Shown here piece by piece: positions 1-64,000 of a stretch of DNA of 64,000 bases. This DNA comes from Streptomyces sp. 846.5. Lineage in GTDB: Bacteria > Actinomycetota > Actinomycetes > Streptomycetales > Streptomycetaceae. The translations under genes and the position numbers were made by a program. Numbering within the stretch: the stretch's first letter is position 1; every line of letters begins with the position of its first letter. The stretch spans positions 5,442,001 to 5,506,000 of the forward strand of contig NZ_SOBN01000001.1 in the NCBI RefSeq assembly GCF_004365705.1, in the 5' to 3' direction. The notes under the pieces were generated by a model that worked only from the letters and a program-made list of their open reading frames with translations, had not been told where the DNA came from and did no database searches.

Positions 1-1403
<1,403 letters not shown>

Positions 1404-1932
1404 GGCCGACTTCCAGCCCAGATTGAGCAGTTCGCCGTGGATGCGGCGATACCCCCATCCGTAGTTCTCGTGGGCCAGACGAAGCACCAGAGCCCGCAGC
1501 GCCTCGGGCTTGGCCGGACGACCCCGGCCCCGGTGCGGATAGGTCCACTTCCTCGCGACCAACCGCGTATGCCAGTGCAGGATCGTACGTGGGGTGACCA
1601 GGAGCTTCAGGCTGAGGCGCTGACGCTTGCTCAGCAGTCGGACGAGGGCGGCGATCACCGCCCGGTCGCCGAGGGTGAAAGCGGGCTTTGGTCTGCCGCG
1701 TTCCAGGATACTCAGCTGATGGCGCAGTACCAAGATCTCGATGTCCTTCGCCGCGGAGGAGCGGGCGAGCAGCTGTAGCCAGCCCAGGAGCAGGCAGCAG
1801 AACCGGTAGAGCAGACGTATCGCCACGGGACCCGAGCGTGTACCGAGGCGATCCTGCTGGCCCAGGATGTGATCACATCGTGACTCCAGAAGTGCAGATC
1901 AGCGTGGGTGACATGGGTTATCGGCACGCACA
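1404..1932 (-). pseudogene. IS remnant (copy B): N-terminal transposase fragment plus right terminal repeat
   Basis: A GTG at 1826 opens a reading frame (MAIRLLYRFCCLLLGW, then EILVLRHQLSILERG, HENYGWGYRRIHGELLNLG) that matches the first 140 or so residues of IS transposases like the one at 217-1320. The frame runs into the end of the inserted IS at 1403, so the catalytic core is lost. Upstream, the minus-strand sequence from 1932 (TGTGCGTGCCGATAACCC) matches the terminal repeat of the intact IS, marking the original right end of copy B. The product would be a non-catalytic DNA-binding fragment at most. Confidence 0.75.
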
Positions 1933-1973
1933 GGGTTCTCGGCAGGGGCAAGGCGCAACGTCGCCCGCGCCCT

Positions 1974-2014
1974 ACGTATATACGTGGTATGATTGAGTAT
2001 ATACGAAAGGAGGC
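1974..2014 (+). promoter_or_regulatory. vapBC promoter with two operator boxes and ribosome binding site
   Basis: Two copies of the palindrome GTATATAC lie at 1976-1983 and 1997-2004, 21 bases apart (two helical turns). The first sits in the longer palindrome ACGTATATACGT. A TATGAT -10 box lies between them at 1988-1993. AAAGGAGG at 2007-2014 is a strong ribosome binding site for the ATG at 2018. The layout fits autoregulation by the VapBC complex, as in other type II toxin-antitoxin operons; the binding itself is inferred. Confidence 0.65.
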
Positions 2015-2017
2015 GAC

Positions 2018-2284
2018 ATGACGAAGATGCTCATCGACATCGACGACCAGGCCCTTGACGCCGCCCAGAAGGCCTTCGGCACCAAAACGAAGAAAGAGAC
2101 CGTCAACCGGGCGCTGGCCGAAGCCATCGCGCGCATCGACCGCGCCGAGGCACACACAGAACTGGCCCGCCTCGCCGCAGAGGGTGCAGTGGACCTCGGG
2201 CTGCTCCAGGACAAGGCCGCCTACCGGCCGAAGCCGCCGACCGGTGGCCTTGTGCAGAAATCGCCGACTCAGGATGCGGCTTGA
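2018..2284 (+). CDS. vapB: VapB-family antitoxin
   Basis: This 88-residue protein has the ribbon-helix-helix start of VapB antitoxins (MTKMLIDIDDQALDAAQKAFG, then TKKETVNRALAEAI). That part binds the operator. The C-terminal 40 residues, rich in Ala, Leu and Pro, would wrap around the toxin. The start is fixed by the AAAGGAGG at 2007-2014. Its stop overlaps the TTG start of the PIN-domain gene, a typical translationally coupled pair. The operon is wedged between IS ends at 1932 and 2739, which suggests it moved in with mobile DNA. Confidence 0.85.
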   Translation: MTKMLIDIDDQALDAAQKAFGTKTKKETVNRALAEAIARIDRAEAHTELARLAAEGAVDLGLLQDKAAYRPKPPTGGLVQKSPTQDAA

Positions 2285-2694
2285 GGTACCTCGCTGACAC
2301 CTCCGCTCTCGCCAGGCTGATCCCGGACATCACCGACGCCTACGGCTGGCTTGAGGCCCGGAATGCCGGCCTGGTAGTCCTCTGCGACATCACGGAGCTC
2401 GAACTGCTCTACTCCGCCCGTTCAGCCGCAGACCGGGCTACCGTCCTGCGCCTACTGGGCGCAGCGTACGCCTGGGTGCCCACCCCGGACGGCATCTACC
2501 GGCGGGCCCGGGAGGTCCAGAATTTGCTCACCACCGCTGGCGAACACCGCAGCGCCGGCCCCGTCGACCTGCTCGTCGCCGCGACCGCCGAACTCGCCGG
2601 CCTCACGCTCCTGCACTGTGACCACGACTTCGAAACCATCGCCAAACACACAGGCCAGCCCACCCGGATGCTCACCATCCCGCAGCAACACTGA
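2281..2694 (+). CDS. vapC: VapC-family PIN-domain ribonuclease toxin
   Basis: This is a 137-residue PIN-domain protein, the usual VapC size. The first acidic residue is in RYLADTSALARL, the second Glu in CDITELELLYSAR, a third acidic site in GPVDLLVAATAELAG, and the last Asp in LLHCDHDFETIA. These four would hold the metal ions for RNA cleavage. Translation starts at TTG 2281, inside the stop region of vapB. VapC toxins cleave tRNA or rRNA when the antitoxin is degraded; the particular target cannot be read from the sequence. It appears complete. Confidence 0.85.
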   Translation: MRYLADTSALARLIPDITDAYGWLEARNAGLVVLCDITELELLYSARSAADRATVLRLLGAAYAWVPTPDGIYRRAREVQNLLTTAGEHRSAGPVDLLVAATAELAGLTLLHCDHDFETIAKHTGQPTRMLTIPQQH

Positions 2695-2738
2695 CCCTGC
2701 GACACGCCGCGCTCGCGCCTGACCCGGCCGCTGAACGC

Positions 2739-2761
2739 TGTGCGTGCCGAAATCCCCGTCC
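2739..2761 (+). repeat. Solo IS terminal repeat
   Basis: These 23 bases match the left end of the intact IS (191-213) at 22 positions, starting TGTGCGTGCCGAAATCC. No transposase follows: the next sequence encodes a truncated nucleotidyltransferase. It is best read as a solo end left by an IS excision or deletion. It also supplies the GTG (2744) that opens the downstream pseudogene frame. Confidence 0.6.
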
Positions 2762-3079
2762 GTTCTGGTCACCAGAGAGGCCGCGGCTGGCGTGGGAAGC
2801 CGCTTCTTCCCGGTCGGCAAGACCATCGCCAAGTGCATGCTCCCTGTGTGGAACCGGCCCCTACTGGCCTACACCATCGACGACTGCGTCGCCCCTGGCG
2901 CTCGCGAGATCGCCGTCATCGCCTCCCCTGGGGAAGGCAGCCGACAGGTACGCCGCTATGTCGCCGAGGACCCGGCTCTTGAGCAGTACTTCATCTCCCG
3001 GGGATGGCAGGACAAGTACCAGCCCCTCGCCAGCCAGCCGCGCGTGGACGTCACCGTCATCGAACAGCCCCGGGACACT
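2744..3079 (+). pseudogene. N-terminal remnant of a sugar-1-phosphate nucleotidyltransferase (GalU-like)
   Basis: The frame beginning at GTG 2744 encodes AAAGVGSRFFPVGKTIAKC, then MLPVWNRPLLAYTIDDCV and YFISRGWQDKYQPLASQ. This is the nucleotide-binding start of UTP/dTTP-glucose-1-phosphate transferases, with a G-x-G-[ST]-R-F signature and a lysine-bearing PVGKTIAKCMLPV segment. Homology stops soon after IEQPRDT, about 110 residues in. The rest of the catalytic domain is missing and the frame continues into unrelated sequence. The first few codons derive from an IS end. Not expected to be active. Confidence 0.65.
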
Positions 3080-3140
3080 CCTCGGCCCCTGCCATCCCCA
3101 GACCCGCACCAGCCACTCCACTCGCTGCCTGCGGCGGCCG

Positions 3141-3860
3141 ATGTTGATCGTGGTGCGCATGCTCGCGTCCGGCCCGATTGCAGCCCTGGGGCCAGCCGCG
3201 CCGACCAGCACGGACGCGGCTGCGGGAGACGACCTACCGGCAGGTCGATGTGTGACAGCGCAGTTCACGTCGGCGTTCTACGCACTCTCAGAAGGCCTCG
3301 GCGTCGCCGACCCGGCAGCCGCCGCCCCGGCTCGCGCCGCGACCGTCGCCGCCGCGAACGCGAGCACCGTCAGCTACCCGACGTGGCTCGCCGACGTCAC
3401 CGCGGCGACTGGCCCGGTCCAGGCCTACCTGCAGCAGCGCGTCGCGGCGGCCTCGTCGACCAAGGGCCGGGCGATCGTTCTGGACATCGGCAACACCTCG
3501 CTGGCCTCGTACTTCTCCTCCGGCTACCCGGTCCCGGCCACCCCGCCGGTGCTCGCGCTGGCCGAGTACGCCACCGCGCACGGGGTGAAGGTCTTCTTCG
3601 TCACCGGTCGCCCCGAGCTGATCGACGAGATCACCGAGTACAACCTGACGTCGGTCGGCTACACCGTCGACGGCCTCTACAGCCGCAATGTGCTGCAGCT
3701 GCTGGAGTCGCTGGAGACCTTCAAGACCGCGGCCCGCAAGCAGATCGAGGCCGACGGGTACGACATCGTCGCCAACGTCGGCAACAGCGCCTCCGACCTC
3801 GCCGGCGGCTACGCCGACGCCACCTTCAAGCTGCCCGACTACGAGGGACTGCTGGACTGA
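3141..3860 (+). CDS. HAD-type acid phosphatase (class B-like), possibly with a damaged N-terminus and active site
   Basis: The 239-residue product resembles secreted HAD acid phosphatases of actinomycetes. Landmarks are the nucleophile loop AIVLDIGNTSLASY (about residues 110-123), the threonine loop VFFVTGRPELIDEIT, the lysine in FKTAARKQIEADGY, and VANVGNSASDLAGGYA near the end. Family members normally read D-x-D in the first loop; here the second Asp, the usual general acid/base, is Gly, so activity is doubtful. The ATG at 3141 gives only a weak hydrophobic leader (MLIVVRMLASGPIAALG). The usual signal peptide may have been lost at the junction with the upstream pseudogene. Confidence 0.7.
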   Translation: MLIVVRMLASGPIAALGPAAPTSTDAAAGDDLPAGRCVTAQFTSAFYALSEGLGVADPAAAAPARAATVAAANASTVSYPTWLADVTAATGPVQAYLQQRVAAASSTKGRAIVLDIGNTSLASYFSSGYPVPATPPVLALAEYATAHGVKVFFVTGRPELIDEITEYNLTSVGYTVDGLYSRNVLQLLESLETFKTAARKQIEADGYDIVANVGNSASDLAGGYADATFKLPDYEGLLD

Positions 3861-3868
3861 GCCGGACC

Positions 3869-3908
3869 GCACCCGCCACCCCGGCTCGGGATGCGGGGTG
3901 GCGAGTGC
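3869..3908. terminator. Bidirectional hairpin terminator
   Basis: Arms of 15 bases (3869-3883 and 3894-3908, GCACCCGCCACCCCG against its complement with one mismatch) lie between the converging phosphatase and surface-protein genes. No long T run is present, as is common in high-GC actinomycetes. Confidence 0.6.
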
Positions 3909-3923
3909 GGGTGCGGGTTCCGG

Positions 3924-5564
3924 TCAGGCGTGGCTGCCCTTCCGGCGGCGGGTGAGGACCAGCGCTCCGGCGCCCAGAGCAAGGGCCGCCGCACCGGCGC
4001 CGACCAGCGGTCCGGTGCTGCTGCCACCGCCGGTCGCGGCGAGGGAGCCGCCGGGGCTGCTGGTGGCGGTGGAGCCGCTGCCGGTGGCCGGGGACGACGG
4101 GGAGGCCGACGCCGGGGCGGAGGCCGAGGTGCTGGGCGAACCGCCGGACTGGCTGGTGCCGTTGAAGACGATGGGCGCGGTGTAGCCGCTGGTGCTGTTG
4201 TCCCAGGGGAACGTGACCGGCTTGCCCAGGTAGTCGCTCATGAAATTCGTCAGGTCGGCGCTGCCGCGGGCGTTGGAGAGCGCCGCGTCCAGGCGGACCT
4301 TGAAGGTGTAGAGGACCTGGTAGCCGGGGCCCTGGGCATAGTTCGAGTTGCACTCGTAGGGGCCGTGGCCCGCGGTCGCACCCTTCTGGGCGAGGTCGCA
4401 GCCGGTGGGCACCTTGGTGACGGTGGTGCCGGCCGGGAAGGTGACCTTGAGGGCGTCCACGGCCTCGCCGCCGCTGCGGTCGTAGATCAGTGCCGGACCG
4501 TTGTTGCGCATGCCCACGGTCACCGCGACGGTCTGCCCCTTGGAGCCGCGGGCGCTGCCGCCGACCGCGCTGAAGTGGGCGTGGTTGTCCGCGTAGACGT
4601 CGAGTTCGGTGTAGCTGTCCGCGGGATTGATGTCGGCCGTGCTGGAGTGCAGCGAGGAGGTGGTGACCGCTTCGGCGGTCAGCGCCGGGCCCGTTCCGCT
4701 GGTGTAGCCCGAGCCGGCGGCCACCGCGGCGTTGGCCTGTGCGCCCGGGGGCAGCACCGTGGCGGTCAGCAGGGTGTACCAGGCTTCATTGGTGACGCCC
4801 AGCTGCACCGGGGCGGTCAGCCGCAGCGACTGGCCCGGGGCGAGCGGGGCATTGATGGTGCAGACGGCCTGGACATCGGCCAGATCGCCGTTGGGCTTGC
4901 TGTACTTGCAGTTGCTGTAGTGCTGCTTGAAGTCGAGGCCGGCCATGGTGTCCAGCGTCAGCACCGTCGACGGGGAGGTCTCGTTGCCGGTGTTGGACCA
5001 CTGGATCGGGGCGCTCAGGGTCGAGCCGACCTTGGCGTGGTGGATCGCGCCCAGCTGTTGGATCGTCAGGTCGGCGCCGGAGCCGACGGAGACGGTCTCC
5101 GGAACCTCGTAGGAGTCCACGCCGGGGGCAGTGGCCTTGAGGTCCAGGGTGCCCTGGACGCCGTCGGCGGCCTTGGCATCGGCCTTCAGCCCGATGGCGA
5201 GCTCGGTCGGGGGCTGGCCGCTGCTGAGGTCGTCGACATGGCTGATCTTGCAGGTGCCCACCGTGGCGGTGTGGGTGCAGCTGGCGGGCCAGACCACGTC
5301 GGCCACCCCGGCGAGACCGCTGACGTCCACGGTGAGGGTGGCCGAGGGGATGTGCCCCTGCTGGTCGTGGGCGACCTCCACATGGAGGGTCTTGGTGCCC
5401 GCGACGCCGTTCACCGCTTTGGGCAGGGTGAGGTTGTACTCGCTGATGTTGATGTGCAGCGAGTCTGCGGCGAACGCGGTGCCGGCCCCGGCGAGCAGCG
5501 CCGTGCCGGTGACGGCGAGCGCGGCGGCGGTGCTGAGGGCGCGGCGGGTGCGTATGGATCCCAC
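3924..5564 (-). CDS. Sortase-anchored surface protein with LAATG sorting signal
   Basis: This 546-residue exported protein starts at GTG 5564, with GAAGGA seven bases upstream. Residues 1-32 are a signal peptide with cleavage after AFA. The body (33-450) is Thr/Val/Gly-rich beta-sandwich material without a recognised catalytic motif. A Ser/Pro/Thr-rich linker (about 455-500) spans the wall. The C-terminus has the three-part sorting signal: LAATG, a hydrophobic helix, and TRRRKGSHA. LAxTG is the motif used by class E sortases in Streptomyces (established knowledge). The mature protein should be covalently attached to peptidoglycan. The ligand or role is unknown; adhesion or a coat structure is possible. 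Confidence 0.8.
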   Translation of the reverse strand: MGSIRTRRALSTAAALAVTGTALLAGAGTAFAADSLHINISEYNLTLPKAVNGVAGTKTLHVEVAHDQQGHIPSATLTVDVSGLAGVADVVWPASCTHTATVGTCKISHVDDLSSGQPPTELAIGLKADAKAADGVQGTLDLKATAPGVDSYEVPETVSVGSGADLTIQQLGAIHHAKVGSTLSAPIQWSNTGNETSPSTVLTLDTMAGLDFKQHYSNCKYSKPNGDLADVQAVCTINAPLAPGQSLRLTAPVQLGVTNEAWYTLLTATVLPPGAQANAAVAAGSGYTSGTGPALTAEAVTTSSLHSSTADINPADSYTELDVYADNHAHFSAVGGSARGSKGQTVAVTVGMRNNGPALIYDRSGGEAVDALKVTFPAGTTVTKVPTGCDLAQKGATAGHGPYECNSNYAQGPGYQVLYTFKVRLDAALSNARGSADLTNFMSDYLGKPVTFPWDNSTSGYTAPIVFNGTSQSGGSPSTSASAPASASPSSPATGSGSTATSSPGGSLAATGGGSSTGPLVGAGAAALALGAGALVLTRRRKGSHA

Positions 5565-5687
5565 AAGAGTCCTTCGGTCGCTGGGGTCAGTCGGTGCACA
5601 CTAGCCCCTTGCTGTGCGACAGCAATGTGCGGACCGGGGGAACGATCCGGACACAAACCGCCCATGGCCGCAAACCCCGCACCGGCT

Positions 5688-5930
5688 TTACCGAAGTGTT
5701 ACAGCGGCAGCCTCCGGGATGCCCCCGCGGCCGCGCTTGGCGAAGCGGAGGTAGAGGGACGGGACCACGAAGAGGGTGAGCAGGGTGGAGATGATCAGGC
5801 CGCCGAGGATCACCACGGCCAGCGGGTACTCGATCTCGTGACCGGGCTGGTTGCCCAGCACCACCAGCGGGATCAGGGCCAGACCGGTGGCCAGCGAGGT
5901 CATCAACGCCGCCGGCATCGCCGCATCCAT
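5688..5930 (-). pseudogene. C-terminal remnant of a CusA/AcrB-type RND efflux transporter
   Basis: The minus-strand frame reads [32 protein letters not shown] and [16 protein letters not shown]. These are the last two membrane helices of heavy-metal RND pumps. About 80 residues remain of a protein that normally exceeds 1000. The sequence upstream of 5930 is unrelated. This is a deletion relic. In the plus direction the adjoining bases 5940-6065 form an open frame ending DHQPYINIE that I could not assign. Confidence 0.7.
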
Positions 5931-6220
5931 CGGCTCCGTTCGGTCCGCCGCGCAGACGACCACGCGTTCCACGACCCCACCGACTTCAGCGGTGCACGCG
6001 ACGCACTGATGGTCTTCGTCTGTACAGAGGATCCTGATCACCAGCCCTACATCAACATCGAATAGCTCTCACCGCGTAGCGGCGGAGGCCCGTGCCGTGC
6101 GCCGGTGAAGAAGCCTGCTTGTATGGGCTGGCCCTCGCGGTTGCTCGGGGCGCGGGTCAGGGGCTCGGTGCGGGGGGAAATCCGTTGGTCCGGTCGTCCC
6201 TGGGCCGTCATGATCGGGGC

Positions 6221-6850
6221 ATGCCCGAGGTCGAGAGCGTGCCTGTCCCCAGCCGTCAGATCCGTGCCGCCCACACAGTGGAGACGGTCACGGTGTATCA
6301 GGCGTACGGGCCCGCGATCGCGGCGACGGCTGCGGCGACGGGGCGGTTCGGGTCGGGGTTCAAGCGGGAGCGGATGACGTGGATCAAGCCGTCGTTCCTG
6401 TGGATGATGTACCGCAGCGACTGGGCGTCCGCGCCGGGCCAGGAACGGGTGCTGGCCGTGGAACTCCGGCGTGACGGCTTCGAGGCGGCACTGGACCGGG
6501 CAGCGGCGTCCAGCTACCTGCCGCGACTGCACAACTCGCGGGAGGCGTGGAAACGGGAACTGCGCCGCTCCGACGTACGGTTCCAGTGGGATCCGGAGCG
6601 CGACCTGGACCTGCGGACGTTGCCGTGGCGGTCGCTGCAATTGGGTCTGAGCGGCGTGGCCGTGGACGCCTATGTGGACGAGTGGACGATCGGCATCACC
6701 GATGTCACCGACCTGGCCCACCGCGTTCGCGACCTGCGCCGCGTAGGCGACACTGCCGGGGCGGTGGCGCTGCTTCCGGTGGAGCGGCCCTATCCGTTGC
6801 CGGACGGGCTCGCCGCGCGCGTCGATGCCGCGCCGTTGGTGTGGCGGTGA
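6221..6850 (+). CDS. DUF4291 family protein
   Basis: The 209-residue product has the DUF4291 pattern: RQIRAAHTVETVTVYQAY near the start, then a basic FGSGFKRERMTWIKPSFLWMMYRSDW core, and late PWRSLQLGLSG and WTIGITDVTDLAHRVRDL. The biochemical role of the family is not established; the conserved Arg, Lys and Trp suggest nucleic-acid or nucleotide handling (inference). The start is ATG 6221, because upstream codons show no similarity. Its stop overlaps the GTG of the next gene by four bases, so the two are co-translated and probably act together. Confidence 0.75.
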   Translation: MPEVESVPVPSRQIRAAHTVETVTVYQAYGPAIAATAAATGRFGSGFKRERMTWIKPSFLWMMYRSDWASAPGQERVLAVELRRDGFEAALDRAAASSYLPRLHNSREAWKRELRRSDVRFQWDPERDLDLRTLPWRSLQLGLSGVAVDAYVDEWTIGITDVTDLAHRVRDLRRVGDTAGAVALLPVERPYPLPDGLAARVDAAPLVWR

Positions 6851-7917
6851 CCGCGCTGCGGTTCCTCGTGGATGTGATCTCCACCGGGACATTGCTTGGC
6901 CTCGGGCCGGACAGCACACCGCAGGAGGTGGGTGCGGTCCTGGGCGAGGAATTCGGGGAGAACCGCAGTACGGGGCTGCTGTGGCGCGACTACGGTCTGG
7001 TCGAATTTGTCTGGGAACGGCGAGACGCCCGCCAGCCCTGGCGCGGACGGCACTTCGTCGTCCAGGCACACCGCCTGAACACCATCAGCCCCCAAGGCCC
7101 GGATCTCGTCGGGTCCGCACTGCGAGCGGTGTACGGGACCCTCATGCCAGCCATGCTGCCCGGGATCGACGCGATCGCGGCATCGCTTGCGGCGGAGGGA
7201 TGGCCGTTGCGGGAGATCCGTGCCGCCGACCCGGAGGCGCGCGAGTACTGGCAGCCCGACAGCGGCGTCACCATTGTGACCACATCTGCTGACGCCCGAG
7301 GACCCGCGCTCATCCACAAGATCTTCGCCGGCCTGCCCGCCAACCACCTCGACCCCTCCGCGCCAGTACTGGAACGCTCGTCCACGGCGGAACGATTGCG
7401 ATATCTGCGCGGTCTGCCAGCGCCTGAGGGCCTGCGCTGGATCGAGCGCCACCGACCCACCCACGCGGCCAGCCGGCCGAACTGGTGGCTCCAGCACCTC
7501 CAAGGCGTCGACGGCTTCCTCTATCGGCAGCCCGCACAACTTGCGCAGTGGGTCGATCTCAAACTGTGGCTAATCGAACAAAGCCAGACTGACGGCACAT
7601 TCACCGCCCACGACACCGCGCTGCGCCGAGCCCGGTTCATCGGTGAACTCCACATCCGCTGCGTACCGTTGCCACCGGTGGCCGGTCTGCCGACGGCGGA
7701 CGAACTCGTCCGCGCCTGCCTGGACGCCATCCCCGGCTCCCCGAATGACCTGCCGCGCGCCACTGACCTGCACAGGCTCACTCATTCGGAGATGCAGTGC
7801 TCGCGCCGAGCGAAGAACCTGATCTCGGCCGCCGAACCGCACGGGGATCGAGTCCGCGATCCCGAGCTGGCCGAGCGGTTGCGGCGATGCAGCGAACTCA
7901 AACCGCACCTGGTGTGA
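6847..7917 (+). CDS. Uncharacterised 356-residue protein coupled to DUF4291 gene
   Basis: I do not recognise this gene. The GTG at 6847 overlaps the DUF4291 stop (GTGA). The N-terminal part (TGTLLGLGPDSTPQEVGAVL, then WRDYGLVEFVWERR) resembles small actinomycete proteins often seen in polymorphic or immunity-like loci, but no catalytic motif stands out. The middle is rich in Trp and Arg, and the C-terminal 100 residues are helical (TADELVRACLDAI, LAERLRRCSELKPHL). There is no signal peptide or membrane segment, so it should be cytosolic. Co-translation points to a shared job with DUF4291. Confidence 0.6.
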   Translation: MTALRFLVDVISTGTLLGLGPDSTPQEVGAVLGEEFGENRSTGLLWRDYGLVEFVWERRDARQPWRGRHFVVQAHRLNTISPQGPDLVGSALRAVYGTLMPAMLPGIDAIAASLAAEGWPLREIRAADPEAREYWQPDSGVTIVTTSADARGPALIHKIFAGLPANHLDPSAPVLERSSTAERLRYLRGLPAPEGLRWIERHRPTHAASRPNWWLQHLQGVDGFLYRQPAQLAQWVDLKLWLIEQSQTDGTFTAHDTALRRARFIGELHIRCVPLPPVAGLPTADELVRACLDAIPGSPNDLPRATDLHRLTHSEMQCSRRAKNLISAAEPHGDRVRDPELAERLRRCSELKPHLV

Positions 7918-8203
7918 CCCCCTGCCCAAACCGAACCACGGACCCGGACGTTGAGGCCGACAGTGACGGGGACGACAGGTACTTAAGGGTCCGGGCACGG
8001 CCGCTGGAGACCGCGCTGGCGAAGCCCACCGGCTGGGGCGCGTATGACGCCCCATGCGGTTCGGTTGCTATGGAGCTTCTCGAAGCCGTGATTCGCAAGG
8101 TAACGGGCCGTGATGCCAGTGGGCGCGGCGATATCTGCTGGCTGCGGGCCCTGCATTCGGAATACGGTGAGCGGCCGACCAGGTGGAACGTATGGAGAGT
8201 GCG

Positions 8204-8566
8204 ATGAGCGAGACAGTGGCCACGACGACGTTGTGGCGTCCGACCGGTCCCGAGGAGCTTGCCTTGGTCGAGGCGTCAGGCTGGTGTGCCTGGCCGCCGC
8301 GGCTGCCTGAGCAGCCGATCTTCTATCCGGTCATGAACGAGGACTACGCGATCCGGATCGCCCGGGACTGGAACGTGCCTGCCTCTGGCGTCGGCTATGT
8401 GACCCGCTTTGAGGTGGACTCCGGGTTTCTTGAGCGCTTCGCGGTCCAGCAGGTCGGCGGGAAGACGATCCCGGAGCTGTGGATTCCGGCCGAGGAACTG
8501 GATCAGTTCAACCAGCACATCGTGGGTCTGATCGAGGTCGTCCACGTGTTCCGGCCGCAGCCGTGA
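8204..8566 (+). CDS. Small conserved actinomycete protein (ADP-ribosylation/crystallin J1-type annotation)
   Basis: This 120-residue cytosolic protein has the sequence pattern GPEELALVEASGW, CAWPPRLPEQPIFYPV, NEDYAIRIARDWNVP, GYVTRFEV and LWIPAEELDQFNQHIVGLIEV. Members of this family are widespread in Streptomyces and are often labelled ADP-ribosylation/crystallin J1, although no catalytic domain of that type is visible. ATG 8204 is chosen over 8183 because GGAG lies eight bases upstream. An 81-bp piece of a close relative occurs at 19106-19186. It sits just inside the putative tRNA-Lys attachment scar, so it may be element cargo. Confidence 0.7.
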   Translation: MSETVATTTLWRPTGPEELALVEASGWCAWPPRLPEQPIFYPVMNEDYAIRIARDWNVPASGVGYVTRFEVDSGFLERFAVQQVGGKTIPELWIPAEELDQFNQHIVGLIEVVHVFRPQP

Positions 8567-8929
8567 GCGTGGACGCTACGCTCGCGCTGCTGCTTGCGCC
8601 GCAGCGGAGCAGCACGTCGTTGCTATTGGTCGCTGGCTCCGACAAGCGGTTCGTCGGGGCGGCGGCAGCGCCCACGGCCAGGCCTGGGGTTGGCCGCCCG
8701 TCTTGATGGTGGGATGGTCGCCTGAGTGCGCCCTTGACCGCTGCCCTGCAGAACCGGGCCTGCCGATCGAGGCTGACGACGGCCGGTGGTGGGAGCGTGG
8801 TGGGAGCGGCGTCCCCGGCACGGGGTGACACTGACTGGTGGTGATTGACAGGCCGGGAGGTTGCGGACGTGTACCATTTGGCCATGGTCGGCAGTTGCCA
8901 CCATTCATTGAACTCCCCTGATATTAAAG
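8567..8929. other. Non-coding stretch next to attachment scar
   Basis: No convincing gene is seen in these 360 bases. Open frames on the minus strand encode low-complexity, Arg/Pro-rich products and run through the tRNA remnant, so they are artefacts. The position, just inside the tRNA 3' fragment, is where an element's integrase gene end and attP arm would normally lie; no integrase similarity is recognisable. Confidence 0.4.
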
Positions 8930-8979
8930 GCAGCTGACTCTTAATCAGCGGGTCCGGGGTTCGAGTCCCTGGCGGCGCA
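8930..8979 (+). repeat. tRNA-Lys(CUU) 3' half: probable attR scar
   Basis: The bases hold an anticodon stem-loop (GCTGA at 8933-8937, loop CTCTTAA with anticodon CTT at 8940-8942, TCAGC at 8945-8949), a T arm with TTCGAGT at 8960-8966, and the 3' acceptor strand GCGGCGC plus A73 at 8972-8979. The D arm and 5' acceptor strand are missing: upstream bases do not pair. A 3' tRNA half is the typical product of site-specific integration into a tRNA gene. Since the tRNA reads rightward, the element would lie to the left, that is, over 1-8929 and beyond. Confidence 0.75.
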
Positions 8980-9012
8980 CCGAGCGCAGATTGCCCAAGT
9001 GGCAAGCCTGAT

Positions 9013-9045
9013 AAGGCGGTTGACCCTTCGGGGGTCGGCCGCCTT
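9013..9045 (+). terminator. Rho-independent terminator after the tRNA scar
   Basis: AAGGCGG pairs with CCGCCTT, and an inner GACCC with GGGTC, around a TTCG-containing loop, followed by T-rich bases. This is the original terminator of the tRNA-Lys transcription unit. Confidence 0.7.
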
Positions 9046-9256
9046 TCGCTTTGTCTGATCTTTGGTGGGTGTGGTGTGGGCGCCTGATGGGGTGACCGGT
9101 GCTGCTGTCCGCGCGAATGCGGGTGCACTGACCTGCTGGTTCAGGCTGCGCTGGCTTGCTACAAGGCATCGCCGCGCCGTGGGCCGCGCAGCGCGATGAC
9201 GTGGGGCTCGGTGGCGGTAACGAGACCGCCGCCAAGCCCCACTGGGTCGTCGCAGT

Positions 9257-12100
9257 TCAGGATGAGGCTGCGAAGGTCCCGTTCAGGTCCACGATCAGGT
9301 CGACCGGGGTATTGCCGCCGTTGTAGAGGACGATCGACCCGTCCGAGCCGATCGGTGTCACGGCGGCATTGGCCACTGTCTGCCCGGCGGCGAAGTTCAG
9401 GCTGGACGCGTTCGGCAGCGACGTGCCGTCGGGGTAGGCGCTGATGAACCCGGAGCCGGTGGTACCGGTGACGGTCAGATTGAGCTCTGCCGCCACGGCG
9501 CTGAGGGGAGCTCCGCTCAGCCCGGTTATGTGGAGCTTGATCGACGTCCGGGCACCGAGCTTGGTGATGTGCCCGCCCGTGCCGGTGCCGTACCTGGTGT
9601 CGAGGATCCGGGTCGGCCCGGTCGGCATGATCACGGAACCGCTGGCGTAGGCCTGGTAGTAGCCGACCAGGTCCGCGACGAAGTCGGCGGCGCCGGCGCC
9701 GCCGTTGGAGAGGACGACCCTGCCGTCGGTCACCGGCACCACGACCAGGTTGGAAACGGTCTGCCCCGCAGCCCAGTTGGAGTCGGAGGTGCCCGGGTTG
9801 CCGTAGCCGTCGCCATAGGCCGTCAGGGCCCCGGCAGTCTTGGTGTCCGTGGTGGTCACGTTGAGCACCACCGCAGTGGCACTGGTGGGAACGCTGTTGT
9901 GGCCGCCGACCGTCACGGTCACAGAACCACCGCCGCTGACCGAGGACTTGGCAGCTCCGGTGCCGTAGCGGGTGTCCAGCACACGCACCGGGCCCACGGC
10001 ACCGTAGGTGTCACCGCTGCTGTTGGATGCCGAGCCCATCTGGTAGCCGAAGGTGTCGACGATCAGATCGATCGGTCCCGCGCTGCCGTTGTAGAAGTCC
10101 ACCTCACCGTCGCTTCCGGCCGAGGCCAGAAGGCTGTTGGCGACCGTCAGTCCCCGGACGAAGTTGAGCGTCGAACTGGTCGGGCGAGTGGTGCGGTCCG
10201 GGTAGACGGTGACGTATCCGCTCGCCTTGGTGTTTGTGACGGTGACCGTCACGCCGACTCCGTCCACGCCCGGGTAAGCGTCACCGAACAGACTCAGCGG
10301 CAGCTGGACGGTCCCGTGCGCCGGAACGCTGTCCACATGGCGGTTTCGACTGTCGAAGACACGCTCAGGGCCCTTCGGGACGAACTCGTCGCCTACGGTG
10401 ACCGTCGTGCTGGCCGTCGAGGTGCGACCAAGCACGTCGGTGGTGACGATCTTGGCCGTGTAGGTGCCCGGGTGGGCATACGACTGGCCGAACGTGTCCT
10501 GGGTGATCGTCGTCGGCGATGTGCCGTCTCCTGGGTAGAACTGGGCGCTCTTGATCTCCCAGCGATTGGCTCCCGCGTCGAGGGCGAAGCCGGCCCCGTC
10601 GGGCCAGACCCAGCCCAACGACCCGCTCGAACCGAGGCTCGTTGCGGTGAGCGTGACGCCCGGAGCGGTGGATGTGGCCACTTGGACGGTCTGGGTCCGC
10701 TTCACGGCGTACCCGTTGACGTCGGCCGTCGTGGTGGTCGCCGTGTGGATGCCGGGTGCGCTGTACACATGCGAGATCTGGCCGCCACTGACCGTCTGAG
10801 CGCTGCTGCCGTCACCGAAGTCGACCGTGGTCGTGAGGGCGTCTCCCCAGCTGTCACCGGCGTTCGGCGTGACCGAGAAGGTGTACGGGGCGGCCCCCAG
10901 CGGGGTGGCCGGGCTGTAGGTCGGGGCGAGCGCGAGGGTGTCCTCGCGCTCGACCGCACCCCGGTCCACGAATCCACCGCCCGTGCCGGTGTTCGGCGTG
11001 TTCGGGTCGTCGGCGCGCGGGTTGCCGTAGAAGTCGGTGGCGGCCTCGCCGGGTGCCGACGCGTCGGCGGAGTCGATCAGCGGGGATCCTTCCGCGGGCG
11101 TCGGCGTCACGTCCGCCGTCGGGATGTCGATGTCGTGGCTGCCCTGACCGGGTACACCCGCTGCGAAGGCCGCCGCGGTCGAGTAATTCGTGCTGCCCCA
11201 GGAGTAGTCGAACCGGGGCGCCACCGCGGACCACGCGTTGTATCCGACGTTCACGCCACTGGTGGAGTCCGCCCCGACCGACAGCAGCGGGAGCGCCGCA
11301 CAGGCGGACGGGTCCGCGGCGTACCCCCTGACGGCGTTGTTCTCGACTGTGACACCGGTGGAGCCGCCGGAGATGCCGATCGCGGGCTCGCAGGAAGCAC
11401 CTGCGACCGTGTTCCCTGACACGGACAGCCCCGAGACGCCGGTGGCCGAGATCACCTGGCCGTGAGTGGCGGCCATGATGTCGTCGGCGATCGTGACCTG
11501 GCCGGCTCCCGCGGCGAGTTGGACCGCGCCGCCGGTGCTGATGTCGGCGGTCCTGGTCACCACAATGCCCGACGACGAACCGTCGATCGCGATGCCGTGC
11601 GTCGTGGCGGTACCTCCAGTGACGTCGTCTGTGTCGAAGGTGATGTTGTGGGAGCCCTTGACGTCGATCCCGGAGTTCAGGTTGCCCTGGACCGTGATCC
11701 CACTGATGCGGACGTCGTGCACATCAGTCAGGGTGAGGATCGTCGCCGTGGAGCCTGAGTTCTCGATCGTCACCGGAGTGTTCCAGTTGATGCCGGAACG
11801 GGGCGTGGCTGACTCGAAGGTGATCGGGGCGCCCGGATTTCCGGAACGCGAGAGGGTCGCCGGGCCCAGATAGATACCCGGCTCAACAAGGACTGTCTGT
11901 CCGGGATTCACGGCGTTCGCGGCTGCCTGAATGGTGCAGAAGGGTCGGGCTTCAGTGCCCGGTCCAGCGTTGTTGCAGGAGGAGGACGTGCTCACGTAGA
12001 GGTCGGTCGGTTGGGCGGCGTAGGCCGTGGCCACCGGGGTCAGGCCGCCGCCGGCGAGCAGCGCCGCGGCCGTGATGGCGACTTTGCGCCTGAAATTCAT
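9257..12100 (-). CDS. Large secreted beta-helix/PKD protein with three C-terminal repeat domains
   Basis: The 947-residue exported protein starts at ATG 12100 (MNFRRKVAITAAALLAGGG), with a signal peptide ending at AYA. Residues about 30-380 form a right-handed parallel beta-helix of the DUF1565/pectate-lyase-like type (DLYVSTSSSCNNAGPGTEARP, then IQAAANAVNPGQTVLVEPG and many N/G-rich turns). Next come two PKD-like Ig folds (DFGDGSSAQTVSGG with SHVYSAPG, and a related FYPGDGTSP with SYAHPGTY). The last 370 residues are three copies of a domain of about 120 residues, each with RV.D.R, a beta-strand VNVT-like segment, NFxxGxTVAN and DLIVDxxG. No catalytic residues can be assigned; carbohydrate binding or degradation is likely. 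Expressed alone. Confidence 0.75.
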   Translation of the reverse strand: MNFRRKVAITAAALLAGGGLTPVATAYAAQPTDLYVSTSSSCNNAGPGTEARPFCTIQAAANAVNPGQTVLVEPGIYLGPATLSRSGNPGAPITFESATPRSGINWNTPVTIENSGSTATILTLTDVHDVRISGITVQGNLNSGIDVKGSHNITFDTDDVTGGTATTHGIAIDGSSSGIVVTRTADISTGGAVQLAAGAGQVTIADDIMAATHGQVISATGVSGLSVSGNTVAGASCEPAIGISGGSTGVTVENNAVRGYAADPSACAALPLLSVGADSTSGVNVGYNAWSAVAPRFDYSWGSTNYSTAAAFAAGVPGQGSHDIDIPTADVTPTPAEGSPLIDSADASAPGEAATDFYGNPRADDPNTPNTGTGGGFVDRGAVEREDTLALAPTYSPATPLGAAPYTFSVTPNAGDSWGDALTTTVDFGDGSSAQTVSGGQISHVYSAPGIHTATTTTADVNGYAVKRTQTVQVATSTAPGVTLTATSLGSSGSLGWVWPDGAGFALDAGANRWEIKSAQFYPGDGTSPTTITQDTFGQSYAHPGTYTAKIVTTDVLGRTSTASTTVTVGDEFVPKGPERVFDSRNRHVDSVPAHGTVQLPLSLFGDAYPGVDGVGVTVTVTNTKASGYVTVYPDRTTRPTSSTLNFVRGLTVANSLLASAGSDGEVDFYNGSAGPIDLIVDTFGYQMGSASNSSGDTYGAVGPVRVLDTRYGTGAAKSSVSGGGSVTVTVGGHNSVPTSATAVVLNVTTTDTKTAGALTAYGDGYGNPGTSDSNWAAGQTVSNLVVVPVTDGRVVLSNGGAGAADFVADLVGYYQAYASGSVIMPTGPTRILDTRYGTGTGGHITKLGARTSIKLHITGLSGAPLSAVAAELNLTVTGTTGSGFISAYPDGTSLPNASSLNFAAGQTVANAAVTPIGSDGSIVLYNGGNTPVDLIVDLNGTFAASS

Positions 12101-12365
12101 GAATGTCCTCAATTCCCGCCAGGCGGGAACAAGTCGGGCAGGCATTTCGTGTGGTCGGATTCCACGAAGGTCGCCAGGATGCTACTCCCGGCCCGAACGC
12201 TCTGAAGCGGCATTTTCGCCCCTTGGGGCAAAAGGAGAGCGGCCTAGTCTGTGGCCTTCGTCACAGGTGAGGCCCGGGCAACGGATGGGTCCCGCCGCCG
12301 GCCCGGTGCGCGGTGAAGGACGTCGTAGGATGCACCCCCTCTGATCGAAGAAGCTGGGAGACATT

Positions 12366-12956
12366 TTGAGAACCTCCGTACGCCGAACAGCAGCACTGGC
12401 CGTTGTTGCTGGCACCTTCGGTGTCCTGCTCGGTGCTGTCGGTTCGGCATCGGCGATCGCACGGGAGGGGTCTGCCAGCACTGCGACGTTCGCCTGCACG
12501 TCTGGATCTTTGGGTGTCCGTCAGGTGGGCTCGCACAACCAGACGGCACAGCGCTCCGGCCAGAAGCTGGATGCCTACATGCGCATCCCCGATACTCAGT
12601 CCGCGCCGATGGTCAACACCGTCGTGAACTTCACGTTGCGCACCCCGGGAGACAAGCTTGGTCCGGCTCCCACGGTCTGGTGGCGTATGGACACCGGTAG
12701 ATGGCACCTGATGACCATGCACTGGAAGCCCAACGGCGGAACCAAACTCCACCTGTGGCAGAGCGGCGATACGGTGGTCGGGACGATCCCTGCACGCGGG
12801 GCGCGCACGCTGGAAGTCTCGCTGTCCTTCGCTGCCGGCTCGGCCACCGGCGACTACCAAGCCGCGTACCTTGTCGGAGCGCTGGGCTGTCAACACGGGG
12901 ACACGATGCTCAACTCCGGGTACAGCGACTTCTTCTACCGCCCGGGGCGACGTTGA
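12366..12956 (+). CDS. Secreted hypothetical protein
   Basis: I do not recognise this 196-residue protein. TTG 12366 is the start, with AGCTGGGAGA just upstream. Residues 1-30 (RTSVRRTAALAVVAGTFGVL to ASA) form a clear signal peptide, and possibly a twin-Arg-like basic start. The mature part is beta-rich, with TVWWRMDTGRWHLMTMHW, LHLWQSGDTVVGTIPARG and TLEVSLSF. That pattern fits a single Ig-like or jelly-roll domain. Two cysteines (in FACTS and LGCQHG) could form a disulfide outside the cell. It is divergent from the beta-helix gene, and the 265 bases between them probably hold both promoters. Confidence 0.65.
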   Translation: MRTSVRRTAALAVVAGTFGVLLGAVGSASAIAREGSASTATFACTSGSLGVRQVGSHNQTAQRSGQKLDAYMRIPDTQSAPMVNTVVNFTLRTPGDKLGPAPTVWWRMDTGRWHLMTMHWKPNGGTKLHLWQSGDTVVGTIPARGARTLEVSLSFAAGSATGDYQAAYLVGALGCQHGDTMLNSGYSDFFYRPGRR

Positions 12957-13131
12957 AGATCGATCGCGGTGGTCCGCTGGGCCATTGGCTGATGGCGGGG
13001 CCGCCGCCCCTGAGCTCGAACGGCGCGTAGCCGCCGTGCATCTGTGCGACCGCGCAACGGTCCAGTTCAGCGCGAGCCGCGGTGAAGACGGGGCGTGAAC
13101 GCGTGCGGCGGACTTTGAAGGGAAGAAGGTT

Positions 13132-13767
13132 GTGAGCGTCACCGGATTCTGGGTGGTCGGCGTGGTGTCGGACCGCGACATCGCCCACGCGCAGCGGGAG
13201 TCTCTTGGCGCTCGTGCGTTCGGGCGCCAAGTTCCTGAGCGCCGCGGGATCCTGGAGTGGTGGCGAGGGCGGAGTGCTCAGGAGTCGTTCTTCGACCCGA
13301 GCTTGAGCGGACCAGTGCCCACAGAGCAGGCCCTGCGGCTGCAGGACGCCCTCGACGCGATGCGTCCAGCAGACGATCAGTATGAGGCGATCAAGGAGGA
13401 GGTCCTCCAAGTGGTCCCCCAAGGCGAGGGCGTCGGCCTCTTCTGTGCCTCGACGCGCAAGGGCGATCCGTTCGCCGCGCTCGACTATGCCCTTGGCCCG
13501 GAGGTGATGGCCCACTTCCCCGGCTGGTGCGGTGACTTCCTTCTCGATGCAGCCGAGGTTCGCGCTGCGCTTCCAGGCGCTGAGGCCGCACTCGGGCTCT
13601 CACCGGAACGCCGGGGCCGCGTCGAGGAGCGCATCCGGGACTGGCTTGAGGGGATGACCGGAGGCGCCGCCCACGACCTCGACGACCTGGTCGACGGCCC
13701 ACTGCGCGTCCTGCGCCATGGCGCCCAGCACGGACTGGGAGTTGCTGGCTTGACGCTGTGGTACTGA
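13132..13767 (+). CDS. Hypothetical cytosolic protein
   Basis: I do not recognise this 211-residue acidic protein. The start GTG 13132 follows GAAGGGAAGAAGG. There is no signal peptide or membrane helix. Landmarks are a C-terminal Trp (LTLWY), a helical LRLQDALDAMRPADDQYEAI stretch and the motif HFPGWCGDFLLDAAEVRAAL. The N-terminal VTGFWVVGVVSDRDIAHAQ looks like a beta-strand followed by a helix. It resembles DUF-type proteins of Streptomyces that have a conserved FFDPSL and ALDYALGPE. It stands alone between genes on the opposite strand. Confidence 0.55.
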   Translation: MSVTGFWVVGVVSDRDIAHAQRESLGARAFGRQVPERRGILEWWRGRSAQESFFDPSLSGPVPTEQALRLQDALDAMRPADDQYEAIKEEVLQVVPQGEGVGLFCASTRKGDPFAALDYALGPEVMAHFPGWCGDFLLDAAEVRAALPGAEAALGLSPERRGRVEERIRDWLEGMTGGAAHDLDDLVDGPLRVLRHGAQHGLGVAGLTLWY

Positions 13768-13803
13768 GCCGAGCTTCAGCCTCCGGGCCGCCGTGATTAG
13801 GTG

Positions 13804-14616
13804 TCAGCTTCGTGGGTAACCGGTGGGCGGCTGGGTGATGGTGGGGCCACCACGATGGGGTGTGGGGACGTAGTGCTCGGGTGGGTGGGGCAGCGAATCG
13901 ACGCATGTCGGTGAGCAGGCGTTGACGAGGAGTGGCAGCACGTCTGTGGCGACGCGCCGGGAGATCCAGACCTGGCGCAGTTCAGAAAGCTGTAGCGGGT
14001 TGTTGCAGACGCTGCAGTTGCCGAGCGTTGTTCCGCCCCATTGGCCGGGGTCGAGGTCGTTCGGGTTGAGGTCTGCGGTCGGAGTGGGTGACGGCTGCAG
14101 CGCGGGGAACTGGGGCGGCAGTTTGTAGTTGCCGTACACCGAGCGGGTGCTGACCGTGCTGCGCTGCAGATTCTGGCAGCGGGTCAGCTCGTAGGGGAAC
14201 CAGTGCAGCTGATGGGAGGTGTAGGGGCTGAACTCCTCCAGACTCTCCATGCCGCCTATCTCGGGCGGAATGCGGACGAGGTTGCTGCCGTAGAGCACCA
14301 TGTGCCGCACCGACTTCAACTTGGCGATGGTCGGGGGCAGCGTGATGAGCTGTCGCCGTTCCTCGGCGCTCAGTTCGACGAGCGGTTTGAAGACCTCCCG
14401 CCTGTCCGCGGCGGCTTCCTCGATCAACGCGAGGAGGTGTTGCCGGCCCGGAGCCGTGGTGTCCTGGCGATCAGGGTGGAAGTGCACGCTCGGCTGGGGC
14501 CGATCCCGGTATTGCTCAAAGCATTCGCACCGGTCCCGGTCCGGCACACCGCCGGCCGGGCCCACTGCGTCGGCCCAGCGATTCCCGAATACTCGCGGCA
14601 CTTCAGCCTCGCTCAT
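13804..14616 (-). CDS. Leucine-rich-repeat protein
   Basis: The 270-residue product starts at ATG 14616 (MSEAEVPRVFGNRW); earlier in-frame ATGs add an unconserved Arg-rich tail. Residues about 95-175 contain two or three leucine-rich repeats (LITLPPTIAKLKSVRHMVLY, LVRIPPEIGGMESLEEF, LHWFPYELTRCQNLQ) of the bacterial type with L..P..I..L. The C-terminal third is Pro-rich and has a CSVCNNPL and CSPTCVDSL pair that could bind zinc. LRR proteins of this kind mediate protein binding; the partner is unknown. It has no signal peptide. Confidence 0.65.
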   Translation of the reverse strand: MSEAEVPRVFGNRWADAVGPAGGVPDRDRCECFEQYRDRPQPSVHFHPDRQDTTAPGRQHLLALIEEAAADRREVFKPLVELSAEERRQLITLPPTIAKLKSVRHMVLYGSNLVRIPPEIGGMESLEEFSPYTSHQLHWFPYELTRCQNLQRSTVSTRSVYGNYKLPPQFPALQPSPTPTADLNPNDLDPGQWGGTTLGNCSVCNNPLQLSELRQVWISRRVATDVLPLLVNACSPTCVDSLPHPPEHYVPTPHRGGPTITQPPTGYPRS

Positions 14617-14776
14617 GCCGCCGAACATAGCGCCCGCGTCCGCCCGCGTGTGCCGATCCCGGACCATGAGTGCAGTCGTTCCCTACGCGCAGGCGGTGGG
14701 GCCCGCCAGCGGGCGTCGAGGTTTTCGGCTTGGCCCGGCGCGCAGGTGGCGGCGCCGGGCCAAGGCAGGGGGCAGG

Positions 14777-15775
14777 TCAGAGGGCGGCTGCGGCGCTGTG
14801 GAGGTGCTTGGCGGCGAGGGCGAGCCCTTCGGTCTGGGAGTAGGCGGCGTCCTCGTGCTCGATGTTCACCGCCATGTCCGGGTTGATCTCCCTGAGCGCC
14901 CGCAGGAACTCGGTCCAGAAGGCGGTGTCGTGTCCGAGGCCGACGGCGACGAACTTCCAGGCGGGGTTCTCCGGCCAGGCGTTGCACCAGAACCCGTAGC
15001 CGGTGGGCACCTTGCCGGGCGCGTCGGCGGGCACCCGGGTGAACGAGGTGTCCAGCACACCGCGGATGTCGATGCCCGGGCAGAGCGTCGCGTCCTTGGC
15101 GGCGGCGTGGAAGACCAGCGGGCCGAGCCATTTGATGGAGGCGGCCACGTCCATTCCCTGCCACATCAGGTGGGAGGGGTCCATCTCGGCGCCGATGTTC
15201 GTCGCGCCCGTCCCGTCGACCAGCCGCTTGAGCGTGACCGGGGAGAACACCACGTTGTGCGGGTGCATCTCGATGGCAACCCGGACGTCGTGCTCCCGGG
15301 CCAGCGCGTCGATCTCCTTCCAGAACTCGACGGCCACGCCCCACTGGTAGTCGAGGACGTCCATGTAGACGCCGTCCCAGGGGTTGACCACCCAGGAGGG
15401 GTACTTGGCGTCGGGGTCGGACCCCGGGGTGCCCGACATGGTGACGACGTGCCTGACGCCGAGCAGGCCGGCCAGGCGGATGGTGCGGCGCAGGTCGTCG
15501 GCGTGCTTGGGCCCGACCCCGGGGAGCGGGCTGAGCGGGTTGCCGTTGCAGTTGAGTCCGGTGAGTTCCATGCCGCGGTCGGCGAACGTCGCCAGGTACT
15601 CCTCGCGGGCGGTGGCCGAGGACAGCAGCAGGTCGACCGGGCAGTGCGGCGAGGGGATGAAGCCGCCGGTGTTGACCTCCACCGAGGTCAGGCCGTTGGC
15701 CTTGAGGACGTCGAGGGCTTCGGTGAGCGGGCGGTCGTGCAGGCAGGCGGTGTAGGCGCCGAGCTTGAGTGCCAT
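14777..15775 (-). CDS. Sugar phosphate isomerase/epimerase (TIM barrel, AP-endonuclease-2 type)
   Basis: This 332-residue xylose-isomerase-like TIM barrel starts at ATG 15775. Metal ligands of the family can be picked out: Glu in VAIEMHPHNVVFSP, Asp in GAEMDPSHLMWQG, His in VFHAAAKDA and Glu in AVNIEHEDAAY. These enzymes isomerise or epimerise sugars, keto-inositols or their phosphates. It is the third gene of a leftward operon with an oxidoreductase and a second epimerase-like protein, a set typical for inositol or rare-sugar catabolism. The substrate cannot be read from the sequence. Confidence 0.85.
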   Translation of the reverse strand: MALKLGAYTACLHDRPLTEALDVLKANGLTSVEVNTGGFIPSPHCPVDLLLSSATAREEYLATFADRGMELTGLNCNGNPLSPLPGVGPKHADDLRRTIRLAGLLGVRHVVTMSGTPGSDPDAKYPSWVVNPWDGVYMDVLDYQWGVAVEFWKEIDALAREHDVRVAIEMHPHNVVFSPVTLKRLVDGTGATNIGAEMDPSHLMWQGMDVAASIKWLGPLVFHAAAKDATLCPGIDIRGVLDTSFTRVPADAPGKVPTGYGFWCNAWPENPAWKFVAVGLGHDTAFWTEFLRALREINPDMAVNIEHEDAAYSQTEGLALAAKHLHSAAAAL

Positions 15776-15818
15776 GGGTCCTTGTCCTTCTGTACGGGTG
15801 GTCAGGCTGTACGCGTGG

Positions 15819-17015
15819 TCAGGCGGTCGGGGGAACCGTGACGGCGGCGCCGCCGTTGTGGGAGGACTCGACGACGGCCTGGATGATCTCCATGGTCCGC
15901 AGCGCATCGGCGAACGTGGCGCAGGCCGGCAGCGGCTCGGCGGCCCCCGCGACCTGGTCCAGGAAGGCCCGGGCCTGGAAGGTGAACATCTCGGCGTTGC
16001 CGCCGCCCACGCCGGGCGCCTCCATCGGGTAGCCGCCCGCGAAGTACGGCAGCTGCGGACCGGCGATGATCTGTCGTGCCCCCCGGGTACGGGCCTCCGG
16101 CTGGGCGTCGTCGAAGAGGTACTCGGCCGGTCGGTGCTGGTCGAACGCGGCCCGGCCGCCCAGTCCCAGGACGTCGAAGGCGAGCCCGTTGGGCAGGCCG
16201 AACGCGGTGCGCGACACGGAGAAGGTGCCCACCAGGCCGGACGCGAAGCGGGCAATGAAGGACGCGGTGTCCTCGTTCTCGACCTCGCCGAACTCGTCTG
16301 ACACAGGTGCGGCGTTGTGCCCGACGACAGCGCCCAGCGGAAGCGGCCGCTTGGGGATCTGCATCGACAGCGACGCGCCGGAGACCGCGGCGATGGGCCC
16401 GGCGATGTGCTCCGCGGCGTCGATCACGTGCGCGCCGATGTCGCCGAGCGCGCCGGAGCCCGGGTGGCCCTTGAACCGCCAGCTCAGCGGCCCGTTCGGG
16501 TCGGTCGCGTAGTCGCACCAGTACCGGCCGCTGAACAGCGTGAGGCCGCCCAGCTCGCCGCGCCGGACATGGTCGCGGATCGCGGCGATGGCGGGGGAGC
16601 GGCGGAAGGTGTAGCCGACGGCGGTCACGACGTCGGCGCCGCGCTCCAACTCGGCCATCGCGCGGGCGTCTTCGAGCGAGCCGGCCAGCGGCTTCTCGCA
16701 CAGCACGTGCTTGCCCGCGGCGACCAGCGCCTCCGCGATAGGGCGGTGCAGGCTGTTGCCGACGACGATGCTGACGGCGTCGATCGTCGGGTCCTCGACC
16801 ACGGCCTCCCAGCTCGGGAGCGCCTTCTCGTACCCGTACCGGCGGGCCGCGTCCTCGCCGAGTTCGACGTTGGCGTCGGCAATCGCGGCCAGCCGGACCG
16901 GTGACAGGCCGGCGCCGAAGACGGTGTTGACGTTGCGGTAGCCGGCGGCGTGGCTGCGGCCGGCCATGCCGGCCCCGATCACCGCGACGGAGATGGGCTT
17001 CCCGGGCGTGGTCAT
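15819..17015 (-). CDS. Gfo/Idh/MocA family NAD(P)-dependent oxidoreductase
   Basis: The 398-residue protein has an N-terminal Rossmann fold (VAVIGAGMAGRSHAAGYRNV), the family signature lysine in HVLCEKPLAGS (about residues 104-114), and the C-terminal beta-sheet domain with DIGAHVIDAAEHI, whose His and Asp take part in catalysis. It would oxidise or reduce a sugar or inositol hydroxyl with NAD(P). It lies between the two isomerase-type genes, 43 bases from the next and 59 from the previous, in one leftward operon downstream of the LacI operator. Confidence 0.88.
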   Translation of the reverse strand: MTTPGKPISVAVIGAGMAGRSHAAGYRNVNTVFGAGLSPVRLAAIADANVELGEDAARRYGYEKALPSWEAVVEDPTIDAVSIVVGNSLHRPIAEALVAAGKHVLCEKPLAGSLEDARAMAELERGADVVTAVGYTFRRSPAIAAIRDHVRRGELGGLTLFSGRYWCDYATDPNGPLSWRFKGHPGSGALGDIGAHVIDAAEHIAGPIAAVSGASLSMQIPKRPLPLGAVVGHNAAPVSDEFGEVENEDTASFIARFASGLVGTFSVSRTAFGLPNGLAFDVLGLGGRAAFDQHRPAEYLFDDAQPEARTRGARQIIAGPQLPYFAGGYPMEAPGVGGGNAEMFTFQARAFLDQVAGAAEPLPACATFADALRTMEIIQAVVESSHNGGAAVTVPPTA

Positions 17016-17074
17016 GGCTGTGCCTTTCGGAGGAAGGGAGATCAGCGGTTGCTGGGCGCACGGGGGCTGTGCGG

Positions 17075-17932
17075 TCAGGGCCCGGTCGCGAGGTATTCGT
17101 CGATCTTCTTCCGCATGAAGGTCGAGGACTCCTTCGCGCGCTCCTCCCAGGCGAAGACGCAGGCGGTCAGCGTGCCGTCGAAGCCGTGGGCCTTCAGCTC
17201 GCGGAAGAGTTCGTCGAAGTCGACCTCGCCCTGGCCGATGTCCAGGTGCTGGTGGATGCGGGCCGCGGTGCCGGGCGGGTTGAGGATGTAGCGGTTGCCG
17301 GAGGACGCCGTGTGGTCGAAGGCGTCGGCGAGGTGGACGTGGCTGAGCAGGTCGCCCGCGTATTCGATGATGCCCGGTGCGTCGTCGCCGATGTGGAAGG
17401 TGTGGGGAGCGCAGTAGAGGAAGCTGACATGGGGGTGGTTGATGCCGCGGATGAGGTTGACGGCGTCGTAGCCGTTCTCGATGAAGTCGTCCGGGTGCGG
17501 TTCCAGTGCGAGGTGGATGCCCTCCCGCTCGAACAGGGGGAGGAGCTCGTCCATGGACTTCCAGAACTGGGCTTCGCTCCGCTCGGAGTCCTCGGGCCGG
17601 CCGTTGAACTCGGAGATCATGCTGTCCACACCGAGATCGGCAGCGATCTGGATGGCGCGCTTCCAGTACCGTACGGCGGCCTGCCGCGCGTCCTCGTCCG
17701 GCCCCGACCAGCGGAACAGCGGCAGTACCGAGGAGACGCCGACGCCCGCGGACGCCAGCGCCGTGCGGAACGTCTTCACCGTGCCGTCATCCACGCGCGG
17801 GTGCCGGAAGAACGGGATGAAGTCCTCCCGTGGCGAGAGCTCGATCCACTCGTAGCCCAGCTCGGCCACTGCTGCGGGCAGTTGGAGCAGCGGGATGTTG
17901 CGGATCATGTAGGGGTCGAGTGCGATCTTCAC
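17075..17932 (-). CDS. Sugar phosphate isomerase/epimerase, first gene of operon
   Basis: This 285-residue TIM-barrel protein of the xylose-isomerase-like superfamily has a clear start (MKIALDPYMIRNIPLLQLP). Probable metal ligands are Glu in LALEPHPDDFIENG, His in LSHVHLADAFD and acidic residues near DIGQGEVDFDELF. It differs from the other epimerase at 14777-15775 and so probably handles a different intermediate. It is transcribed leftward from the divergent region with the lacI-type gene; the 14-bp palindrome at 17980-17993 lies 48 bases before its start. Confidence 0.85.
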   Translation of the reverse strand: MKIALDPYMIRNIPLLQLPAAVAELGYEWIELSPREDFIPFFRHPRVDDGTVKTFRTALASAGVGVSSVLPLFRWSGPDEDARQAAVRYWKRAIQIAADLGVDSMISEFNGRPEDSERSEAQFWKSMDELLPLFEREGIHLALEPHPDDFIENGYDAVNLIRGINHPHVSFLYCAPHTFHIGDDAPGIIEYAGDLLSHVHLADAFDHTASSGNRYILNPPGTAARIHQHLDIGQGEVDFDELFRELKAHGFDGTLTACVFAWEERAKESSTFMRKKIDEYLATGP

Positions 17933-17979
17933 GCGGATCTCCCGGAGGGGGGACTGGACGGGGGTCGGTGGCCCGTTTT

Positions 17980-17993
17980 TTAAAGCGCTTTAA
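17980..17993. promoter_or_regulatory. LacI-family operator palindrome
   Basis: TTAAAGCGCTTTAA is a perfect 14-base palindrome with the central CG typical of LacI/GalR operators. It lies in an unusually AT-rich patch between the divergent sugar operon and the LacI-type gene. It can serve repression of the operon and autoregulation. Confidence 0.75.
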
Positions 17994-18068
17994 GTGCTGG
18001 TACTATCGGCGCAGCTGCGGGCAGGTGTCAAGTGCGTGGCCGAAACCGACCTGAGATCGGGAGATCAC

Positions 18069-19106
18069 GTGGACGAGCCCAGCTCCGCCGCCCCCGCGGG
18101 CGACAACGGTGCTTCTCCACGTCCCCGACTGGAGGACGTCGCCGCCCAGGTGGGCCTGTCGACGGCGACCGTGTCGCTGGTGCTGCGCAATGTGCCCGGT
18201 CCCAGCGAGCGCACGCGTCAACGGGTGCTGAAGGCCGTCGCCGAGCTGGGATACCGCCCCGACCGCACCGCAAGCCTGCTGGCCAGCAGGCGCAGCCGGC
18301 TTCTCGGGGTCATGGTCGACATCCACAGCCCCTTCCACGCCGACCTGGTCGAGCACCTCCACACGGCCGCTGAGGACGTCGGCTACGACCTCACCCTGAG
18401 CACCCAGACGCGTACCCGCGACGAGCACACCGCGATCGAGACACTGCTCGCCAACCGCAGCGAAGCCCTGATCCTGCTCGGCCCGCTGGCGCCCGCTTCC
18501 GTTCTCGCCGAGCTCAATCGCAGGGTGCCCGTCATCTCCGTGGGTCGCCGGGTCGCGAAGGCCGGCCTGGATGTGGTGCGCACCGCCGACGACGCCGGAT
18601 CGGGCCAGATCGTCGACCATCTGGTGGGCCTCGGGCACCGGTCCATCGCCTACGTCGACGGCGGGAAGGGCGCCATTGCCACCGACCGGCGCCGCGGCTA
18701 CCGGAACGCCATGCGCCGGTGGGGACTCGAGGAGCAGATCTCGGTCCTGCACGGGGACGGCACCGAGCCGGGCGGCGAGAAGGCCGGTCGGCAGCTTCTC
18801 GACGCCGGTGACCTTCCGACCGCTGTCGCGGCCTACAACGACCAGAGCGCCATCGGCCTCCTCACCGCTTTCCGGCAGGCCGGTGTCGACGTCCCCGGCG
18901 CTGTGTCCGTCGCCGGCTACGACGACGACACCCTCTCCCGGCTGAGCTGTTTCGATCTGACCACGGTCAGCCAGAATGCCGAGGAACAGGCCCGGCAGGC
19001 CGTCGCGGCCGGCGTCGAGCGCCTCGATCACGGCCGCACCCAGCCCCGGGAGATCGTCCTCGCGCCCAGTCTGATCACGCGGGGGACCACGGCGCGGCCG
19101 CGCTGA
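18069..19106 (+). CDS. LacI/GalR-family transcriptional regulator
   Basis: The 345-residue regulator has an N-terminal helix-turn-helix (PRLEDVAAQVGLSTATVSLV, about residues 20-40) with the hinge helix ASLLASRRSRL, then a periplasmic-binding-like sensor domain (GVMVDIHSPFHADLVEHL through VAGYDDDTLSRL). GTG 18069 is chosen because GGGAGA lies 8-10 bases upstream and codons before it lack conservation. By position it represses the divergent isomerase/oxidoreductase operon and releases DNA on binding a sugar-type inducer. Its stop codon abuts the gene fragment at 19106-19186. Confidence 0.88.
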   Translation: MDEPSSAAPAGDNGASPRPRLEDVAAQVGLSTATVSLVLRNVPGPSERTRQRVLKAVAELGYRPDRTASLLASRRSRLLGVMVDIHSPFHADLVEHLHTAAEDVGYDLTLSTQTRTRDEHTAIETLLANRSEALILLGPLAPASVLAELNRRVPVISVGRRVAKAGLDVVRTADDAGSGQIVDHLVGLGHRSIAYVDGGKGAIATDRRRGYRNAMRRWGLEEQISVLHGDGTEPGGEKAGRQLLDAGDLPTAVAAYNDQSAIGLLTAFRQAGVDVPGAVSVAGYDDDTLSRLSCFDLTTVSQNAEEQARQAVAAGVERLDHGRTQPREIVLAPSLITRGTTARPR

Positions 19107-19186
19107 CGGGCCCAGAGGAACTCGCCCTGGTCGAGGCATCGGACTGGTGTGCCTGGCCGCCGCGGCTGCCCGAGCAGCCGATCCTC
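19106..19186 (+). pseudogene. Fragment of a paralogue of the gene at 8204-8566
   Basis: Twenty-seven codons encode TGPEELALVEASDWCAWPPR followed by LPEQPIL, nearly the same as residues about 14-40 of the 120-residue protein at 8204. The DNA is also very similar, with mostly third-position changes. Both ends are cut: the lacI stop codon is fused to its first base, and similarity ends after 19186. It is a relic left by a rearrangement next to the regulator gene. Confidence 0.7.
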
Positions 19187-19232
19187 CGAGTTGCTGCGCT
19201 GCTATCGACCCGTACGGTTGGTCCGTGCCGGA

Positions 19233-20345
19233 TCAAGCGCACCATGGGCAGTCGGGTCGGCGCGGGATCACGCGCTCGCTGAATGACATGGGCCCGTAGT
19301 TGAGTTCAAGCCATCGGTTGCTGATGGCTGTTCCCATTCCAATCAGGAATCGAATGGCCTCCCAGGAAATCATATTTCCGATGATTCCGGACTGGGCGCC
19401 AAGGATTCCCGCATGTCGGCTCTTCGGGGTGAGTGGAATCGCCCGGTCGCGTCCATGCTCGTGTGCAGCCTCGGTGAGTAAGCAGTGCCAGCAGGCGGTG
19501 ACACGGGGAATGACCAGGAAGCCCAATATTCCTATGTGATAGGAATAGCCGCCTCCGATGATATGCGGAGTGTCGGGCCAGCATGCCTCCGTCATGATCT
19601 CAGCCATTTCGGTAACGCTCGGCTGATCTGCGCAGCTGATCACAAGATCCGATCCCGCGACCAGGTCGGTGATGTCGGTCGCGAGTTCTACCTTGCGCCT
19701 CTCGGGTACGACGGAGACGTACGGGTTGATCCGAGACAGGCGGGTTGCCAACGCATCGGCCTTGCTATTTCCTATGTCCTCGACCGTGTACATGAGCTGG
19801 CGGGTGAGATTGCTCTCCTCAACGACATCGTCGTCGCAGAGGATGACGGTGCCCACACCTGAGGCGGCAAGCGATGAGGCCACGACGCTGCCCAAGCCTC
19901 CGATACCGCACACCAGCACCGTGGCCGAGGTGAGTCGCTGCTGGGCAGCCAAGCCCTCTTCATATTCCACAAGATCTGAATCGCAGAAGTCTTGAAACAG
20001 CCGGATCTGCCGGTCATACCGGGATAGATGAGGAGGAGTGTTTTCCGCTCGCCCGCCGATCGGTCCTGCAGCCTTGCTCAGCAGTTGCTCCTCTCGCAGT
20101 GTCACCAAGGCGCTGCACACCTCGTGAGCCAGTTCCTCCGAATCAGCGCACAGGCGCGCAAGGAGGTCGGCTACGGTGTGCCGCCCGTCCAGGAGTGGGA
20201 GCATCCGGAATACAGTCTCAGAGGCAGCAAAGCGTTGGACGCGGCGGTCGGAGGTTGAGATGAAGGACAATTCCTCACCGTCCTGCTCGACCACCAGACT
20301 GTCCCTGAGTCGTGGGCGCCAAGACAGTACGTCACCCCCGTCCAT
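19233..20345 (-). CDS. E1-like (ThiF/MccB-type) adenylyltransferase with N-terminal PqqD-like domain
   Basis: The 370-residue protein starts at ATG 20345 with GAAGGGA upstream. Residues about 10-95 resemble a PqqD/RiPP-recognition fold (VVEQDGEELSFISTSDRRV, FAASETVFRMLPLLDG, TVADLLARL). Residues 110-370 are an E1-like adenylation domain: RYDRQIRLF, ATP loop VLVCGIGGLGSVVASSLA, CDDDVVEESNLTRQLMY and DLVISCADQPS. A zinc site is formed by CWHC and the final CPWC. This order is that of MccB and of TOMM/RiPP E1 partners, which activate a peptide by adenylation. It lies downstream of a 64-residue peptide gene on the same strand. RiPP modification is the favoured role; sulfur-carrier activation is the alternative. 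Confidence 0.8.
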   Translation of the reverse strand: MDGGDVLSWRPRLRDSLVVEQDGEELSFISTSDRRVQRFAASETVFRMLPLLDGRHTVADLLARLCADSEELAHEVCSALVTLREEQLLSKAAGPIGGRAENTPPHLSRYDRQIRLFQDFCDSDLVEYEEGLAAQQRLTSATVLVCGIGGLGSVVASSLAASGVGTVILCDDDVVEESNLTRQLMYTVEDIGNSKADALATRLSRINPYVSVVPERRKVELATDITDLVAGSDLVISCADQPSVTEMAEIMTEACWPDTPHIIGGGYSYHIGILGFLVIPRVTACWHCLLTEAAHEHGRDRAIPLTPKSRHAGILGAQSGIIGNMISWEAIRFLIGMGTAISNRWLELNYGPMSFSERVIPRRPDCPWCA

Positions 20346-20448
20346 ACGGTGAACTTCCCTTCGACAGGTAATGCGCGGGAGGTGGCGGCGGCTCCCGGGG
20401 GCCGCCGCCACCGAGGTCAACGTGCGGTGAACTCCTGTGCGGAAAGCG

Positions 20449-20643
20449 TCAGTTGCTGTCACCCTGGCTGCAGCTGACCGCACCCACTTCGAGCGCCTGG
20501 TCGCTGATCTTGACCAGTGATGCCTTGCCTGCCGCACAGAAGATGTCTGGCTTCGCTGTGGTCGCGAAGGCGGAGCCCGTACCCCCCGCGAGGATGGCTG
20601 CGGCGACTGCCAACACGCCGACACTTTCGACTGAACGCTCCAT
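20449..20643 (-). CDS. 64-residue peptide, possible substrate of the E1-like enzyme
   Basis: ATG 20643 is preceded by GGGAGAGGA at good spacing. The sequence begins MERSVESVGVLAVAAAILAG, looks like a signal or leader segment ending AFA, and continues TTAKPDIFCAAGKASLVKI to a C-terminus ...VSCSQGDSN. The last residue is Asn, the residue that MccB adenylates in microcin C precursors, and the neighbouring enzyme has an MccB-like layout. Two cysteines could form a disulfide if it is exported. It may be a RiPP precursor or simply a small secreted protein that happens to lie here. Position and strand favour co-expression. Confidence 0.6.
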   Translation of the reverse strand: MERSVESVGVLAVAAAILAGGTGSAFATTAKPDIFCAAGKASLVKISDQALEVGAVSCSQGDSN

Positions 20644-20769
20644 TTATCTCTTCCTCTCCCTTGATTTCGTCGCGAACCGGCAACTGCGGGCAGAGCGCCA
20701 GTTTCGGCAACTACCGGCTCTCTTGGCTGGACTTGGCGGGGCAATATTCGCTACGAGCTAGGTGTCCGC

Positions 20770-21378
20770 CTACAATTGCGGAGCCCCCAGGCCGGCGATC
20801 CTCCGGGGGAAGTATGTCTCCAACCTCTCGCCGGACTGATGGAGTTGCTGGATGAACTCGCGGGCGCAGGCGATCGCGGCGGGGGCGGTGAAGAGGGTGG
20901 CCCCGTCGGGGATGCCGTCCGCGGCGTAGTGGACGTCGTATGCCGCGTCGCTGCCGAGGACGACCAGATCGGGCAGAGGGTCCACGCTCTCAAAGGCCTG
21001 GATCTGATCGACAGTTACCACGGCCACGTCCTCGCCGCACTGGTCCTTGGCCTGTAGGACGTGGAGTTCCCACTGTACATAGGGCGTGATCGGCTCCTCG
21101 ACGACGCGTACCCGGTGGTGGTCGAAGCCGGCATCGCGGACTCTGGCGAGATGCCGTTCGAAGTCGACGCGCATCTCATCGATCAGCCTCAGGGCGCGGG
21201 CCCAGTCGCCGCTGCGGAACGCTTCCCAGCTTGCGAATCCGGGTTCCTGATAATTCTGGAGACGTTCCAGTTTCCAGAAGCCCTCGCGGCCGATTCGCCA
21301 GAACCTCTCATTGAAATCGGCGAGGTATGACGGGCCGTCAAGGCGCTGGCCCGGGGTTCGGTCGAGGAGTTCAAGCAC
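20770..21378 (-). CDS. DUF6879 family protein
   Basis: The 202-residue product matches the DUF6879 pattern of actinomycetes: SYLADFNERFWRIGREGFWK, LERLQNYQEPG, WARALRLIDEM, a basic VRVVEEPITPYVQWELH and FTAPAAIACAREFIQQLH at the end. The family often accompanies helix-turn-helix and DUF397 genes in developmental or signalling loci; its biochemistry is unknown. Here it heads a leftward set with the 64-residue peptide (126 bases on) and the E1-like enzyme. The start GTG 21378 is chosen as the first conserved codon. It is cytosolic, with no membrane segment. Confidence 0.75.
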   Translation of the reverse strand: MLELLDRTPGQRLDGPSYLADFNERFWRIGREGFWKLERLQNYQEPGFASWEAFRSGDWARALRLIDEMRVDFERHLARVRDAGFDHHRVRVVEEPITPYVQWELHVLQAKDQCGEDVAVVTVDQIQAFESVDPLPDLVVLGSDAAYDVHYAADGIPDGATLFTAPAAIACAREFIQQLHQSGERLETYFPRRIAGLGAPQL

Positions 21379-21797
21379 GGGAGACAGCCACCCTTCGTCC
21401 CGCAGGGCTGGGAGGGTCGTAACGGGTTGCTCTTCTCATTGCTTGATCACCCCATTCGCGTAGGGAACTCCCCTTGCCGGCAACGAATTTGAGAGTACAC
21501 CAACAGCCTGCACTCTTGGCAGGGTTGAGTCAAGAAGGCGGGTAATTCCCAGGCCTGATGCGTTCTTTGGTTCCGAGATGAGCCGGTTCGTCGGCTCTGC
21601 AGCCCGATGGGGGGTTTGCCAAAGTGGAGGCAAGACGATAGACGTGCGAACTGGCCGGCGGCGGCGCAGAACAGTGATCAGCGCGCGGGCCGCGCCACTC
21701 TGCGGGCTGGGGGTGCCAGTCCCGGTTGCCTCACTGCCCTCTCCAATGCGCCCGGCCGGCCCTTCCGTCCTTGAGGCATTGGAGGACTGGCGCAGCT
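21379..21797. other. Intergenic region between divergent units
   Basis: About 420 bases separate the DUF6879 unit (leftward) from the XRE-ImmA/PIN unit (rightward). I see no credible gene; frames here are low complexity. It must contain the promoter of the leftward unit, which I could not locate precisely. Confidence 0.4.
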
Positions 21798-21826
21798 GTT
21801 GCGATTTTCGCAACAGGCGGTATGCT
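21798..21826 (+). promoter_or_regulatory. Operator and promoter of XRE-ImmA/PIN operon
   Basis: GTTGCGATTTTCGCAAC (21798-21814) is a perfect inverted repeat with 7-base arms and a 3-base centre. TATGCT (21821-21826) forms a likely -10 box, eight bases before the ATG at 21834. The transcript would therefore be leaderless or nearly so. The repeat overlaps a -35-like TTGCGA, so the XRE protein probably represses its own gene. Confidence 0.65.
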
Positions 21827-21833
21827 GGGTGGT

Positions 21834-23000
21834 ATGGACGAGACTGTCTCCGGCCGCGTTCGTGCGGTCATTCGTGCAGCCTCACTCAGCCAGGCTGCGT
21901 TTGCTGAACATGTCGGCCTGAGTCCGGACAAGCTGTCCAAATCTCTCGGCGGAATCCGCAGGTTCACCTCGCTCGAACTTGCGCTGATCGCCGAGGCGGG
22001 CCAGGTGAGTGTCGACTGGCTGCTCACCGGTAGGGAGCCGTTGCAGCCGGTACTTGCCGCGCGAACCAGCAGGCCGACCGCGCCGGGGCGCGACGGCATC
22101 GAGGAGGTGACCGAGCGCTTCACTGCCGCGTACGACGTTCTGGACCTGCTGGGGCGAACACCGGCGCTGCCCAAGCTTCCCTCGGTCGCTGCGAGCATGC
22201 CGCGCGACCCCGACGAGGGTGCGGCGCTCGCCGAGGCGGCTCGTGGACTACTGAGAGCCGCCGGCGCCAAGACGATTGCCGAGCAGTCGACGGATGATCT
22301 GCTGGCCTCGTGGGAGCGGACCTTCGGCGTCGACATCGCGGTCACCCGCCTGCCCTCCGGCGTGGACGGGCTCGCCTGGCAGGCCGACCACTTCCGGCTG
22401 ATCCTGGTCAACCGCACCGATCGCTGGACCAGGCAGCGCTTCACCATCGCGCACGAGCTGGGCCACATCCTGGCCCGCGACGCGCAGGACCTTCTGCTGG
22501 AGGCCGAGGTCGCCCCGGGGCGCCAGGCCGAGGCGAGTGAGATCCGCGCCAACGCCTTCGCGGCGAACCTGCTCCTTCCGGAGGACGAACTGCGTGCGGC
22601 GTGGAGCGCCACCGCCCGGACGGATGACGCCTTCGGCCGACTGGTCGTCGGATTCCAGGTTTCGCCGAGCGCCCTTGCCGCCCGGATGAAGGCTCTGGGC
22701 CTCATCGACCAGTCGGACCGCGACAGGCTGCGCCGTCTCACGACCGCCGACTGTTACGCGGCGGCCGGGGCCATGCGCGACTACCTTCAGCAGGCGACCA
22801 AGGCTGAGGGCGAGCGCTTTCCGCTGCGGCTGGCCGGTGGGCTCTACGCCGGCTACCGCGAGGGCGACACCACGCTCCGTCCCCTCGCCGGGCTGCTCCA
22901 GACGGACGTTGAGGACCTTCTCGATCTTTTCGAGCCGGCGGTCCAGGACACGTCCACCGATGTCGCCACCGTCGAAGGGGACATGGTCTTCCAGCCATGA
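21834..23000 (+). CDS. XRE-family regulator with ImmA/IrrE metallopeptidase domain
   Basis: The 388-residue protein fuses an N-terminal helix-turn-helix (SLSQAAFAEHVGLSPDKLSK, about residues 15-35) to a COG2856 peptidase domain. The zinc motif is FTIAHELGHILARDA (about 200-215), with a third ligand in EIRANAFAANLLLPEDELR. Such fusions usually act as the antitoxin/repressor of a toxin pair or as stress-cleaving regulators. Its stop overlaps the ATG of the PIN-like gene (ATGA), so the two are translated together. A perfect inverted repeat directly upstream suggests autoregulation. The nearly leaderless start is consistent with the promoter position. Confidence 0.85.
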   Translation: MDETVSGRVRAVIRAASLSQAAFAEHVGLSPDKLSKSLGGIRRFTSLELALIAEAGQVSVDWLLTGREPLQPVLAARTSRPTAPGRDGIEEVTERFTAAYDVLDLLGRTPALPKLPSVAASMPRDPDEGAALAEAARGLLRAAGAKTIAEQSTDDLLASWERTFGVDIAVTRLPSGVDGLAWQADHFRLILVNRTDRWTRQRFTIAHELGHILARDAQDLLLEAEVAPGRQAEASEIRANAFAANLLLPEDELRAAWSATARTDDAFGRLVVGFQVSPSALAARMKALGLIDQSDRDRLRRLTTADCYAAAGAMRDYLQQATKAEGERFPLRLAGGLYAGYREGDTTLRPLAGLLQTDVEDLLDLFEPAVQDTSTDVATVEGDMVFQP

Positions 23001-23539
23001 GCACCTGGTGGTTCCCGGACAACACCGTCCTGTGCAACTTCGCCGCCGTCGACCGTCTCCGCCTGCTCGAGGAGGTGCTGGACGGAAAGGGCCGCTGGAC
23101 GGAGGCGGTGGCCCACGAGGCGTTCCTGTCGGCTCGTCACTTACCGCTGCTGCGAACCCTTCCCGAGGATGGATGGCTGGGCGATCCGATCGAGATCGAC
23201 GACGCGGCAGAGCGCCAGGCCGTCGAGCGGGTCCGGCGATCTGTTTTCAACGGCGACCGGAGAGCCCCCACTCAGCACCTCGGTGAGGCCCAGACCTGCG
23301 TGCTGATCACATCGCGCCGCGAGTTCCGTGCTTCTGTGTGGATCACCGACGACCGCTCCGCCGGCACCTACTCCCGACGGAAGGGCATCCGGACCCTGGA
23401 GACCATGGACCTCATGGCACTGGCCGCCGTGAAGGGGCTGGTGCCTGCCGCGGAGGGACACCGGTTGCTCCATGCGATGACCGCGGCAGGCCGCCACCTC
23501 CACCGCATCAGCTCCCATCCGGACGACCTGCTCCGCTGA
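22997..23539 (+). CDS. PIN-like domain protein, partner of XRE-ImmA
   Basis: The 180-residue protein has PIN-type acidic sites: Asp in WWFPDNTVLCNFA, Glu in TEAVAHEAFLS, Glu in HLGEAQTCVLITSR and Asp in SVWITDDRSAGTYSR. These fit a metal-dependent ribonuclease. The ATGA overlap with the XRE-ImmA gene makes a two-gene toxin-antitoxin-like or stress module. A PIN protein paired with COG2856 regulators has been noted in comparative genomics, but experimental knowledge is thin. It is complete, with no export signal. Confidence 0.78.
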   Translation: MSTWWFPDNTVLCNFAAVDRLRLLEEVLDGKGRWTEAVAHEAFLSARHLPLLRTLPEDGWLGDPIEIDDAAERQAVERVRRSVFNGDRRAPTQHLGEAQTCVLITSRREFRASVWITDDRSAGTYSRRKGIRTLETMDLMALAAVKGLVPAAEGHRLLHAMTAAGRHLHRISSHPDDLLR

Positions 23540-23564
23540 GCCCCCAAGGTGGGTTGAGGCCCCA

Positions 23565-24104
23565 TCATGCAGGCCGACCGGTGGCAGCCTCGCGGCGTTC
23601 CAGCGTCCGCCGCATGCAGCTCCGGGGCCACAGGTCCAGGCCGTGTTCCGCTTCGCGTTCGCGGATTTGCCGCAGGCCAGGGGTGAGTCTGCTGTCGTCC
23701 AGGAGTCGGAAGCCGCAGCGCGCGTAGTAGGGGGCGTTCCACGGGACTTCGGTGAAGGTCGTGAGGGTCAGGGCGGGCGATCCCTCGATCGTGGCCTGGT
23801 CCGCAAGATGGTCCAGCAGGGAGCGGCCGATACCGCCGCGGGCATTGTCCGGGTGCACCGAGACCTGTTCGATGTGGAGGTTTCCGTCGACGCGGTCGGC
23901 GATCAGATAGGCGACCGGGATGTCGTCGGAGTTGACCGCGACCCAGGCCAGCCCAGCGAGTTGGTAGCGGGCGAGCTCGCCGAGCGGAAGCGGCCCGTCG
24001 TCGGCGATCTCCTGCATGCCGATGTCGCGGAAGCACTGACCGGCGGCCCGCTCGATGTCCTGCAGGAGGGGCAGCTCGTTCTGACGCGCGGCTCGAATGT
24101 GCAT
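23565..24104 (-). CDS. GNAT family N-acetyltransferase
   Basis: This 179-residue acetyltransferase opens with MHIRAARQNELPLLQDIERA. Its acetyl-CoA loop is in IEQVSVHPDNARGGIGRSLL (Q/R-x-x-G-x-G/A form), followed by NAPYYARCGF, the usual beta6-alpha4 signature. The acceptor could be a small amine, an antibiotic or a protein. No neighbour clearly shares its function; the PIN gene converges on it with only 25 bases between the stops. Confidence 0.85.
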   Translation of the reverse strand: MHIRAARQNELPLLQDIERAAGQCFRDIGMQEIADDGPLPLGELARYQLAGLAWVAVNSDDIPVAYLIADRVDGNLHIEQVSVHPDNARGGIGRSLLDHLADQATIEGSPALTLTTFTEVPWNAPYYARCGFRLLDDSRLTPGLRQIREREAEHGLDLWPRSCMRRTLERREAATGRPA

Positions 24105-24188
24105 GGACGTATTGTCCAGGGCCGGTCCGGGAACCGGTGGCGCGGTGGCGTACTGCTGTCGGTGCCGTCGAGCCGCGCTGAGGACGTG

Positions 24189-24725
24189 CTACTCGCCGGT
24201 GGCGCCGTCGAGGGCTTCGCGGAGGAGGTCGGCGTGGCCGATGTGGCGGGCGTACTCTTCGATGATGTGCTCAAGGATGAACCGGACGTCGGTGTCGCCG
24301 AATTCCTGGTTGGGCACGATGCGCGCGGGGTCGGTGGTCACCTTCGCGAACACCTGCCGCGACTCCTCGCAGGCCGTGAGGTAATCGTCGTAGACGTCGT
24401 CGGCCGGGGTGGGGTCCGACTCATCGAACCACTCGTCACCGTCGGCGGTGACGTAGGTCAGGTAGGGGAAGAAGTGGGGTGTCGTGCCTGCCAACGTCCT
24501 TTGGAACCAGGCGCGTTCGACGCCCTGGAGGTGGCGCATGAGGCCCAGCAGGGTCAGCGTCGAGGACGGGAGCGGTCGTTGCCGCAGTTGGGCGTCCGTG
24601 AGGCCTTCGCACTTCCAGAGGAAGGTCGCCCGGTGGTAGTCGAGGTTCGAGGCGATCACGTCCATCCAGGGGCCCGAGACCACGCGCTCGGGTCGGACGA
24701 CGGCTTTGACCACGGTTTCGGTCAT
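24189..24725 (-). CDS. DinB/DUF664 family protein
   Basis: The 178-residue four-helix protein starts at ATG 24725 (MTETVVKAVVRPERV). Family marks are DYHRATFLWKCEGL, LGLMRHLQGVERAWFQR and EHIIEEYARHIGHADLLREA. The three His residues (in MRHLQ, IEEYARH and IGHAD) make the probable metal site. Actinomycete members of this group are often mycothiol-dependent transferases, but that is inference here. It is transcribed alone, leftward, with its promoter in the 200 bases shared with the divergent glycosidase gene. Confidence 0.8.
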   Translation of the reverse strand: MTETVVKAVVRPERVVSGPWMDVIASNLDYHRATFLWKCEGLTDAQLRQRPLPSSTLTLLGLMRHLQGVERAWFQRTLAGTTPHFFPYLTYVTADGDEWFDESDPTPADDVYDDYLTACEESRQVFAKVTTDPARIVPNQEFGDTDVRFILEHIIEEYARHIGHADLLREALDGATGE

Positions 24726-24927
24726 GTCGGATTCCTTCGTGATGGAGATCGGCGTGCACGTTTCGTAGTGTCCTCGCGGTGGGACCTTCTTTGCTCGCCA
24801 GGCAACTTTTCCGGGACTGCGGACCACTGACAGGTCGACAGCGCCGTGCGCCCGATGCCTTCTGGGTGCAGGTGACGCGCGACCTCGTTCTTCCACGGGA
24901 CGGGGCTCCGAGGCTTAGGAACTCCGC

Positions 24928-26883
24928 TTGTCCTCCCACGAATCCGAATCCGAACCCGATCCCGCAGTCCTGCTGTGCGGGTCCAGCCGATCGGCCGGGG
25001 CTGCGTCGCGGCCCGTGCACCGTCGCTCCAAGCTCACCCGCCGGGTCGCTCTCGGCGTGGGCGGGCTGATGGTGGCCTCCGGGCTGGCCGCGATCCCGCT
25101 CGCGCTGAGCGCCAGCGCCGCGACGACCGCGACGGTCACCGTGGCGGCCGGCGCCTCGCTGGGTACGGTCCCCGCCACCGCCTTCGGCCTCAACACCGCT
25201 GTCTTCGACCAGTATCTGACCGACAGCAGCGCGGCCACCCTGATGAAGGCCGCTGGTGTCACGCAGTTGCGCTACCCCGGCGGCAGTTACTCGGACATGT
25301 ACCACTGGAAGACCAACACCGTTGACAGCGGATATGTCGCCGCCAACACCGACTTCGACCACTTCATGACCACCGCGAAGAGCGTCGGCGCCGACCCGAT
25401 GCTCATCGCCAACTACGGGGACGGCACCGCGGCCGAGGCCGCCGCCTGGGTGAGCTACGCCAATGTGACCAAGGGCTACGGCGTCAAGCACTGGGAGATC
25501 GGGAACGAGGTGTACGGCAACGGGCACTACGGGTCCGCGTGGGAGAACGACACCCATGCCGACAAGAGCCCAACTGCCTACGCCAAGGCCGTGGTCGCGT
25601 ACGCCAAGGCGATGAAGGCCGTCGACCCCACCGTCAAGATCGGGGCGGTGCTGACCACCCCGGGCAACTGGCCGGACGGGATCGTCGCCTCCGGGGACAG
25701 CGCCGACTGGAACAACACCGTGCTCTCCATAGCCGGCAGCTCCATCGACTTCGTCTCCCTGCACTGGTATCCGACCGCGAGCAGCACCGCTGCGCTGCTG
25801 CAGACCCCGACCGCGGTCGCCGGTGCCACCAGTACCGTCAAGGCCCTGACCGCCAAGTACACCAGCAGGGCCGTGGCGGTCTCGGTCACCGAGACCGACG
25901 GGCTCAACTCGCCCGCGCGCACCAGCCAGGCTGCGGCGCTGTACGCGCCGGACACCTATATGACCTGGCTGGAGCAGGGCATCAACGCCGTCGACTGGTG
26001 GGACCTGCACAACGGCGCCGGGACGGTCGCCACCGTGGACGGTCAGATCGACTACAAGGACGAGGGCGTCCTGGCCAACGGCTCCTGCGGTTCGGGGGGT
26101 GCGTGCGAACCCGCCCATGAGACGCCCTTCCCCACCTACTTCGGGCTCAAGTCGCTGACGGCGCTGGCCTCCCCGGGCGACACCATGGTCAGGGCGAGCT
26201 CGACCAGCACCCTGGTCGGAGTGCACGCGGTGAAGGCCGTCGGCGGTGGACTCAACGTCATGCTGATCAACAAGTCCCCGGACACCGCCGCCACCGTCGG
26301 GCTCAGCTACACCGGATACACCCCAGCCTCGGGCGCCGTCACCACCGTCTCCTACCTGAAGAACGGCACCGCGCTCACCACCAAGGTCCAGGGCACCGCG
26401 ACCCTGCAGACCCTCCCGGCGTACTCGATCACCACGATCAAGCTGGCCCCGTCGACCGCTACCGCCTCGGCCACGCCCACGCCCACAGCCCCGGCCACTG
26501 CGACGGCCAAGCCCTCCGCCACGGCCACGGCTACCGCGACGAGCACGACGGCCGGGGCCGCCGCCTGCAAGGTCGCGTACACCACCAACGACTGGGGCAG
26601 CGGCTTCACCGCTTCGGTCACCGTCACCAACACCGGCACCAGCGCACTCAGCAGCTGGAAGCTGAGCTTCGCCTACACCGGCAGCCAGACCCTCAGCGGC
26701 ACCGGCTGGAGCGGTAGTTGGTCCCAGAGCGGCAGGACCGTCACGGTGACCAACGCCGGCTGGAACGGATCGCTCGCGGTCGGCGGCAGCGCCACCTCCG
26801 GGGCGAACTTCAGCTACAGCGGCAGCAACACCGCACCGACCGCCTTCACGGTCAACGGATCTGCCTGCACCACCGCCCACTAG
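24928..26883 (+). CDS. Secreted alpha-L-arabinofuranosidase-like glycosidase with CBM2
   Basis: This exported enzyme has up to 651 residues. TTG 24928 has AGGA upstream, but GTG 25015 would give a more standard signal peptide (VHRRSKLTRRVALGVGGLMV to SASA). The catalytic TIM barrel (about 75-420) shows the acid/base Glu in KHWEIGNEVYGNG and the nucleophile Glu in VAVSVTETDGL, as in GH51/GH39-type retaining enzymes. A beta-sandwich follows to about residue 510, then a Thr/Ala/Pro linker, then a C-terminal CBM2 (CKVAYTTNDWGSGFTASVTV, with Trp in SSWKLSF and GWNGSLAVG). It probably acts outside the cell on plant cell-wall arabinan or arabinoxylan. Confidence 0.8.
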   Translation: MSSHESESEPDPAVLLCGSSRSAGAASRPVHRRSKLTRRVALGVGGLMVASGLAAIPLALSASAATTATVTVAAGASLGTVPATAFGLNTAVFDQYLTDSSAATLMKAAGVTQLRYPGGSYSDMYHWKTNTVDSGYVAANTDFDHFMTTAKSVGADPMLIANYGDGTAAEAAAWVSYANVTKGYGVKHWEIGNEVYGNGHYGSAWENDTHADKSPTAYAKAVVAYAKAMKAVDPTVKIGAVLTTPGNWPDGIVASGDSADWNNTVLSIAGSSIDFVSLHWYPTASSTAALLQTPTAVAGATSTVKALTAKYTSRAVAVSVTETDGLNSPARTSQAAALYAPDTYMTWLEQGINAVDWWDLHNGAGTVATVDGQIDYKDEGVLANGSCGSGGACEPAHETPFPTYFGLKSLTALASPGDTMVRASSTSTLVGVHAVKAVGGGLNVMLINKSPDTAATVGLSYTGYTPASGAVTTVSYLKNGTALTTKVQGTATLQTLPAYSITTIKLAPSTATASATPTPTAPATATAKPSATATATATSTTAGAAACKVAYTTNDWGSGFTASVTVTNTGTSALSSWKLSFAYTGSQTLSGTGWSGSWSQSGRTVTVTNAGWNGSLAVGGSATSGANFSYSGSNTAPTAFTVNGSACTTAH

Positions 26884-26891
26884 CCAGCGGG

Positions 26892-26934
26892 CCTGGCAGG
26901 AGCGGGTGACAGTCGGGCTCCCGCCCCTGCCAGG
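26892..26934 (+). terminator. Hairpin terminator after glycosidase
   Basis: CCTGGCAGGAGCGGG pairs imperfectly with CCCGCCCCTGCCAGG across a 13-base loop, immediately after the glycosidase stop codon. Confidence 0.6.
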
Positions 26935-27006
26935 GCCAAGGCAGAGGCGGCGAGGCTTGTGCTAAAATTCTGTCTAGACTGTCCAGATTGGAATGCGGAG
27001 GTCGGC

Positions 27007-27300
27007 ATGCAGTGGCAGGTGCAAGAGGCGAAGCAGAAGTTCAGCGAAGTACTGCGCCGAGCGCATGAAGACGGACCGCAGATCGTGACCCGGCACGGCA
27101 CCGACGTCGCTGTCGTCATCGATATAAGGGAATATCGGCGGCTCAAGGGCGAGGAACGATCTTTCAAGGATTTCGTGCTGACCCCGGCCGGCAGCGTCGA
27201 GGTGGGGACGGACGCCTTCGCTGACCTTGTGGACAGCGTCGTCGCCGAGCGGAGCAACGAATCCGGTCGCGCCACCGGCTCTTTGTTCGACGACGAGTGA
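27007..27300 (+). CDS. Phd/YefM-family antitoxin
   Basis: The 97-residue protein starts at ATG 27007 after GCGGAGG. Its N-terminal domain (MQWQVQEAKQKFSEVLRRA, then GPQIVTRHGTDVAVVIDI, REYRRLKG) is the Phd/YefM DNA-binding fold. The acidic tail (SNESGRATGSLFDDE) would bind the toxin. Upstream, TAAAAT and the palindrome GTCTAGAC at 26972-26979 may form the promoter and operator. Its stop overlaps the PIN toxin start. Phd antitoxins are found with either Doc or PIN toxins; here it is PIN. Confidence 0.87.
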   Translation: MQWQVQEAKQKFSEVLRRAHEDGPQIVTRHGTDVAVVIDIREYRRLKGEERSFKDFVLTPAGSVEVGTDAFADLVDSVVAERSNESGRATGSLFDDE

Positions 27301-27731
27301 TGGGCTACCTCCTGGACACGAACGTCCTTTCTGAACCGCAGCGCCGCAAGCCGTCCCCGGCAGTGCTGGGATGGCTGTCGTCTCTGCCCGCCGGCGAGTT
27401 GTGGACCAGCTCGCTCGTCATCGGTGAGCTGCGGAGGGGCGTGGAACTGCTGCGGCGCCGGGATGCGGATCACGCCGAACAACTCGACGCCTGGCTCGGC
27501 GATCTGGTCGCACACTATGCGGAGCGCATCCTCCCGGTCAGCACAGGGACCGCGGAGCTGTGGGGTCATCTGAACGTTCCCAACCCCGTGCCGGTCATCG
27601 ACGGGTACCTCGCCGCCACGGCGTCGTATCACGGATTGACACTGGCCACACGCAACGTCAAGGACATCGAGCGCACCGGAGTTCGTTGGATCAATCCCTT
27701 CGACTGGACGCCTCCGCGACCGCTGCCGTGA
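27300..27731 (+). CDS. VapC-family PIN-domain toxin
   Basis: The 143-residue PIN ribonuclease begins MGYLLDTNVLSEPQRRK, with the first catalytic Asp. Glu lies in LVIGELRRGVELL, Asp in VPVIDGYLAATASYHGL and the last acidic site in TRNVKDIERTGVRWINPFD. The motif LLDTNVLSE with IGELRRG is typical of the FitB-like subgroup, which pairs with Phd-type antitoxins. ATG 27300 overlaps the antitoxin TGA. This is the second PIN-type toxin-antitoxin pair in the window, unrelated in antitoxin type to the first. Confidence 0.88.
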   Translation: MGYLLDTNVLSEPQRRKPSPAVLGWLSSLPAGELWTSSLVIGELRRGVELLRRRDADHAEQLDAWLGDLVAHYAERILPVSTGTAELWGHLNVPNPVPVIDGYLAATASYHGLTLATRNVKDIERTGVRWINPFDWTPPRPLP

Positions 27732-27739
27732 CAGCGGCG

Positions 27740-28261
27740 TCACGACGTCTGCTGGAGCGAGCCCTGGGTGATGACGCCGTTCTGGACCGTGTAGTAGCCG
27801 GCGTAGTCGGCGGTGGAGCCGTCGGTGTGCAGGGCGTGCAGATGGACGTTGGCGGTGTCGCCGCTCTCGCTGTCGATGGTGATGGTGTCGCTGCTGGTGG
27901 TCGAGAAGCCGTTCGCGAAGGAGGAGTAGGAGCCGCCGAGGTTCTTTCCGCCCAGGTTCCACGCGGTGCGGTAGTCGTGGGCGTTGATCGCGGCGTAGTA
28001 GGCATCGACGGTGGCGCCCGGTCCGGGGGCCGGCTTGGCCGGTGTCGGTGCTGCGGTCGTCGGCGGTGCCGCGGTCGTCGGCGGCGGTGCGGACGAGGGT
28101 GAGGCTGGTGCCGACGGGCTCGGCTGGACGGGTGCGGTGGTGGTGGCTGAGGGCCCCGGGGACGGCGGCGCGCTCTGCGCGGTGTGGTGGGTGCCGCCCC
28201 TGGTGGCGGCGAGCGTCAGGCCGCCGCCGATCAGTGCGGCCGCGAGCGCGACGCCGCACAC
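27740..28261 (-). CDS. Membrane anchor and extracellular domain, apparently the displaced C-terminal half of the adjacent kinase
   Basis: The frame encodes a transmembrane helix (LLVCGVALAAALIGGGLTLA), a Pro/Ser/Ala/Thr linker, and an extracellular domain of about 90 residues (ATVDAYYAAINAHDYRTAWN, LGGKNLGGSYSSFANGF to ITQGSLQQTS). The same frame continues upstream as DPHRRRTW, the basic flank expected just before a membrane helix. It overlaps the 3' end of the kinase gene in a different frame. Actinomycete kinases of this type normally carry exactly such a helix and sensor, so this is most likely the second half of one gene after a frameshift. GTG 28261 is only a formal start. Confidence 0.6.
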   Translation of the reverse strand: MCGVALAAALIGGGLTLAATRGGTHHTAQSAPPSPGPSATTTAPVQPSPSAPASPSSAPPPTTAAPPTTAAPTPAKPAPGPGATVDAYYAAINAHDYRTAWNLGGKNLGGSYSSFANGFSTTSSDTITIDSESGDTANVHLHALHTDGSTADYAGYYTVQNGVITQGSLQQTS

Positions 28262-29403
28262 CAGCAGCCAGGTGCGGCGCCGGTGCGGATCACGACCGGT
28301 GGGCCGTACGGGCCCCCGGGCGGGGGGTTCGCCCAGCTGGGCGTGGGCGGGGTCGGGTACCCGTACGCCGGGCTGTAGGCCGGACCGTACGCCGGGGTTG
28401 GGGTCTGGCCGGGTGCCTGGGGCGGCGGGTAGCCCGGCAGCGGCGGGGGCTGCAGCGGGGTGGGCGGGGTCGACTGCGTGGGGTACGTGGAGCGGTCGCC
28501 CCCGGCGCCGGGGCTGTACGGGGGCGGGGGTGGGACCGCGGCCGCGGTGGGCGGGGTGTGACCCTGCGCCACCTCCTCCAGCATCCGCAGTGCCTGCTCG
28601 CCGGTGGCGCGCTCGGCCGGATCCTTGCGCAGCAGCGCTTCGAGCACCGGGAAGAGCGGCCCCGCGTCGCGCGGCTCGGGCAGCGGATCGGTGATCACCG
28701 CCTGCAGGGTGCCGATGGTGGAGCTGCGCAGGAACGGGGACTGCCCCTCGACCGCCGCGTAGAGGGTGGCGCCCAGCGACCAGAGGTCCGACTCCGGGCC
28801 CGGCCGGTGGCCGGCCACCCGCTCCGGGGCCAGGTAGTCCGGGGAGCCGACGATCTGGCCGGTCCTGGTGAGCCCGCTGCCGCCCTCGAACAGCGCGATC
28901 CCGAAGTCGGTGAGCACCACCCGCCCGCGCCGGTCGATCAGCACATTCGCCGGCTTGACGTCGCGGTGCAGCACCCCGAGACGGTGCCCCTGGCCGAGTG
29001 CGGCCAGGATCTGCACTCCGACCCGGGCGGCGTCACGCGGCAGCAGGGTGCCCTCGTCGGCGATGATCTCGGCGAGGGAGCGGCCGTCGACCAGCTCCAT
29101 CACGATCCAGGGCCGGCCGTCCTGCTCGACCACGTCGTGAATGGTGATCACATTGGGGTGGCCGATCCGTGCCGCCGCCCGCGCCTCCTGCTTCATCCGC
29201 GAGTGGAGCGTGTCCAGTTCCTCGGCCGGCAGCCCGCCGACGTTCAGCTCCTTGACCGCGACCTCGCGGTCCAGCAGCTGGTCATGGGCCCGCCAGACGA
29301 TCCCCATGCCGCCCCGGCCCAGTCGGTCGCCCAACAGGTAGCGGCCGACCAGCAGCCGTACGGGGCCTTCCGGCGGCGGTTGATCCGACGAGTGAGTGGT
29401 CAT
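28231..29403 (-). CDS. PknB-type Ser/Thr protein kinase, C-terminus shifted out of frame
   Basis: The 390-residue product starts at ATG 29403. Kinase landmarks are the glycine loop GDRLGRGGMGIVWRA, Lys in EVAVKELNV, the catalytic loop VLHRDVKPANVLID, LTDFGIALFEGG, and SPDYLAPERVAG. A Pro-rich juxtamembrane linker follows (PPTPLQPPPLPGYPPPQAPG). Instead of a membrane helix it ends with an aberrant tail (GAAPGCWCAASRSRPH). The expected helix is in another frame starting near 28290-28320. As read, it would be a soluble kinase without its sensor. The break could be a real mutation, programmed frameshifting or a sequencing error. Confidence 0.82.
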   Translation of the reverse strand: MTTHSSDQPPPEGPVRLLVGRYLLGDRLGRGGMGIVWRAHDQLLDREVAVKELNVGGLPAEELDTLHSRMKQEARAAARIGHPNVITIHDVVEQDGRPWIVMELVDGRSLAEIIADEGTLLPRDAARVGVQILAALGQGHRLGVLHRDVKPANVLIDRRGRVVLTDFGIALFEGGSGLTRTGQIVGSPDYLAPERVAGHRPGPESDLWSLGATLYAAVEGQSPFLRSSTIGTLQAVITDPLPEPRDAGPLFPVLEALLRKDPAERATGEQALRMLEEVAQGHTPPTAAAVPPPPPYSPGAGGDRSTYPTQSTPPTPLQPPPLPGYPPPQAPGQTPTPAYGPAYSPAYGYPTPPTPSWANPPPGGPYGPPVVIRTGAAPGCWCAASRSRPH

Positions 29404-29600
29404 CAGCTGCACCCCCCGGCAACGAGCCTCCACGAACGGAACTTTCAGTCTGGCAGCTCACCTCGATGCCACGCGCCCACTCGGCCAACAGGGCAGGAAA
29501 ACCCCATGCGGCAAGAAAAACAGGCCCGAGGCGGTCACAGCCGGTCGGGAACCTGTGTCCAACCAGGTGAAGGCAGTTTCCGCGAGGGAGGACCGGCACC

Positions 29601-30521
29601 ATGGCCAGCATCGACGTTCTTGATTCGTTCATGAGCTACCGCGACACCGGGGCCCCGTCCGCGCCCGTATCCGGGGCAGCAACTGCGCCCGCGTCCGGGG
29701 CCGTTCCGGTGGTGTTCCTGCACGGCAACCCCACGTCGTCGTACCTGTGGCGGAATGTGATTCCGCACGTCGCCGGGGAGGCGCGGTGTCTGGCGCCGGA
29801 TCTGATCGGGATGGGGGAGTCCGGCAAGCCCGAGGTGGGCTACCGCCTCGCCGACCATGTCCGCTACCTGGACGCCTGGTTCGAGGCGTTGGAGCTGGAC
29901 GAGGTGGTGATCGTCGGGCACGACTGGGGCGGGACGCTGGGGATGGACTGGGCGGCTCGGCACCCGGGGCGGGTGCGGGGTGTCGCGGTGGTCGAGACGT
30001 TCCTGCGGCCGATGCGATGGGAGGAGATGCTGCCGCAGGGGGCGGAGCTGTTCCGTGGCTTCCGCTCGCCGAAGGGCGAGGAGTCGATTCTGGAGAACAA
30101 CATGTTCATCGAGTTCAACCTGCCCCGCGGGGTGGCGAGCGGGCTGGCCCCGAGCGACCACGACGTCTACCGGGCGCCGTTCCCCGATCCGGAGTCGCGC
30201 CGGCCGATGCTGGCCTGGACCCGCGAGTTGCCACTCGACGGCGAACCCGCCGACGTGGTAGCGGTGGTGGAGCGGTACCGCCGCTGGATGGCGGAGTCGC
30301 CCGAGGTGCCGAAGCTGCTCATGGCCGTGGAGAACGGTGTGGGGCTGGGCTCCCCCGAGATGATCGGCGAGGCGGCGGAGACGTTCGCGAGTGCCGAGGT
30401 GGTCTCGGTCGGACCGGGTGGGCACCACATCCCCGAGGACCGGCCCGAGGCGATCGGCACCGCGGTCGCCGACTGGATCCGGCGGCACGCCTTGACCGCG
30501 GCGACGACAATGACAGCGTGA
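29601..30521 (+). CDS. Haloalkane dehalogenase-like alpha/beta hydrolase
   Basis: This 306-residue alpha/beta hydrolase starts at ATG 29601 with GAGGACCGG upstream. The oxyanion/halide loop is FLHGNPTSSYLWRNVIPHV. The nucleophile elbow is VIVGHDWGGTLGMDWAARH, with Asp followed by Trp as in haloalkane dehalogenases. The catalytic His is in VGPGGHHIPEDRPE. A poorly conserved insert (SAPVSGAATAPASG) lies near the N-terminus. Such enzymes hydrolyse carbon-halogen bonds of haloalkanes to alcohols; related proteins with other substrates exist. The stop overlaps the GTG start of the sigma factor by four bases. Confidence 0.83.
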   Translation: MASIDVLDSFMSYRDTGAPSAPVSGAATAPASGAVPVVFLHGNPTSSYLWRNVIPHVAGEARCLAPDLIGMGESGKPEVGYRLADHVRYLDAWFEALELDEVVIVGHDWGGTLGMDWAARHPGRVRGVAVVETFLRPMRWEEMLPQGAELFRGFRSPKGEESILENNMFIEFNLPRGVASGLAPSDHDVYRAPFPDPESRRPMLAWTRELPLDGEPADVVAVVERYRRWMAESPEVPKLLMAVENGVGLGSPEMIGEAAETFASAEVVSVGPGGHHIPEDRPEAIGTAVADWIRRHALTAATTMTA

Positions 30522-31405
30522 CCGTTGAGAGCACGGGCGGGGCAGAGAACCCGGACGAGGCGGGCAGCGCGGCGCCCGCCGACGAAGCAGCCCTGGTGGC
30601 GCGCGCGGTCGGCGGGGACCGGGCGGCCCTGGACGAGGTGATCCGCCTCCTCCAGGATCCCCTGTACCGGCTGGCGCTGCGGATGGCCTGGCGGCCGGCC
30701 GACGCCGAGGACGCCGTCCAGGAGATCCTGATCCGGGTGGTGACCCGGCTGGCCACCTGGCGGGCCGAGGCGAGGCTGCTCACCTGGGCGTACCGGATCG
30801 GCGTCAACTACCTGCTCAACCTGCGCCGGCAGACCCCGCAGGAGGCCAGGCAGCTCAGCCTCGACGAGTTCCGGGACGACCTGGCCGACGGGCTGGCCGA
30901 GGCGGACTACCAGGGCCCGGAGGCCGCGCTGCTGGCCGAGGAGGTACGGCTCTCCTGCACCCAGGCGGTGCTGCAGTGCCTGGAGCGCGGCGAGCGCATC
31001 GCGTTCGTGCTGAGTGACGTCTTCGAGCTGTCGTCCGCCGACGCGGCGTGGATCCTCGACGTCAGCCCGGCCGCGTACCGCAAGCGGTTGGAGCGGGCGC
31101 GGCGCCGGATCCGCGCGTTCATGGACTCGACCTGCGGTCTGGTCGACCCGGAGGCGTTCTGCCGCTGCGCCCGGCGGGTGCCGAAGGCGGTCGCCATCGG
31201 CCGGGTCGACCCGGGCCGACCGGTGTTCACCGCGCATCCGGTCAGCGCGTCGGGCCGTGGCGTCGCCGAGGCCGCGGCACAGCTGAGCCGGCTGCACGAC
31301 GCCGCCGCGGTGCTGCGGGCGCATCCCGACTACGCGGCACCGCAGTCCAAGGTCGACGCGATCGGGGCGCTGCTCAGGTCCGGACGGTTTCCGCTGCTGG
31401 AGTGA
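30518..31405 (+). CDS. ECF-like RNA polymerase sigma factor with Cys-containing C-terminal region
   Basis: The 295-residue sigma factor starts at GTG 30518, overlapping the dehalogenase stop. Region 2 is DPLYRLALRMAWRPADAEDA with VQEILIRVVTRLATW. Region 4 is LQCLERGERIAFVLSDVFEL with SSADAAWILDVSPAAYRKRL. Beyond it lies a C-terminal extension of about 90 residues beginning STCGLVDPEAFCRCARRV; the Cys-x8-Cys-x-Cys cluster could bind metal or sense redox state. No anti-sigma gene is adjacent. Translational coupling implies it is made with the dehalogenase. Confidence 0.82.
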   Translation: MTVESTGGAENPDEAGSAAPADEAALVARAVGGDRAALDEVIRLLQDPLYRLALRMAWRPADAEDAVQEILIRVVTRLATWRAEARLLTWAYRIGVNYLLNLRRQTPQEARQLSLDEFRDDLADGLAEADYQGPEAALLAEEVRLSCTQAVLQCLERGERIAFVLSDVFELSSADAAWILDVSPAAYRKRLERARRRIRAFMDSTCGLVDPEAFCRCARRVPKAVAIGRVDPGRPVFTAHPVSASGRGVAEAAAQLSRLHDAAAVLRAHPDYAAPQSKVDAIGALLRSGRFPLLE

Positions 31406-31461
31406 CCGCGACCGCGATTGTTCCCGCCGGGTCACGTCGCTGGAGCGGTCCGGGGGGACGG

Positions 31462-31492
31462 CGGTCGTGGCCACCCCCGGTGGCCACGACCG
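31462..31492 (+). terminator. Strong hairpin terminator
   Basis: Perfect 14-base arms (CGGTCGTGGCCACC and its complement) flank a CCC loop 57 bases after the sigma factor stop. The remainder of the 303-base gap up to 31709 shows no gene and should hold the promoter of the AfsR-type regulator. Confidence 0.7.
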
Positions 31493-31708
31493 AGCCGCAG
31501 CTGTGGCCACCCCCGTGGACCACCGCCGGGCGCCGAACCGCCGGAGCGGTTCGGCCGGGTGGGGGGACGCGTGTCGGGGGTCGGGACCAAGATCACCGAC
31601 TCGGCCCGTGCGCCACCAGCACGCCCTTTCCGTGGGCATTACACTGCCACCCAGCCGTGGCGTCTGTGTGGCGTCAGTAGGGGTGGGACCGACGATAGAG
31701 AATCTCCG

Positions 31709-34690
31709 GTGGACGAACAGGTGCCAGACGCAGCGTCGCTGATCCGTTTCGGACTGCTCGGTCCGGTCTCGGTCGAGCTGGACGGGACCGCTGTCGGCAT
31801 CCCCGCGAGTCGCCAACGCATCCTGCTGGCGGCCCTGCTGCTGCGCGCCAACCACACCGTGGACACCGCGGACCTCGCCGACCAGGTCTGGAACGGCAGG
31901 CCGCCGACCGCTGCGACGACCACCCTGCGCAGCTACATGATGCGGCTGCGGCGGACGCTCGGCCCGGCGGCCGGGGCGCGGCTGCGGACCCAGGCGCCGG
32001 GCTACCGGGTGGAACTGCGCGAGGACGCCGAACTCGACCTGTTGCACTTCGACGCGCTGCGGCGGCGCGGCCAGGTCGCGGCGGCCCGGAAGGACTGGGC
32101 CGGCGCGGCCGCGGATCTGCGGGCGGCAATCGGCCTGTGGCGTGGCGCCGCCCTGGAGGACGTTCCGGCCGGAGTGCTGAAGGACCGTGAAATACCCAGC
32201 CTGCAGGAGGGGTTGATCCAGACCCACGAACTGCTGGTCCGCTCTGACCTCGAACTCGGGCACCCCGGCGAGGCGTTGGAGCGGGTCCTGCGTCTGCAGG
32301 CGGAGCACCCCTACCGCGAGCAGCTGTCCTGCCTGCTGATGCGTGCTCAGTTCGCCTCCGGCCGCCCGACGGAGGCGCTGGACGAGTTCGCCAGACTGCG
32401 CCGCAGCCTCGTCGACGAGCTCGGGGTCGAGCCGGGCGCCCACAGCCGGGCGCTGCAGGCGGCGATCCTGGCTGGGTCCCCGCTGCCGCCGTGGCCGCTG
32501 GACGGGGTCTACCCGGCCACCGCCGCCGGACCGGTTACAGCGCCGGCCGCAGAAACCGTCACAGAGTCCGCCGCCGAGGTCGGCTCGGGATCCGCGGTCC
32601 TGGACCGGCCTGCCGTTCCTGCCCAACTGCCCAGCGGACTGCGGGACTTCACCGGCAGGGCGAGTCAGGTCGACTATCTGTGCGACGCGCTCACCGGTGC
32701 ACTGCCGCCGAGTGCCGCGCGCGCCCCGGGCGGCACCGGTACGGCTTCGCTGTGCCTGGTCTCCGGCGCGGGCGGGGTCGGCAAGACCACGCTCGCCGTG
32801 CAGGTGGCCCACCAGGTCGCGGGCCGGTTCCCGGACGGGCAGCTCTTCCTCGACCTGCGCGGCTCCGGACGCCGTCCGCTGGCCCCCGCCGACGCGCTCT
32901 CCTCCTTCCTGCGCGCCCTCGGCGTCGCCGACGCGGCGATCCCGCGCGACGAGCAGGAGCGGGAGGCCCTCTACCGGAGCCATCTCGCCACCCGGCGGGT
33001 CCTGCTGCTGCTGGACGATGTCCGGGACGCCGCGCAGCTGCGTCCGCTGCTGCCGGGATCGGCCGGCTGCGGCGTGCTGGCGACCAGCCGCAGCCGCTGC
33101 GCCAGCCTGAGCGTCTCCGCCCGTACCGAACTCGGGGCGCTGGCCAGGGGCGAGGCCGAGGCGCTGTTCGCCGCGATCGTGGGGGCCGAGCGGGCGCTGG
33201 CCGAACCGGAGGCGGTGGCCCGCATCCTGGACTCCTGCGACATGCACCCGCTGGCCGTCCGCATCGCGGCGGCGCGCCTGGTCGCGCGGCCCGACTGGTC
33301 CGCGGCGTCCCTGGCGGACCGGCTGGCGGAGCGCCGCGGCCGGCTGCGCGAGCTGGTGGTGGACGACCTCGGCGTCCGGGTCTCCTTCGGACTGAGCTAC
33401 GACACCCTCGCCGGAGCCGACTGCGAGCTGGACCGGGAGGCCGCCCGGGTCTTCCGGTTGCTCGGCCTGTGGCAGGGCGGGGAGATCGGCCTGGCGGCCG
33501 TCGCGGCGCTGGCCGACCGGTCCGCCGACGCCACCCGGAAGGCCCTGGACCGGCTGGTCGACATCCACTTCGTGCGCGAGCCGCGGGCCGGCCGGTTCGC
33601 CCTGCATGACCTGCTGCACCTCTTCGCCCGGGAGCTGGTCGCCGAGGCGGAGCCCGGACCTGAGCCCGAGCCCGAGCTGCGGCCCGGCGCGGAGGCGCAC
33701 GCCGCGGTGGAACGGCTCGGCACCTGGTACCTGCACAGCGCCTACCAGGCCATGGAGCAGTTCAAGCCCGAGCGCCGCCGCTTCGACCTGTCCGAGGTCC
33801 CGGAGCCGGACGACGCGCTGCGATTTGACTCCTATGCCGACGCGCTGGCCTGGCTGGACCTCGAACAGGCCAACCTGCACGCCGTCACCGTCCAGGTGGG
33901 CGAGCTGCGAATGGAGGCGCTGGCGCAGCTGCTGCCGATGGAGACGCTGCACCATCTGCTGCTGCGCCGGGAGCTGGACATCGTGCTGGAGACCCAGCGG
34001 GTCAGCCTGGACAGCGCCCGCCGCACCGGGCGGCTGGAGCACGAGGCCGCCTCCTACAACAGCGTGGCCCATGCCCATATGGAGCTGAAGCAGATCGATG
34101 AGGGCCTGGCCGCCGCCCACGCGGCGCTGGAGATCCAGACCCGGCGCGGCGACGTGCACGGTCAGGCCGCCGCGAACGAGTCCATCGCGATGACCTACTA
34201 CTTCGCGGGGCGGCACGAGGAGGCCCTGCCCTGGTTCGAACGGGCCCTGCCGCTGCGCCGGGAGGCGGCCCATCCGTACGGGATCCTGGCGACCCTGAAC
34301 AATCTGGGCCTGCTCTACCTGGAACTGGGCCGTGCCGAGGAGGCGGTCGAGGCGTTCCAGGAGTCCATCCCGATGGCCCGGAAGGCCGAATCCTTCGTCG
34401 GGATCGGCGCGGGCCAGCTGAATCTGGGCGAGGCCTACCTGGCGCTCGGCCGCCTGCCCGAGGCGATGGCGTCGCTGCGCGACGCCATCGTCACCGGTCG
34501 GGAGTGCGACGACCTCCAGATGCTGGGGAACGCGCTGATGCTGCTCGGCGACGCGCTCACCGCCACCGGCGAGCACGGCGAGGCGCTGCCGGCCTGGCGG
34601 GAGGCCGCCGACTGCTACGACCGTGTCGGCGAGCCCCAGACCGCGGCCGACCTGCGCCGCCGGGTCGCCGAAGCGGGCGCCGGCGACTGA
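31709..34690 (+). CDS. AfsR/SARP-family regulator with NB-ARC and TPR domains
   Basis: The 993-residue regulator starts at GTG 31709; codons before it show no conservation. Residues 10-95 form the OmpR-like winged helix (IRFGLLGPVSVELDGTAVGI, TTLRSYMMRLRRTLGP). The bacterial transcriptional activation domain (about 100-250) follows. The NTPase (about 310-600) has P-loop VSGAGGVGKTTLAVQVAH and Walker B RVLLLLDDVRD. The last 350 residues are TPR repeats (NNLGLLYLELGRAEEAVEAF, LNLGEAYLALGRLPEAMASL). AfsR-type proteins activate secondary-metabolism or developmental genes, often after phosphorylation by Ser/Thr kinases; one kinase gene lies 2.3 kb upstream. The target is unknown. Confidence 0.9.
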   Translation: MDEQVPDAASLIRFGLLGPVSVELDGTAVGIPASRQRILLAALLLRANHTVDTADLADQVWNGRPPTAATTTLRSYMMRLRRTLGPAAGARLRTQAPGYRVELREDAELDLLHFDALRRRGQVAAARKDWAGAAADLRAAIGLWRGAALEDVPAGVLKDREIPSLQEGLIQTHELLVRSDLELGHPGEALERVLRLQAEHPYREQLSCLLMRAQFASGRPTEALDEFARLRRSLVDELGVEPGAHSRALQAAILAGSPLPPWPLDGVYPATAAGPVTAPAAETVTESAAEVGSGSAVLDRPAVPAQLPSGLRDFTGRASQVDYLCDALTGALPPSAARAPGGTGTASLCLVSGAGGVGKTTLAVQVAHQVAGRFPDGQLFLDLRGSGRRPLAPADALSSFLRALGVADAAIPRDEQEREALYRSHLATRRVLLLLDDVRDAAQLRPLLPGSAGCGVLATSRSRCASLSVSARTELGALARGEAEALFAAIVGAERALAEPEAVARILDSCDMHPLAVRIAAARLVARPDWSAASLADRLAERRGRLRELVVDDLGVRVSFGLSYDTLAGADCELDREAARVFRLLGLWQGGEIGLAAVAALADRSADATRKALDRLVDIHFVREPRAGRFALHDLLHLFARELVAEAEPGPEPEPELRPGAEAHAAVERLGTWYLHSAYQAMEQFKPERRRFDLSEVPEPDDALRFDSYADALAWLDLEQANLHAVTVQVGELRMEALAQLLPMETLHHLLLRRELDIVLETQRVSLDSARRTGRLEHEAASYNSVAHAHMELKQIDEGLAAAHAALEIQTRRGDVHGQAAANESIAMTYYFAGRHEEALPWFERALPLRREAAHPYGILATLNNLGLLYLELGRAEEAVEAFQESIPMARKAESFVGIGAGQLNLGEAYLALGRLPEAMASLRDAIVTGRECDDLQMLGNALMLLGDALTATGEHGEALPAWREAADCYDRVGEPQTAADLRRRVAEAGAGD

Positions 34691-35585
<895 letters not shown>

Positions 35586-35620
35586 CAGACCCGGTCGCAC
35601 GCACCACATGCACCGCCAGG

Positions 35621-35649
35621 GCGGCGCACTCCGAACCGGAGTGCGCCGC
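35621..35649 (+). terminator. Hairpin terminator after Rpf-like gene
   Basis: GCGGCGCACTCCG and its exact complement form 13-base arms around the loop AAC, followed by CTCTCG. It ends the Rpf transcript 36 bases after its stop. Confidence 0.75.
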
Positions 35650-35703
35650 TCTCGCGTATCCGCTGGCAGGATGTGCGCGTAGCGCGGGTGCGCGGGTGCG
35701 AAG

Positions 35704-37938
35704 GTGCGGAGGGGGAGGCGCCGGGTGGGGCGGAGCCGTGAGCGCAGAGAGCTGTACGGACGGGGACAGCGGCTGCACCGGTCCGCGACCGACGTGGTGA
35801 ACGAGTACCGGGCCGCCGTCGAACGGGTCCGCTCCCTGGCCGAGGAGTTGCGCGCCGGGGAGGCGCAGGCGGCGCTGGACGAGGTCCCGGTCGCCCGGCT
35901 CAGCGATGTGACCGACGGACGGCTGCGGATCACCGCGCTGGAGGCGGCGGGAATCGTGACGGTCGGTCAGGTCCACCGGGCCGAGGCCTACGAACTGCTC
36001 CGGGTCCCCGGGATCGGCCGGCAGAGCGCGGACCAGGCCAAGGCCGCCGCCGCGCAGCTAGCACGGGCCGCCCTGGAGGCCACCGCGGTGCGCATCGACC
36101 CGGACCGCCGCGATCCGGTCGGGACCGGGCTGGTGACGGAACTGTTCCCGTTCGTCCAGGCCGGCCCCGGGCTGCTCGGCGCGTACCGGCGCGCGGACGA
36201 CGCCTCGGCGCTGCTGACCGTCGCCCTGGCGGAAGCGGCCCCGGCCCGGTCGGCGCTGCGGCTGCGGCTGATGGGCCGCGATCGGCGGGAGGCGGCACTG
36301 GCGGCCATGGCCGGGATGGCCGAACTGGTGGCCGCCGCCGAGCAGGACGACGTCGACGAGGTGCTCGCCCAAGCCGCCGCGGACCTGCTGCGCCGCCCGT
36401 CCTCGCCGGACCAGGCCTGGCTGGAGTTCGTGACCCGGGCGGCCGAGTTCTACACCGTCCTGGGACAGATCGCCGAAGCCGCCCTGCGGACGGTGTCGAG
36501 CGAGTCCGCCGAGGGCCACCTGCCCGACCCGCTCGCCCGGCTGGTGCGCGGACAGGACCTGGACGAGTCGTTGCTCCGGGTCTCGCTGCGCGGCTACCAG
36601 GTGTTCGGCGCCCGCTACGCCCTGGTGCGGCAGCGGACGATCCTGGGCGACGAGATGGGGCTGGGCAAGACGATCCAGGCGATCGCGGCCATGGCGCACC
36701 TCGCCGCGCAGGGCGAACGGCACTTCCTGGTGGTCTGCCCGGCGAGCGTACTGGTCAACTGGATCCGGGAGATCGAGTCGCGCTCACGGCTGAGCGCCCA
36801 CCGGCTGCACGGGACCCATCGCGGGTCGGCACTGGTGCGCTGGCGGCATGAGGGCGGGGTCGCCGTCACCACCTTCGAGGGGCTGCGCTATCTGGCGGAG
36901 GGAAGGGTGGTCGATCTGGCAGCCGGGGCGGCGATGGCGATGGTAGTGGTGGACGAGGCCCACTACATCAAGAACCCGCAGACCCAGCGCGCCCGCCAGG
37001 TACGCGCGTTGACCGAGAAGTGCGAGCGGGTGCTCTTCCTGACCGGCACGGTGATGGAGAACCGGCTCGCCGAGTTCCGCGTGCTGCTGTCCTATCTGCA
37101 GCCCGCGCTGCTGCCTGCCGTTGGATGGTGGGACGCGCTGCCGGGCGCGGAGGCGTTCCGGCACGCCGTCGCCCCGGCCTACCTGCGGCGCAACCAGAGC
37201 GATGTGCTCAGCGAACTGCCGGTGATGGTGCACAGCGACGAGTGGCAGGAGTTCAGCCCGGCCGACGAGGACGCCTACCGGCAGGCGGTCGCCGACGGGA
37301 ACTTCCAGGCGATGCGCCGGGCCGCGTACGCCGTCCCGGAGAAGTCCGCGAAGCTGCGGCGGCTGGGCGAGATCGTGGCGGAGGCCGTGGCCGCAGGGGA
37401 GAAGGTGCTGGTGTTCTCCTACTTCCGCGATGTGCTGACAGTGGCTCAGGAAGCCATCGCCGCCGAGGTTCCGGTGCTGCTCGGACCGCTGTCGGGCCGT
37501 GCCGGACCGGACGAGCGGCAGCGGATCGTCGACCGGTTCACCGCCACGTCCGGACCGGCGGTGCTGCTCGCGCAGATCCAGGTCGGCGGCATCGGGCTGA
37601 ACCTGCAGGCCGCGAGCGTGGTCGTGCTGTGCGAACCGCAGGTCAAGCCCGCCCTGGAGCAGCAGGCCGTCGCCCGCGCGCACCGGATGGGCCAGACCCG
37701 GCGGGTACGGGTGCACCGGCTGCTCACGCCGGACAGCGTCGACCAGCGGCTGGTGCGCCTGCTGTCCCGCAAACAGAACCTGTTCGACGCCTACGCCCGC
37801 CGCAGCGACGCCGCCGAGGCGTCACCGGAGGCCCTGGACGTCTCCGAGTCCTCGCTGGCGCGGCAGATCATCGAGGCGGAGCAGCAGCGGCTGGCGGAGC
37901 ACGGGCAGGGGCAGGGGCAGACGCCGTTGGAGCGCTAG
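35704..37938 (+). CDS. SNF2-family DNA-dependent ATPase/helicase
   Basis: The protein has up to 744 residues. The exact start is uncertain (GTG 35704 or a nearby downstream GTG). Residues about 75-120 resemble a helix-hairpin-helix (LEAAGIVTVGQVHRAEAYEL, LRVPGIGRQSADQAKAAAA). The SNF2 motor follows: motif I LGDEMGLGKTIQAIAAMAHL, motif Ia VVCPASVLVNWIREI, DEAH box VVVDEAHYIKNPQ, motif III LFLTGTVMENRLAEF, and C-terminal motifs LVFSYFRDVLTVAQ and QVGGIGLNLQAAS, VARAHRMGQTRRVRVHRL. Such proteins remodel protein-DNA complexes. It is transcribed alone, and its role in repair or defence is not determined. Confidence 0.87.
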   Translation: MRRGRRRVGRSRERRELYGRGQRLHRSATDVVNEYRAAVERVRSLAEELRAGEAQAALDEVPVARLSDVTDGRLRITALEAAGIVTVGQVHRAEAYELLRVPGIGRQSADQAKAAAAQLARAALEATAVRIDPDRRDPVGTGLVTELFPFVQAGPGLLGAYRRADDASALLTVALAEAAPARSALRLRLMGRDRREAALAAMAGMAELVAAAEQDDVDEVLAQAAADLLRRPSSPDQAWLEFVTRAAEFYTVLGQIAEAALRTVSSESAEGHLPDPLARLVRGQDLDESLLRVSLRGYQVFGARYALVRQRTILGDEMGLGKTIQAIAAMAHLAAQGERHFLVVCPASVLVNWIREIESRSRLSAHRLHGTHRGSALVRWRHEGGVAVTTFEGLRYLAEGRVVDLAAGAAMAMVVVDEAHYIKNPQTQRARQVRALTEKCERVLFLTGTVMENRLAEFRVLLSYLQPALLPAVGWWDALPGAEAFRHAVAPAYLRRNQSDVLSELPVMVHSDEWQEFSPADEDAYRQAVADGNFQAMRRAAYAVPEKSAKLRRLGEIVAEAVAAGEKVLVFSYFRDVLTVAQEAIAAEVPVLLGPLSGRAGPDERQRIVDRFTATSGPAVLLAQIQVGGIGLNLQAASVVVLCEPQVKPALEQQAVARAHRMGQTRRVRVHRLLTPDSVDQRLVRLLSRKQNLFDAYARRSDAAEASPEALDVSESSLARQIIEAEQQRLAEHGQGQGQTPLER

Positions 37939-37951
37939 CGGAGGGAGCGTC

Positions 37952-38698
37952 TTATCGGGCCGGACGGTGTCCGGTGATGTCCTGCCACTGGTCGAGGGCC
38001 CGGTCAAGCCCATCCTGTGCGGCGTCAAGGCGTCCCTCCTTCCGGTGCCGTTCCCTCACCCGCGCGACCTTCTCCCGGGCGGCATCCTGGGCGGCCGTGT
38101 CGGCGACGGCGCGCCGGCGGTCCTCCTCGACCTCGGCGATCTTCTGCTCGCGTTCCGCGCAGGCCCGGTTCTCGTCGGCGACCGCATTGATGATCCGCCG
38201 CGAGAAACCGCGGACGTCCTCCTCCTCGAACTGGGCGCCGGGGAAGGACGCGGACTGCTCATGGCCGTCGGGGAGGGTGACATGGATGTAGCAGGTGTTC
38301 CGCCGTCCGGCCTCGAAGCGCACCCGGAGCCCGTCCAGTGGGATCTCCTGCTTCGCGATCCACAGGCAGTGCTGATGCAGCGTCATGGCTCCCATGGTTT
38401 CGCGTGGTTCTCCGGGGCCAGGGTTCCGCAGCTCCTTGAGCTGACGCTCGGTCCTGTCGATCTTCCGCTTGCGCCGCCGCTCGGCGTCGTGCAACTCATT
38501 CTCGGCCGACGACAGTTCCCGGCCGTGCTCGCGCCTGACCGTGCGCACGGCGAGGCGCGCTGTCGCGAGCTCCTTGCGGTCCGGCGCGTACATCGTCCCG
38601 AAGGCATAGGCCCACCCGCCGGGGTAGCGGTACATCTGCCACCCCACGGTGGCGCCGCAGCACAGCAGGACGACCAGTACCCAGCCCAAGGCTTCCAA
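37952..38698 (-). CDS. Single-pass membrane protein with coiled-coil segments
   Basis: I do not recognise this 248-residue protein. Residues 4-20 (LGWVLVVLLCCGATVGW) make one N-terminal membrane helix. Two charged helical stretches (RTVRREHGRELSSAENELHD and beyond; EREQKIAEVEEDRRRAVADT and beyond) are likely coiled coils. Between them sits a small beta domain (HQHCLWIAKQEIPLDGLRVR, CYIHVTLPDGHEQSASFPG). Its layout fits a membrane-anchored cytosolic or extracellular sensor. It converges on the SNF2 gene and is divergent from proS, with 190 bases between. Confidence 0.6.
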   Translation of the reverse strand: MEALGWVLVVLLCCGATVGWQMYRYPGGWAYAFGTMYAPDRKELATARLAVRTVRREHGRELSSAENELHDAERRRKRKIDRTERQLKELRNPGPGEPRETMGAMTLHQHCLWIAKQEIPLDGLRVRFEAGRRNTCYIHVTLPDGHEQSASFPGAQFEEEDVRGFSRRIINAVADENRACAEREQKIAEVEEDRRRAVADTAAQDAAREKVARVRERHRKEGRLDAAQDGLDRALDQWQDITGHRPAR

Positions 38699-38888
38699 CG
38701 CTGCCCCCCGGAGTCCCCGACGACGCGCCTCAGTATCGCGACCGCCGGACCGGATGCATAGGCATGACCATGGGCGTGTCCACCGGCGTGTCCGGGCGGG
38801 TGTCCGGGGCCGGCGATAACGGGAGGATTCCCGCCACCGCCCCTCGGTAGACTGCGTCCCCGCCCCCTAGACGAAAGCGGCCCCACTG

Positions 38889-40595
38889 ATGCGCTGGTCA
38901 GAGCTCTACGTCCCCACTCTGCGCGAGGATCCCGCCGATGCGGACGCGGTCAGCCACCGGCTGCTGCTCCGCGCCGGCTACGTCCGCCAACTGATGGCCG
39001 GGCACTACTCGCTGCTGCCGCTCGCGGTGCGGGTCCGAGCCAAGATCATGGAGATCGTCCGCGAGGAGATGAACCGGACCGGCGCGCAGGAGTTCCTCCT
39101 GCCGGTGATGCACCCCGCCGAGATCTGGCACAAGTCCGGGCGCTGGGACGTCATGGGCGAGGAGATGTTCCGCCTCAGGGACCGCAAGGGCGCGGACCTC
39201 GCCCTGGGCATGACGCACGAGGAGATCTTCACCACGCTGGCGCAGGAACTGCGCTCGTACCGTCAACTGCCGCAGACCTGGTACCAGTTCCAGACCAAGT
39301 TCCGGGACGAGCCGCGCCCGAAGAGCGGCCTGATCCGGGTGCGCGAGTTCACCATGAAGGACGCCTACAGCTTTGACCTGGACGAGGCCGGGCTCGACGC
39401 CGCCTTCGACCGGCAGCACGCCGCGTATCTGCGGATCTTCGCCAGGATCGGCATCCCGGCGATCCCGGTGCAGGCGTCCAGCGGCAGCATGGGCGGCAGC
39501 TCGTCGGTGGAGTTCATGTGCCCGTCGGACGCGGGCGAGGACCTGATCGTCACCTGTCCGAACTGCGACTACGCCGCCAACGTGGAGAAGGCCGGCTCGG
39601 CCCTGGCCGCAGTCGAGGACGCCGAGGGACCGGCGGCCCCGGAGCGCTTCGACACCCCTGGCGTACGCACCATCGACGACCTCGACCGGGAGTACGGGTA
39701 CAGCGCCCAGCAGCAGGTCAAGACCCTGGTCTACGCCCTGGACGAGCAGCTGGCGCTGGTACTGATGCGCGGCGACCACGCCCTGGTCGAGCAGAAGTTG
39801 ATCGACGCCACCGGGGCGAACCGGATCCGCCCGGCGACCCCCGAGGAGATCGTCGCGGCGCTGGGCGCCAAGCCCGGCAGCCTGGGCGCGGTCGGTGTCA
39901 CCGGCCTCCCGGTCATCGCCGACGAGGCCCTGCGCGGACGCAGCTCCATGGCCACCGGCGCCAACACCGACGGGGTGCACCTGCGCGGCGTCGACGTCGA
40001 CCGCGACATCGCCCCGGCCCGCTGGGCCGACCTGCGCGAGGTCACCGCCGGCGAGCCCTGCCCCCACTGCGGCACCCCGCTGGGCGTGGTCCGGACGGTC
40101 GAGATCGGCCACATCTTCAAGCTCGGCCGCAAGTACACGGAGCCCCTCGGCGTCAGCGTCCTCGCCCCCGGCGGCGAGCGGGTCGCCCCGGTCATGGGCA
40201 GCTACGGCATCGGCATCGAACGCGCCCTGGCCTGCGCGGTCGAGTCGCACCACGACGACCGGGGCATCGTCTGGCCGGTCGCCATCGCCCCCTTCGAGGT
40301 CGCCGTGGTCACCCTCGGCAAGGACGAGGCCGTCACCGCCGCAGGCGAGGAACTGTACGCGCAGCTGCGCCGCCAGCGCGTCGACGCCGTCCTGGACGAC
40401 CGCGACGAGCGCCCCGGCGTGAAGTTCAGCGACGTCGAACTCGTCGGCATGCCGTACCGCATCACCATCGGCGCACGCGGCCTCGCGGCCGGCACGGTCG
40501 AGATCACCGACCGCGCGACGGGCACGAACACGGCAGTCGCCCTGGCAGAGGCGGCGGGGTACGTGCGGGAGCTGGTGGTGGGGGCGGCGGAGTAA
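38889..40595 (+). CDS. proS: Prolyl-tRNA synthetase (bacterial type)
   Basis: The 568-residue class II synthetase attaches proline to tRNA-Pro. Motif 1 is in the VREEMNRTGAQEFLLPVMHP region. Motif 2 is YQFQTKFRDEPRPKSGLIRV with EFTMKDAYSFD. The INS editing domain (about residues 200-390) contains VKTLVYALDEQLALVLMRGD. Motif 3 is GSYGIGIERALACAVESHHD. The C-terminal anticodon-binding domain follows (FEVAVVTLGKDEAVTAAGEE). Length is as expected. It lies close to argS and parAB rather than in a known ribosomal cluster. Whether this is the only proS of the genome or an extra copy cannot be seen here. Confidence 0.95.
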   Translation: MRWSELYVPTLREDPADADAVSHRLLLRAGYVRQLMAGHYSLLPLAVRVRAKIMEIVREEMNRTGAQEFLLPVMHPAEIWHKSGRWDVMGEEMFRLRDRKGADLALGMTHEEIFTTLAQELRSYRQLPQTWYQFQTKFRDEPRPKSGLIRVREFTMKDAYSFDLDEAGLDAAFDRQHAAYLRIFARIGIPAIPVQASSGSMGGSSSVEFMCPSDAGEDLIVTCPNCDYAANVEKAGSALAAVEDAEGPAAPERFDTPGVRTIDDLDREYGYSAQQQVKTLVYALDEQLALVLMRGDHALVEQKLIDATGANRIRPATPEEIVAALGAKPGSLGAVGVTGLPVIADEALRGRSSMATGANTDGVHLRGVDVDRDIAPARWADLREVTAGEPCPHCGTPLGVVRTVEIGHIFKLGRKYTEPLGVSVLAPGGERVAPVMGSYGIGIERALACAVESHHDDRGIVWPVAIAPFEVAVVTLGKDEAVTAAGEELYAQLRRQRVDAVLDDRDERPGVKFSDVELVGMPYRITIGARGLAAGTVEITDRATGTNTAVALAEAAGYVRELVVGAAE

Positions 40596-40699
40596 GGGAG
40601 CGGCGCCCCACGCGTGCGGAGACAGTGGGTGCGGTCGCCGCACGACCAATGCCGTTGCAAGCGTGGGGCGTTGACGGGTGGGCGGCGTTGGTGTCCTGG

Positions 40700-41371
40700 T
40701 CAGCTGGGCAGGGTGTCGTGGCCGATGAAGGTGAACATGCTCGGGTTGGCGGCGGAGGCAGAATCGGACGTGTGTTCTGGCGTGAGCGGCCGCGCCCGGC
40801 CGCCGTTTCGGTGGGCGGCGGCGCCGAAGCCGGCGTCGGGGGCGGAGAGCCAGATGCGGTCGAAGCCGCGGTCTTCGAACCAGCGGCAGATCTGTGGGAC
40901 CAGGTCCGGTTCCCTGCGGTGGCGGGTCCAGACCACCGTGCCGCCGACGGCGCACAAGCGGGTGCAGCGGTCGGTGGTGCGCTCGATGTCGGCGTCGGTG
41001 ATGTTGCCGAAGATCCCGCAGGCCAGGACGAGTTCGGCCGGGGTGAGGTCGTCGTACTGGGCGACCAGGGAGGCGTCGCCGGTCACCACTTCGACCTGGT
41101 ACAGCCCTGCCGCCGCCGCGGTGGCCCGTGCTGCGGCGGCGTTGCGCGGGTCGAGTTCGACCAGGCGGGCGGTGACGTCCTCGCGGCGCGGATGGTCGGG
41201 GAGGACGCCGAGCAGGTCGTGTCCCTGGCCGGCGCAGATGCTGATCACCCGTAGCGGTCCCGGTGGTGCGGAGTCCAGGGCCAGCCGGATCTGCTGCTGC
41301 ACCGCGGCCAGGCGGTGCGTGAGGGCGGAGTCGGGGCGGTCGTAGTCGTCGTGCCAGGCATGCCAGTCCAT
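40700..41371 (-). CDS. Class I SAM-dependent methyltransferase
   Basis: The 223-residue protein has a Rossmann-type SAM site (LRVISICAGQGHDLLGVLP), an acidic ribose-binding residue in ARLVELDPRNAAAARA, and VEVVTGDASLVAQYDDLTPA as motif II. The end SMFTFIGHDTLPS is conserved in actinomycete relatives. The acceptor is unknown. It lies between proS (convergent) and argS (divergent), and nothing suggests it modifies tRNA or the synthetases. Confidence 0.8.
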   Translation of the reverse strand: MDWHAWHDDYDRPDSALTHRLAAVQQQIRLALDSAPPGPLRVISICAGQGHDLLGVLPDHPRREDVTARLVELDPRNAAAARATAAAAGLYQVEVVTGDASLVAQYDDLTPAELVLACGIFGNITDADIERTTDRCTRLCAVGGTVVWTRHRREPDLVPQICRWFEDRGFDRIWLSAPDAGFGAAAHRNGGRARPLTPEHTSDSASAANPSMFTFIGHDTLPS

Positions 41372-41445
41372 GTCGGGAAGCTACCGGGGGCGGCGAGCGC
41401 TGCGCACGGGATAAATCGCGGGCGGGGGTTCGGTTCTGGCGTCTA

Positions 41446-41461
41446 CTGTTCCGCGAAACAG
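41446..41461. promoter_or_regulatory. parS-like imperfect palindrome upstream of argS
   Basis: CTGTTCCGCGAAACAG is a 16-base palindrome with one mismatched pair. It resembles the general shape of ParB binding sites (TGTT...AACA), and a ParB gene lies 1.9 kb away. It could equally be an operator for argS. Binding by this ParB is speculative. Confidence 0.3.
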
Positions 41462-41487
41462 GCTGATGGAGTCGAGAGGGCAGTCCC

Positions 41488-43254
41488 GTGGCACAGGTAC
41501 AGGCAGTCAAGGCCCATGCGGAAGACGTCATGTCGGCCGCCATGCGCCGACACCTGCCGGCGCCGTTGTCGGAGGCGGACCCGCTCGTACGGCCCTCCGA
41601 GCACGCCGACTTCCAGTCGAACATCGCCCTGGCGCTCGCCAAGCAGGCCGGGACCAGTCCGCGTGCGCTGGCCGAGGAGTTGCGGGCGGGGATGGCCGGA
41701 GGGCCGTTCACCGCCACTGTCTCCGGGCCCGGGTTCCTGAATCTGACGGTGGACGACCAGGCGCTCTGGGGCATGGTCTCCGTGAGGCTCGCCTACGGCG
41801 GGAGGCAGCTGGGGGTCGGGAGTCCGCTGACGGGGACGCGGATCGTGATCGACTACTCGGGGCCGAACATCGCCAAGGAGATGCACGTCGGCCATCTGCG
41901 GACGACGGTCATCGGCGACTGCCTGGCGCGGGTGCTGGGCTTCCTCGGGGCGGATGTGGTGCGGCAGAACCATCTCGGCGACTGGGGGACCAACTTCGGG
42001 ATGCTGATCCAGTACCTGCAGGAACACCAGCACCACGCTCCGGCGGCGGAGCCGGGCACGCGGGTGAGTGAGCTGGACGGGCTCTACCGGGCCGCGCGGA
42101 AGGCGTTCGACGCGGATCCGGAGTTCGCCGAGCGGGCCCGGCAGCGGGTGGTCGCCCTGCAGACCGGCGACGAGGCCACCCTGGCGCAGTGGCGGCAGTT
42201 GGTGGAGGTGTCCACTCAGGCGTTCCAACTGCTCTACGACCGGCTCGGGGTGCTGCTCACCCCGTCCGACGTTGCAGCGGAGTCCTCCCACAACCCCGAG
42301 CTGGACGGGATCGCCGAGGAACTGACGGCGGCCGGGATCGCGGTGGAGAGCGATGGCGCGCTGTGCGTCTTCTTCGACGACATGACCGGGGCCGACGGTC
42401 GGCCGCTGCCGCTGATGGTCCGTAAGCAGGACGGCGGGTACGGCTACGCGGCGACGGATCTGGCGACGCTGCGGCACCGGGGCGTCGACCTCGCCGCGGA
42501 CCGCATCCTCTACGTCGTCGACGCGCGGCAGGCGTTGCACTTCCGGATGGTCTTCGCCACCGCTCGGCGGGCCGGCTGGCTGCCGGACACGGTCGAGGTC
42601 GTCCATGTGCCCTTCGGCATGGTGACGGCTCCGGACGGCAGGCCGTTCAAGACCAGGTCCGGTGACACCGTTCGGCTGTCGCACCTGCTGGATGAGGCCG
42701 TGGAGGCGGCCCGGGCGGCGACCGCCGACAAGCCGAGCGACCTCTCGGCGGCCGAGCGGGAGCGGGTGGTCGCGGCGGCGGGGATCGGTGCGGTCAAGTA
42801 CGCGGATCTGGCGACCTCGCGGGCGAAGAACTATGTCTTCGACATCGACGCGATGGTGTCGCTGAACGGCAACACCGGTGTCTATCTGCAGTACGCGCAC
42901 GCCCGGGTGCGGTCGATCCTCGCCAGGGCGGCGATGACGGACACGTCGTCAGGGCATGCAGTGGAAGTGGTGCCGGAGGCGCCGCTGCACCCGGCCGAGC
43001 GGGCGCTGATCCTGCAGCTGGACGGTTTCGGCGCGGTGCTGGCGGAAGTGGCGGCGGAGTTGGAGCCGCATCGGCTCTGCGGCTATCTGTTCGCGCTGGC
43101 GAAGGCGTTCACCGACTTCTACGGCGCCTGCCCGGTGCTGAGGGCCGAGTCCGAGGAGCTGCGCGGGAACCGGCTGGCCCTGTGCACGCTCACCGGCGAG
43201 ACGCTGGCCCGAGGGCTGGAGCTGCTGGGGCTTCAGGCTCCCGAGCGGATGTGA
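41488..43254 (+). CDS. argS: Arginyl-tRNA synthetase
   Basis: The 588-residue class I synthetase attaches arginine to tRNA-Arg. The start is GTG 41488 with GAGAGGG upstream. It has the N-terminal Add1 domain (FQSNIALALAKQAG), the HIGH-like motif IAKEMHVGHLRTTVIGDCLA, NHLGDWGTNFGMLI, and a noncanonical KMSKS region (FKTRSGDTVRLSHLLDEAV), which is common in ArgRS. The C-terminal DALR anticodon domain contains YLQYAHARVRSILA and ALAKAFTDFYGACPVL. It appears complete. As for proS, sole or second copy status cannot be decided from the window. Confidence 0.95.
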   Translation: MAQVQAVKAHAEDVMSAAMRRHLPAPLSEADPLVRPSEHADFQSNIALALAKQAGTSPRALAEELRAGMAGGPFTATVSGPGFLNLTVDDQALWGMVSVRLAYGGRQLGVGSPLTGTRIVIDYSGPNIAKEMHVGHLRTTVIGDCLARVLGFLGADVVRQNHLGDWGTNFGMLIQYLQEHQHHAPAAEPGTRVSELDGLYRAARKAFDADPEFAERARQRVVALQTGDEATLAQWRQLVEVSTQAFQLLYDRLGVLLTPSDVAAESSHNPELDGIAEELTAAGIAVESDGALCVFFDDMTGADGRPLPLMVRKQDGGYGYAATDLATLRHRGVDLAADRILYVVDARQALHFRMVFATARRAGWLPDTVEVVHVPFGMVTAPDGRPFKTRSGDTVRLSHLLDEAVEAARAATADKPSDLSAAERERVVAAAGIGAVKYADLATSRAKNYVFDIDAMVSLNGNTGVYLQYAHARVRSILARAAMTDTSSGHAVEVVPEAPLHPAERALILQLDGFGAVLAEVAAELEPHRLCGYLFALAKAFTDFYGACPVLRAESEELRGNRLALCTLTGETLARGLELLGLQAPERM

Positions 43255-43271
43255 GCGGTAGGGCGTGGCAG

Positions 43272-43305
43272 GGGGTGGGGCTTTACCGCGGTAAAGCCCC
43301 ACCCC
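43272..43305. terminator. Perfect 34-base palindrome, bidirectional terminator
   Basis: The bases form a perfect palindrome centred on CCGCGG, with arms GGGGTGGGGCTTTACCG and its complement. It sits exactly between the converging argS and parB stops, 18 and 13 bases away respectively. Symmetry and position fit a shared terminator, though the lack of a loop is unusual. Confidence 0.7.
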
Positions 43306-43317
43306 GTCGCGGGAGTC

Positions 43318-44322
43318 TCAGCTGCGGCCCGCCGCCAGCAGCAGTCGGACGAGGTCGTGGATCTCGTCGCGGGTGTAGGCGGCCAGGAGGGCGCGGGCGA
43401 GATCGGGCGGTGGGCCGAACGGCGCCGGTTCCTGGTCCCGCTGTTGCTGAGGCCAGGCCTGCCGGTCGGGCTTCTCCGTCGGTGAGGCCGTCGGTCGGGT
43501 GTCCGGCGCGGCCGTGGGCGAGGGCACCGGCAGGAGCGGGGGGTGGGCCGCGCGTACCGCTGCGACCGCGGCGCGGGCGGCCTGGCGTTCCGCGCGCTGC
43601 AGTTCGGCCCTGGCCGTCTCCTCGCGCCAGGCCGCCACCTGTTCGGCCAGCGGCACCCGGGCCAGCCGCCGGGCGTCCCGCACCGCCAGATCCCCGGCGC
43701 GGAGCCGGGACTGGAGCTCGGGGGCCAGCTCCAGCAGCGCCCTGCGCTGCGAGATCCAGCCCGGACTGCGGTTCAGCCGCCGGGCCGCGGCGACACCGCT
43801 GCCCTCGCAGGCGGCGACCATGGCCTCCACCGCCCGGGCCTCCTCCAGGACGTCGAAGTCCCGGCGGTCGATGTTCTCCTGGATGGACGCGGCCAGCAGC
43901 GCCTCGCGCGAGGCGGCCACCTCGTCCTTGACGCTGATCTCCAGGGTGTCGCGTCCGAACCGCACCGCCGCGGCGTAGCGGCGGCAGCCGTTGACGACGA
44001 CGTAGCGGACGCCGGCGTCGAGGAGCGGTTCGTCCTCCGGCCAGATCCTCAGATACGCCTCCCGGGTGACCGCGAGGCACGCCTGGAGCTGGAGTTCGGC
44101 GATGGAGCGGAGGTCCTCCAGGTCGCCCAGGTCCTCGCGCGGATTGCGCGGGTTGGGGGCGAGCTGGTCCAGCGCCACGGCGCCCGCCACCGGTGTGGCC
44201 GGGGCGTCCGGGGCGTCCGGCGCCTCCGTCACCGCCTCGTCGATCATCCGTCGGCGCGTGCTGCGGGTGCGGGAGACGGACGCGAAGGAGTCCGAGCTGC
44301 TCAGCCGTTCCGAGGCCCTCAT
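43318..44322 (-). CDS. parB: ParB-family partition protein
   Basis: The 334-residue DNA-binding protein starts at ATG 44322, overlapping the parA stop (ATGA). The ParB N-terminal domain contains LDQLAPNPRNPREDLGDLED and VVNGCRRYAAAVRFGR (the R-R nucleotide-binding patch region). The central helix-turn-helix is around VAAARRLNRSPGWISQRRALLELAPEL. The C-terminal dimer part is Ala/Pro-rich with DLARALLAAYTRDEIHDLVR. The partner ParA is the adjoining gene. The sequence looks more plasmid-like than the chromosomal parB of Streptomyces (inference), so it may mark an integrated plasmid backbone. Confidence 0.85.
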   Translation of the reverse strand: MRASERLSSSDSFASVSRTRSTRRRMIDEAVTEAPDAPDAPATPVAGAVALDQLAPNPRNPREDLGDLEDLRSIAELQLQACLAVTREAYLRIWPEDEPLLDAGVRYVVVNGCRRYAAAVRFGRDTLEISVKDEVAASREALLAASIQENIDRRDFDVLEEARAVEAMVAACEGSGVAAARRLNRSPGWISQRRALLELAPELQSRLRAGDLAVRDARRLARVPLAEQVAAWREETARAELQRAERQAARAAVAAVRAAHPPLLPVPSPTAAPDTRPTASPTEKPDRQAWPQQQRDQEPAPFGPPPDLARALLAAYTRDEIHDLVRLLLAAGRS

Positions 44323-45458
44323 CCCAGCCTCCTGGCCAGCTCGCGGAAGAGCTGGGCCTGTTCGCTGCCAGGCGCGTAGCTGAGCAGCGGGCGCTGCAGA
44401 CGTACCGCCTCGCGCTGCTCCTTGCGGTCCGGCAGTACCGCGAGCACCGGCGGCTCGTCCAGCGCCTGCCACTTCTCCAGGGAGGAGGTGGCGATGTAGC
44501 CGCGGCGGGCGTCGTAGAGGTTGACCACCAGGCCGAGCTGGGCGAGCTGGATGCCGAGGTCCGCGCGCAGGTCCTCCATCTGGTCCATCAGCATGGTGAA
44601 CGCGGTGGCCGAGGCGTCCTCCGCCTGGACCGGGATGAGGACCCCGGAGCGTCCGGCCGGTTCACCCTCGCGGGTGCGGGAGTACGCGATCGCGGCGTCC
44701 ATGCCGAGGCCGAGGCTGGGCGGGCAGTCCACGACCACGGTGTCGAACTCGTGCTCCACCGAGGCCAGCGCCCGTTCCAGGGCGTTCTCCCTGCCGCGCA
44801 CCCTGGACAGCCGCACGTCCAGCAGGAACGCGTCCATGCAGGCCGGGAGCAGCACCAGATCGCCGGTGAAGCCGCAGTCCAGCGGGGTCAGCAGGGCGGC
44901 GAGGCCGCCCTTGGCGTCGCCGGCCATATGGGCCGAGAGGCTCTCCTTCTCGTCCTCGACCACGGCGACGCCGAGCTGCTGGCTGAGGTGGCCCTGCGGG
45001 TCGTAGTCCACCAGCAGCACGCGTTCGCCGCGCTCGGCCAGCGCCTGGGCGACGCCGCTGCTGACGGCGGTCTTGCCGACCCCGCCCTTCTGGTTGCACA
45101 CCACGATCCGGCGCGCGGCCCGTACCGGGCGCCGGGCCCGGGGGACCGGGGGCACCGGGTTGGCGTCGAACCACAGCCGGGCCGCCTCGGGCAGGGCGCG
45201 GGCGGTGGTCAGCCCGCGTGCCTCGCACTCCTTCCGGAACGCCTGCTCCACCCGCGCTCCGGCCTGCGCCGGGACCCCGCACCAGGCCGCGACCGCGTCC
45301 CGTACCGCGCGCCAGGGCTCGATCCCGTGCTGGGCCGCGCGGACCAGCAGGTCCTTGCGCAGCTGCGCGGGCAACCGCTCGGTCGCTCGGGTCCACGTCT
45401 CCGCGCCGGCGGTTTCGGCTTGCTGCTCTGTCACTGCTGTCCGTTGAGCTGTCTCCAT
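44319..45458 (-). CDS. parA: ParA-family partition ATPase
   Basis: The 379-residue protein starts at ATG 45458 (METAQRTAVTEQQAET). An N-terminal extension of about 110 residues rich in Arg and Ala (ERLPAQLRKDLLVRAAQHGI) precedes the deviant Walker A motif VVCNQKGGVGKTAVSSGVAQ. Walker B-like segments are VLLVDYDPQGHLSQQLG and FDTVVVDCPPSLGL. ParA positions DNA or complexes by nucleoid-bound ATP cycling with ParB. The long N-terminal extension is typical of plasmid type Ia ParA, where it binds DNA for autoregulation; chromosomal ParA lacks it. This supports a plasmid origin of the pair. Confidence 0.87.
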   Translation of the reverse strand: METAQRTAVTEQQAETAGAETWTRATERLPAQLRKDLLVRAAQHGIEPWRAVRDAVAAWCGVPAQAGARVEQAFRKECEARGLTTARALPEAARLWFDANPVPPVPRARRPVRAARRIVVCNQKGGVGKTAVSSGVAQALAERGERVLLVDYDPQGHLSQQLGVAVVEDEKESLSAHMAGDAKGGLAALLTPLDCGFTGDLVLLPACMDAFLLDVRLSRVRGRENALERALASVEHEFDTVVVDCPPSLGLGMDAAIAYSRTREGEPAGRSGVLIPVQAEDASATAFTMLMDQMEDLRADLGIQLAQLGLVVNLYDARRGYIATSSLEKWQALDEPPVLAVLPDRKEQREAVRLQRPLLSYAPGSEQAQLFRELARRLG

Positions 45459-45579
45459 GGCCGTACCATAGGCGGCAATTTTCCGCAAATGTACGATTCG
45501 ATGCCGGTCTGTACGGCGCGTCGCCTCCGTCGGCCGCCCGAATTGGCCGGTCGCCGCATGGAAATGTCAGGATGCTTGC

Positions 45580-46077
45580 ATGACGATCCAGGCTTACTTC
45601 GACATCACCATCGACGACGCGCCCGCCGGGCGGATCACCTTCAACCTGTTCGACGACATCGTTCCCAAGACCGTGGAGAACTTCCGCGCGCTGGCCACCG
45701 GCGAGAACGGCTTCGGCTACAAGGGGTCCTCCTTCCATCGCGTCATCCCCGCCTTCATGCTCCAGGGCGGCGACTTCACCCGTGGCGACGGCACCGGCGG
45801 CAAGAGCATCTACGGCGAGAAGTTCGCGGACGAGAACTTCCAGCTCAAGCACACCAAGCCCGGCCTGCTGTCGATGGCCAACGCCGGCCCCAACACCAAC
45901 GGCTCGCAGTTCTTCATCACCACCATCGTGACCGACTGGCTCGACGGCAAGCACGTGGTCTTCGGCGAGGTCGCCGACCAGCAGAGCCTGGACCTGGTCA
46001 CCAAGATCGAGAGCTACGGCTCGCAGAGCGGCCGCACCAAGGCCAAGATCACCATCGCCGACTCCGGCGTGCTCTGA
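45580..46077 (+). CDS. Cyclophilin-type peptidyl-prolyl isomerase
   Basis: The 165-residue cyclophilin is near the minimal domain length. Catalytic and binding residues are visible: Arg in [17 protein letters not shown], the Phe-Met-Gln trio in the same segment, [20 protein letters not shown], and Trp-His in [14 protein letters not shown]. It catalyses cis-trans isomerisation of Xaa-Pro bonds in the cytosol and assists folding. No signal peptide is present. It is followed by a perfect hairpin terminator and so forms a single-gene unit. Confidence 0.95.
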
Positions 46078-46119
46078 TCCCGGCCTGATCCACACCGGCC
46101 ATCGGCCATGACGCCCACC

Positions 46120-46153
46120 CGGACGGGGGTGCACCTCGGTGCACCCCCGTCCG
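46120..46153 (+). terminator. Strong terminator after cyclophilin gene
   Basis: Perfect 15-base arms (CGGACGGGGGTGCAC and complement) flank the loop CTCG, 43 bases after the stop. Confidence 0.85.
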
Positions 46154-46278
46154 CGTCGAAGAAGCAGTAGCGCCGCAGGCATTGCGGCGGCACCGGCGCG
46201 GAGACAGTATCCAGACGAAGGGCGAGCACAGGAAGGGCCCCGAGTCAGGGAGCAGCGAGCGCTGAGCGGTGGGAGCTG

Positions 46279-47589
46279 ATGGGCGGCAACGGCTGGCTGG
46301 CACAGGTCGGTGACGACCCGAGGCAGCGGGCGCGCGAGATCGCGCATGCGCACTCGGCCTTCGTCGCCGCCCCCGACCACGCTGTGGCCATGGCCGGGAC
46401 GGGGCCGGGGGTGCGGGAGCTGGTCGCCCAGTCCTGGCTGCGCTCCTCCGACGCCAGGGTCGCCCAGGACGCCGAGGCACCGGTGACCCTCACCGACGCC
46501 GAGCTGCTCGCCTACCGCGCCGCGCACCCGCTCGCCCGGGTCATCGGCGTGCTGCGGCAGATTGTCGGCAGCGCCGCCGAGGACGGCGACCACCTGATGG
46601 CGGTGTCGGACGCGGCGGGCCGGCTGCTCTGGGTCGAGGGCAACCGCGCGGCCAGGGCCCGGGCCGCACGGATCAACTTCGTCGAGGGCGCGCTGTGGGA
46701 CGAGGCCCACGCGGGCACCAATGCCCCGGGGACGGCGCTCGCGCTCGACCACGAAGTGCAGATCTTCGCGACCGAGCACTTCCGCCAGACGGTCCAGGCC
46801 TGGACCTGCGCCGCGGCCCCCATCCACGACCCGGCGACCGGACGCATCCTCGGCGTGGTCGACCTCACCGGCGGCGACACCGTCGCCAATCCGTACAGCC
46901 TGGCCCTGGTCCGGGTCGCCGCCCGGGCCTGCGAGGAGGCGCTGTGGCTGCCGCCGCAGGCCGAGACCGACCTCCGGTCACAGGCTGACCTCCAGTCACA
47001 GACCGCGGTTCGGCTGCAGGCGTTGGACCGCTGCGAGGGTGCGCTGCGCCTGGCCGACGGTCGGACGGTGCGGCTGACCCGTCGTCACACCGAGCTGCTG
47101 ATCATGCTGACGCTCCATCAGGACGGCCTGACCGGTGATCAGTTGTCCGATCTGCTGCACGGCGGCTGCGCTACGGCCAGCCCCACCACGCTGCGGGTCG
47201 AGCTCACCAGGCTCCGCCGCACCGTCGGCGATCTGCTCTGCTCGCGTCCGTACCGGCTCACCGCGCCGGTGGAGGCCGACTACCTCGACATCGCCGCCGC
47301 ACTGCACCGGGGCGATCTCGCCGCCGCGGTCGCCGGCTACCCGGGACCGCTGCTGCCCAGCTCGGAGGCGCCCGGTGTGGTCGCCCAGCGCCGCTGGCTG
47401 GACACCCAGTTGCGCGCCTCGGTGCTGGCCGACGGCGACCCCCGCACCATCCGCGCCTGGGCCGACGGCAGCGGGTTCAACGACCTCCAGGTCTGGGAGC
47501 GGCTGGCCGCCGTCGCCCCGCACGGCTCCCCGCAGCGGGGCGTGGCGCTGGCCCGGGCCCGAGAGCTGCGGGAGGAGTACGGGCTCTAG
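46279..47589 (+). CDS. GAF-domain transcriptional regulator of the downstream aldehyde dehydrogenase
   Basis: The 436-residue protein starts at ATG 46279 with GGGAGCTG upstream. Residues about 45-210 form an AcoR-like GAF domain (VRELVAQSWLRSSDARV, AVSDAAGRLLWVEGN, DEAHAGTNAPGTALALDHEV, CAAAPIHDPATGRILGVVDL). There is no AAA+ sigma-54 domain. The C-terminal region (about 250-340) is a winged-helix-like module (TRRHTELLIMLTLHQDGLTG, TTLRVELTRLRRTVGDLL). This organisation is common just upstream of exaC-type aldehyde dehydrogenases in actinomycetes. It would sense an aldehyde or alcohol and control the next two genes. Confidence 0.82.
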   Translation: MGGNGWLAQVGDDPRQRAREIAHAHSAFVAAPDHAVAMAGTGPGVRELVAQSWLRSSDARVAQDAEAPVTLTDAELLAYRAAHPLARVIGVLRQIVGSAAEDGDHLMAVSDAAGRLLWVEGNRAARARAARINFVEGALWDEAHAGTNAPGTALALDHEVQIFATEHFRQTVQAWTCAAAPIHDPATGRILGVVDLTGGDTVANPYSLALVRVAARACEEALWLPPQAETDLRSQADLQSQTAVRLQALDRCEGALRLADGRTVRLTRRHTELLIMLTLHQDGLTGDQLSDLLHGGCATASPTTLRVELTRLRRTVGDLLCSRPYRLTAPVEADYLDIAAALHRGDLAAAVAGYPGPLLPSSEAPGVVAQRRWLDTQLRASVLADGDPRTIRAWADGSGFNDLQVWERLAAVAPHGSPQRGVALARARELREEYGL

Positions 47590-47742
47590 CGCCGGATGGC
47601 GGCGCAGCTGACGGCGCGTCACCGGCCGTGCAACGTCCAGGCAACGTCCGCGGAGTTAGCGTGCGCGGCAGAACCGCATCACGGCGATCGTCCAACGAGG
47701 GGCGGTCGGCACGGATGCGGAGCCTGACGGAGGTCGACCACC

Positions 47743-49266
47743 ATGGCCCGTATCGCTGCGCCGGGGGAGTCCGGCGCGAAGATGAACTACCAGTCGCGCT
47801 ACGACCACTGGATCGGCGGGGAGTTCGTGCCCCCGGTACGCGGGCAGTACTTCGAGAACCCCACCCCGGTCACCGGACAGAACTTCTGCGAGATCGCCCG
47901 CGGAACCGCCGAGGACGTCGAGGCGGCCCTGGACGCGGCGCACGCCGCAGCTCCCGCCTGGGGCCGGACGTCGGCCGGTGACCGGGCCAACATCCTCAAC
48001 CGCATCGCCGACCGCATGGAGCAGAACCTCGAAGCCCTCGCCGTCGCCGAGAGCTGGGAGAACGGCAAGCCGATCCGCGAGAGCATGGCGGCCGACATCC
48101 CGCTCGCCATCGACCACTTCCGCTACTTCGCGGGCGCGATCCGGTCCCAGGAGGGCTCGCTCTCCGAGATCGACGAGGACACCGTCGCCTACCACTTCCA
48201 CGAGCCGCTGGGCGTGGTCGCGCAGATCATCCCGTGGAACTTCCCGATCCTGATGGCGACCTGGAAGCTGGCCCCCGCGCTGGCCGCCGGGAACGCCGTC
48301 GTCATCAAGCCCGCCGAGCAGACCCCGGCGTCCATCCACTTCTGGATGAGCCTGGTCGCCGACCTGATCCCGCCGGGGGTCGTCAACATCGTCAACGGCT
48401 TCGGGGTGGAGGCCGGCAAGCCGCTGGCGTCCAGCGCGCGGGTCGCCAAGGTCGCCTTCACCGGAGAGACCACCACCGGGCGGCTGATCATGCAGTACGC
48501 CAGCGAGAACATCAAGCCGGTCACCCTGGAGCTGGGCGGCAAGAGCCCCAACATCTTCTTCGACGACGTGAGTTCGGCCCGCGACGACTTCCTGGACAAG
48601 GCGCTCGAAGGCTTCACCATGTTCGCGCTGAACCAGGGCGAGGTCTGCACCTGCCCCTCCCGCGCGCTGATCCAGGAGGGCCACTACAGCGAGTTCCTGG
48701 ACGCGGCGGTGGACCGCACCCGCGCCATCGTCCAGGGCCACCCGTTCGACACCGACACCATGATCGGCGCCCAGGCCTCCAACGACCAGCTGGAGAAGAT
48801 CCTCTCCTACCTGGACATCGGCCAGCAGGAGGGCGCCAAGATCCTGATCGGCGGCTCGCGTGCCGACATGGAGGGGGAGCTGGCGGGCGGCTACTACGTC
48901 GAGCCGACCATCTTCGAGGGCAACAACTCGATGCGGATCTTCCAGGAGGAGATCTTCGGCCCGGTGGTCTCGGTGGCGCCCTTCGCCACCTTCGACGACG
49001 CCATCAGGATCGCCAACGACACCCTGTACGGGCTCGGCGCCGGCGTCTGGACCCGCGACAGCAGCACCGCCTACCGGGCAGGGCGGGCGATCCAGGCCGG
49101 ACGGGTGTGGACCAACTGCTACCACGCCTACCCCGCGCACGCGGCGTTCGGCGGCTACAAGGGCTCCGGCATCGGGCGCGAGAACCACAAGATGATGCTG
49201 GACCACTACCAGCAGACCAAGAACCTCCTGGTCAGCTACTCGGCCAAGAAGCTCGGGTTCTTCTAG
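47743..49266 (+). CDS. NAD-dependent aldehyde dehydrogenase (ExaC/AldB-like)
   Basis: The 507-residue enzyme oxidises aldehydes such as acetaldehyde to acids. Landmarks are the Rossmann region [31 protein letters not shown], the glycine motif [12 protein letters not shown], the general base Glu in [13 protein letters not shown] and the nucleophile Cys in [15 protein letters not shown]. Length and the C-terminus (YSAKKLGFF) match the ExaC group. It is followed after two bases by DUF779, its regular companion. By position it is controlled by the upstream GAF regulator. Confidence 0.93.
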
Positions 49267-49268
49267 CC

Positions 49269-49664
49269 ATGGGTGCCCCGGCCGTCTCCAGGGTCGCCGT
49301 GACCTCCGCCGCGGAGGAGGTGTTGCGGAAGCTCTACGCGGCCAACGGCCCGCTGATGTTCCACCAGTCGGGCGGCTGCTGCGACGGGAGCTCCCCGATG
49401 TGCTACGTGGAGGGCGAGTTCAGGACGGGCGCGTCCGACGTGCTGCTCGCCTCGCTGCCGGTCGCGGACGTGCCCGAGCCGGTCACCTTCTGGATGTCCA
49501 AGGACCAGTTCGAGCGCTGGCGGCACACCCATCTCACCGTGGACGTGGTCCCCGGGCGCGGCGGCGGGTTCTCGCTGGAGGCGCCGGAGGGCGTGCGTTT
49601 CCTGATCCGCTCACGGCTGCTGACACCCGAGGAGACGAAGGTGCTGGACGGCAGCAGCGAGTGA
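49269..49664 (+). CDS. DUF779 family protein
   Basis: The 131-residue protein begins at ATG 49269, two bases after the aldehyde dehydrogenase stop. Family marks are FHQSGGCCDGSSPMCYVEGE, with adjacent cysteines and a third Cys that could bind metal, then FWMSKDQFERWRHTHLTVDV and PGRGGGFSLEAPEGVRFLIR. DUF779 genes nearly always follow ExaC-type dehydrogenases; the biochemical role is not established. Confidence 0.88.
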   Translation: MGAPAVSRVAVTSAAEEVLRKLYAANGPLMFHQSGGCCDGSSPMCYVEGEFRTGASDVLLASLPVADVPEPVTFWMSKDQFERWRHTHLTVDVVPGRGGGFSLEAPEGVRFLIRSRLLTPEETKVLDGSSE

Positions 49665-49742
49665 GCCGCCGTACGGCCGGGGTCCGCTGTCAGGGGCAGG
49701 CTCCGGCCGTACGGTTCGTTCGTTCTCCCGTCGGTCCGGCGG

Positions 49743-50447
49743 TCAGCCGACCTGCGGGGCGATCTGATCGGCGATCAGCTCCAGGTGGTCCAGGTCCTCC
49801 AGGTCCAGGATCTGGAAGTAGAAGCGGCTGCTGCCCGCCTCGGCGTACTGGCCGATCCGGTCCACCACCTCGGCCGGGGTCCCGGCCAGGCCGTTGGCCT
49901 TGAGCTCGGCCACCTCGCGGCCGATCGCGGCCGCGCGTCGGGCCACCTCGGCGTCGTCCTTGCCGACGCAGGCCACCAGCGCGTTGGAGTACACCATGTC
50001 GTCGGCCGCGCGTGCGCGCTCCGCGCAGGCGGCGCGGACCCGGCCGATCTGGGCGCGGGTGTCCTCGACCGAGACGAACGGCAGGTTGAACTCGGTGGCG
50101 AAGCGCGCCGCGAGGGCCGGCAGCCGGGTCGGCCCCATGCCGCCGACCAGCACCGGGACCCGGCTCTGCACCGGCTTGGGCAGCGCGGGGGAGTCCTTCA
50201 GCTGGTAGTAGGTGCCGTCGTAGTCGAAGGTGTCGCCGACCTTGGTCTCCCACAGGCCGGTGACGATCGCCAGCTGCTCCTCGAAGCGGTCGATCCGCTT
50301 GGACGGGAAGGGGATGCCGTAGGCGGTGTGTTCCTCCTCGTACCAGGCCGCACCCAGGCCCAGCTCGACCCGGCCGCCGCTCATCGCGTCCACCTGGGCG
50401 ACCTGGATGGCCAGCACCCCGGGCAGCCGGAAGGTGCCGGCAGCCAT
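49743..50447 (-). pseudogene. F420-dependent LLM-class oxidoreductase, N-terminus cut off by the integrative element
   Basis: The remaining 234 codons begin MAAGTFRLPGVLAIQ and continue VDAMSGGRVELGLGAAWYEE, EEHTAYGIPFPSKRIDRFEE and VPVLVGGMGPTRLPALAARF to the natural C-terminus. Typical members have about 75 more residues at the front, with the first beta-strand and the F420-binding residues of the barrel start. Here that part is absent: upstream lies the integrase gene on the other strand. The ATG at 50447 is an accidental start in element sequence. The other gene half should lie at the element's right end, outside the window. A barrel without its first strands is unlikely to function. Confidence 0.8.
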
Positions 50448-50455
50448 TCCTTGTT
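50440..50455. repeat. Left attachment junction of the integrative element
   Basis: Similarity of the LLM oxidoreductase frame stops around GTGCCGGCAGCCAT (about 50435-50448), and the integrase gene begins at 50471. For a serine integrase the crossover site is short, so attL must lie in this interval. The exact core needs the right-hand junction, which is beyond the window. Confidence 0.55.
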
Positions 50456-50470
50456 AATACACTTCGAGGT

Positions 50471-51907
50471 ATGAGAGAACCGAAGCGCACATCGGCCAGC
50501 GTGGCAGGTGAACAAGCCGCGATCTACTGCCGGATCTCCAAGGCAGATGAGGACGATCAGACTGGGGTGGACCGGCAGGAAGTCATCTGCCGGAGCATCG
50601 CCCATCGTCTGGGACTCATAGTCAACCCGGATCATGTGTTCGTGGACAACAGTCGATCGGCGTGGAGCCGGACGCGAAAGCGCCCCGGATGGGACAAGTT
50701 GCTAGTCGGCGCGCAGGGCCGGGACTTCCGTCACATCATCGCGTACCACCCGGACCGCCTCATGCGACAGCCGAAAGACCTTGAAGAGCTGTTGAAAACG
50801 GCTGACGATCACCAGATCACCTTGCACGGCGAGGCGAACCGCCGGAATCTCTCCGACCCTGATGATCGATTCATTCTGCGGATCGAGGTTGCCCATGCCT
50901 GCCGCTCATCTGATGACACTTCACGGCGGCTCAAGGATGCCCTGATGGACCGCGTGGACACAGGCAAGCCCCACACTGGCAGGCGACGCTACGGGTACAC
51001 GGCCGACGGTTTGACCATCGTCGAGGAAGAAGCGGAGACGGTACGCGAGGTGTTTGACCGCTACCTCAAAGGTGAGGGACCCGTGCCAATCGCGCGTGAC
51101 CTTTCCAGGCGCGGCATCAAGACCTCACTCGGCAAGTCGTGGACGGCGGGGACAGTCCGGGCGCTTCTCGACTCTCGCCACGTCGCCAGTATCCGTGTGC
51201 ACCAGGGCGAAGAGGTGGGCCTCGGTAACTGGCCCGCGATCATCGACGCAGGTACGTGGCAGGAGACGCGCACAATGCGTGAGTATCGGTCGGCTTGGCA
51301 TTCAGAGCATGTGGGACGACGCCGGTTCTACCTGCTGCGCGGTCTGACGATGTGTAAGCGGTGCGGCACGTTGATGTCCGGCACCTCACTCGGCAACACG
51401 TTCCAGTACCAGTGCACCCGGAAGCATCGGAACGACAACCAGAGGTGCGTGCGCAAGATCCTCGCGCTCCCCCTTGAGAAGTTTGTGCAGGATGCTGCAA
51501 TCGACCTCCTGGGCCGACTCTCAGTCTCTGGGCAGTTCGAGACTAACGTACTGTCGGATCGGGTAAGTCAAGCCGTCGAAGCCGACGAACAGCAGCTGGC
51601 AGAGCTTAACGAGATGTGGACAGGGAAAGAGATCACGACGGCGGAGTACCGGAAGATGCGGAAGGAGATCCAGTCCCGCATTTCCAAGGCCCAGAGTCGG
51701 AGAGTGGTTCGCCCCATGAAACTACTCGAAGGTCTCACCGGGCCAAACGCCCGCATAGCGTGGCTCGCCGACGACATGACGGACGAGCGGCGCAACGCCG
51801 TGCTGCGATTCCTGTTCTCCGCAGTGATCATCGGCGAAGCAACCACTCCCAAAGGTGTTTTTGACTGGACCCGCATTGATATCGACCAGAACCCACTGAC
51901 CAGTTAG
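50471..51907 (+). CDS. Large serine recombinase (integrase)
   Basis: The 478-residue integrase starts at ATG 50471. The catalytic Ser is in AAIYCRISKADEDDQTGVD (about residue 23). The resolvase core includes AYHPDRLMRQPKDLEELL with its essential Arg. The recombinase domain contains TGRRRYGYTADGLTIVEEEA and IARDLSRRGIKTSLGKSWTA. A zinc ribbon has LTMCKRCGTLMSG and YQCTRKHRNDNQRCVRK. A coiled-coil region follows (DEQQLAELNEMWTGKEITTA). It integrates the element by attP x attB recombination without divided gene partners. It lies directly at the junction, reading inward, and its stop overlaps that of a convergent small ORF. Confidence 0.92.
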   Translation: MREPKRTSASVAGEQAAIYCRISKADEDDQTGVDRQEVICRSIAHRLGLIVNPDHVFVDNSRSAWSRTRKRPGWDKLLVGAQGRDFRHIIAYHPDRLMRQPKDLEELLKTADDHQITLHGEANRRNLSDPDDRFILRIEVAHACRSSDDTSRRLKDALMDRVDTGKPHTGRRRYGYTADGLTIVEEEAETVREVFDRYLKGEGPVPIARDLSRRGIKTSLGKSWTAGTVRALLDSRHVASIRVHQGEEVGLGNWPAIIDAGTWQETRTMREYRSAWHSEHVGRRRFYLLRGLTMCKRCGTLMSGTSLGNTFQYQCTRKHRNDNQRCVRKILALPLEKFVQDAAIDLLGRLSVSGQFETNVLSDRVSQAVEADEQQLAELNEMWTGKEITTAEYRKMRKEIQSRISKAQSRRVVRPMKLLEGLTGPNARIAWLADDMTDERRNAVLRFLFSAVIIGEATTPKGVFDWTRIDIDQNPLTS

Positions 51908-52053
51908 CGAGCAGACGGCGCGCGGCCGGATCCCATCAACTCTGCCAGCCGCGCGGCGCTCCGGGGGCCGATCGTTGTGCGGAAACCAGCGCAGATTCGT
52001 GCCAACGCAAGAGCCCGATCCTCCGCTGAACGATCTATTTCCGCTGTCGTCAG
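51904..52053 (-). CDS. Small ORF closing the rep operon; candidate directionality factor
   Basis: This 49-codon frame reads LTTAEIDRSAEDRALALARI, CAGFRTTIGPRSAARLAEL, then MGSGRAPSAR. There is no ATG, GTG or TTG; the only start is CTG 52053, which overlaps the RepSA stop (CTGA). Its own stop overlaps the integrase stop by two bases, so the frame exactly fills the gap. In tyrosine-integrase elements the gene after repSA is often xis. Here, with a serine integrase, a recombination directionality factor is possible but unproven. Confidence 0.35.
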   Translation of the reverse strand: MTTAEIDRSAEDRALALARICAGFRTTIGPRSAARLAELMGSGRAPSAR

Positions 52054-53522
52054 GAGATCACCCCCGCGCCTTCCCGGCCGAGTGCTTCGCGGGCTGTCTC
52101 GCGGTTCAGGGCGATGTCTTCCGCGATGCCTGCGGCGATGAGTGCTTCGGCGGGGGTATGGCCGGAGCCGACGTACCACCAGTGGGCTTCGGTGGTGGTG
52201 CCGTCGTCCCAGTCGGCGTACAGCGCCCGGGCGTCGGCGGCGCGGGCGTGTTCGGCGCGGACGGCGCGCAGTTGGCGGTAGGTGGTGGAGTAGGCGCGGG
52301 TCTTGGTGAGGCAGTGGCCCCGGTAGGCCAGCATGTGAGTCCAGGCGCGCAGCCGCAGGTGTTCCAGTTCCGGCAGCCGGTCGAGTCGCCAGGCTGTTGT
52401 GAGCAGGGCCCGCACGTGGTCGGTGACGTGGAGGGCGCGGATCTCGGCTGCTGAGGTGATGCGGCGGTCGACGGCTCCGGCTGCTTCGACGGATTTGGTG
52501 GTGTACTTCGCGACGTATGCGGCTACCTGTTCATCGGTGATCCGGGTGCCGTCGCCGTCGGTGAGGGGGTGGGCGTCGAGTTGGTCCCCGAAGCGCAGCC
52601 GTCGATCCCCGTAGGCGCTGGAGGCGGGTGCGGGGAGCGCGACGGCGGCAGCGGCGGTGCGCACGCATTCCGCCAGTAGTTCGGCTGTGGCCCAGGCCGG
52701 CGGTTGGGTGCCGGGGCCGTCGGGTCCGTCGAGGCGGATCACGGCGTGGAAGTGGATGGCGCCGCGCTTTTGGTACTCGGCGACTTTCGCGGCTGCCACG
52801 CGGACCAGGGTGCGTACGGCGGTGCGGCCTACGCCGACGCGGGCGGCGAGGTGGTGGTACAGGTTGTCCCGGAACGCTTTCCATAGCGCGTTGGCGTGGG
52901 CGTTCCACAGGATGTGGCCGACGTAGTCGTAGCAGTGCGGGCACAGCGGTTGTCCGATGGCCGGGTCGTCGTCGGGATGGGTATGGCCGCAGCCGCGAGG
53001 GGTGCCGTGCGGGCAGCTGCCGGACCGGGTGGGGTGGCAGGTGTCGGCGCGGTGGACGGAGCCGAAGCCGGGTGCGGTCAGGGTGACGAACAGTCGGGGG
53101 TGGGTTCGGACGGTCTCGGGGATGCCTTTGCCGCCGACCAGTCCGGCCCGGACCAGGTGGAAGGTGTCGCCCTGGTGTTCGCGCGAGCAGGGGGCGCAGC
53201 GGCTTGCGCGGCGGTTGCGGCAGCGTACGGCCAGGCGTCCGCCGGGCTCAGCGGTGGTGCTGTAGTGGTGCAGGACGTGACCGGTGGCGGTGTCGATGGT
53301 GGTGGTGTGTCCGGCGAGGTAGATCGGGTGGGCGCATCCAGCGGTGGCCTGGATCTGCTGCAGCCAGCGGTTCAGGTCGGGCATCTGGCCCAGGCGCACG
53401 AAGTCGCGGTCTTCCTCGCTCAGGGTGCGTAGGAAGGTGTCGTGGTCCAGGTAGGCGCGGCGTGCGTGCGGGTCGGTGTAGGGGTTGCCGGGCACGGGGG
53501 CCGGGTCGCGGGGGGCGTGCAA
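52050..53522 (-). CDS. repSA: RepSA-type replication initiator
   Basis: The 490-residue rolling-circle initiator is of the actinomycete element type. Cys-rich segments come early (CRNRRASRCAPC and LCPHCYDYVGHILWN). The metal-binding HUH-like motif is RGAIHFHAVIRLDG (about residues 254-266). The catalytic Tyr region is EQVAAYVAKYTTKSVE (Tyr 336 and 340). It nicks a double-strand origin to replicate the excised element and possibly to help its maintenance. It lies in the leftward operon after traB and two small genes, the usual AICE order. Confidence 0.85.
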   Translation of the reverse strand: MHAPRDPAPVPGNPYTDPHARRAYLDHDTFLRTLSEEDRDFVRLGQMPDLNRWLQQIQATAGCAHPIYLAGHTTTIDTATGHVLHHYSTTAEPGGRLAVRCRNRRASRCAPCSREHQGDTFHLVRAGLVGGKGIPETVRTHPRLFVTLTAPGFGSVHRADTCHPTRSGSCPHGTPRGCGHTHPDDDPAIGQPLCPHCYDYVGHILWNAHANALWKAFRDNLYHHLAARVGVGRTAVRTLVRVAAAKVAEYQKRGAIHFHAVIRLDGPDGPGTQPPAWATAELLAECVRTAAAAVALPAPASSAYGDRRLRFGDQLDAHPLTDGDGTRITDEQVAAYVAKYTTKSVEAAGAVDRRITSAAEIRALHVTDHVRALLTTAWRLDRLPELEHLRLRAWTHMLAYRGHCLTKTRAYSTTYRQLRAVRAEHARAADARALYADWDDGTTTEAHWWYVGSGHTPAEALIAAGIAEDIALNRETAREALGREGAGVIS

Positions 53523-53672
53523 ACAGTCTCCAAGGCGTGGGGGCCGGGCCCGGCCGAGCCCCGGTGAAGGGGGCAGGGCCGGACGCGGCAGCTGTGTCGT
53601 TGGTGCGGGTGGGGGAGGTGGGGTAGTGGTCCATGGGGATCACTCCTGTCTGTCGGTGGGGCGGGTGCTGGT

Positions 53673-53783
53673 CTAGCGGATGGTTCCGGTGCCCCGGCAG
53701 CAGCGGCAGCGGTGCTGGTGTCCGGTTCCGGTCCAGCGGCTACGGTGTCCGTGGCAGTTGGGGCAGGTCACGCGGCGGAACAA
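53673..53783 (-). CDS. Tiny zinc-finger peptide of the element operon
   Basis: A TTG at 53783, seven bases after GGAAGGA, opens a 36-residue frame containing RVTCPNCHGHRSRW and HRCRCCRGTGTIR. The two Cys-x2-Cys knuckles with Gly and His resemble a DnaJ-type zinc finger. A later GTG (53771) has poorer spacing. Genes of this size and type occur between spdB and repSA in related actinomycete elements. It probably binds nucleic acid or a Rep/Tra partner (inference). Confidence 0.55.
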   Translation of the reverse strand: MFRRVTCPNCHGHRSRWTGTGHQHRCRCCRGTGTIR

Positions 53784-53800
53784 GGGCGGTTCCTTCCAGG

Positions 53801-53983
53801 TCAGTTGAGGCTGCTGGCGAGCGAGGAGACGAATGCGGCGATCGGGTCGGACAGGTGGGTGCGGTCCAGGTAGAAGCCGAGCAGGCCGACCAGGACGACC
53901 TGCCACCAGCGCAGCTCACCCGAGCGCAGCAGCAGGAAGACGACGAGTCCCAGCAGGGCGACCATGGGCAGGGCCACGCTCAC
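53801..53983 (-). CDS. SpdB-like small membrane protein
   Basis: The 60-residue protein starts at GTG 53983, overlapping the TraB stop. It has two hydrophobic helices (VALPMVALLGLVVFLLL and WWQVVLVGLLGFYL) joined by a short RSGELR turn, with a polar C-terminus. Spread (spd) proteins of this size follow traB in Streptomyces elements and help intramycelial distribution of transferred DNA. Translational coupling to TraB supports that role. Confidence 0.65.
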   Translation of the reverse strand: MSVALPMVALLGLVVFLLLRSGELRWWQVVLVGLLGFYLDRTHLSDPIAAFVSSLASSLN

Positions 53984-55377
53984 GGCGCGTACACCCCCTG
54001 CTCGGTGTCCGTGGCTGCGCCCAATTGCCAGAGGTAGGGCGCGAGTTGGGCGTACTTTGTGGCGGTCTTTCGGGCGTGTTCCGGGGTGGTGAGCACGGAC
54101 CGGGCACGGGTCCAGTGGCCGTCGTCGCCGAAGGTGATGGCCACCCCCGCTTCCGTCTGGGTGATCTGCTGGGCGGCGGTCAGGGCGTCCTTGTCCAGGT
54201 CCCCGAGGGCCATCTCAGCGGTGCCGGGGTCATTCACGCGGTGGCAGATCCTTCCGGCGAGCTGGGCCCGCAGGGCGGTGACTCCTGGGCCAAGGTCCGA
54301 GCCCACGCGCTGACCGGCGATCACCAGGTGCACCCCGAGGGCTGCTCCGAGTTGGGCCAGCCGCAGCAGCGCCGTGGAGACCTCCGCCACCTCGTCCTTT
54401 TCGCCTCGGGTGGCCATCAGGTACAGCTCTGCCACCTCGTCCACGAGCACGATGACCGGCACCGGCCGGAGCTGGTCGGGCAGGTCCCAGATGGAGCGCG
54501 CACTGTGGGAGCGGCACAGGGCCATCCGCACGGTGGTGATCTCCACCAGTCGCCCGAGCAGGGCAGCGGCTTCGGTGCGGTTGGTGGCCAGTGCGGACAG
54601 GCGCGGTTCGAACAGGGACAGTTCCATCCCGCCCTTCAGGTCGATGCCCACCAGGGCGACCCGTTGCCGGGCCCAGGCTTCGACCAGGGAGGCGAGCAGG
54701 GTGGATTTGCCGGAGCGGGTAGCGCCGACGATCAGCCAGTGCGGCACCTTCCGCAGGTCGATCACCCACCCCGCACCGTCCTCTCGCTGGCCGACGGCTG
54801 CGGCGAGCAACCGTCCGCCGAACGTGAACGGCGCGGTGGGCGCGGCCAGCGGGTCCCATGCAGTGGCGGTCAGCCGTACGAATCCGCGCTGATGGGAGAC
54901 CACGCGGACGGCGAAGACCCGCCAGGCGTGGGCGAGCGCTTCGGCTGCCGCCGCGAACTGGTCGGGCACCTGGCCCGGGTGCAGTTTCACCACGACGTCC
55001 AAGCCCCCACGGCGGGGCCGGGGAAGGCCCAGCCGTGGCGGGATCGGCTTCAGCGGCTTGCCCTTGACCACCAGGTCCCCCAGCAGGCCCTGAGCGGGTC
55101 GGCGGGCCACAGCGAGATCCAGCAGGATCGTGAGCTTGCGCCAGGTGAACAGCGCCCGCAGGGCCGTCACCGGGAAACCCAGCAGGTACCACCACGCCAG
55201 CGGGTACCGCCGCCGCAGCAGCGGGCCGCCCACGGCGAGCGCAAGCGCCAGTCCGCAGACCAGGACCAGCAGGACGCCGGGCACCGCCGAGTGGTGGGCC
55301 AGCGCCGGCTGTTGCAGGTAGGCACCCGGACCGATGATCCCCCCGGACGTCGGGGCAGGGGTGGGGGTGCGGCTCAT
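53980..55377 (-). CDS. TraB/TraSA-type FtsK/SpoIIIE DNA translocase
   Basis: The 465-residue protein transfers double-stranded DNA between hyphae. Two N-terminal membrane helices (about 34-50 and 59-75) anchor it. The FtsK-type motor has Walker A LIVGATRSGKSTLLASLVEA (about 215-234), LVGIDLKGGMELSLFE and Walker B VIVLVDEVAELYLMATRGEK. A late segment (LGVHLVIAGQRVGSDLGPGV) matches the translocase core, and the C-terminus may carry the DNA-recognition winged helix. It overlaps the 75-residue gene upstream and spdB downstream. It is the main conjugation protein of the element. Confidence 0.88.
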   Translation of the reverse strand: MSRTPTPAPTSGGIIGPGAYLQQPALAHHSAVPGVLLVLVCGLALALAVGGPLLRRRYPLAWWYLLGFPVTALRALFTWRKLTILLDLAVARRPAQGLLGDLVVKGKPLKPIPPRLGLPRPRRGGLDVVVKLHPGQVPDQFAAAAEALAHAWRVFAVRVVSHQRGFVRLTATAWDPLAAPTAPFTFGGRLLAAAVGQREDGAGWVIDLRKVPHWLIVGATRSGKSTLLASLVEAWARQRVALVGIDLKGGMELSLFEPRLSALATNRTEAAALLGRLVEITTVRMALCRSHSARSIWDLPDQLRPVPVIVLVDEVAELYLMATRGEKDEVAEVSTALLRLAQLGAALGVHLVIAGQRVGSDLGPGVTALRAQLAGRICHRVNDPGTAEMALGDLDKDALTAAQQITQTEAGVAITFGDDGHWTRARSVLTTPEHARKTATKYAQLAPYLWQLGAATDTEQGVYAP

Positions 55378-55601
55378 CGGGCCTCACCGCCCGGGAGCGT
55401 CCACGGGGCCGCGAGGCCCTCGGCTATCGCGTTGGCGACCTCAACGGACAGGTCGTCCGCCAGGCTTGCCACCTCCACCGCCCCGTTGACGATGTTGTCG
55501 TAGAGCTGCTTCATCACCGGAAGGTCGGGGCCCTCGTGCAGTTCATCGGCCAGCCAGCCGAGTTCGTGCATCATCGTGCGCAGTCCGCGCCAGTCCCTCA
55601 C
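55374..55601 (-). CDS. Small hypothetical protein of the transfer operon
   Basis: I do not recognise this 75-residue acidic helical protein (MRDWRGLRTMMHELGWLADE, DLPVMKQLYDNIVNGAVEVA). The start GTG 55601 overlaps the preceding stop (GTGA), and its own stop overlaps the TraB ATG. The strict coupling on both sides shows it is a true gene. It may regulate or assist TraB. Confidence 0.6.
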   Translation of the reverse strand: MRDWRGLRTMMHELGWLADELHEGPDLPVMKQLYDNIVNGAVEVASLADDLSVEVANAIAEGLAAPWTLPGGEAR

Positions 55602-55948
55602 CTGGCCTCACCCGCCTTCACCGGCGCGGCCGGGAGCGAGGGGATGATCTGCTGCGCGCGGAAGCTGATGCCGTGACGGTCGCCCATGTCCCAGGCGAGC
55701 GCCTCCAGGCCGACAAGCTGAACCTGTCCGCCCTCGATCAGGCCCTTGGGTTCACCACTGACGCTGACCTCGATCACCGAGGCCCGCCGCCGACCGGCCC
55801 CGCGCACGGCGATGCCGACCACGTACACCGGGTTGCCGTCCCGGTCCTTCTTGATCTCTCCCGTCTCTTGGCTGACGAGCTTCAGCTCCGGCGGGACGAT
55901 CACGGTCGCCCGGCCGAGCTGTGCGACATCCACAGGGATGTTCTGCAT
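55598..55948 (-). CDS. SCO3933-family regulatory protein
   Basis: The 116-residue protein starts at ATG 55948 after AAGGAG. The sequence MQNIPVDVAQLGRATVIVP, then VSQETGEIKKDRDGNPVYVV and QVQLVGLEALAWDMGDRHGI, is a hallmark of actinomycete integrative elements, where it opens the traB operon. The fold is beta-rich and its exact role is not known; it is often labelled regulatory. It is the first gene of the leftward operon, under the promoter region shared with the GntR-type gene. Confidence 0.78.
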   Translation of the reverse strand: MQNIPVDVAQLGRATVIVPPELKLVSQETGEIKKDRDGNPVYVVGIAVRGAGRRRASVIEVSVSGEPKGLIEGGQVQLVGLEALAWDMGDRHGISFRAQQIIPSLPAAPVKAGEAR

Positions 55949-56007
55949 GGAACGAACCACTCCTTCATCGGGGTTGCCAGAGGGAAGCCTTAGCCTCCCT
56001 CTGTCCT

Positions 56008-56081
56008 CACTCGTCCTTACGAGTGCAATCCCGAGTGTGCGCCTCTTGACGTACAGACGCAAGCACTTATGCTGACGAGTG
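56008..56081. promoter_or_regulatory. Shared control region of GntR gene and transfer operon
   Basis: The palindrome CACTCGTCCTTACGAGTG (56008-56025) and a further ACGAGTG at 56075-56081 give three copies of one half-site. TTGACG (56046-56051) and TATGCT (56068-56073), 16 bases apart, form a strong promoter reading toward the GntR gene; the last half-site directly follows its -10 box. This matches KorSA-type control, where the GntR protein silences transfer and its own gene. The assignment of sites to this regulator is inferred. Confidence 0.65.
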
Positions 56082-56190
56082 AGGAACGATGAGCGACGAC
56101 AGCATGCCCGACCAGGGCAGACGATCTCGAAAATGCGATCGAAGTCGATGCGGGCGGGCCCGCTCACCCGCCCATGAGGGGCGAACAGCC

Positions 56191-56982
56191 ATGGCGATCA
56201 TTCGCAACGAAGCGCTGTACAAGCAGGTAGCAGCCGAGATCAGAGACGCGATCTACGCGGGTGAGTACCCCCCCGGCCGGCCGCTCCCCTCCGAGACCGA
56301 CCTCATGGCCTCCTACAACGTCTCACGCCCCACGGTGCGTCAGGCCGTCAGCATGCTCAGGGCCGAGGGACTCCTAGACGTGATCCACGGCAAGGGCTCC
56401 TTCGTCCGCTCCGTCCAGGCCAGCGGCGGCGACATCGCCCCCCTTGAGCGCACGATCACCAAGAGCGGCCAGCGCTACATCCTCCCGGCCGAGGACTGGG
56501 CCGAAGCCGAACCGCCCGCGATCTACCGCGCCCACACCGACCGCACCACCGCACCGCTCCTCGCCATGGACCCCGACGAAGCACTGTTCGCGTGTGACCG
56601 ACTGCTCGTCCACCAAGCCACCGGCACCCGGGCACTGCACCGGATACTGCTCCCCATGGCCAGCGTGGAGAACACACCCCTGGCCGACGCCCCCGACACT
56701 CCCCCCGCGCAGGCATACGCGATCCTGGCCACCGCCGGACACAAGCTGACATGGCGCGAGACCGTCCGCACCCGCCTGCCGCAACCCGACGAACGCACCA
56801 CCCTCCAACTCCCCGAAGCCACCCCTATCCTTGTCGCCTACCGCACCACCTGCGACGCCGACGACCAGAACCGACCACTGATCCTCGAAGAAACCCGCAT
56901 CGGCGGCGACCGAGGCGAACTCACCTACACCATCCACGCCGAGATCCCCAAGCGTGGTAACCCCGGGAAGTCGGCCCACTGA
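56191..56982 (+). CDS. GntR-family (KorSA-like) transcriptional regulator
   Basis: The 263-residue regulator starts at ATG 56191 (MAIIRNEALYKQVAAEIRDA). The winged helix (about 5-75) includes GRPLPSETDLMASYNVSRPT, VRQAVSMLRAEGLLDVIHGK and GSFVRS. The C-terminal UTRA-like ligand domain holds CDRLLVHQATGTRALHRIL and WRETVRTRLPQPDERTTL. In pSAM2-type elements a GntR protein (KorSA) represses the activator and transfer genes; position and divergent operators fit that role. The leader from the promoter at 56046-56073 is about 110 bases. Confidence 0.83.
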   Translation: MAIIRNEALYKQVAAEIRDAIYAGEYPPGRPLPSETDLMASYNVSRPTVRQAVSMLRAEGLLDVIHGKGSFVRSVQASGGDIAPLERTITKSGQRYILPAEDWAEAEPPAIYRAHTDRTTAPLLAMDPDEALFACDRLLVHQATGTRALHRILLPMASVENTPLADAPDTPPAQAYAILATAGHKLTWRETVRTRLPQPDERTTLQLPEATPILVAYRTTCDADDQNRPLILEETRIGGDRGELTYTIHAEIPKRGNPGKSAH

Positions 56983-57069
56983 AGTCGCGCTCGTACTGCT
57001 CGCAACACTCACGTTGGTGCAGGCGGAACCCGTCCCAAGTCTCTGCGCGGTCCAGGGGATGTGAACCGG

Positions 57070-57459
57070 TCAGGAACTTGCCGTGATGTCGTTGTTGTCG
57101 ATCTTGCCGCCCTGGTCGGCGTGTTGCGTGGTATCGGCTCCATCGGCCTTGACCTTGTTCCGGGTGATGCTGCTGCCGTGATCCGCTTTCAGGGTCGCGG
57201 TGGCGTCGCCCTGGGCATCGACCCGGTTCCCGCGCACCTCTGCATCGTTGAGCGCCGTGACGTCGACCCGGGTCCGTGAAGCCACAGCGGGTGCAGCGCG
57301 ATTGTCGAGGTAGACCAGTACCAGCCACGCACCCCCCAGCACCACTAGCCCGGCTAGAACCGGCCAGCTGAAGCCACTGGTGATCACGCTCGTGAGCGCC
57401 CCTACTACGGCCCCCAACGCGACGGACACCACCGCCCGCACCGGTCGACTGATAGCCAT
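57070..57459 (-). CDS. Two-TM protein with repeated beta-motif tail
   Basis: The 129-residue protein has two membrane helices (VRAVVSVALGAVVGALTSVI and WPVLAGLVVLGGAWLVLVYL), then a tail with three similar short motifs: AEVRGNRVDA, SSITRNKVKA and GKIDNNDITA, separated by Gly/Asp-rich turns. The pattern (hydrophobic-x-x-Asn-x-hydrophobic-x-Ala) suggests a stacked beta structure. The gene is divergent from the STAND-TPR gene with only about 100 bases between, so they are probably co-regulated. It could be the membrane effector partner of that protein, or an unrelated element gene. Confidence 0.65.
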   Translation of the reverse strand: MAISRPVRAVVSVALGAVVGALTSVITSGFSWPVLAGLVVLGGAWLVLVYLDNRAAPAVASRTRVDVTALNDAEVRGNRVDAQGDATATLKADHGSSITRNKVKADGADTTQHADQGGKIDNNDITASS

Positions 57460-57557
57460 CGCCCATCCCCCTCCATCACGCCGCTATTCCTCACAGGTTA
57501 GGGCGAGTTGCGCTTCCGCGTGGGAGCATCATGCAACGGGGAGCAGCAGGGGGGACG

Positions 57558-60500
57558 ATGCCACAGCAGGGCAAGTTCACGGACCGCGAAGAGGCACTCA
57601 GTGCGTTCGATGCACTGATAGCGCCGGACTCCCCTCATCGAGTCCTGGCCATCCATGGGTTGGCCGGGCAGGGGAAGACAACGTTTCTGAGGCACCTGAG
57701 GGACACTCGCCCGCACTGCGTTCTGGCGGACCTTGACGTCTCGGAGTCTTCCACCGGAGACCTGCTGCGGGTCAGTTTCGGAGTCATCGCGCGTGAAGTC
57801 GCCCTCTGGTCTCCCTGGTGGGCACGCCGCTACCGCCTGCGCCGCTTTCAACACGCCAGCATCCACGCCGCCGAGAACTTCGCGGCAACCGCGCCGTCCA
57901 GCCAGATCCTGATCCAGGCCACCCACGGCGGCATCACCAGCGACAACACGGTCACCGTCACGGGAGCCGACAGCCGGTCGGCCTACCGCGAATCCCTCAC
58001 CCAAGCACTCATCGACCTCGCCCGCGGAGCCGGACGCAAACCCTGCACACTGCTCATCGACACCACCGAAAGACTGCACCTCCTGGAGGAGTCCACTACA
58101 GAGCGCGGCAGCAGCGGATGGCTCACGACCAGTTTCCTGCCGCGTCTGACCGGGGCCCTGCCCGAACTGCGGGTCGTCTTGGCAGGGCGCGAACCGCTCG
58201 CACTGCCCCAGGCCTTGACCGTGGCTGACCCGGTCGAACTCACCGAGTGGCAGGACCGTCACACCCACGGCTATCTCGTATCGGCGGGCATCCGTGATGC
58301 CGCGATCGTCGCGCTGATCCAGCGGACCTGTCTGGGCGTGCCCGTGTGGGTGGCCATGGCGGCACAAGTCCTCGCCCAAACCCAGCAGACCCCAACACCG
58401 CTCACCGCCGAGCAACTCGCCCGGGAGATCAACGACCGGCCGGCCCAAGAATGGCTCCCCCGGCAATTCCTGACCCGCCTGCCCGAGGCCGAACAAGAAC
58501 GCATCCAAGCCGCCGCCGTCCTGCGCACAGTCACCGAAGACGCCCTCCGCAGCCTGCTACCCGAAGCAGCGTTCAGGAGCTCCTGGTTTCACTCCTTCGC
58601 CCAGTACTCCTTCATTCGCACGCGCCTGACGCTGGACGGAAGCACCGAACGCTACATCCACCAACTGGTCCGCACCGCACTGTTGGTCTACCTACATCAA
58701 GATCGCCGCACCTACACGGACGAACTCCACCACCGGGCCGCCGACCACTACCGACGCATCGACAACTTCCTAGAGGAGGCATACCACCGCTTCGCCATCG
58801 GCGACGCCTCCCTTGTGCCGGAGTGGAAAACACGCCTCGCCGACGCCGTCGAACGAACGGACCAAGCTGGCGCGCGCGCTCTGTGCGACATCGTCACCGC
58901 ACCCGAACTCATTCGTCGCGTCATCGATCGAATCCCCGACGTAGCAGCCCACGCAGTCCAACAGGCCGCCCGGGCATCAATGAACCTGACGCAACGACGA
59001 CTCTGGCTCACCCAGGCCCTGGAGATCTACCGCACCCTGGAGGACCGGCGCGGCCAGGCCGACACCCTGCGATCCCTCGGCGAAACCGCCCGGATGCGCG
59101 ACGAGTTGGTGGAGTCGAGAGACCTGCTCACCCAGGCCCTGGAGATCTACCGCACCCTGGAGGACCGGTCCGGTCAGGCCGACACCCTGCGATCCCTCGG
59201 CAACACCGCCCGGATGCGCGACGAGTGGGTGGAGGCGAGAGACCTGCTCACCCAGGCCCTGGAGATCTACCGCACCCTGGAGGACCGGTCCGGCCAGGCC
59301 GACACCCTGCAATCCCTCGGCGAAACCGCCCGGATGCGCGACGAGTTGGTGGAGGCGAGAGACCTGCTCACCCAGGCCCTGGAGATCTACCGCACCCTGG
59401 AGGACCGGTCCGGCCAGGCCAACACCCTGCGATCCCTCGGCAACACCGCCCGGATGCGCGATGAGTTGGTGGAGTCGAGAGACCTGCTCACCCAGGCCCT
59501 GGAGATCTACCGCACCCTGGAGGACCGGTTCGGCCAGGCCAACACCCTGCGATCCCTCGGCAACACCGCCCGGATGCGCGACGAGTGGGTGGAGGCGAGA
59601 GACCTGCTCACCCAGGCCCTGGAGATCTACCGCACCCTGGAGGACCGGCGCGGCCAGGCCAACACCCTGCAATCCCTCGGCAACACCGCCCGGATGCGCG
59701 ACGAGTTGGTGGAGTCGAGAGACCTGCTCACCCAGGCCCTGGAGATCTACCGCACCCTGGAGGACAGGTCCGGTCAGGCCGACACCCTGCAATCCCTCGG
59801 CAACACCGCCCGGATGCGCGACGAGTGGGTGGAGGCGAGAGACCTGCTCACCCAGGCCCTGGAGATCTACCGCACCCTGGAGGACAGGTCCGGCCAGGCC
59901 GACACCCTGCAATCCCTCGGCGAAACCGCCCGGATGCGCGACGAGTTGGTGGAGGCGAGAGACCTGCTCACCCAGGCCCTGGAGATCTACCGCACCCTGG
60001 AGGACCGGCGCGGCCAGGCCGACACCCTGCAATCCCTCGGCAACACCGCCCGGATGCGCGACGAGTTGGTGGAGGCGAGAGACCTGCTCACCCAGGCCCT
60101 GGAGATCTACCGCACCCTGGAGGACCGGTTCGGCCAGGCCTACATCCTGCAATCCCTCGGCGAAACCGCCCAGCAGCGCGATGAGTTGGTGGAGGCGAGA
60201 GACCTGCTCACCCAGGCCCTGGAGATCTACCGCACCCTGGAGGACCGGCGCGGCCAGGCCAACACCCTGCGATCCCTCGGCAACACCGCCCGGATGCGCA
60301 ACGAGGTGGTGGAGTCGACGGACCTCCTCATCCAGGCCCTGGAGATCTCCCGCACCCTGGAGGACCGGTTCGGCCAGGCCTACACCCTGCAAGCCCTCGG
60401 CAACACCGCCCACCAGCGCGGCCGTCTCGACGCTGCCGCGATCAACTTGACCCATGCGCAAGCGTTCTTTCGACAGCTTGGCGACCGTTCGGGTGATGCG

Positions 60501-60962
60501 TCTTGCCTGTGCTTGCTCGGAAAGGTCGCGGCGAGGCGCGGAGACACCGAAAGAGCTAACAGACAACTCACCCAGGCCCTGGAGATCTATCGCACCCTGG
60601 AGGACCGGCGCGGCCAGGCCGACACCCTGCAAGCCCTCGGCGAAACCGCCCTCCAGCGAGGTGAGCTGGTGGAGGCGAGGGACCTGCTCACCCAGGCCCT
60701 GGAGATCTACCGCATCCTGGAGAACCGGCTAGGCCAGGCCAACACCCTGTATGAACTCGGCAGTACTGCCCGAAAGGGCCGTGAGTTCAATCTCGCGGTC
60801 GACCTATGCGAGCAGGCGCTACCGCTGTACGAGATCGCAGCCCCGTGGATGGTCAAGCACGTACAGACGTTGCTGTGCGAGCTACGCACGCTCATAGCCG
60901 CGCAAGAAGTCGAGGAGGGCTTTGGACCCACGACCCCACCAGACGCACAGGCCACTGCCTGA
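57558..60962 (+). CDS. STAND-like P-loop NTPase with fifteen near-identical TPR repeats
   Basis: The 1134-residue protein starts at ATG 57558, with a G-rich ribosome site just upstream; ATG 57531 is an alternative. The NTPase (about 1-300) has Walker A AIHGLAGQGKTTFLRHLR, Walker B PCTLLIDTTERL and VVLAGREPLALPQA as sensor. A helical section (about 300-480) resembles the winged-helix/arm of STAND proteins. From about 484 to 1083 run fifteen 40-residue TPRs without a single indel, about eleven nearly identical. The C-terminus ends with a short helical cap. STAND-TPR proteins act as ligand-triggered switches in signalling or phage defence. The repeats point to recent expansion. The partner may be the divergent membrane protein. 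Confidence 0.8.
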   Translation: MPQQGKFTDREEALSAFDALIAPDSPHRVLAIHGLAGQGKTTFLRHLRDTRPHCVLADLDVSESSTGDLLRVSFGVIAREVALWSPWWARRYRLRRFQHASIHAAENFAATAPSSQILIQATHGGITSDNTVTVTGADSRSAYRESLTQALIDLARGAGRKPCTLLIDTTERLHLLEESTTERGSSGWLTTSFLPRLTGALPELRVVLAGREPLALPQALTVADPVELTEWQDRHTHGYLVSAGIRDAAIVALIQRTCLGVPVWVAMAAQVLAQTQQTPTPLTAEQLAREINDRPAQEWLPRQFLTRLPEAEQERIQAAAVLRTVTEDALRSLLPEAAFRSSWFHSFAQYSFIRTRLTLDGSTERYIHQLVRTALLVYLHQDRRTYTDELHHRAADHYRRIDNFLEEAYHRFAIGDASLVPEWKTRLADAVERTDQAGARALCDIVTAPELIRRVIDRIPDVAAHAVQQAARASMNLTQRRLWLTQALEIYRTLEDRRGQADTLRSLGETARMRDELVESRDLLTQALEIYRTLEDRSGQADTLRSLGNTARMRDEWVEARDLLTQALEIYRTLEDRSGQADTLQSLGETARMRDELVEARDLLTQALEIYRTLEDRSGQANTLRSLGNTARMRDELVESRDLLTQALEIYRTLEDRFGQANTLRSLGNTARMRDEWVEARDLLTQALEIYRTLEDRRGQANTLQSLGNTARMRDELVESRDLLTQALEIYRTLEDRSGQADTLQSLGNTARMRDEWVEARDLLTQALEIYRTLEDRSGQADTLQSLGETARMRDELVEARDLLTQALEIYRTLEDRRGQADTLQSLGNTARMRDELVEARDLLTQALEIYRTLEDRFGQAYILQSLGETAQQRDELVEARDLLTQALEIYRTLEDRRGQANTLRSLGNTARMRNEVVESTDLLIQALEISRTLEDRFGQAYTLQALGNTAHQRGRLDAAAINLTHAQAFFRQLGDRSGDASCLCLLGKVAARRGDTERANRQLTQALEIYRTLEDRRGQADTLQALGETALQRGELVEARDLLTQALEIYRILENRLGQANTLYELGSTARKGREFNLAVDLCEQALPLYEIAAPWMVKHVQTLLCELRTLIAAQEVEEGFGPTTPPDAQATA
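59007..60806 (+). repeat. Fifteen in-frame 120-bp tandem repeats
   Basis: Units start at 59007 and every 120 bases to 60687, in perfect register. Units 1-11 are almost identical in DNA; units 12, 13 and 15 are more diverged and 14 is intermediate. Among the similar units variation is confined to about six codons: Arg/Ser/Phe after EDR, Asp/Asn/Tyr after QA, Arg/Gln, Glu/Asn, Leu/Trp, and Ser/Ala. Trp in the fifth site always goes with Ala in the sixth. Confidence 0.95.
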
Positions 60963-61251
60963 GGTGTCGCGTATCTTCTCTACTTCCTCAAGGGCGGCGC
61001 TGCGCGCCGCCGGGCGACCCTTGCCGCCCCGGCCGGGCATGCGGCCTCCGGCCGGTCCCGGCCGGACGGCCGGGCCGCCCTATGCGCAGCAGCCACCGGG
61101 AACATGAGGCCGACGAGCACCCACCAGAGGCTGTGACCCCTGGCGCAGTCGGCGGGGTAGCAGGCGGACGACGCCTCCGGCGGGGGCGCTCCGGCTCCGG
61201 GACGGCCACGGCCCGGACCGCGTGCCCGGGTAGTGGATGGCTGGCGTAGGT
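60963..61251. other. Non-coding, GC-rich segment before the nested inverted repeat
   Basis: No credible gene is seen. The first 120 bases contain several overlapping CCGGCC-type palindromic words (around 61035-61075), so strong RNA or DNA structure is likely. Together with 61252-61402 this makes a 530-base non-coding block inside the element. Confidence 0.4.
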
Positions 61252-61402
61252 GCTGCCGTCCCGCCTGCCGTCGACCCAGGCAAAACCGAGCAGCCTTGCC
61301 CCCGGGTGTCCAGGTCGGTCGTCCAGTGGGGCGCTCCACCTGGACACCCGGGGGCAAGCCCGCTCCACTGACGTGTGGGTCGACGGCAGACGGGACGGCA
61401 GC
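61252..61402. repeat. Nested long inverted repeat; possible replication or transfer origin
   Basis: Outer arms of 27 bases (61252-61278 and 61376-61402) match at 26 positions; they begin GCTGCCGTCCCG and end GTCGACCCA. Inner arms of 21 bases (61295-61315 and 61338-61358), starting CTTGCCCCCGGG, match perfectly around a 22-base loop. The whole could fold as one 151-base hairpin with two bulged internal segments of 16-17 bases. It lies in a non-coding block of a Rep/TraB-bearing element, where a double- or single-strand origin or a clt transfer locus is expected. It could also be a remnant of a small mobile repeat. Confidence 0.75.
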
Positions 61403-61494
61403 GGGCACCGTCGTGGTACCTGCGGAGCACGGGCCCGCGCTACTTCGGCCGGCTGTCCGCGCCAGATCACCCCCGCGCAGGCCGTTCCCCCAGC

Positions 61495-61815
61495 TCAGGC
61501 CGCACCTTGACCGTCTTCCCCGTACTGCTGCCGGGCCTGCTCTGCCAGCTGCTCCAGCACCGTCGTCACCTTGCGGGCACCCATCTCATTGGCGACGATC
61601 CGCACCCAGCCGTTGCCCTGCGCGTCGGTGTCCGCAACCGCCCGGAATTCCCACGGCCAGATCTTCAGCCGCTTGAGCGCGGCGTTCAAGTCGTCCGCCG
61701 CGTCTTTGGCCGTCCGCCACCCAGCGGCGTAGTCCACACCGGGTATCCACGCCCACGACTGCGGATCCAGGTCCTCCGGGAACCCCTCGAACCCCTCAGA
61801 GGTTTCGTCCAACAC
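61495..61815 (-). CDS. Hypothetical acidic protein
   Basis: I do not recognise this 106-residue protein. GTG 61815 is the start. It is acidic and Trp-rich (SWAWIPGVDYAAGWRTAKDA, LKIWPWEFRAVADTD), with a helical C-terminus (KVTTVLEQLAEQARQQYGE). No membrane segment or catalytic motif is visible. It may be element cargo. Two further leftward hypothetical genes follow the same orientation to its right. Confidence 0.5.
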   Translation of the reverse strand: MLDETSEGFEGFPEDLDPQSWAWIPGVDYAAGWRTAKDAADDLNAALKRLKIWPWEFRAVADTDAQGNGWVRIVANEMGARKVTTVLEQLAEQARQQYGEDGQGAA

Positions 61816-61985
61816 CGCGCTATCAGCCCCTTCCCAGGCATCTGACGATCAGGTGCGGTGCCTGCGGGACCAGCGGGCGAGCGGACATGTCAGAGCACCC
61901 GGGTACCATCGGCACCGGGTTCACACCCACCGGACCACCCCACCGCCTCCAAGCTCAGGGGTGGTCCGGTTCCTCATCAGCCTTG

Positions 61986-62423
61986 CTACTGGGCGGCTCC
62001 TAGCCCCCCGGGGGACCAGGGGATAGGAGCCACCCGCCACGCGTGGTCAGGTGACGCACCGCCAGGCGTGGGGTCCATGGGCGCTGGGCTGGTCGGTCGG
62101 GCCGTCAGCACGTAGCGCGTGTTGTCTTCAAAGACGCTCAGCGCGTACAGCTCACCGGCCGCCAGCGCGGACATCGCCCGCTGCATCTCGTCAGCGTCGT
62201 TAAGCCACCCGAACACCGGCCGGGCATTGCCAAGATCAAGCTGATCAGCCAGATCGAGAGCGCGCCCGCGCAGCCACCGCAGCGCCAACCGGGGTGATCC
62301 GGCCGGATGCGATCCCAGCCAGAAGACCCGGTCATGCCCCGGGCACAGGGCAACGGCCTCGCACCAGTACCCGAGCCGCAGGTGCGACTCATGCAGCACG
62401 TGCACGTCATCGAGCGTCAGCAC
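61986..62423 (-). CDS. Hypothetical protein
   Basis: I do not recognise this 145-residue protein. It starts at GTG 62423 (MLTLDDVHVLHESHLRLGYW). A segment CPGHDRVFWLGSHPAGSPRL and a later AAGELYALSVFEDNTRYVLT look like a small mixed alpha/beta domain. The C-terminus is Pro-rich and probably disordered. There is no export signal. Confidence 0.5.
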   Translation of the reverse strand: MLTLDDVHVLHESHLRLGYWCEAVALCPGHDRVFWLGSHPAGSPRLALRWLRGRALDLADQLDLGNARPVFGWLNDADEMQRAMSALAAGELYALSVFEDNTRYVLTARPTSPAPMDPTPGGASPDHAWRVAPIPWSPGGLGAAQ

Positions 62424-62507
62424 GAGCGGCCCCCGAGGAGGTGCAGCGGGATGCGGCGCGACGCCGGGCCTCGATCCGTTCCGGGAAAGCCGATGGGAGA
62501 CATGTGT

Positions 62508-62963
62508 TCACATCCAACCCATGTGCTGGCTACGGAAGTTGGCCTCGCTGACGCGACCTGACAACTTCTCACGCTCGGTCGTCGAACGCACGTGCGCGGG
62601 CATCGCCTCCCACTCCTCACCGAAGCCGGAAGCAGGGCGCAAGTACAGGCGACCATCGCGCACGTCCGTCACAACGGCAGTGCGGTCCGTCCGCGTGTCA
62701 ACAACCCAGGCCCCGACTTCAGGTACCTGCGGATGCTCCCCGGCCATCGCAATCTCCCTCTCCCGCAAGGCTTCAGCTACCACCCCGCTGCCGTGCTGCC
62801 TGGCATCGAAGGCGGCAGTGAAGCTGTCCCAACCGAGCAACTCCCCACCCCCATCACGGAGCCCTTCACCGCTGATCGTGAGCCGCCATAGCATTGCCGG
62901 GCGATCCCAAACGATCTCGACCGGAGGGGAGAGTGACGGCTCCTTCCACAGAGCGGAGCTCAT
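62508..62963 (-). CDS. Hypothetical protein divergent from an XRE regulator
   Basis: The 151-residue product starts at ATG 62963 (MSSALWKEPSLSPPVEIVWD); the longer upstream frame is Arg-rich and unconserved. It contains AMLWRLTISGEGLRDGGGEL, GAWVVDTRTDRTAVVTDVRD and GRLYLRPASGFGEEWEAMPA, the last two resembling a small SH3-like barrel common in Streptomyces hypothetical proteins. It is read leftward from the same control region as the XRE gene at 63196, so that regulator may control it. Confidence 0.55.
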   Translation of the reverse strand: MSSALWKEPSLSPPVEIVWDRPAMLWRLTISGEGLRDGGGELLGWDSFTAAFDARQHGSGVVAEALREREIAMAGEHPQVPEVGAWVVDTRTDRTAVVTDVRDGRLYLRPASGFGEEWEAMPAHVRSTTEREKLSGRVSEANFRSQHMGWM

Positions 62964-63107
62964 GACGGACCTCCGCAACCACTCCACGTATCTGTCTCGA
63001 CGGCTTGCATGCGCACCAACCTGTCGCCGGTCTCCGGTTTGCCAACGACCCTGTAGGTCCCGGCTCCTCCAGGGTCCCCAACGTGAACACGATCCAGAAC
63101 GCCGAGC

Positions 63108-63155
63108 GGGGTACCCCACCGACCGAAACGGGGTACCCCTGGCCAGTTACTGGCC
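63108..63155. promoter_or_regulatory. Operator cluster before the XRE regulator
   Basis: Two copies of the perfect palindrome GGGGTACCCC lie at 63108-63117 and 63130-63139, 22 bases apart. GGCCAGTTACTGGCC, a perfect 7-base-arm inverted repeat, follows at 63141-63155. Placed between divergent genes, they are likely binding sites for the XRE protein or a partner. Confidence 0.6.
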
Positions 63156-63195
63156 CTAACCTGGAGTGACGTTGAGACCGATCACGGGGAAGTCA

Positions 63196-64000
63196 ATGAG
63201 CAGCCGAGAAACTCGCCGGGCCAGCTATCCCCTGACGATTTCTGACCAACTGCTCAACAGTCCGGCGATGCAGAGCGCATGCCAGTCCCGCGACGTCCAA
63301 GAGATCTTTCGACTCGTCAACCGCCGTGCAGGCGGGAGCTACGCGGACATCGCCGCCGCAGTGGGCAAGATCAGCAGCGCCCGCGTGGGAGACACCATCC
63401 GGGGCGTGCGCAAGATTCGCGGCGCTGTCGTAATCGCCCGGATCGCCGACGGCTTCGGCATCCCCGGACAGTTGCTGGGAATCCCTACCCGGAGCTGGGA
63501 AGAGACCACCCCCAGCGGACCTCCAGAGGACCGGCCAGCCAATCCCGGGCTTGATACCGCCGTTCGCGACTTCGAGACATGGGAAGTGGTCGACACACTC
63601 ACCCGTTCTTCGATCAGCGGCGAGGCGCTGCTCCACCTTGAAGCCGCCGTATACCGAAATGCCACGCTCTATCCCGCGTCTCCTCCAGGTGAGCTGATGC
63701 CCTCGATGCTCAAGCAGATCACCAAGATTCGCGAGTCACTCGACCACCCTCAGCCCGTACGCGTGCGACGGAAGTGCGTGCAACTCCTGGGCGTCCTCTC
63801 CGGACTCGCAGGCAATGCCTTCCTGGACCTTGGCGACTCGGGACAGTCCACAGCGCTCTACCACCTCGGCCGGCTCGCCGCCGACGAGGCCGAGGACGAC
63901 GCGTTGTCGGCATGGCTCCTCACCCTCCAGAGCATCGGCCCGTACTTCTCCCAGACCCCGCACCAGGCCGTCGAGCTGCTCGGACATGCCGCGAGTCTCG
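63196..64000 (+). CDS. XRE-type transcriptional regulator with helical C-terminal domain (incomplete)
   Basis: The frame opens at ATG 63196 (MSSRETRRASYPLTISDQLL) and stays open to the window edge (268 codons). An N-terminal helix-turn-helix of the Streptomyces XRE kind is visible: VQEIFRLVNRRAGGSYADIA, AAVGKISSARVGDTIRGVRK, IADGFGIPGQLLGI. From about residue 120 on, the sequence is helical and TPR-like (ALLHLEAAVYRNATLYPASP, ALYHLGRLAADEAEDDALSA, WLLTLQSIGPYFSQTPHQAV), as in regulators that sense peptides or small signals. The C-terminus is outside the window. It probably regulates the divergent gene at 62508-62963. Confidence 0.75.
   Translation, partial: MSSRETRRASYPLTISDQLLNSPAMQSACQSRDVQEIFRLVNRRAGGSYADIAAAVGKISSARVGDTIRGVRKIRGAVVIARIADGFGIPGQLLGIPTRSWEETTPSGPPEDRPANPGLDTAVRDFETWEVVDTLTRSSISGEALLHLEAAVYRNATLYPASPPGELMPSMLKQITKIRESLDHPQPVRVRRKCVQLLGVLSGLAGNAFLDLGDSGQSTALYHLGRLAADEAEDDALSAWLLTLQSIGPYFSQTPHQAVELLGHAASL

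What the first reader, a model, noticed from the sequence alone, without database searches (positions are those of the whole stretch)
57558..60962. STAND-TPR protein with fifteen in-register repeats and combinatorial variation at six sites
The 120-bp units are nearly identical in DNA, yet they differ at about six codons that are reshuffled between units (for example Arg/Ser/Phe, Asp/Asn/Tyr, Leu/Trp). That pattern suggests rapid expansion and gene conversion of a binding surface, as in recognition proteins under diversifying selection. It is cargo on a mobile element, where defence genes often lie.
Basis: partly seen in the sequence, partly recalled or inferred. Interest (0 to 1): 0.75.

Follow-up and report, generated by a model that had tools for sequence, protein, structure and literature searches.

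The report
Repeat-sensor immune pair on mobile element
A mobile element in a Streptomyces-family bacterium carries a switch protein with a long, reshuffled repeat array, next to a small membrane protein that probably acts as its weapon, much like a fungal self/non-self recognition pair.

Summary
In detail: 57558-60962 encodes a STAND-like P-loop ATPase with fifteen 40-residue TPRs in register. Units 1-11 are 86-99% identical in DNA and six codons are reshuffled; units 12, 13 and 15 are diverged. Variation concentrates on TPR ligand-face positions, independently also in one relative. Diversifying selection is not shown (pN/pS 1.47, not significant).

A divergent gene at 57070-57459 encodes a two-helix membrane protein ending in a predicted three-rung beta-solenoid. 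The six other receptors of this family that I found all have such a neighbour. An effector-derived rung profile has its best match between Walker A and B in five of six non-redundant receptors; the match is clear in four relatives and weak in the window, where the reversed sequence scores as high. Two genomes fuse the hairpin to NB-ARC receptors. The pair is cargo of a serine-integrase AICE.

Best reading: a two-component NLR-like alarm that works like fungal NWD2/HET-S, with the receptor rung inside the ATPase. Signalling, toxicity and phage defence are inferred. New variant of a known kind.

The parts
57558..60962 (+). Receptor: STAND-like P-loop NTPase, winged-helix-like region, 15 TPRs; 1134 aa (alternative ATG at 57531)
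   Evidence: Pfam TPR_12 1.7e-78, AAA_22 1.1e-4 and nSTAND6 0.0078, both below cut-off; family profile A1 hits MalT 8bob 3.7e-7 over profile positions 257-419, then NRC1 0.0057 and an ABC-F protein 0.007; AF2 model pLDDT 76, pTM 0.57: NTPase part poor, TPR blocks mostly 74-96
57657..57683 (+). Walker A / P-loop GLAGQGKTT (aa 34-42)
   Evidence: sequence; G39 and K40 invariant in 5 of 5 aligned, window included
57906..57959 (+). Candidate single beta-rung (aa 117-134, ILIQATHGGITSDNTVTV) between Walker A and B
   Evidence: best match in aa 1-480 of a profile made from effector rungs, own partner left out, score 9.4, next 4.2, whole-sequence shuffle P=0.052. Local shuffle P=0.019, column-permuted profile P=0.09, reversed sequence 10.0. 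AF2 strands 115-123 and 126-134 at pLDDT below 50. Same place scores 14.0-17.6 in four relatives
58050..58070 (+). Walker B LLIDTTE (aa 165-171)
   Evidence: D168 and E171 invariant in 5 of 5 aligned
59007..60806 (+). Fifteen 120-bp units, each one 40-aa TPR
59007..60326 (+). Eleven near-identical units with six reshuffled codons
57070..57459 (-). Partner: 129-aa two-helix membrane protein with C-terminal 3-rung beta-solenoid; putative effector
   Evidence: no Pfam, PADLOC or PHROGs match and one NCBIfam match far below cut-off (SepX/GlpR, 17.5 of 150 bits)
57298..57447 (-). Two-helix hydrophobic hairpin, aa 5-54
   Evidence: AF2 helices 5-27 and 32-54, pLDDT 49-76 per block; best 19-residue hydropathy 2.14 and 2.23; T27 invariant in 9 of 9
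57076..57270 (-). Three strand triplets, aa 64-83, 87-106, 109-128 (rung period about 22-23 aa)
   Evidence: AF2 pLDDT 82-93 per block from residue 61 on; Foldseek: no significant hit, best E 0.12, several solenoid proteins among the weak ones
57460..57557 (.). 98-bp divergent intergenic region (71 bp if the ATG at 57531 is used)
   Evidence: coordinates
50471..51907 (+). Large serine recombinase (integrase of the element)
   Evidence: Pfam Resolvase 3.6e-17, Recombinase 2.8e-14
52050..53522 (-). Replication initiator RepSA (pSAM2 type)
   Evidence: Pfam RepSA 1.2e-152; NCBIfam RepSA 504 bits, cut-off 700
53980..55377 (-). FtsK/SpoIIIE-type transfer protein
   Evidence: Pfam PF01580 2.1e-23
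55598..56167 (-). SCO3933-family regulatory protein
   Evidence: NCBIfam 104 bits, cut-off 80
56089..56982 (+). GntR-family regulator
   Evidence: Pfam GntR 2.5e-21
50440..50447 (.). Left junction of the element; right junction at window-numbering about 65243-65250, outside the window (L002:1243-1250)
   Evidence: an intact homologous locus (G005, L094) matches 48244-50447 with its 1-2202 and 65243-65510 with its 2195-2463. The two alignments overlap by 8 bp, but the element's two junctions agree at 6 of these 8, not all

Best explanation
The locus is a two-gene, NLR-like alarm carried by an actinomycete integrative and conjugative element. The STAND-TPR protein is the receptor. Its TPR superhelix binds a protein ligand through the concave face, and duplication plus gene conversion among near-identical units quickly gives new combinations of contact residues. 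Ligand binding opens the ATPase and makes it oligomerise. This exposes or clusters a short beta-rung that lies between Walker A and Walker B. The clustered rungs dock onto, or template, the three-rung beta-solenoid at the C-terminus of the divergently encoded two-helix membrane protein. That protein then assembles in the membrane and damages or arrests the cell, protecting the colony and the element from an invader (phage or competing element). Shown: both genes, the array, the pattern of variation, the pairing in relatives, rung similarity in four relatives (weak in the window), the fusions, the mobile element. Inferred: nucleotide switch, oligomerisation, rung-to-rung signalling, membrane damage, the ligand.
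For: (1) All 7 receptors of this family found, the window's included (6 non-redundant; G522 is a 97% copy of G274), have the small two-helix gene next door: divergent in the window, G051 and G236; upstream on the same strand in G274/G522 and G210; directly behind the receptor in G430. (2) Searching the other way, with the small protein, I inspected the 8 best of 26 further matching genomes. In 5 of 8 the hairpin lies beside or inside a STAND gene: beside NB-ARC/TPR in G322, beside NACHT in G391 and G118, fused to NB-ARC/WD40 in G040 and to NB-ARC/TPR in G060. The own genome shows 16 NB-ARC and 13 NACHT matches, two places shared, candidates capped; my estimate of chance adjacency is about 1%. 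(3) A profile of 20 effector rungs, own partner left out, has its best match in receptor residues 1-480 between Walker A and B in 5 of 6 receptors. In G051, G236, G274 and G430 the scores are 14.0-17.6, against 0.5-4.2 for the reversed sequences. Of 20 control stretches one reached P=0.01, outside that interval. (4) In G322 the NB-ARC receptor has its best match at its C-terminus (profile P=0.007), sharing HSRAEDI with its neighbour. (5) AF2 gives two helices plus three strand triplets for the partner. (6) Variable TPR positions.
Against: No activity is shown. Receptor rungs are not matched to their own partner better than to others: 146 of 720 permutations score at least as high; against sliding windows of the same receptor the region ranks at or near the top in the window, G051 and G236, but 13 of 85 windows in G274, 13 of 87 in G430 and 47 of 86 in G210 do as well. 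In the window the reversed sequence scores 10.0 against 9.4 and 13.7, P=0.003, with the full 20-rung profile, so there the match may reflect composition. G210 has no profile hit. The pairwise test in G322 gives P=0.077. The two NACHT neighbours and the two fusions show no significant rung match. ATPase models stay below Pfam cut-offs and AF2 is poor there. 3 of the 8 inspected hairpin genes have no adjacent STAND gene seen (G369, G035; in G278 an NB-ARC frame lies 3.4 kb away). pN/pS is not significantly above 1.
Confidence: 0.55

Rival explanations
1. The small membrane protein is not the weapon but a tether or brake: it holds the STAND-TPR protein at the membrane through the rung contact, and the receptor acts by another route (for example as a MalT- or AfsR-like signal transducer).
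For: The profile resembles MalT; divergent 'activator plus inhibitor' pairs are common (recalled); the solenoid is predicted as folded with high confidence, which fits a stable tether.
Against: The same hairpin is fused to the N-terminus, the usual effector place, of NB-ARC/WD40 and NB-ARC/TPR proteins. Pfam shows no DNA-binding or enzymatic output domain on the receptor.
Confidence: 0.2
2. The pair serves the element: it recognises a transfer or replication protein of a competing AICE and causes exclusion, rather than phage defence.
For: It sits inside an AICE next to its GntR and SCO3933-family regulators.
Against: In the ORF lists printed for four relatives (L017-L020) I recognised no AICE genes, but those lists were filtered and not searched with profiles, so this is weak.
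Confidence: 0.15
3. The array variation is neutral: slippage and gene conversion homogenise units while a few tolerant codons drift. No recognition arms race is involved.
For: pN-pS bootstrap spans zero. Among six relatives' loci tested only G236 has a 120-bp array (8.9 copies, 73% matches).
Against: The variable codons fall on the ligand face in two independent arrays, which correlate; pN is not below pS although the fold is constrained.
Confidence: 0.3
4. One reading: one STAND-TPR defence protein acting without the small neighbour.
For: Many bacterial STAND defence proteins are single genes (recalled).
Against: 7 of 7 receptors found have the partner, and Pfam shows no effector domain on the receptor.
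Confidence: 0.1

Closest known systems
NWD2/HET-S of Podospora anserina (PMC5485727, passages)
   Same: Adjacent receptor and membrane-acting effector; receptor has one rung motif, effector several; the same domain association also occurs fused in single receptors; repeat domain C-terminal to the ATPase.
   Different: Effector is a two-helix hairpin, not HeLo; three rungs instead of two; receptor rung inside the ATPase (or at the C-terminus in G322) instead of the very N-terminus; TPR instead of WD; no fibre formation shown.
BASS/BELL bacterial amyloid signalling pairs (Dyrka et al. 2020, not read; described in PMC7889193, PMC8086366, PMC12261475, passages)
   Same: Adjacent NLR and small membrane-helix protein sharing a short motif; filamentous actinobacteria.
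   Different: BASS motifs are described at NLR N-termini and BELL C-termini; here the receptor motif is internal and the partner a two-helix hairpin with a predicted solenoid. PMC7889193 notes that RHIM-like motifs can be central, so an internal place is not without precedent. BASS profiles were not available to test.
Fungal NLRs with highly conserved TPR/ANK/WD repeats (PMC4986451, passages)
   Same: Near-identical repeats in a STAND protein, signs of concerted evolution, variation at the interaction face.
   Different: Fungal cases show repeat-number polymorphism and positive selection; neither is shown here.
MalT/AfsR-type and other bacterial STAND proteins (PDB match; NCBIfam matches)
   Same: ATPase plus TPR architecture.
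   Different: Curated cut-offs not reached (HaaT 425 of 1125 bits, AfsR 138 of 1430); their best stretches lie in the TPRs.
AICEs such as pSAM2 (PMC3218068, passages)
   Same: RepSA, FtsK-type transfer protein, GntR regulator; AICEs with serine recombinases in protein-coding genes are already described there.
   Different: Receptor-effector pair as cargo.

Membership tests
STAND NTPase / NLR-like receptor | P-loop, Walker B, helical/winged-helix region, then superstructure repeats | tested here: met
   G39/K40 and D168/E171 conserved in 5 of 5; profile hit to MalT 3.7e-7 and NRC1 NB-ARC 0.0057; 15 TPRs. Pfam ATPase models stay below cut-off.
STAND NTPase / NLR-like receptor | Nucleotide-dependent oligomerisation | not testable with these tools
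   needs biochemistry
NWD2/HET-S-type signalling pair | Receptor and effector encoded by adjacent genes | tested here: met
   7 of 7 receptors found; that the partner is the effector is inferred
NWD2/HET-S-type signalling pair | Shared beta-rung motif in receptor and effector | tested here: inconclusive
   clear in 4 relatives, weak in the window, no profile hit in G210; no cognate specificity
NWD2/HET-S-type signalling pair | Receptor motif at the extreme N-terminus | tested here: not met
   best match at aa 117-134, after the P-loop
NWD2/HET-S-type signalling pair | HeLo-type effector domain | tested here: not met
   two-helix hairpin; no Pfam match for the window's partner
BASS/BELL pair | Motif of one of ten BASS families | not tested
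   no BASS profile library on hand
BASS/BELL pair | BELL helical-bundle domain | tested here: inconclusive
   AF2 shows two helices only; BELL itself was not compared
Highly conserved repeat NLR (fungal type) | Repeats over 85% identical over at least 100 aa | tested here: met
   units 1-11, 440 aa, 86-99% identity, measured on DNA and not with the T-reks settings of PMC4986451
Highly conserved repeat NLR (fungal type) | Positive selection and repeat-number polymorphism | tested here: inconclusive
   pN/pS 1.47, not significant; no orthologue found to compare
AICE | Integrase, RepSA-type Rep, FtsK-type transfer protein, integration at a site | tested here: met
   no exact att core was found
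Known anti-phage system (PADLOC) | Match to a defence model over its specific domain | tested here: not met
   matches in the TPRs and one weak match over the P-loop region only

The most novel reading that the evidence does not exclude
A previously undescribed class of bacterial NLR-effector pair in Streptomycetaceae. A two-helix membrane killer ends in a three-rung beta-solenoid, and the receptor keeps a single matching rung inside its own ATPase core, so that nucleotide exchange itself would uncover the seed. The receptor's TPR array is a self-shuffling recognition surface. This would be a convergent bacterial counterpart of the fungal NWD2/HET-S prion-like switch, carried on a conjugative element.
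Probability: 0.33. Interest if true: 0.82.

Novelty: new variant of a known kind. Interest (0 to 1): 0.62.

Why it matters
It turns an orphan repeat protein into a testable two-part system: a fast-evolving sensor and a small membrane effector that may talk through a shared beta-rung. It would extend prion-like or solenoid-docking immune signalling in bacteria to receptors whose seed lies within the ATPase. It would also give a bacterial model, in a genetically tractable group, for how near-identical TPR arrays evolve recognition.

Tried and rejected
No close relatives: the N-terminal receptor domain gave no match in plasmids, viral contigs, a genome-contig scan with this single protein and 13 other genomes of the genus. 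A 394-genome family search gave 14 genomes, own included; by the later profile only G051, G236, G274 and G210 belong to the family (weakest 7.2e-175, next genome 2.5e-21). These searches scored only a few candidates per genome, so counts are lower bounds.

Cognate co-variation of rungs: tested, not significant, 146 of 720 permutations. I do not claim pair-specific motifs.

HaaT, AfsR and other NCBIfam names: rejected, scores far below cut-offs, best stretches in the TPRs. A holin model matches the G236 partner only below its cut-off (19.1 of 28.4 bits).

Hydropathy: my first filter (19-residue mean of at least 1.6) flagged two segments in the G236 partner and one in G274, and missed the G051 partner. 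Recomputed on nine partners, the helix-1 and helix-2 maxima are 1.42-2.56 and the C-terminal maxima at most 0.46. No dedicated membrane predictor was run.

Rows dropped: the 20-rung profile leaves out G236 second, G274 third, G430 first and third (gaps). Unit 13 was excluded from one pN/pS set. G522 was left out of pair tests as a near copy. Of 21 control loci one (L043) had no usable frame; the other 20 were taken by P-loop pattern, not checked one by one for the right frame. 18 of 26 further genomes were not inspected. The neighbour lists of G278, G391, G035, G118, G322 and G369 were filtered by length and codon GC.

I first took the two junctions to share 8 bp; they agree at 6 of 8.

Foldseek of the receptor shows helical-repeat proteins, mostly TPR, and no STAND protein in the 50 rows shown. 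Foldseek of the small protein has no significant hit. A phylum-wide sample had the partner in 2 of 198 genomes, own included, the other weak (2.4e-9).

Literature: novelty rests on searches of an open-access library; Dyrka et al. 2020 was not read. Passages also seen: PMC7159879, PMC8195603, PMC10907252.
Full report
Observation. The open frame 57558-60962 (+) encodes 1134 residues. From 59007 to 60806 it is fifteen 40-residue units without indel, found by TRF as one array with period 120. Units 1-11 are 86-99% identical in DNA. Against them unit 14 is 85-90%, unit 12 72-78%, unit 15 72-75% and unit 13 48-52%. A 27-bp probe of the unit hits nothing else in the 9.03-Mb genome.

Pattern of variation. 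With the TPR glycine as position 8, the recurrent variable codons are TPR positions 38 (the loop in front of helix A), 2, 5, 9, 17 and 20; singletons add 3, 12, 13, 15 and 21. Magliery and Regan name 2, 5, 9, 12, 13, 33 and 34 as the most variable positions, all on the concave face. The overlap is 5 of 7 (P=0.011) for all variable codons and 3 of 7 (P=0.055) for the recurrent six. In the relative G236 a separate 9-unit array has its highest entropies at 9, 2, 12 and 38. Concave positions exceed the rest (P=0.0018; window P=0.0068), and the two arrays correlate (rho 0.41, P=0.008). TPRs in general vary at these positions, so this supports a binding face more than it proves selection. Twelve of fifteen site pairs show all four combinations, as unequal exchange or gene conversion would give. 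pN/pS is 1.47 and not significantly above 1.

Receptor. Pfam finds TPRs strongly and the ATPase only weakly. A profile of five sequences finds MalT (3.7e-7), the NB-ARC of NRC1 (0.0057) and, about as weakly, an ABC-F protein (0.007) in the PDB. Walker A and B residues are invariant among the five. The AF2 model gives a long TPR superhelix with good confidence and a poor ATPase part. Pfam shows no output domain.

Relatives. Of 394 genomes of the family, five (own included) match the profile at E below 1e-170; the next is 2.5e-21. A search of 391 genomes of the order added G522 and G430. None of the 13 other genomes of the window's genus matched. The gene is sparse, and counts of repeat number across orthologues were not possible.

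Partner. The window has a 129-residue gene at 57070-57459 (-), divergent from the receptor with 98 bp between. Each of the other six receptors has a homologue next door. The proteins align over two hydrophobic helices and a repetitive C-terminus; M1 and T27 are invariant in 9 of 9. Best 19-residue hydropathy in the two helices ranges from 1.42 to 2.56 over nine proteins; in the C-terminal part it is at most 0.46. AF2 on nine sequences (pLDDT 76, pTM 0.47) predicts helices 5-27 and 32-54, then three strand triplets at 64-83, 87-106 and 109-128 with pLDDT 82-93: a small beta-solenoid with a rung of 22-23 residues. Foldseek finds nothing significant. No family library names the window's protein.

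Why effector. The partner profile matched 31 of 394 genomes; 5 were already known. I inspected the 8 best of the other 26. In G040 the hairpin precedes NB-ARC (41 bits, cut-off 23.5) and WD40 in one frame; in G060 it precedes NB-ARC and TPR. In G322 the gene is divergent from an NB-ARC/TPR gene, in G391 and G118 from NACHT genes. In G369 and G035 no STAND neighbour was seen; in G278 an NB-ARC frame lies 3.4 kb away. The own genome shows 16 NB-ARC and 13 NACHT matches, two places shared, so 5 of 8 is, by my estimate, far above chance adjacency. The N-terminus is where NLR-type proteins usually carry effectors (established).

Shared rung. A profile of 20 effector rungs, own partner excluded, was run over residues 1-480 of six receptors. 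The best match starts at residues 111-120 in five, always between Walker A and B. In G051, G236, G274 and G430 forward scores of 14.0-17.6 stand against 0.5-4.2 for reversed sequences, and column-permuted profiles give P of 0.003 or less. In the window the forward score is 9.4, the reversed 10.0 and the column-permuted P 0.09; only the local shuffle (P=0.019) and the place speak for it. With the full profile the reversed window sequence even reached P=0.003. G210 has no hit. Of 20 control stretches one reached P=0.01, outside the interval. G322 has a match at the receptor C-terminus with HSRAEDI in common with its partner (profile P=0.007, pairwise P=0.077). The four other STAND proteins with this hairpin show no significant match. 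Pair-specific matching fails: 146 of 720 permutations do as well.

Element. Serine recombinase, RepSA, FtsK-type, SCO3933-family and GntR genes precede the pair. The left flank is the C-terminal part of an F420-dependent LLM oxidoreductase gene. Its N-terminal part lies at 65243-65510 in window numbering, 1.2 kb beyond the window; an intact homologue in G005 spans both. So a 14.8-kb AICE carries the pair. The junctions agree at 6 of 8 bp, and CCTTGTTA just inside the left end recurs inverted at the right end. Beyond the right flank the next stretch of G005 homology lies only at 79952, so a further difference of about 14 kb sits there.

Mechanism. The nearest working model is fungal NWD2/HET-S, where the receptor has one rung and the effector two, and activation clusters receptor rungs that template the effector solenoid and its membrane activity. 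Here the proposal is the same logic with three rungs, a two-helix membrane part, and a receptor rung within the ATPase. Steps shown: anatomy, pairing, rung similarity in four relatives, fusions, mobility. Steps inferred: nucleotide switch, oligomerisation, docking or templating, membrane damage, ligand identity. High AF2 confidence for the solenoid may mean that it is prefolded and docks rather than converts.

Verdict. The more important object is the receptor-partner pair, a new variant of known NLR-type two-component signalling.

Noticed in passing
window 31418-34690 (+): Long frame with an NB-ARC match (window about 32756-33280) and TPR-like C-terminus; reads like a SARP/AfsR-type regulator (name recalled).
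   Followed up: no
window 38889-40595 and 41488-43254 (+): Frames that read like prolyl- and arginyl-tRNA synthetases (recalled), next to ParB- and ParA-like frames at about 43318-45488 (-); possibly second copies. Not searched.
   Followed up: no
L081:3173-7276 (-) and 7322-7708 (+): NB-ARC/TPR receptor in G322 whose C-terminus ends in rung-like sequence and shares the heptamer HSRAEDI with the divergent membrane partner.
   Followed up: partly
L087:3330-7766 (-) and L088:1670-4228 (+): The membrane hairpin fused to NB-ARC/WD40 and NB-ARC/TPR proteins.
   Followed up: partly
L085 and L089: NACHT proteins divergent from short hairpin proteins with Gly/Val-rich tails; the NACHT proteins show no significant match to the 20-rung profile. 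Possibly a sister system.
   Followed up: partly
window 61495-63119 (-): Three small frames right of the receptor inside the element; no Pfam or NCBIfam match, two with weak PHROG matches of unknown function.
   Followed up: no
L080:7175-7555 (-): Hairpin plus three-rung protein in G369 without a STAND neighbour seen; the neighbouring frame matches PEP-utiliser and PPDK models.
   Followed up: partly
L002:1511-15951 (window numbering 65511-79951): About 14 kb upstream of the split oxidoreductase gene that is absent at this place in G005; possibly a second insertion.
   Followed up: no
window 50448-50465 and L002:1228-1242: The two ends of the AICE carry CCTTGTTA and its inverse TAACAAGG.
   Followed up: no
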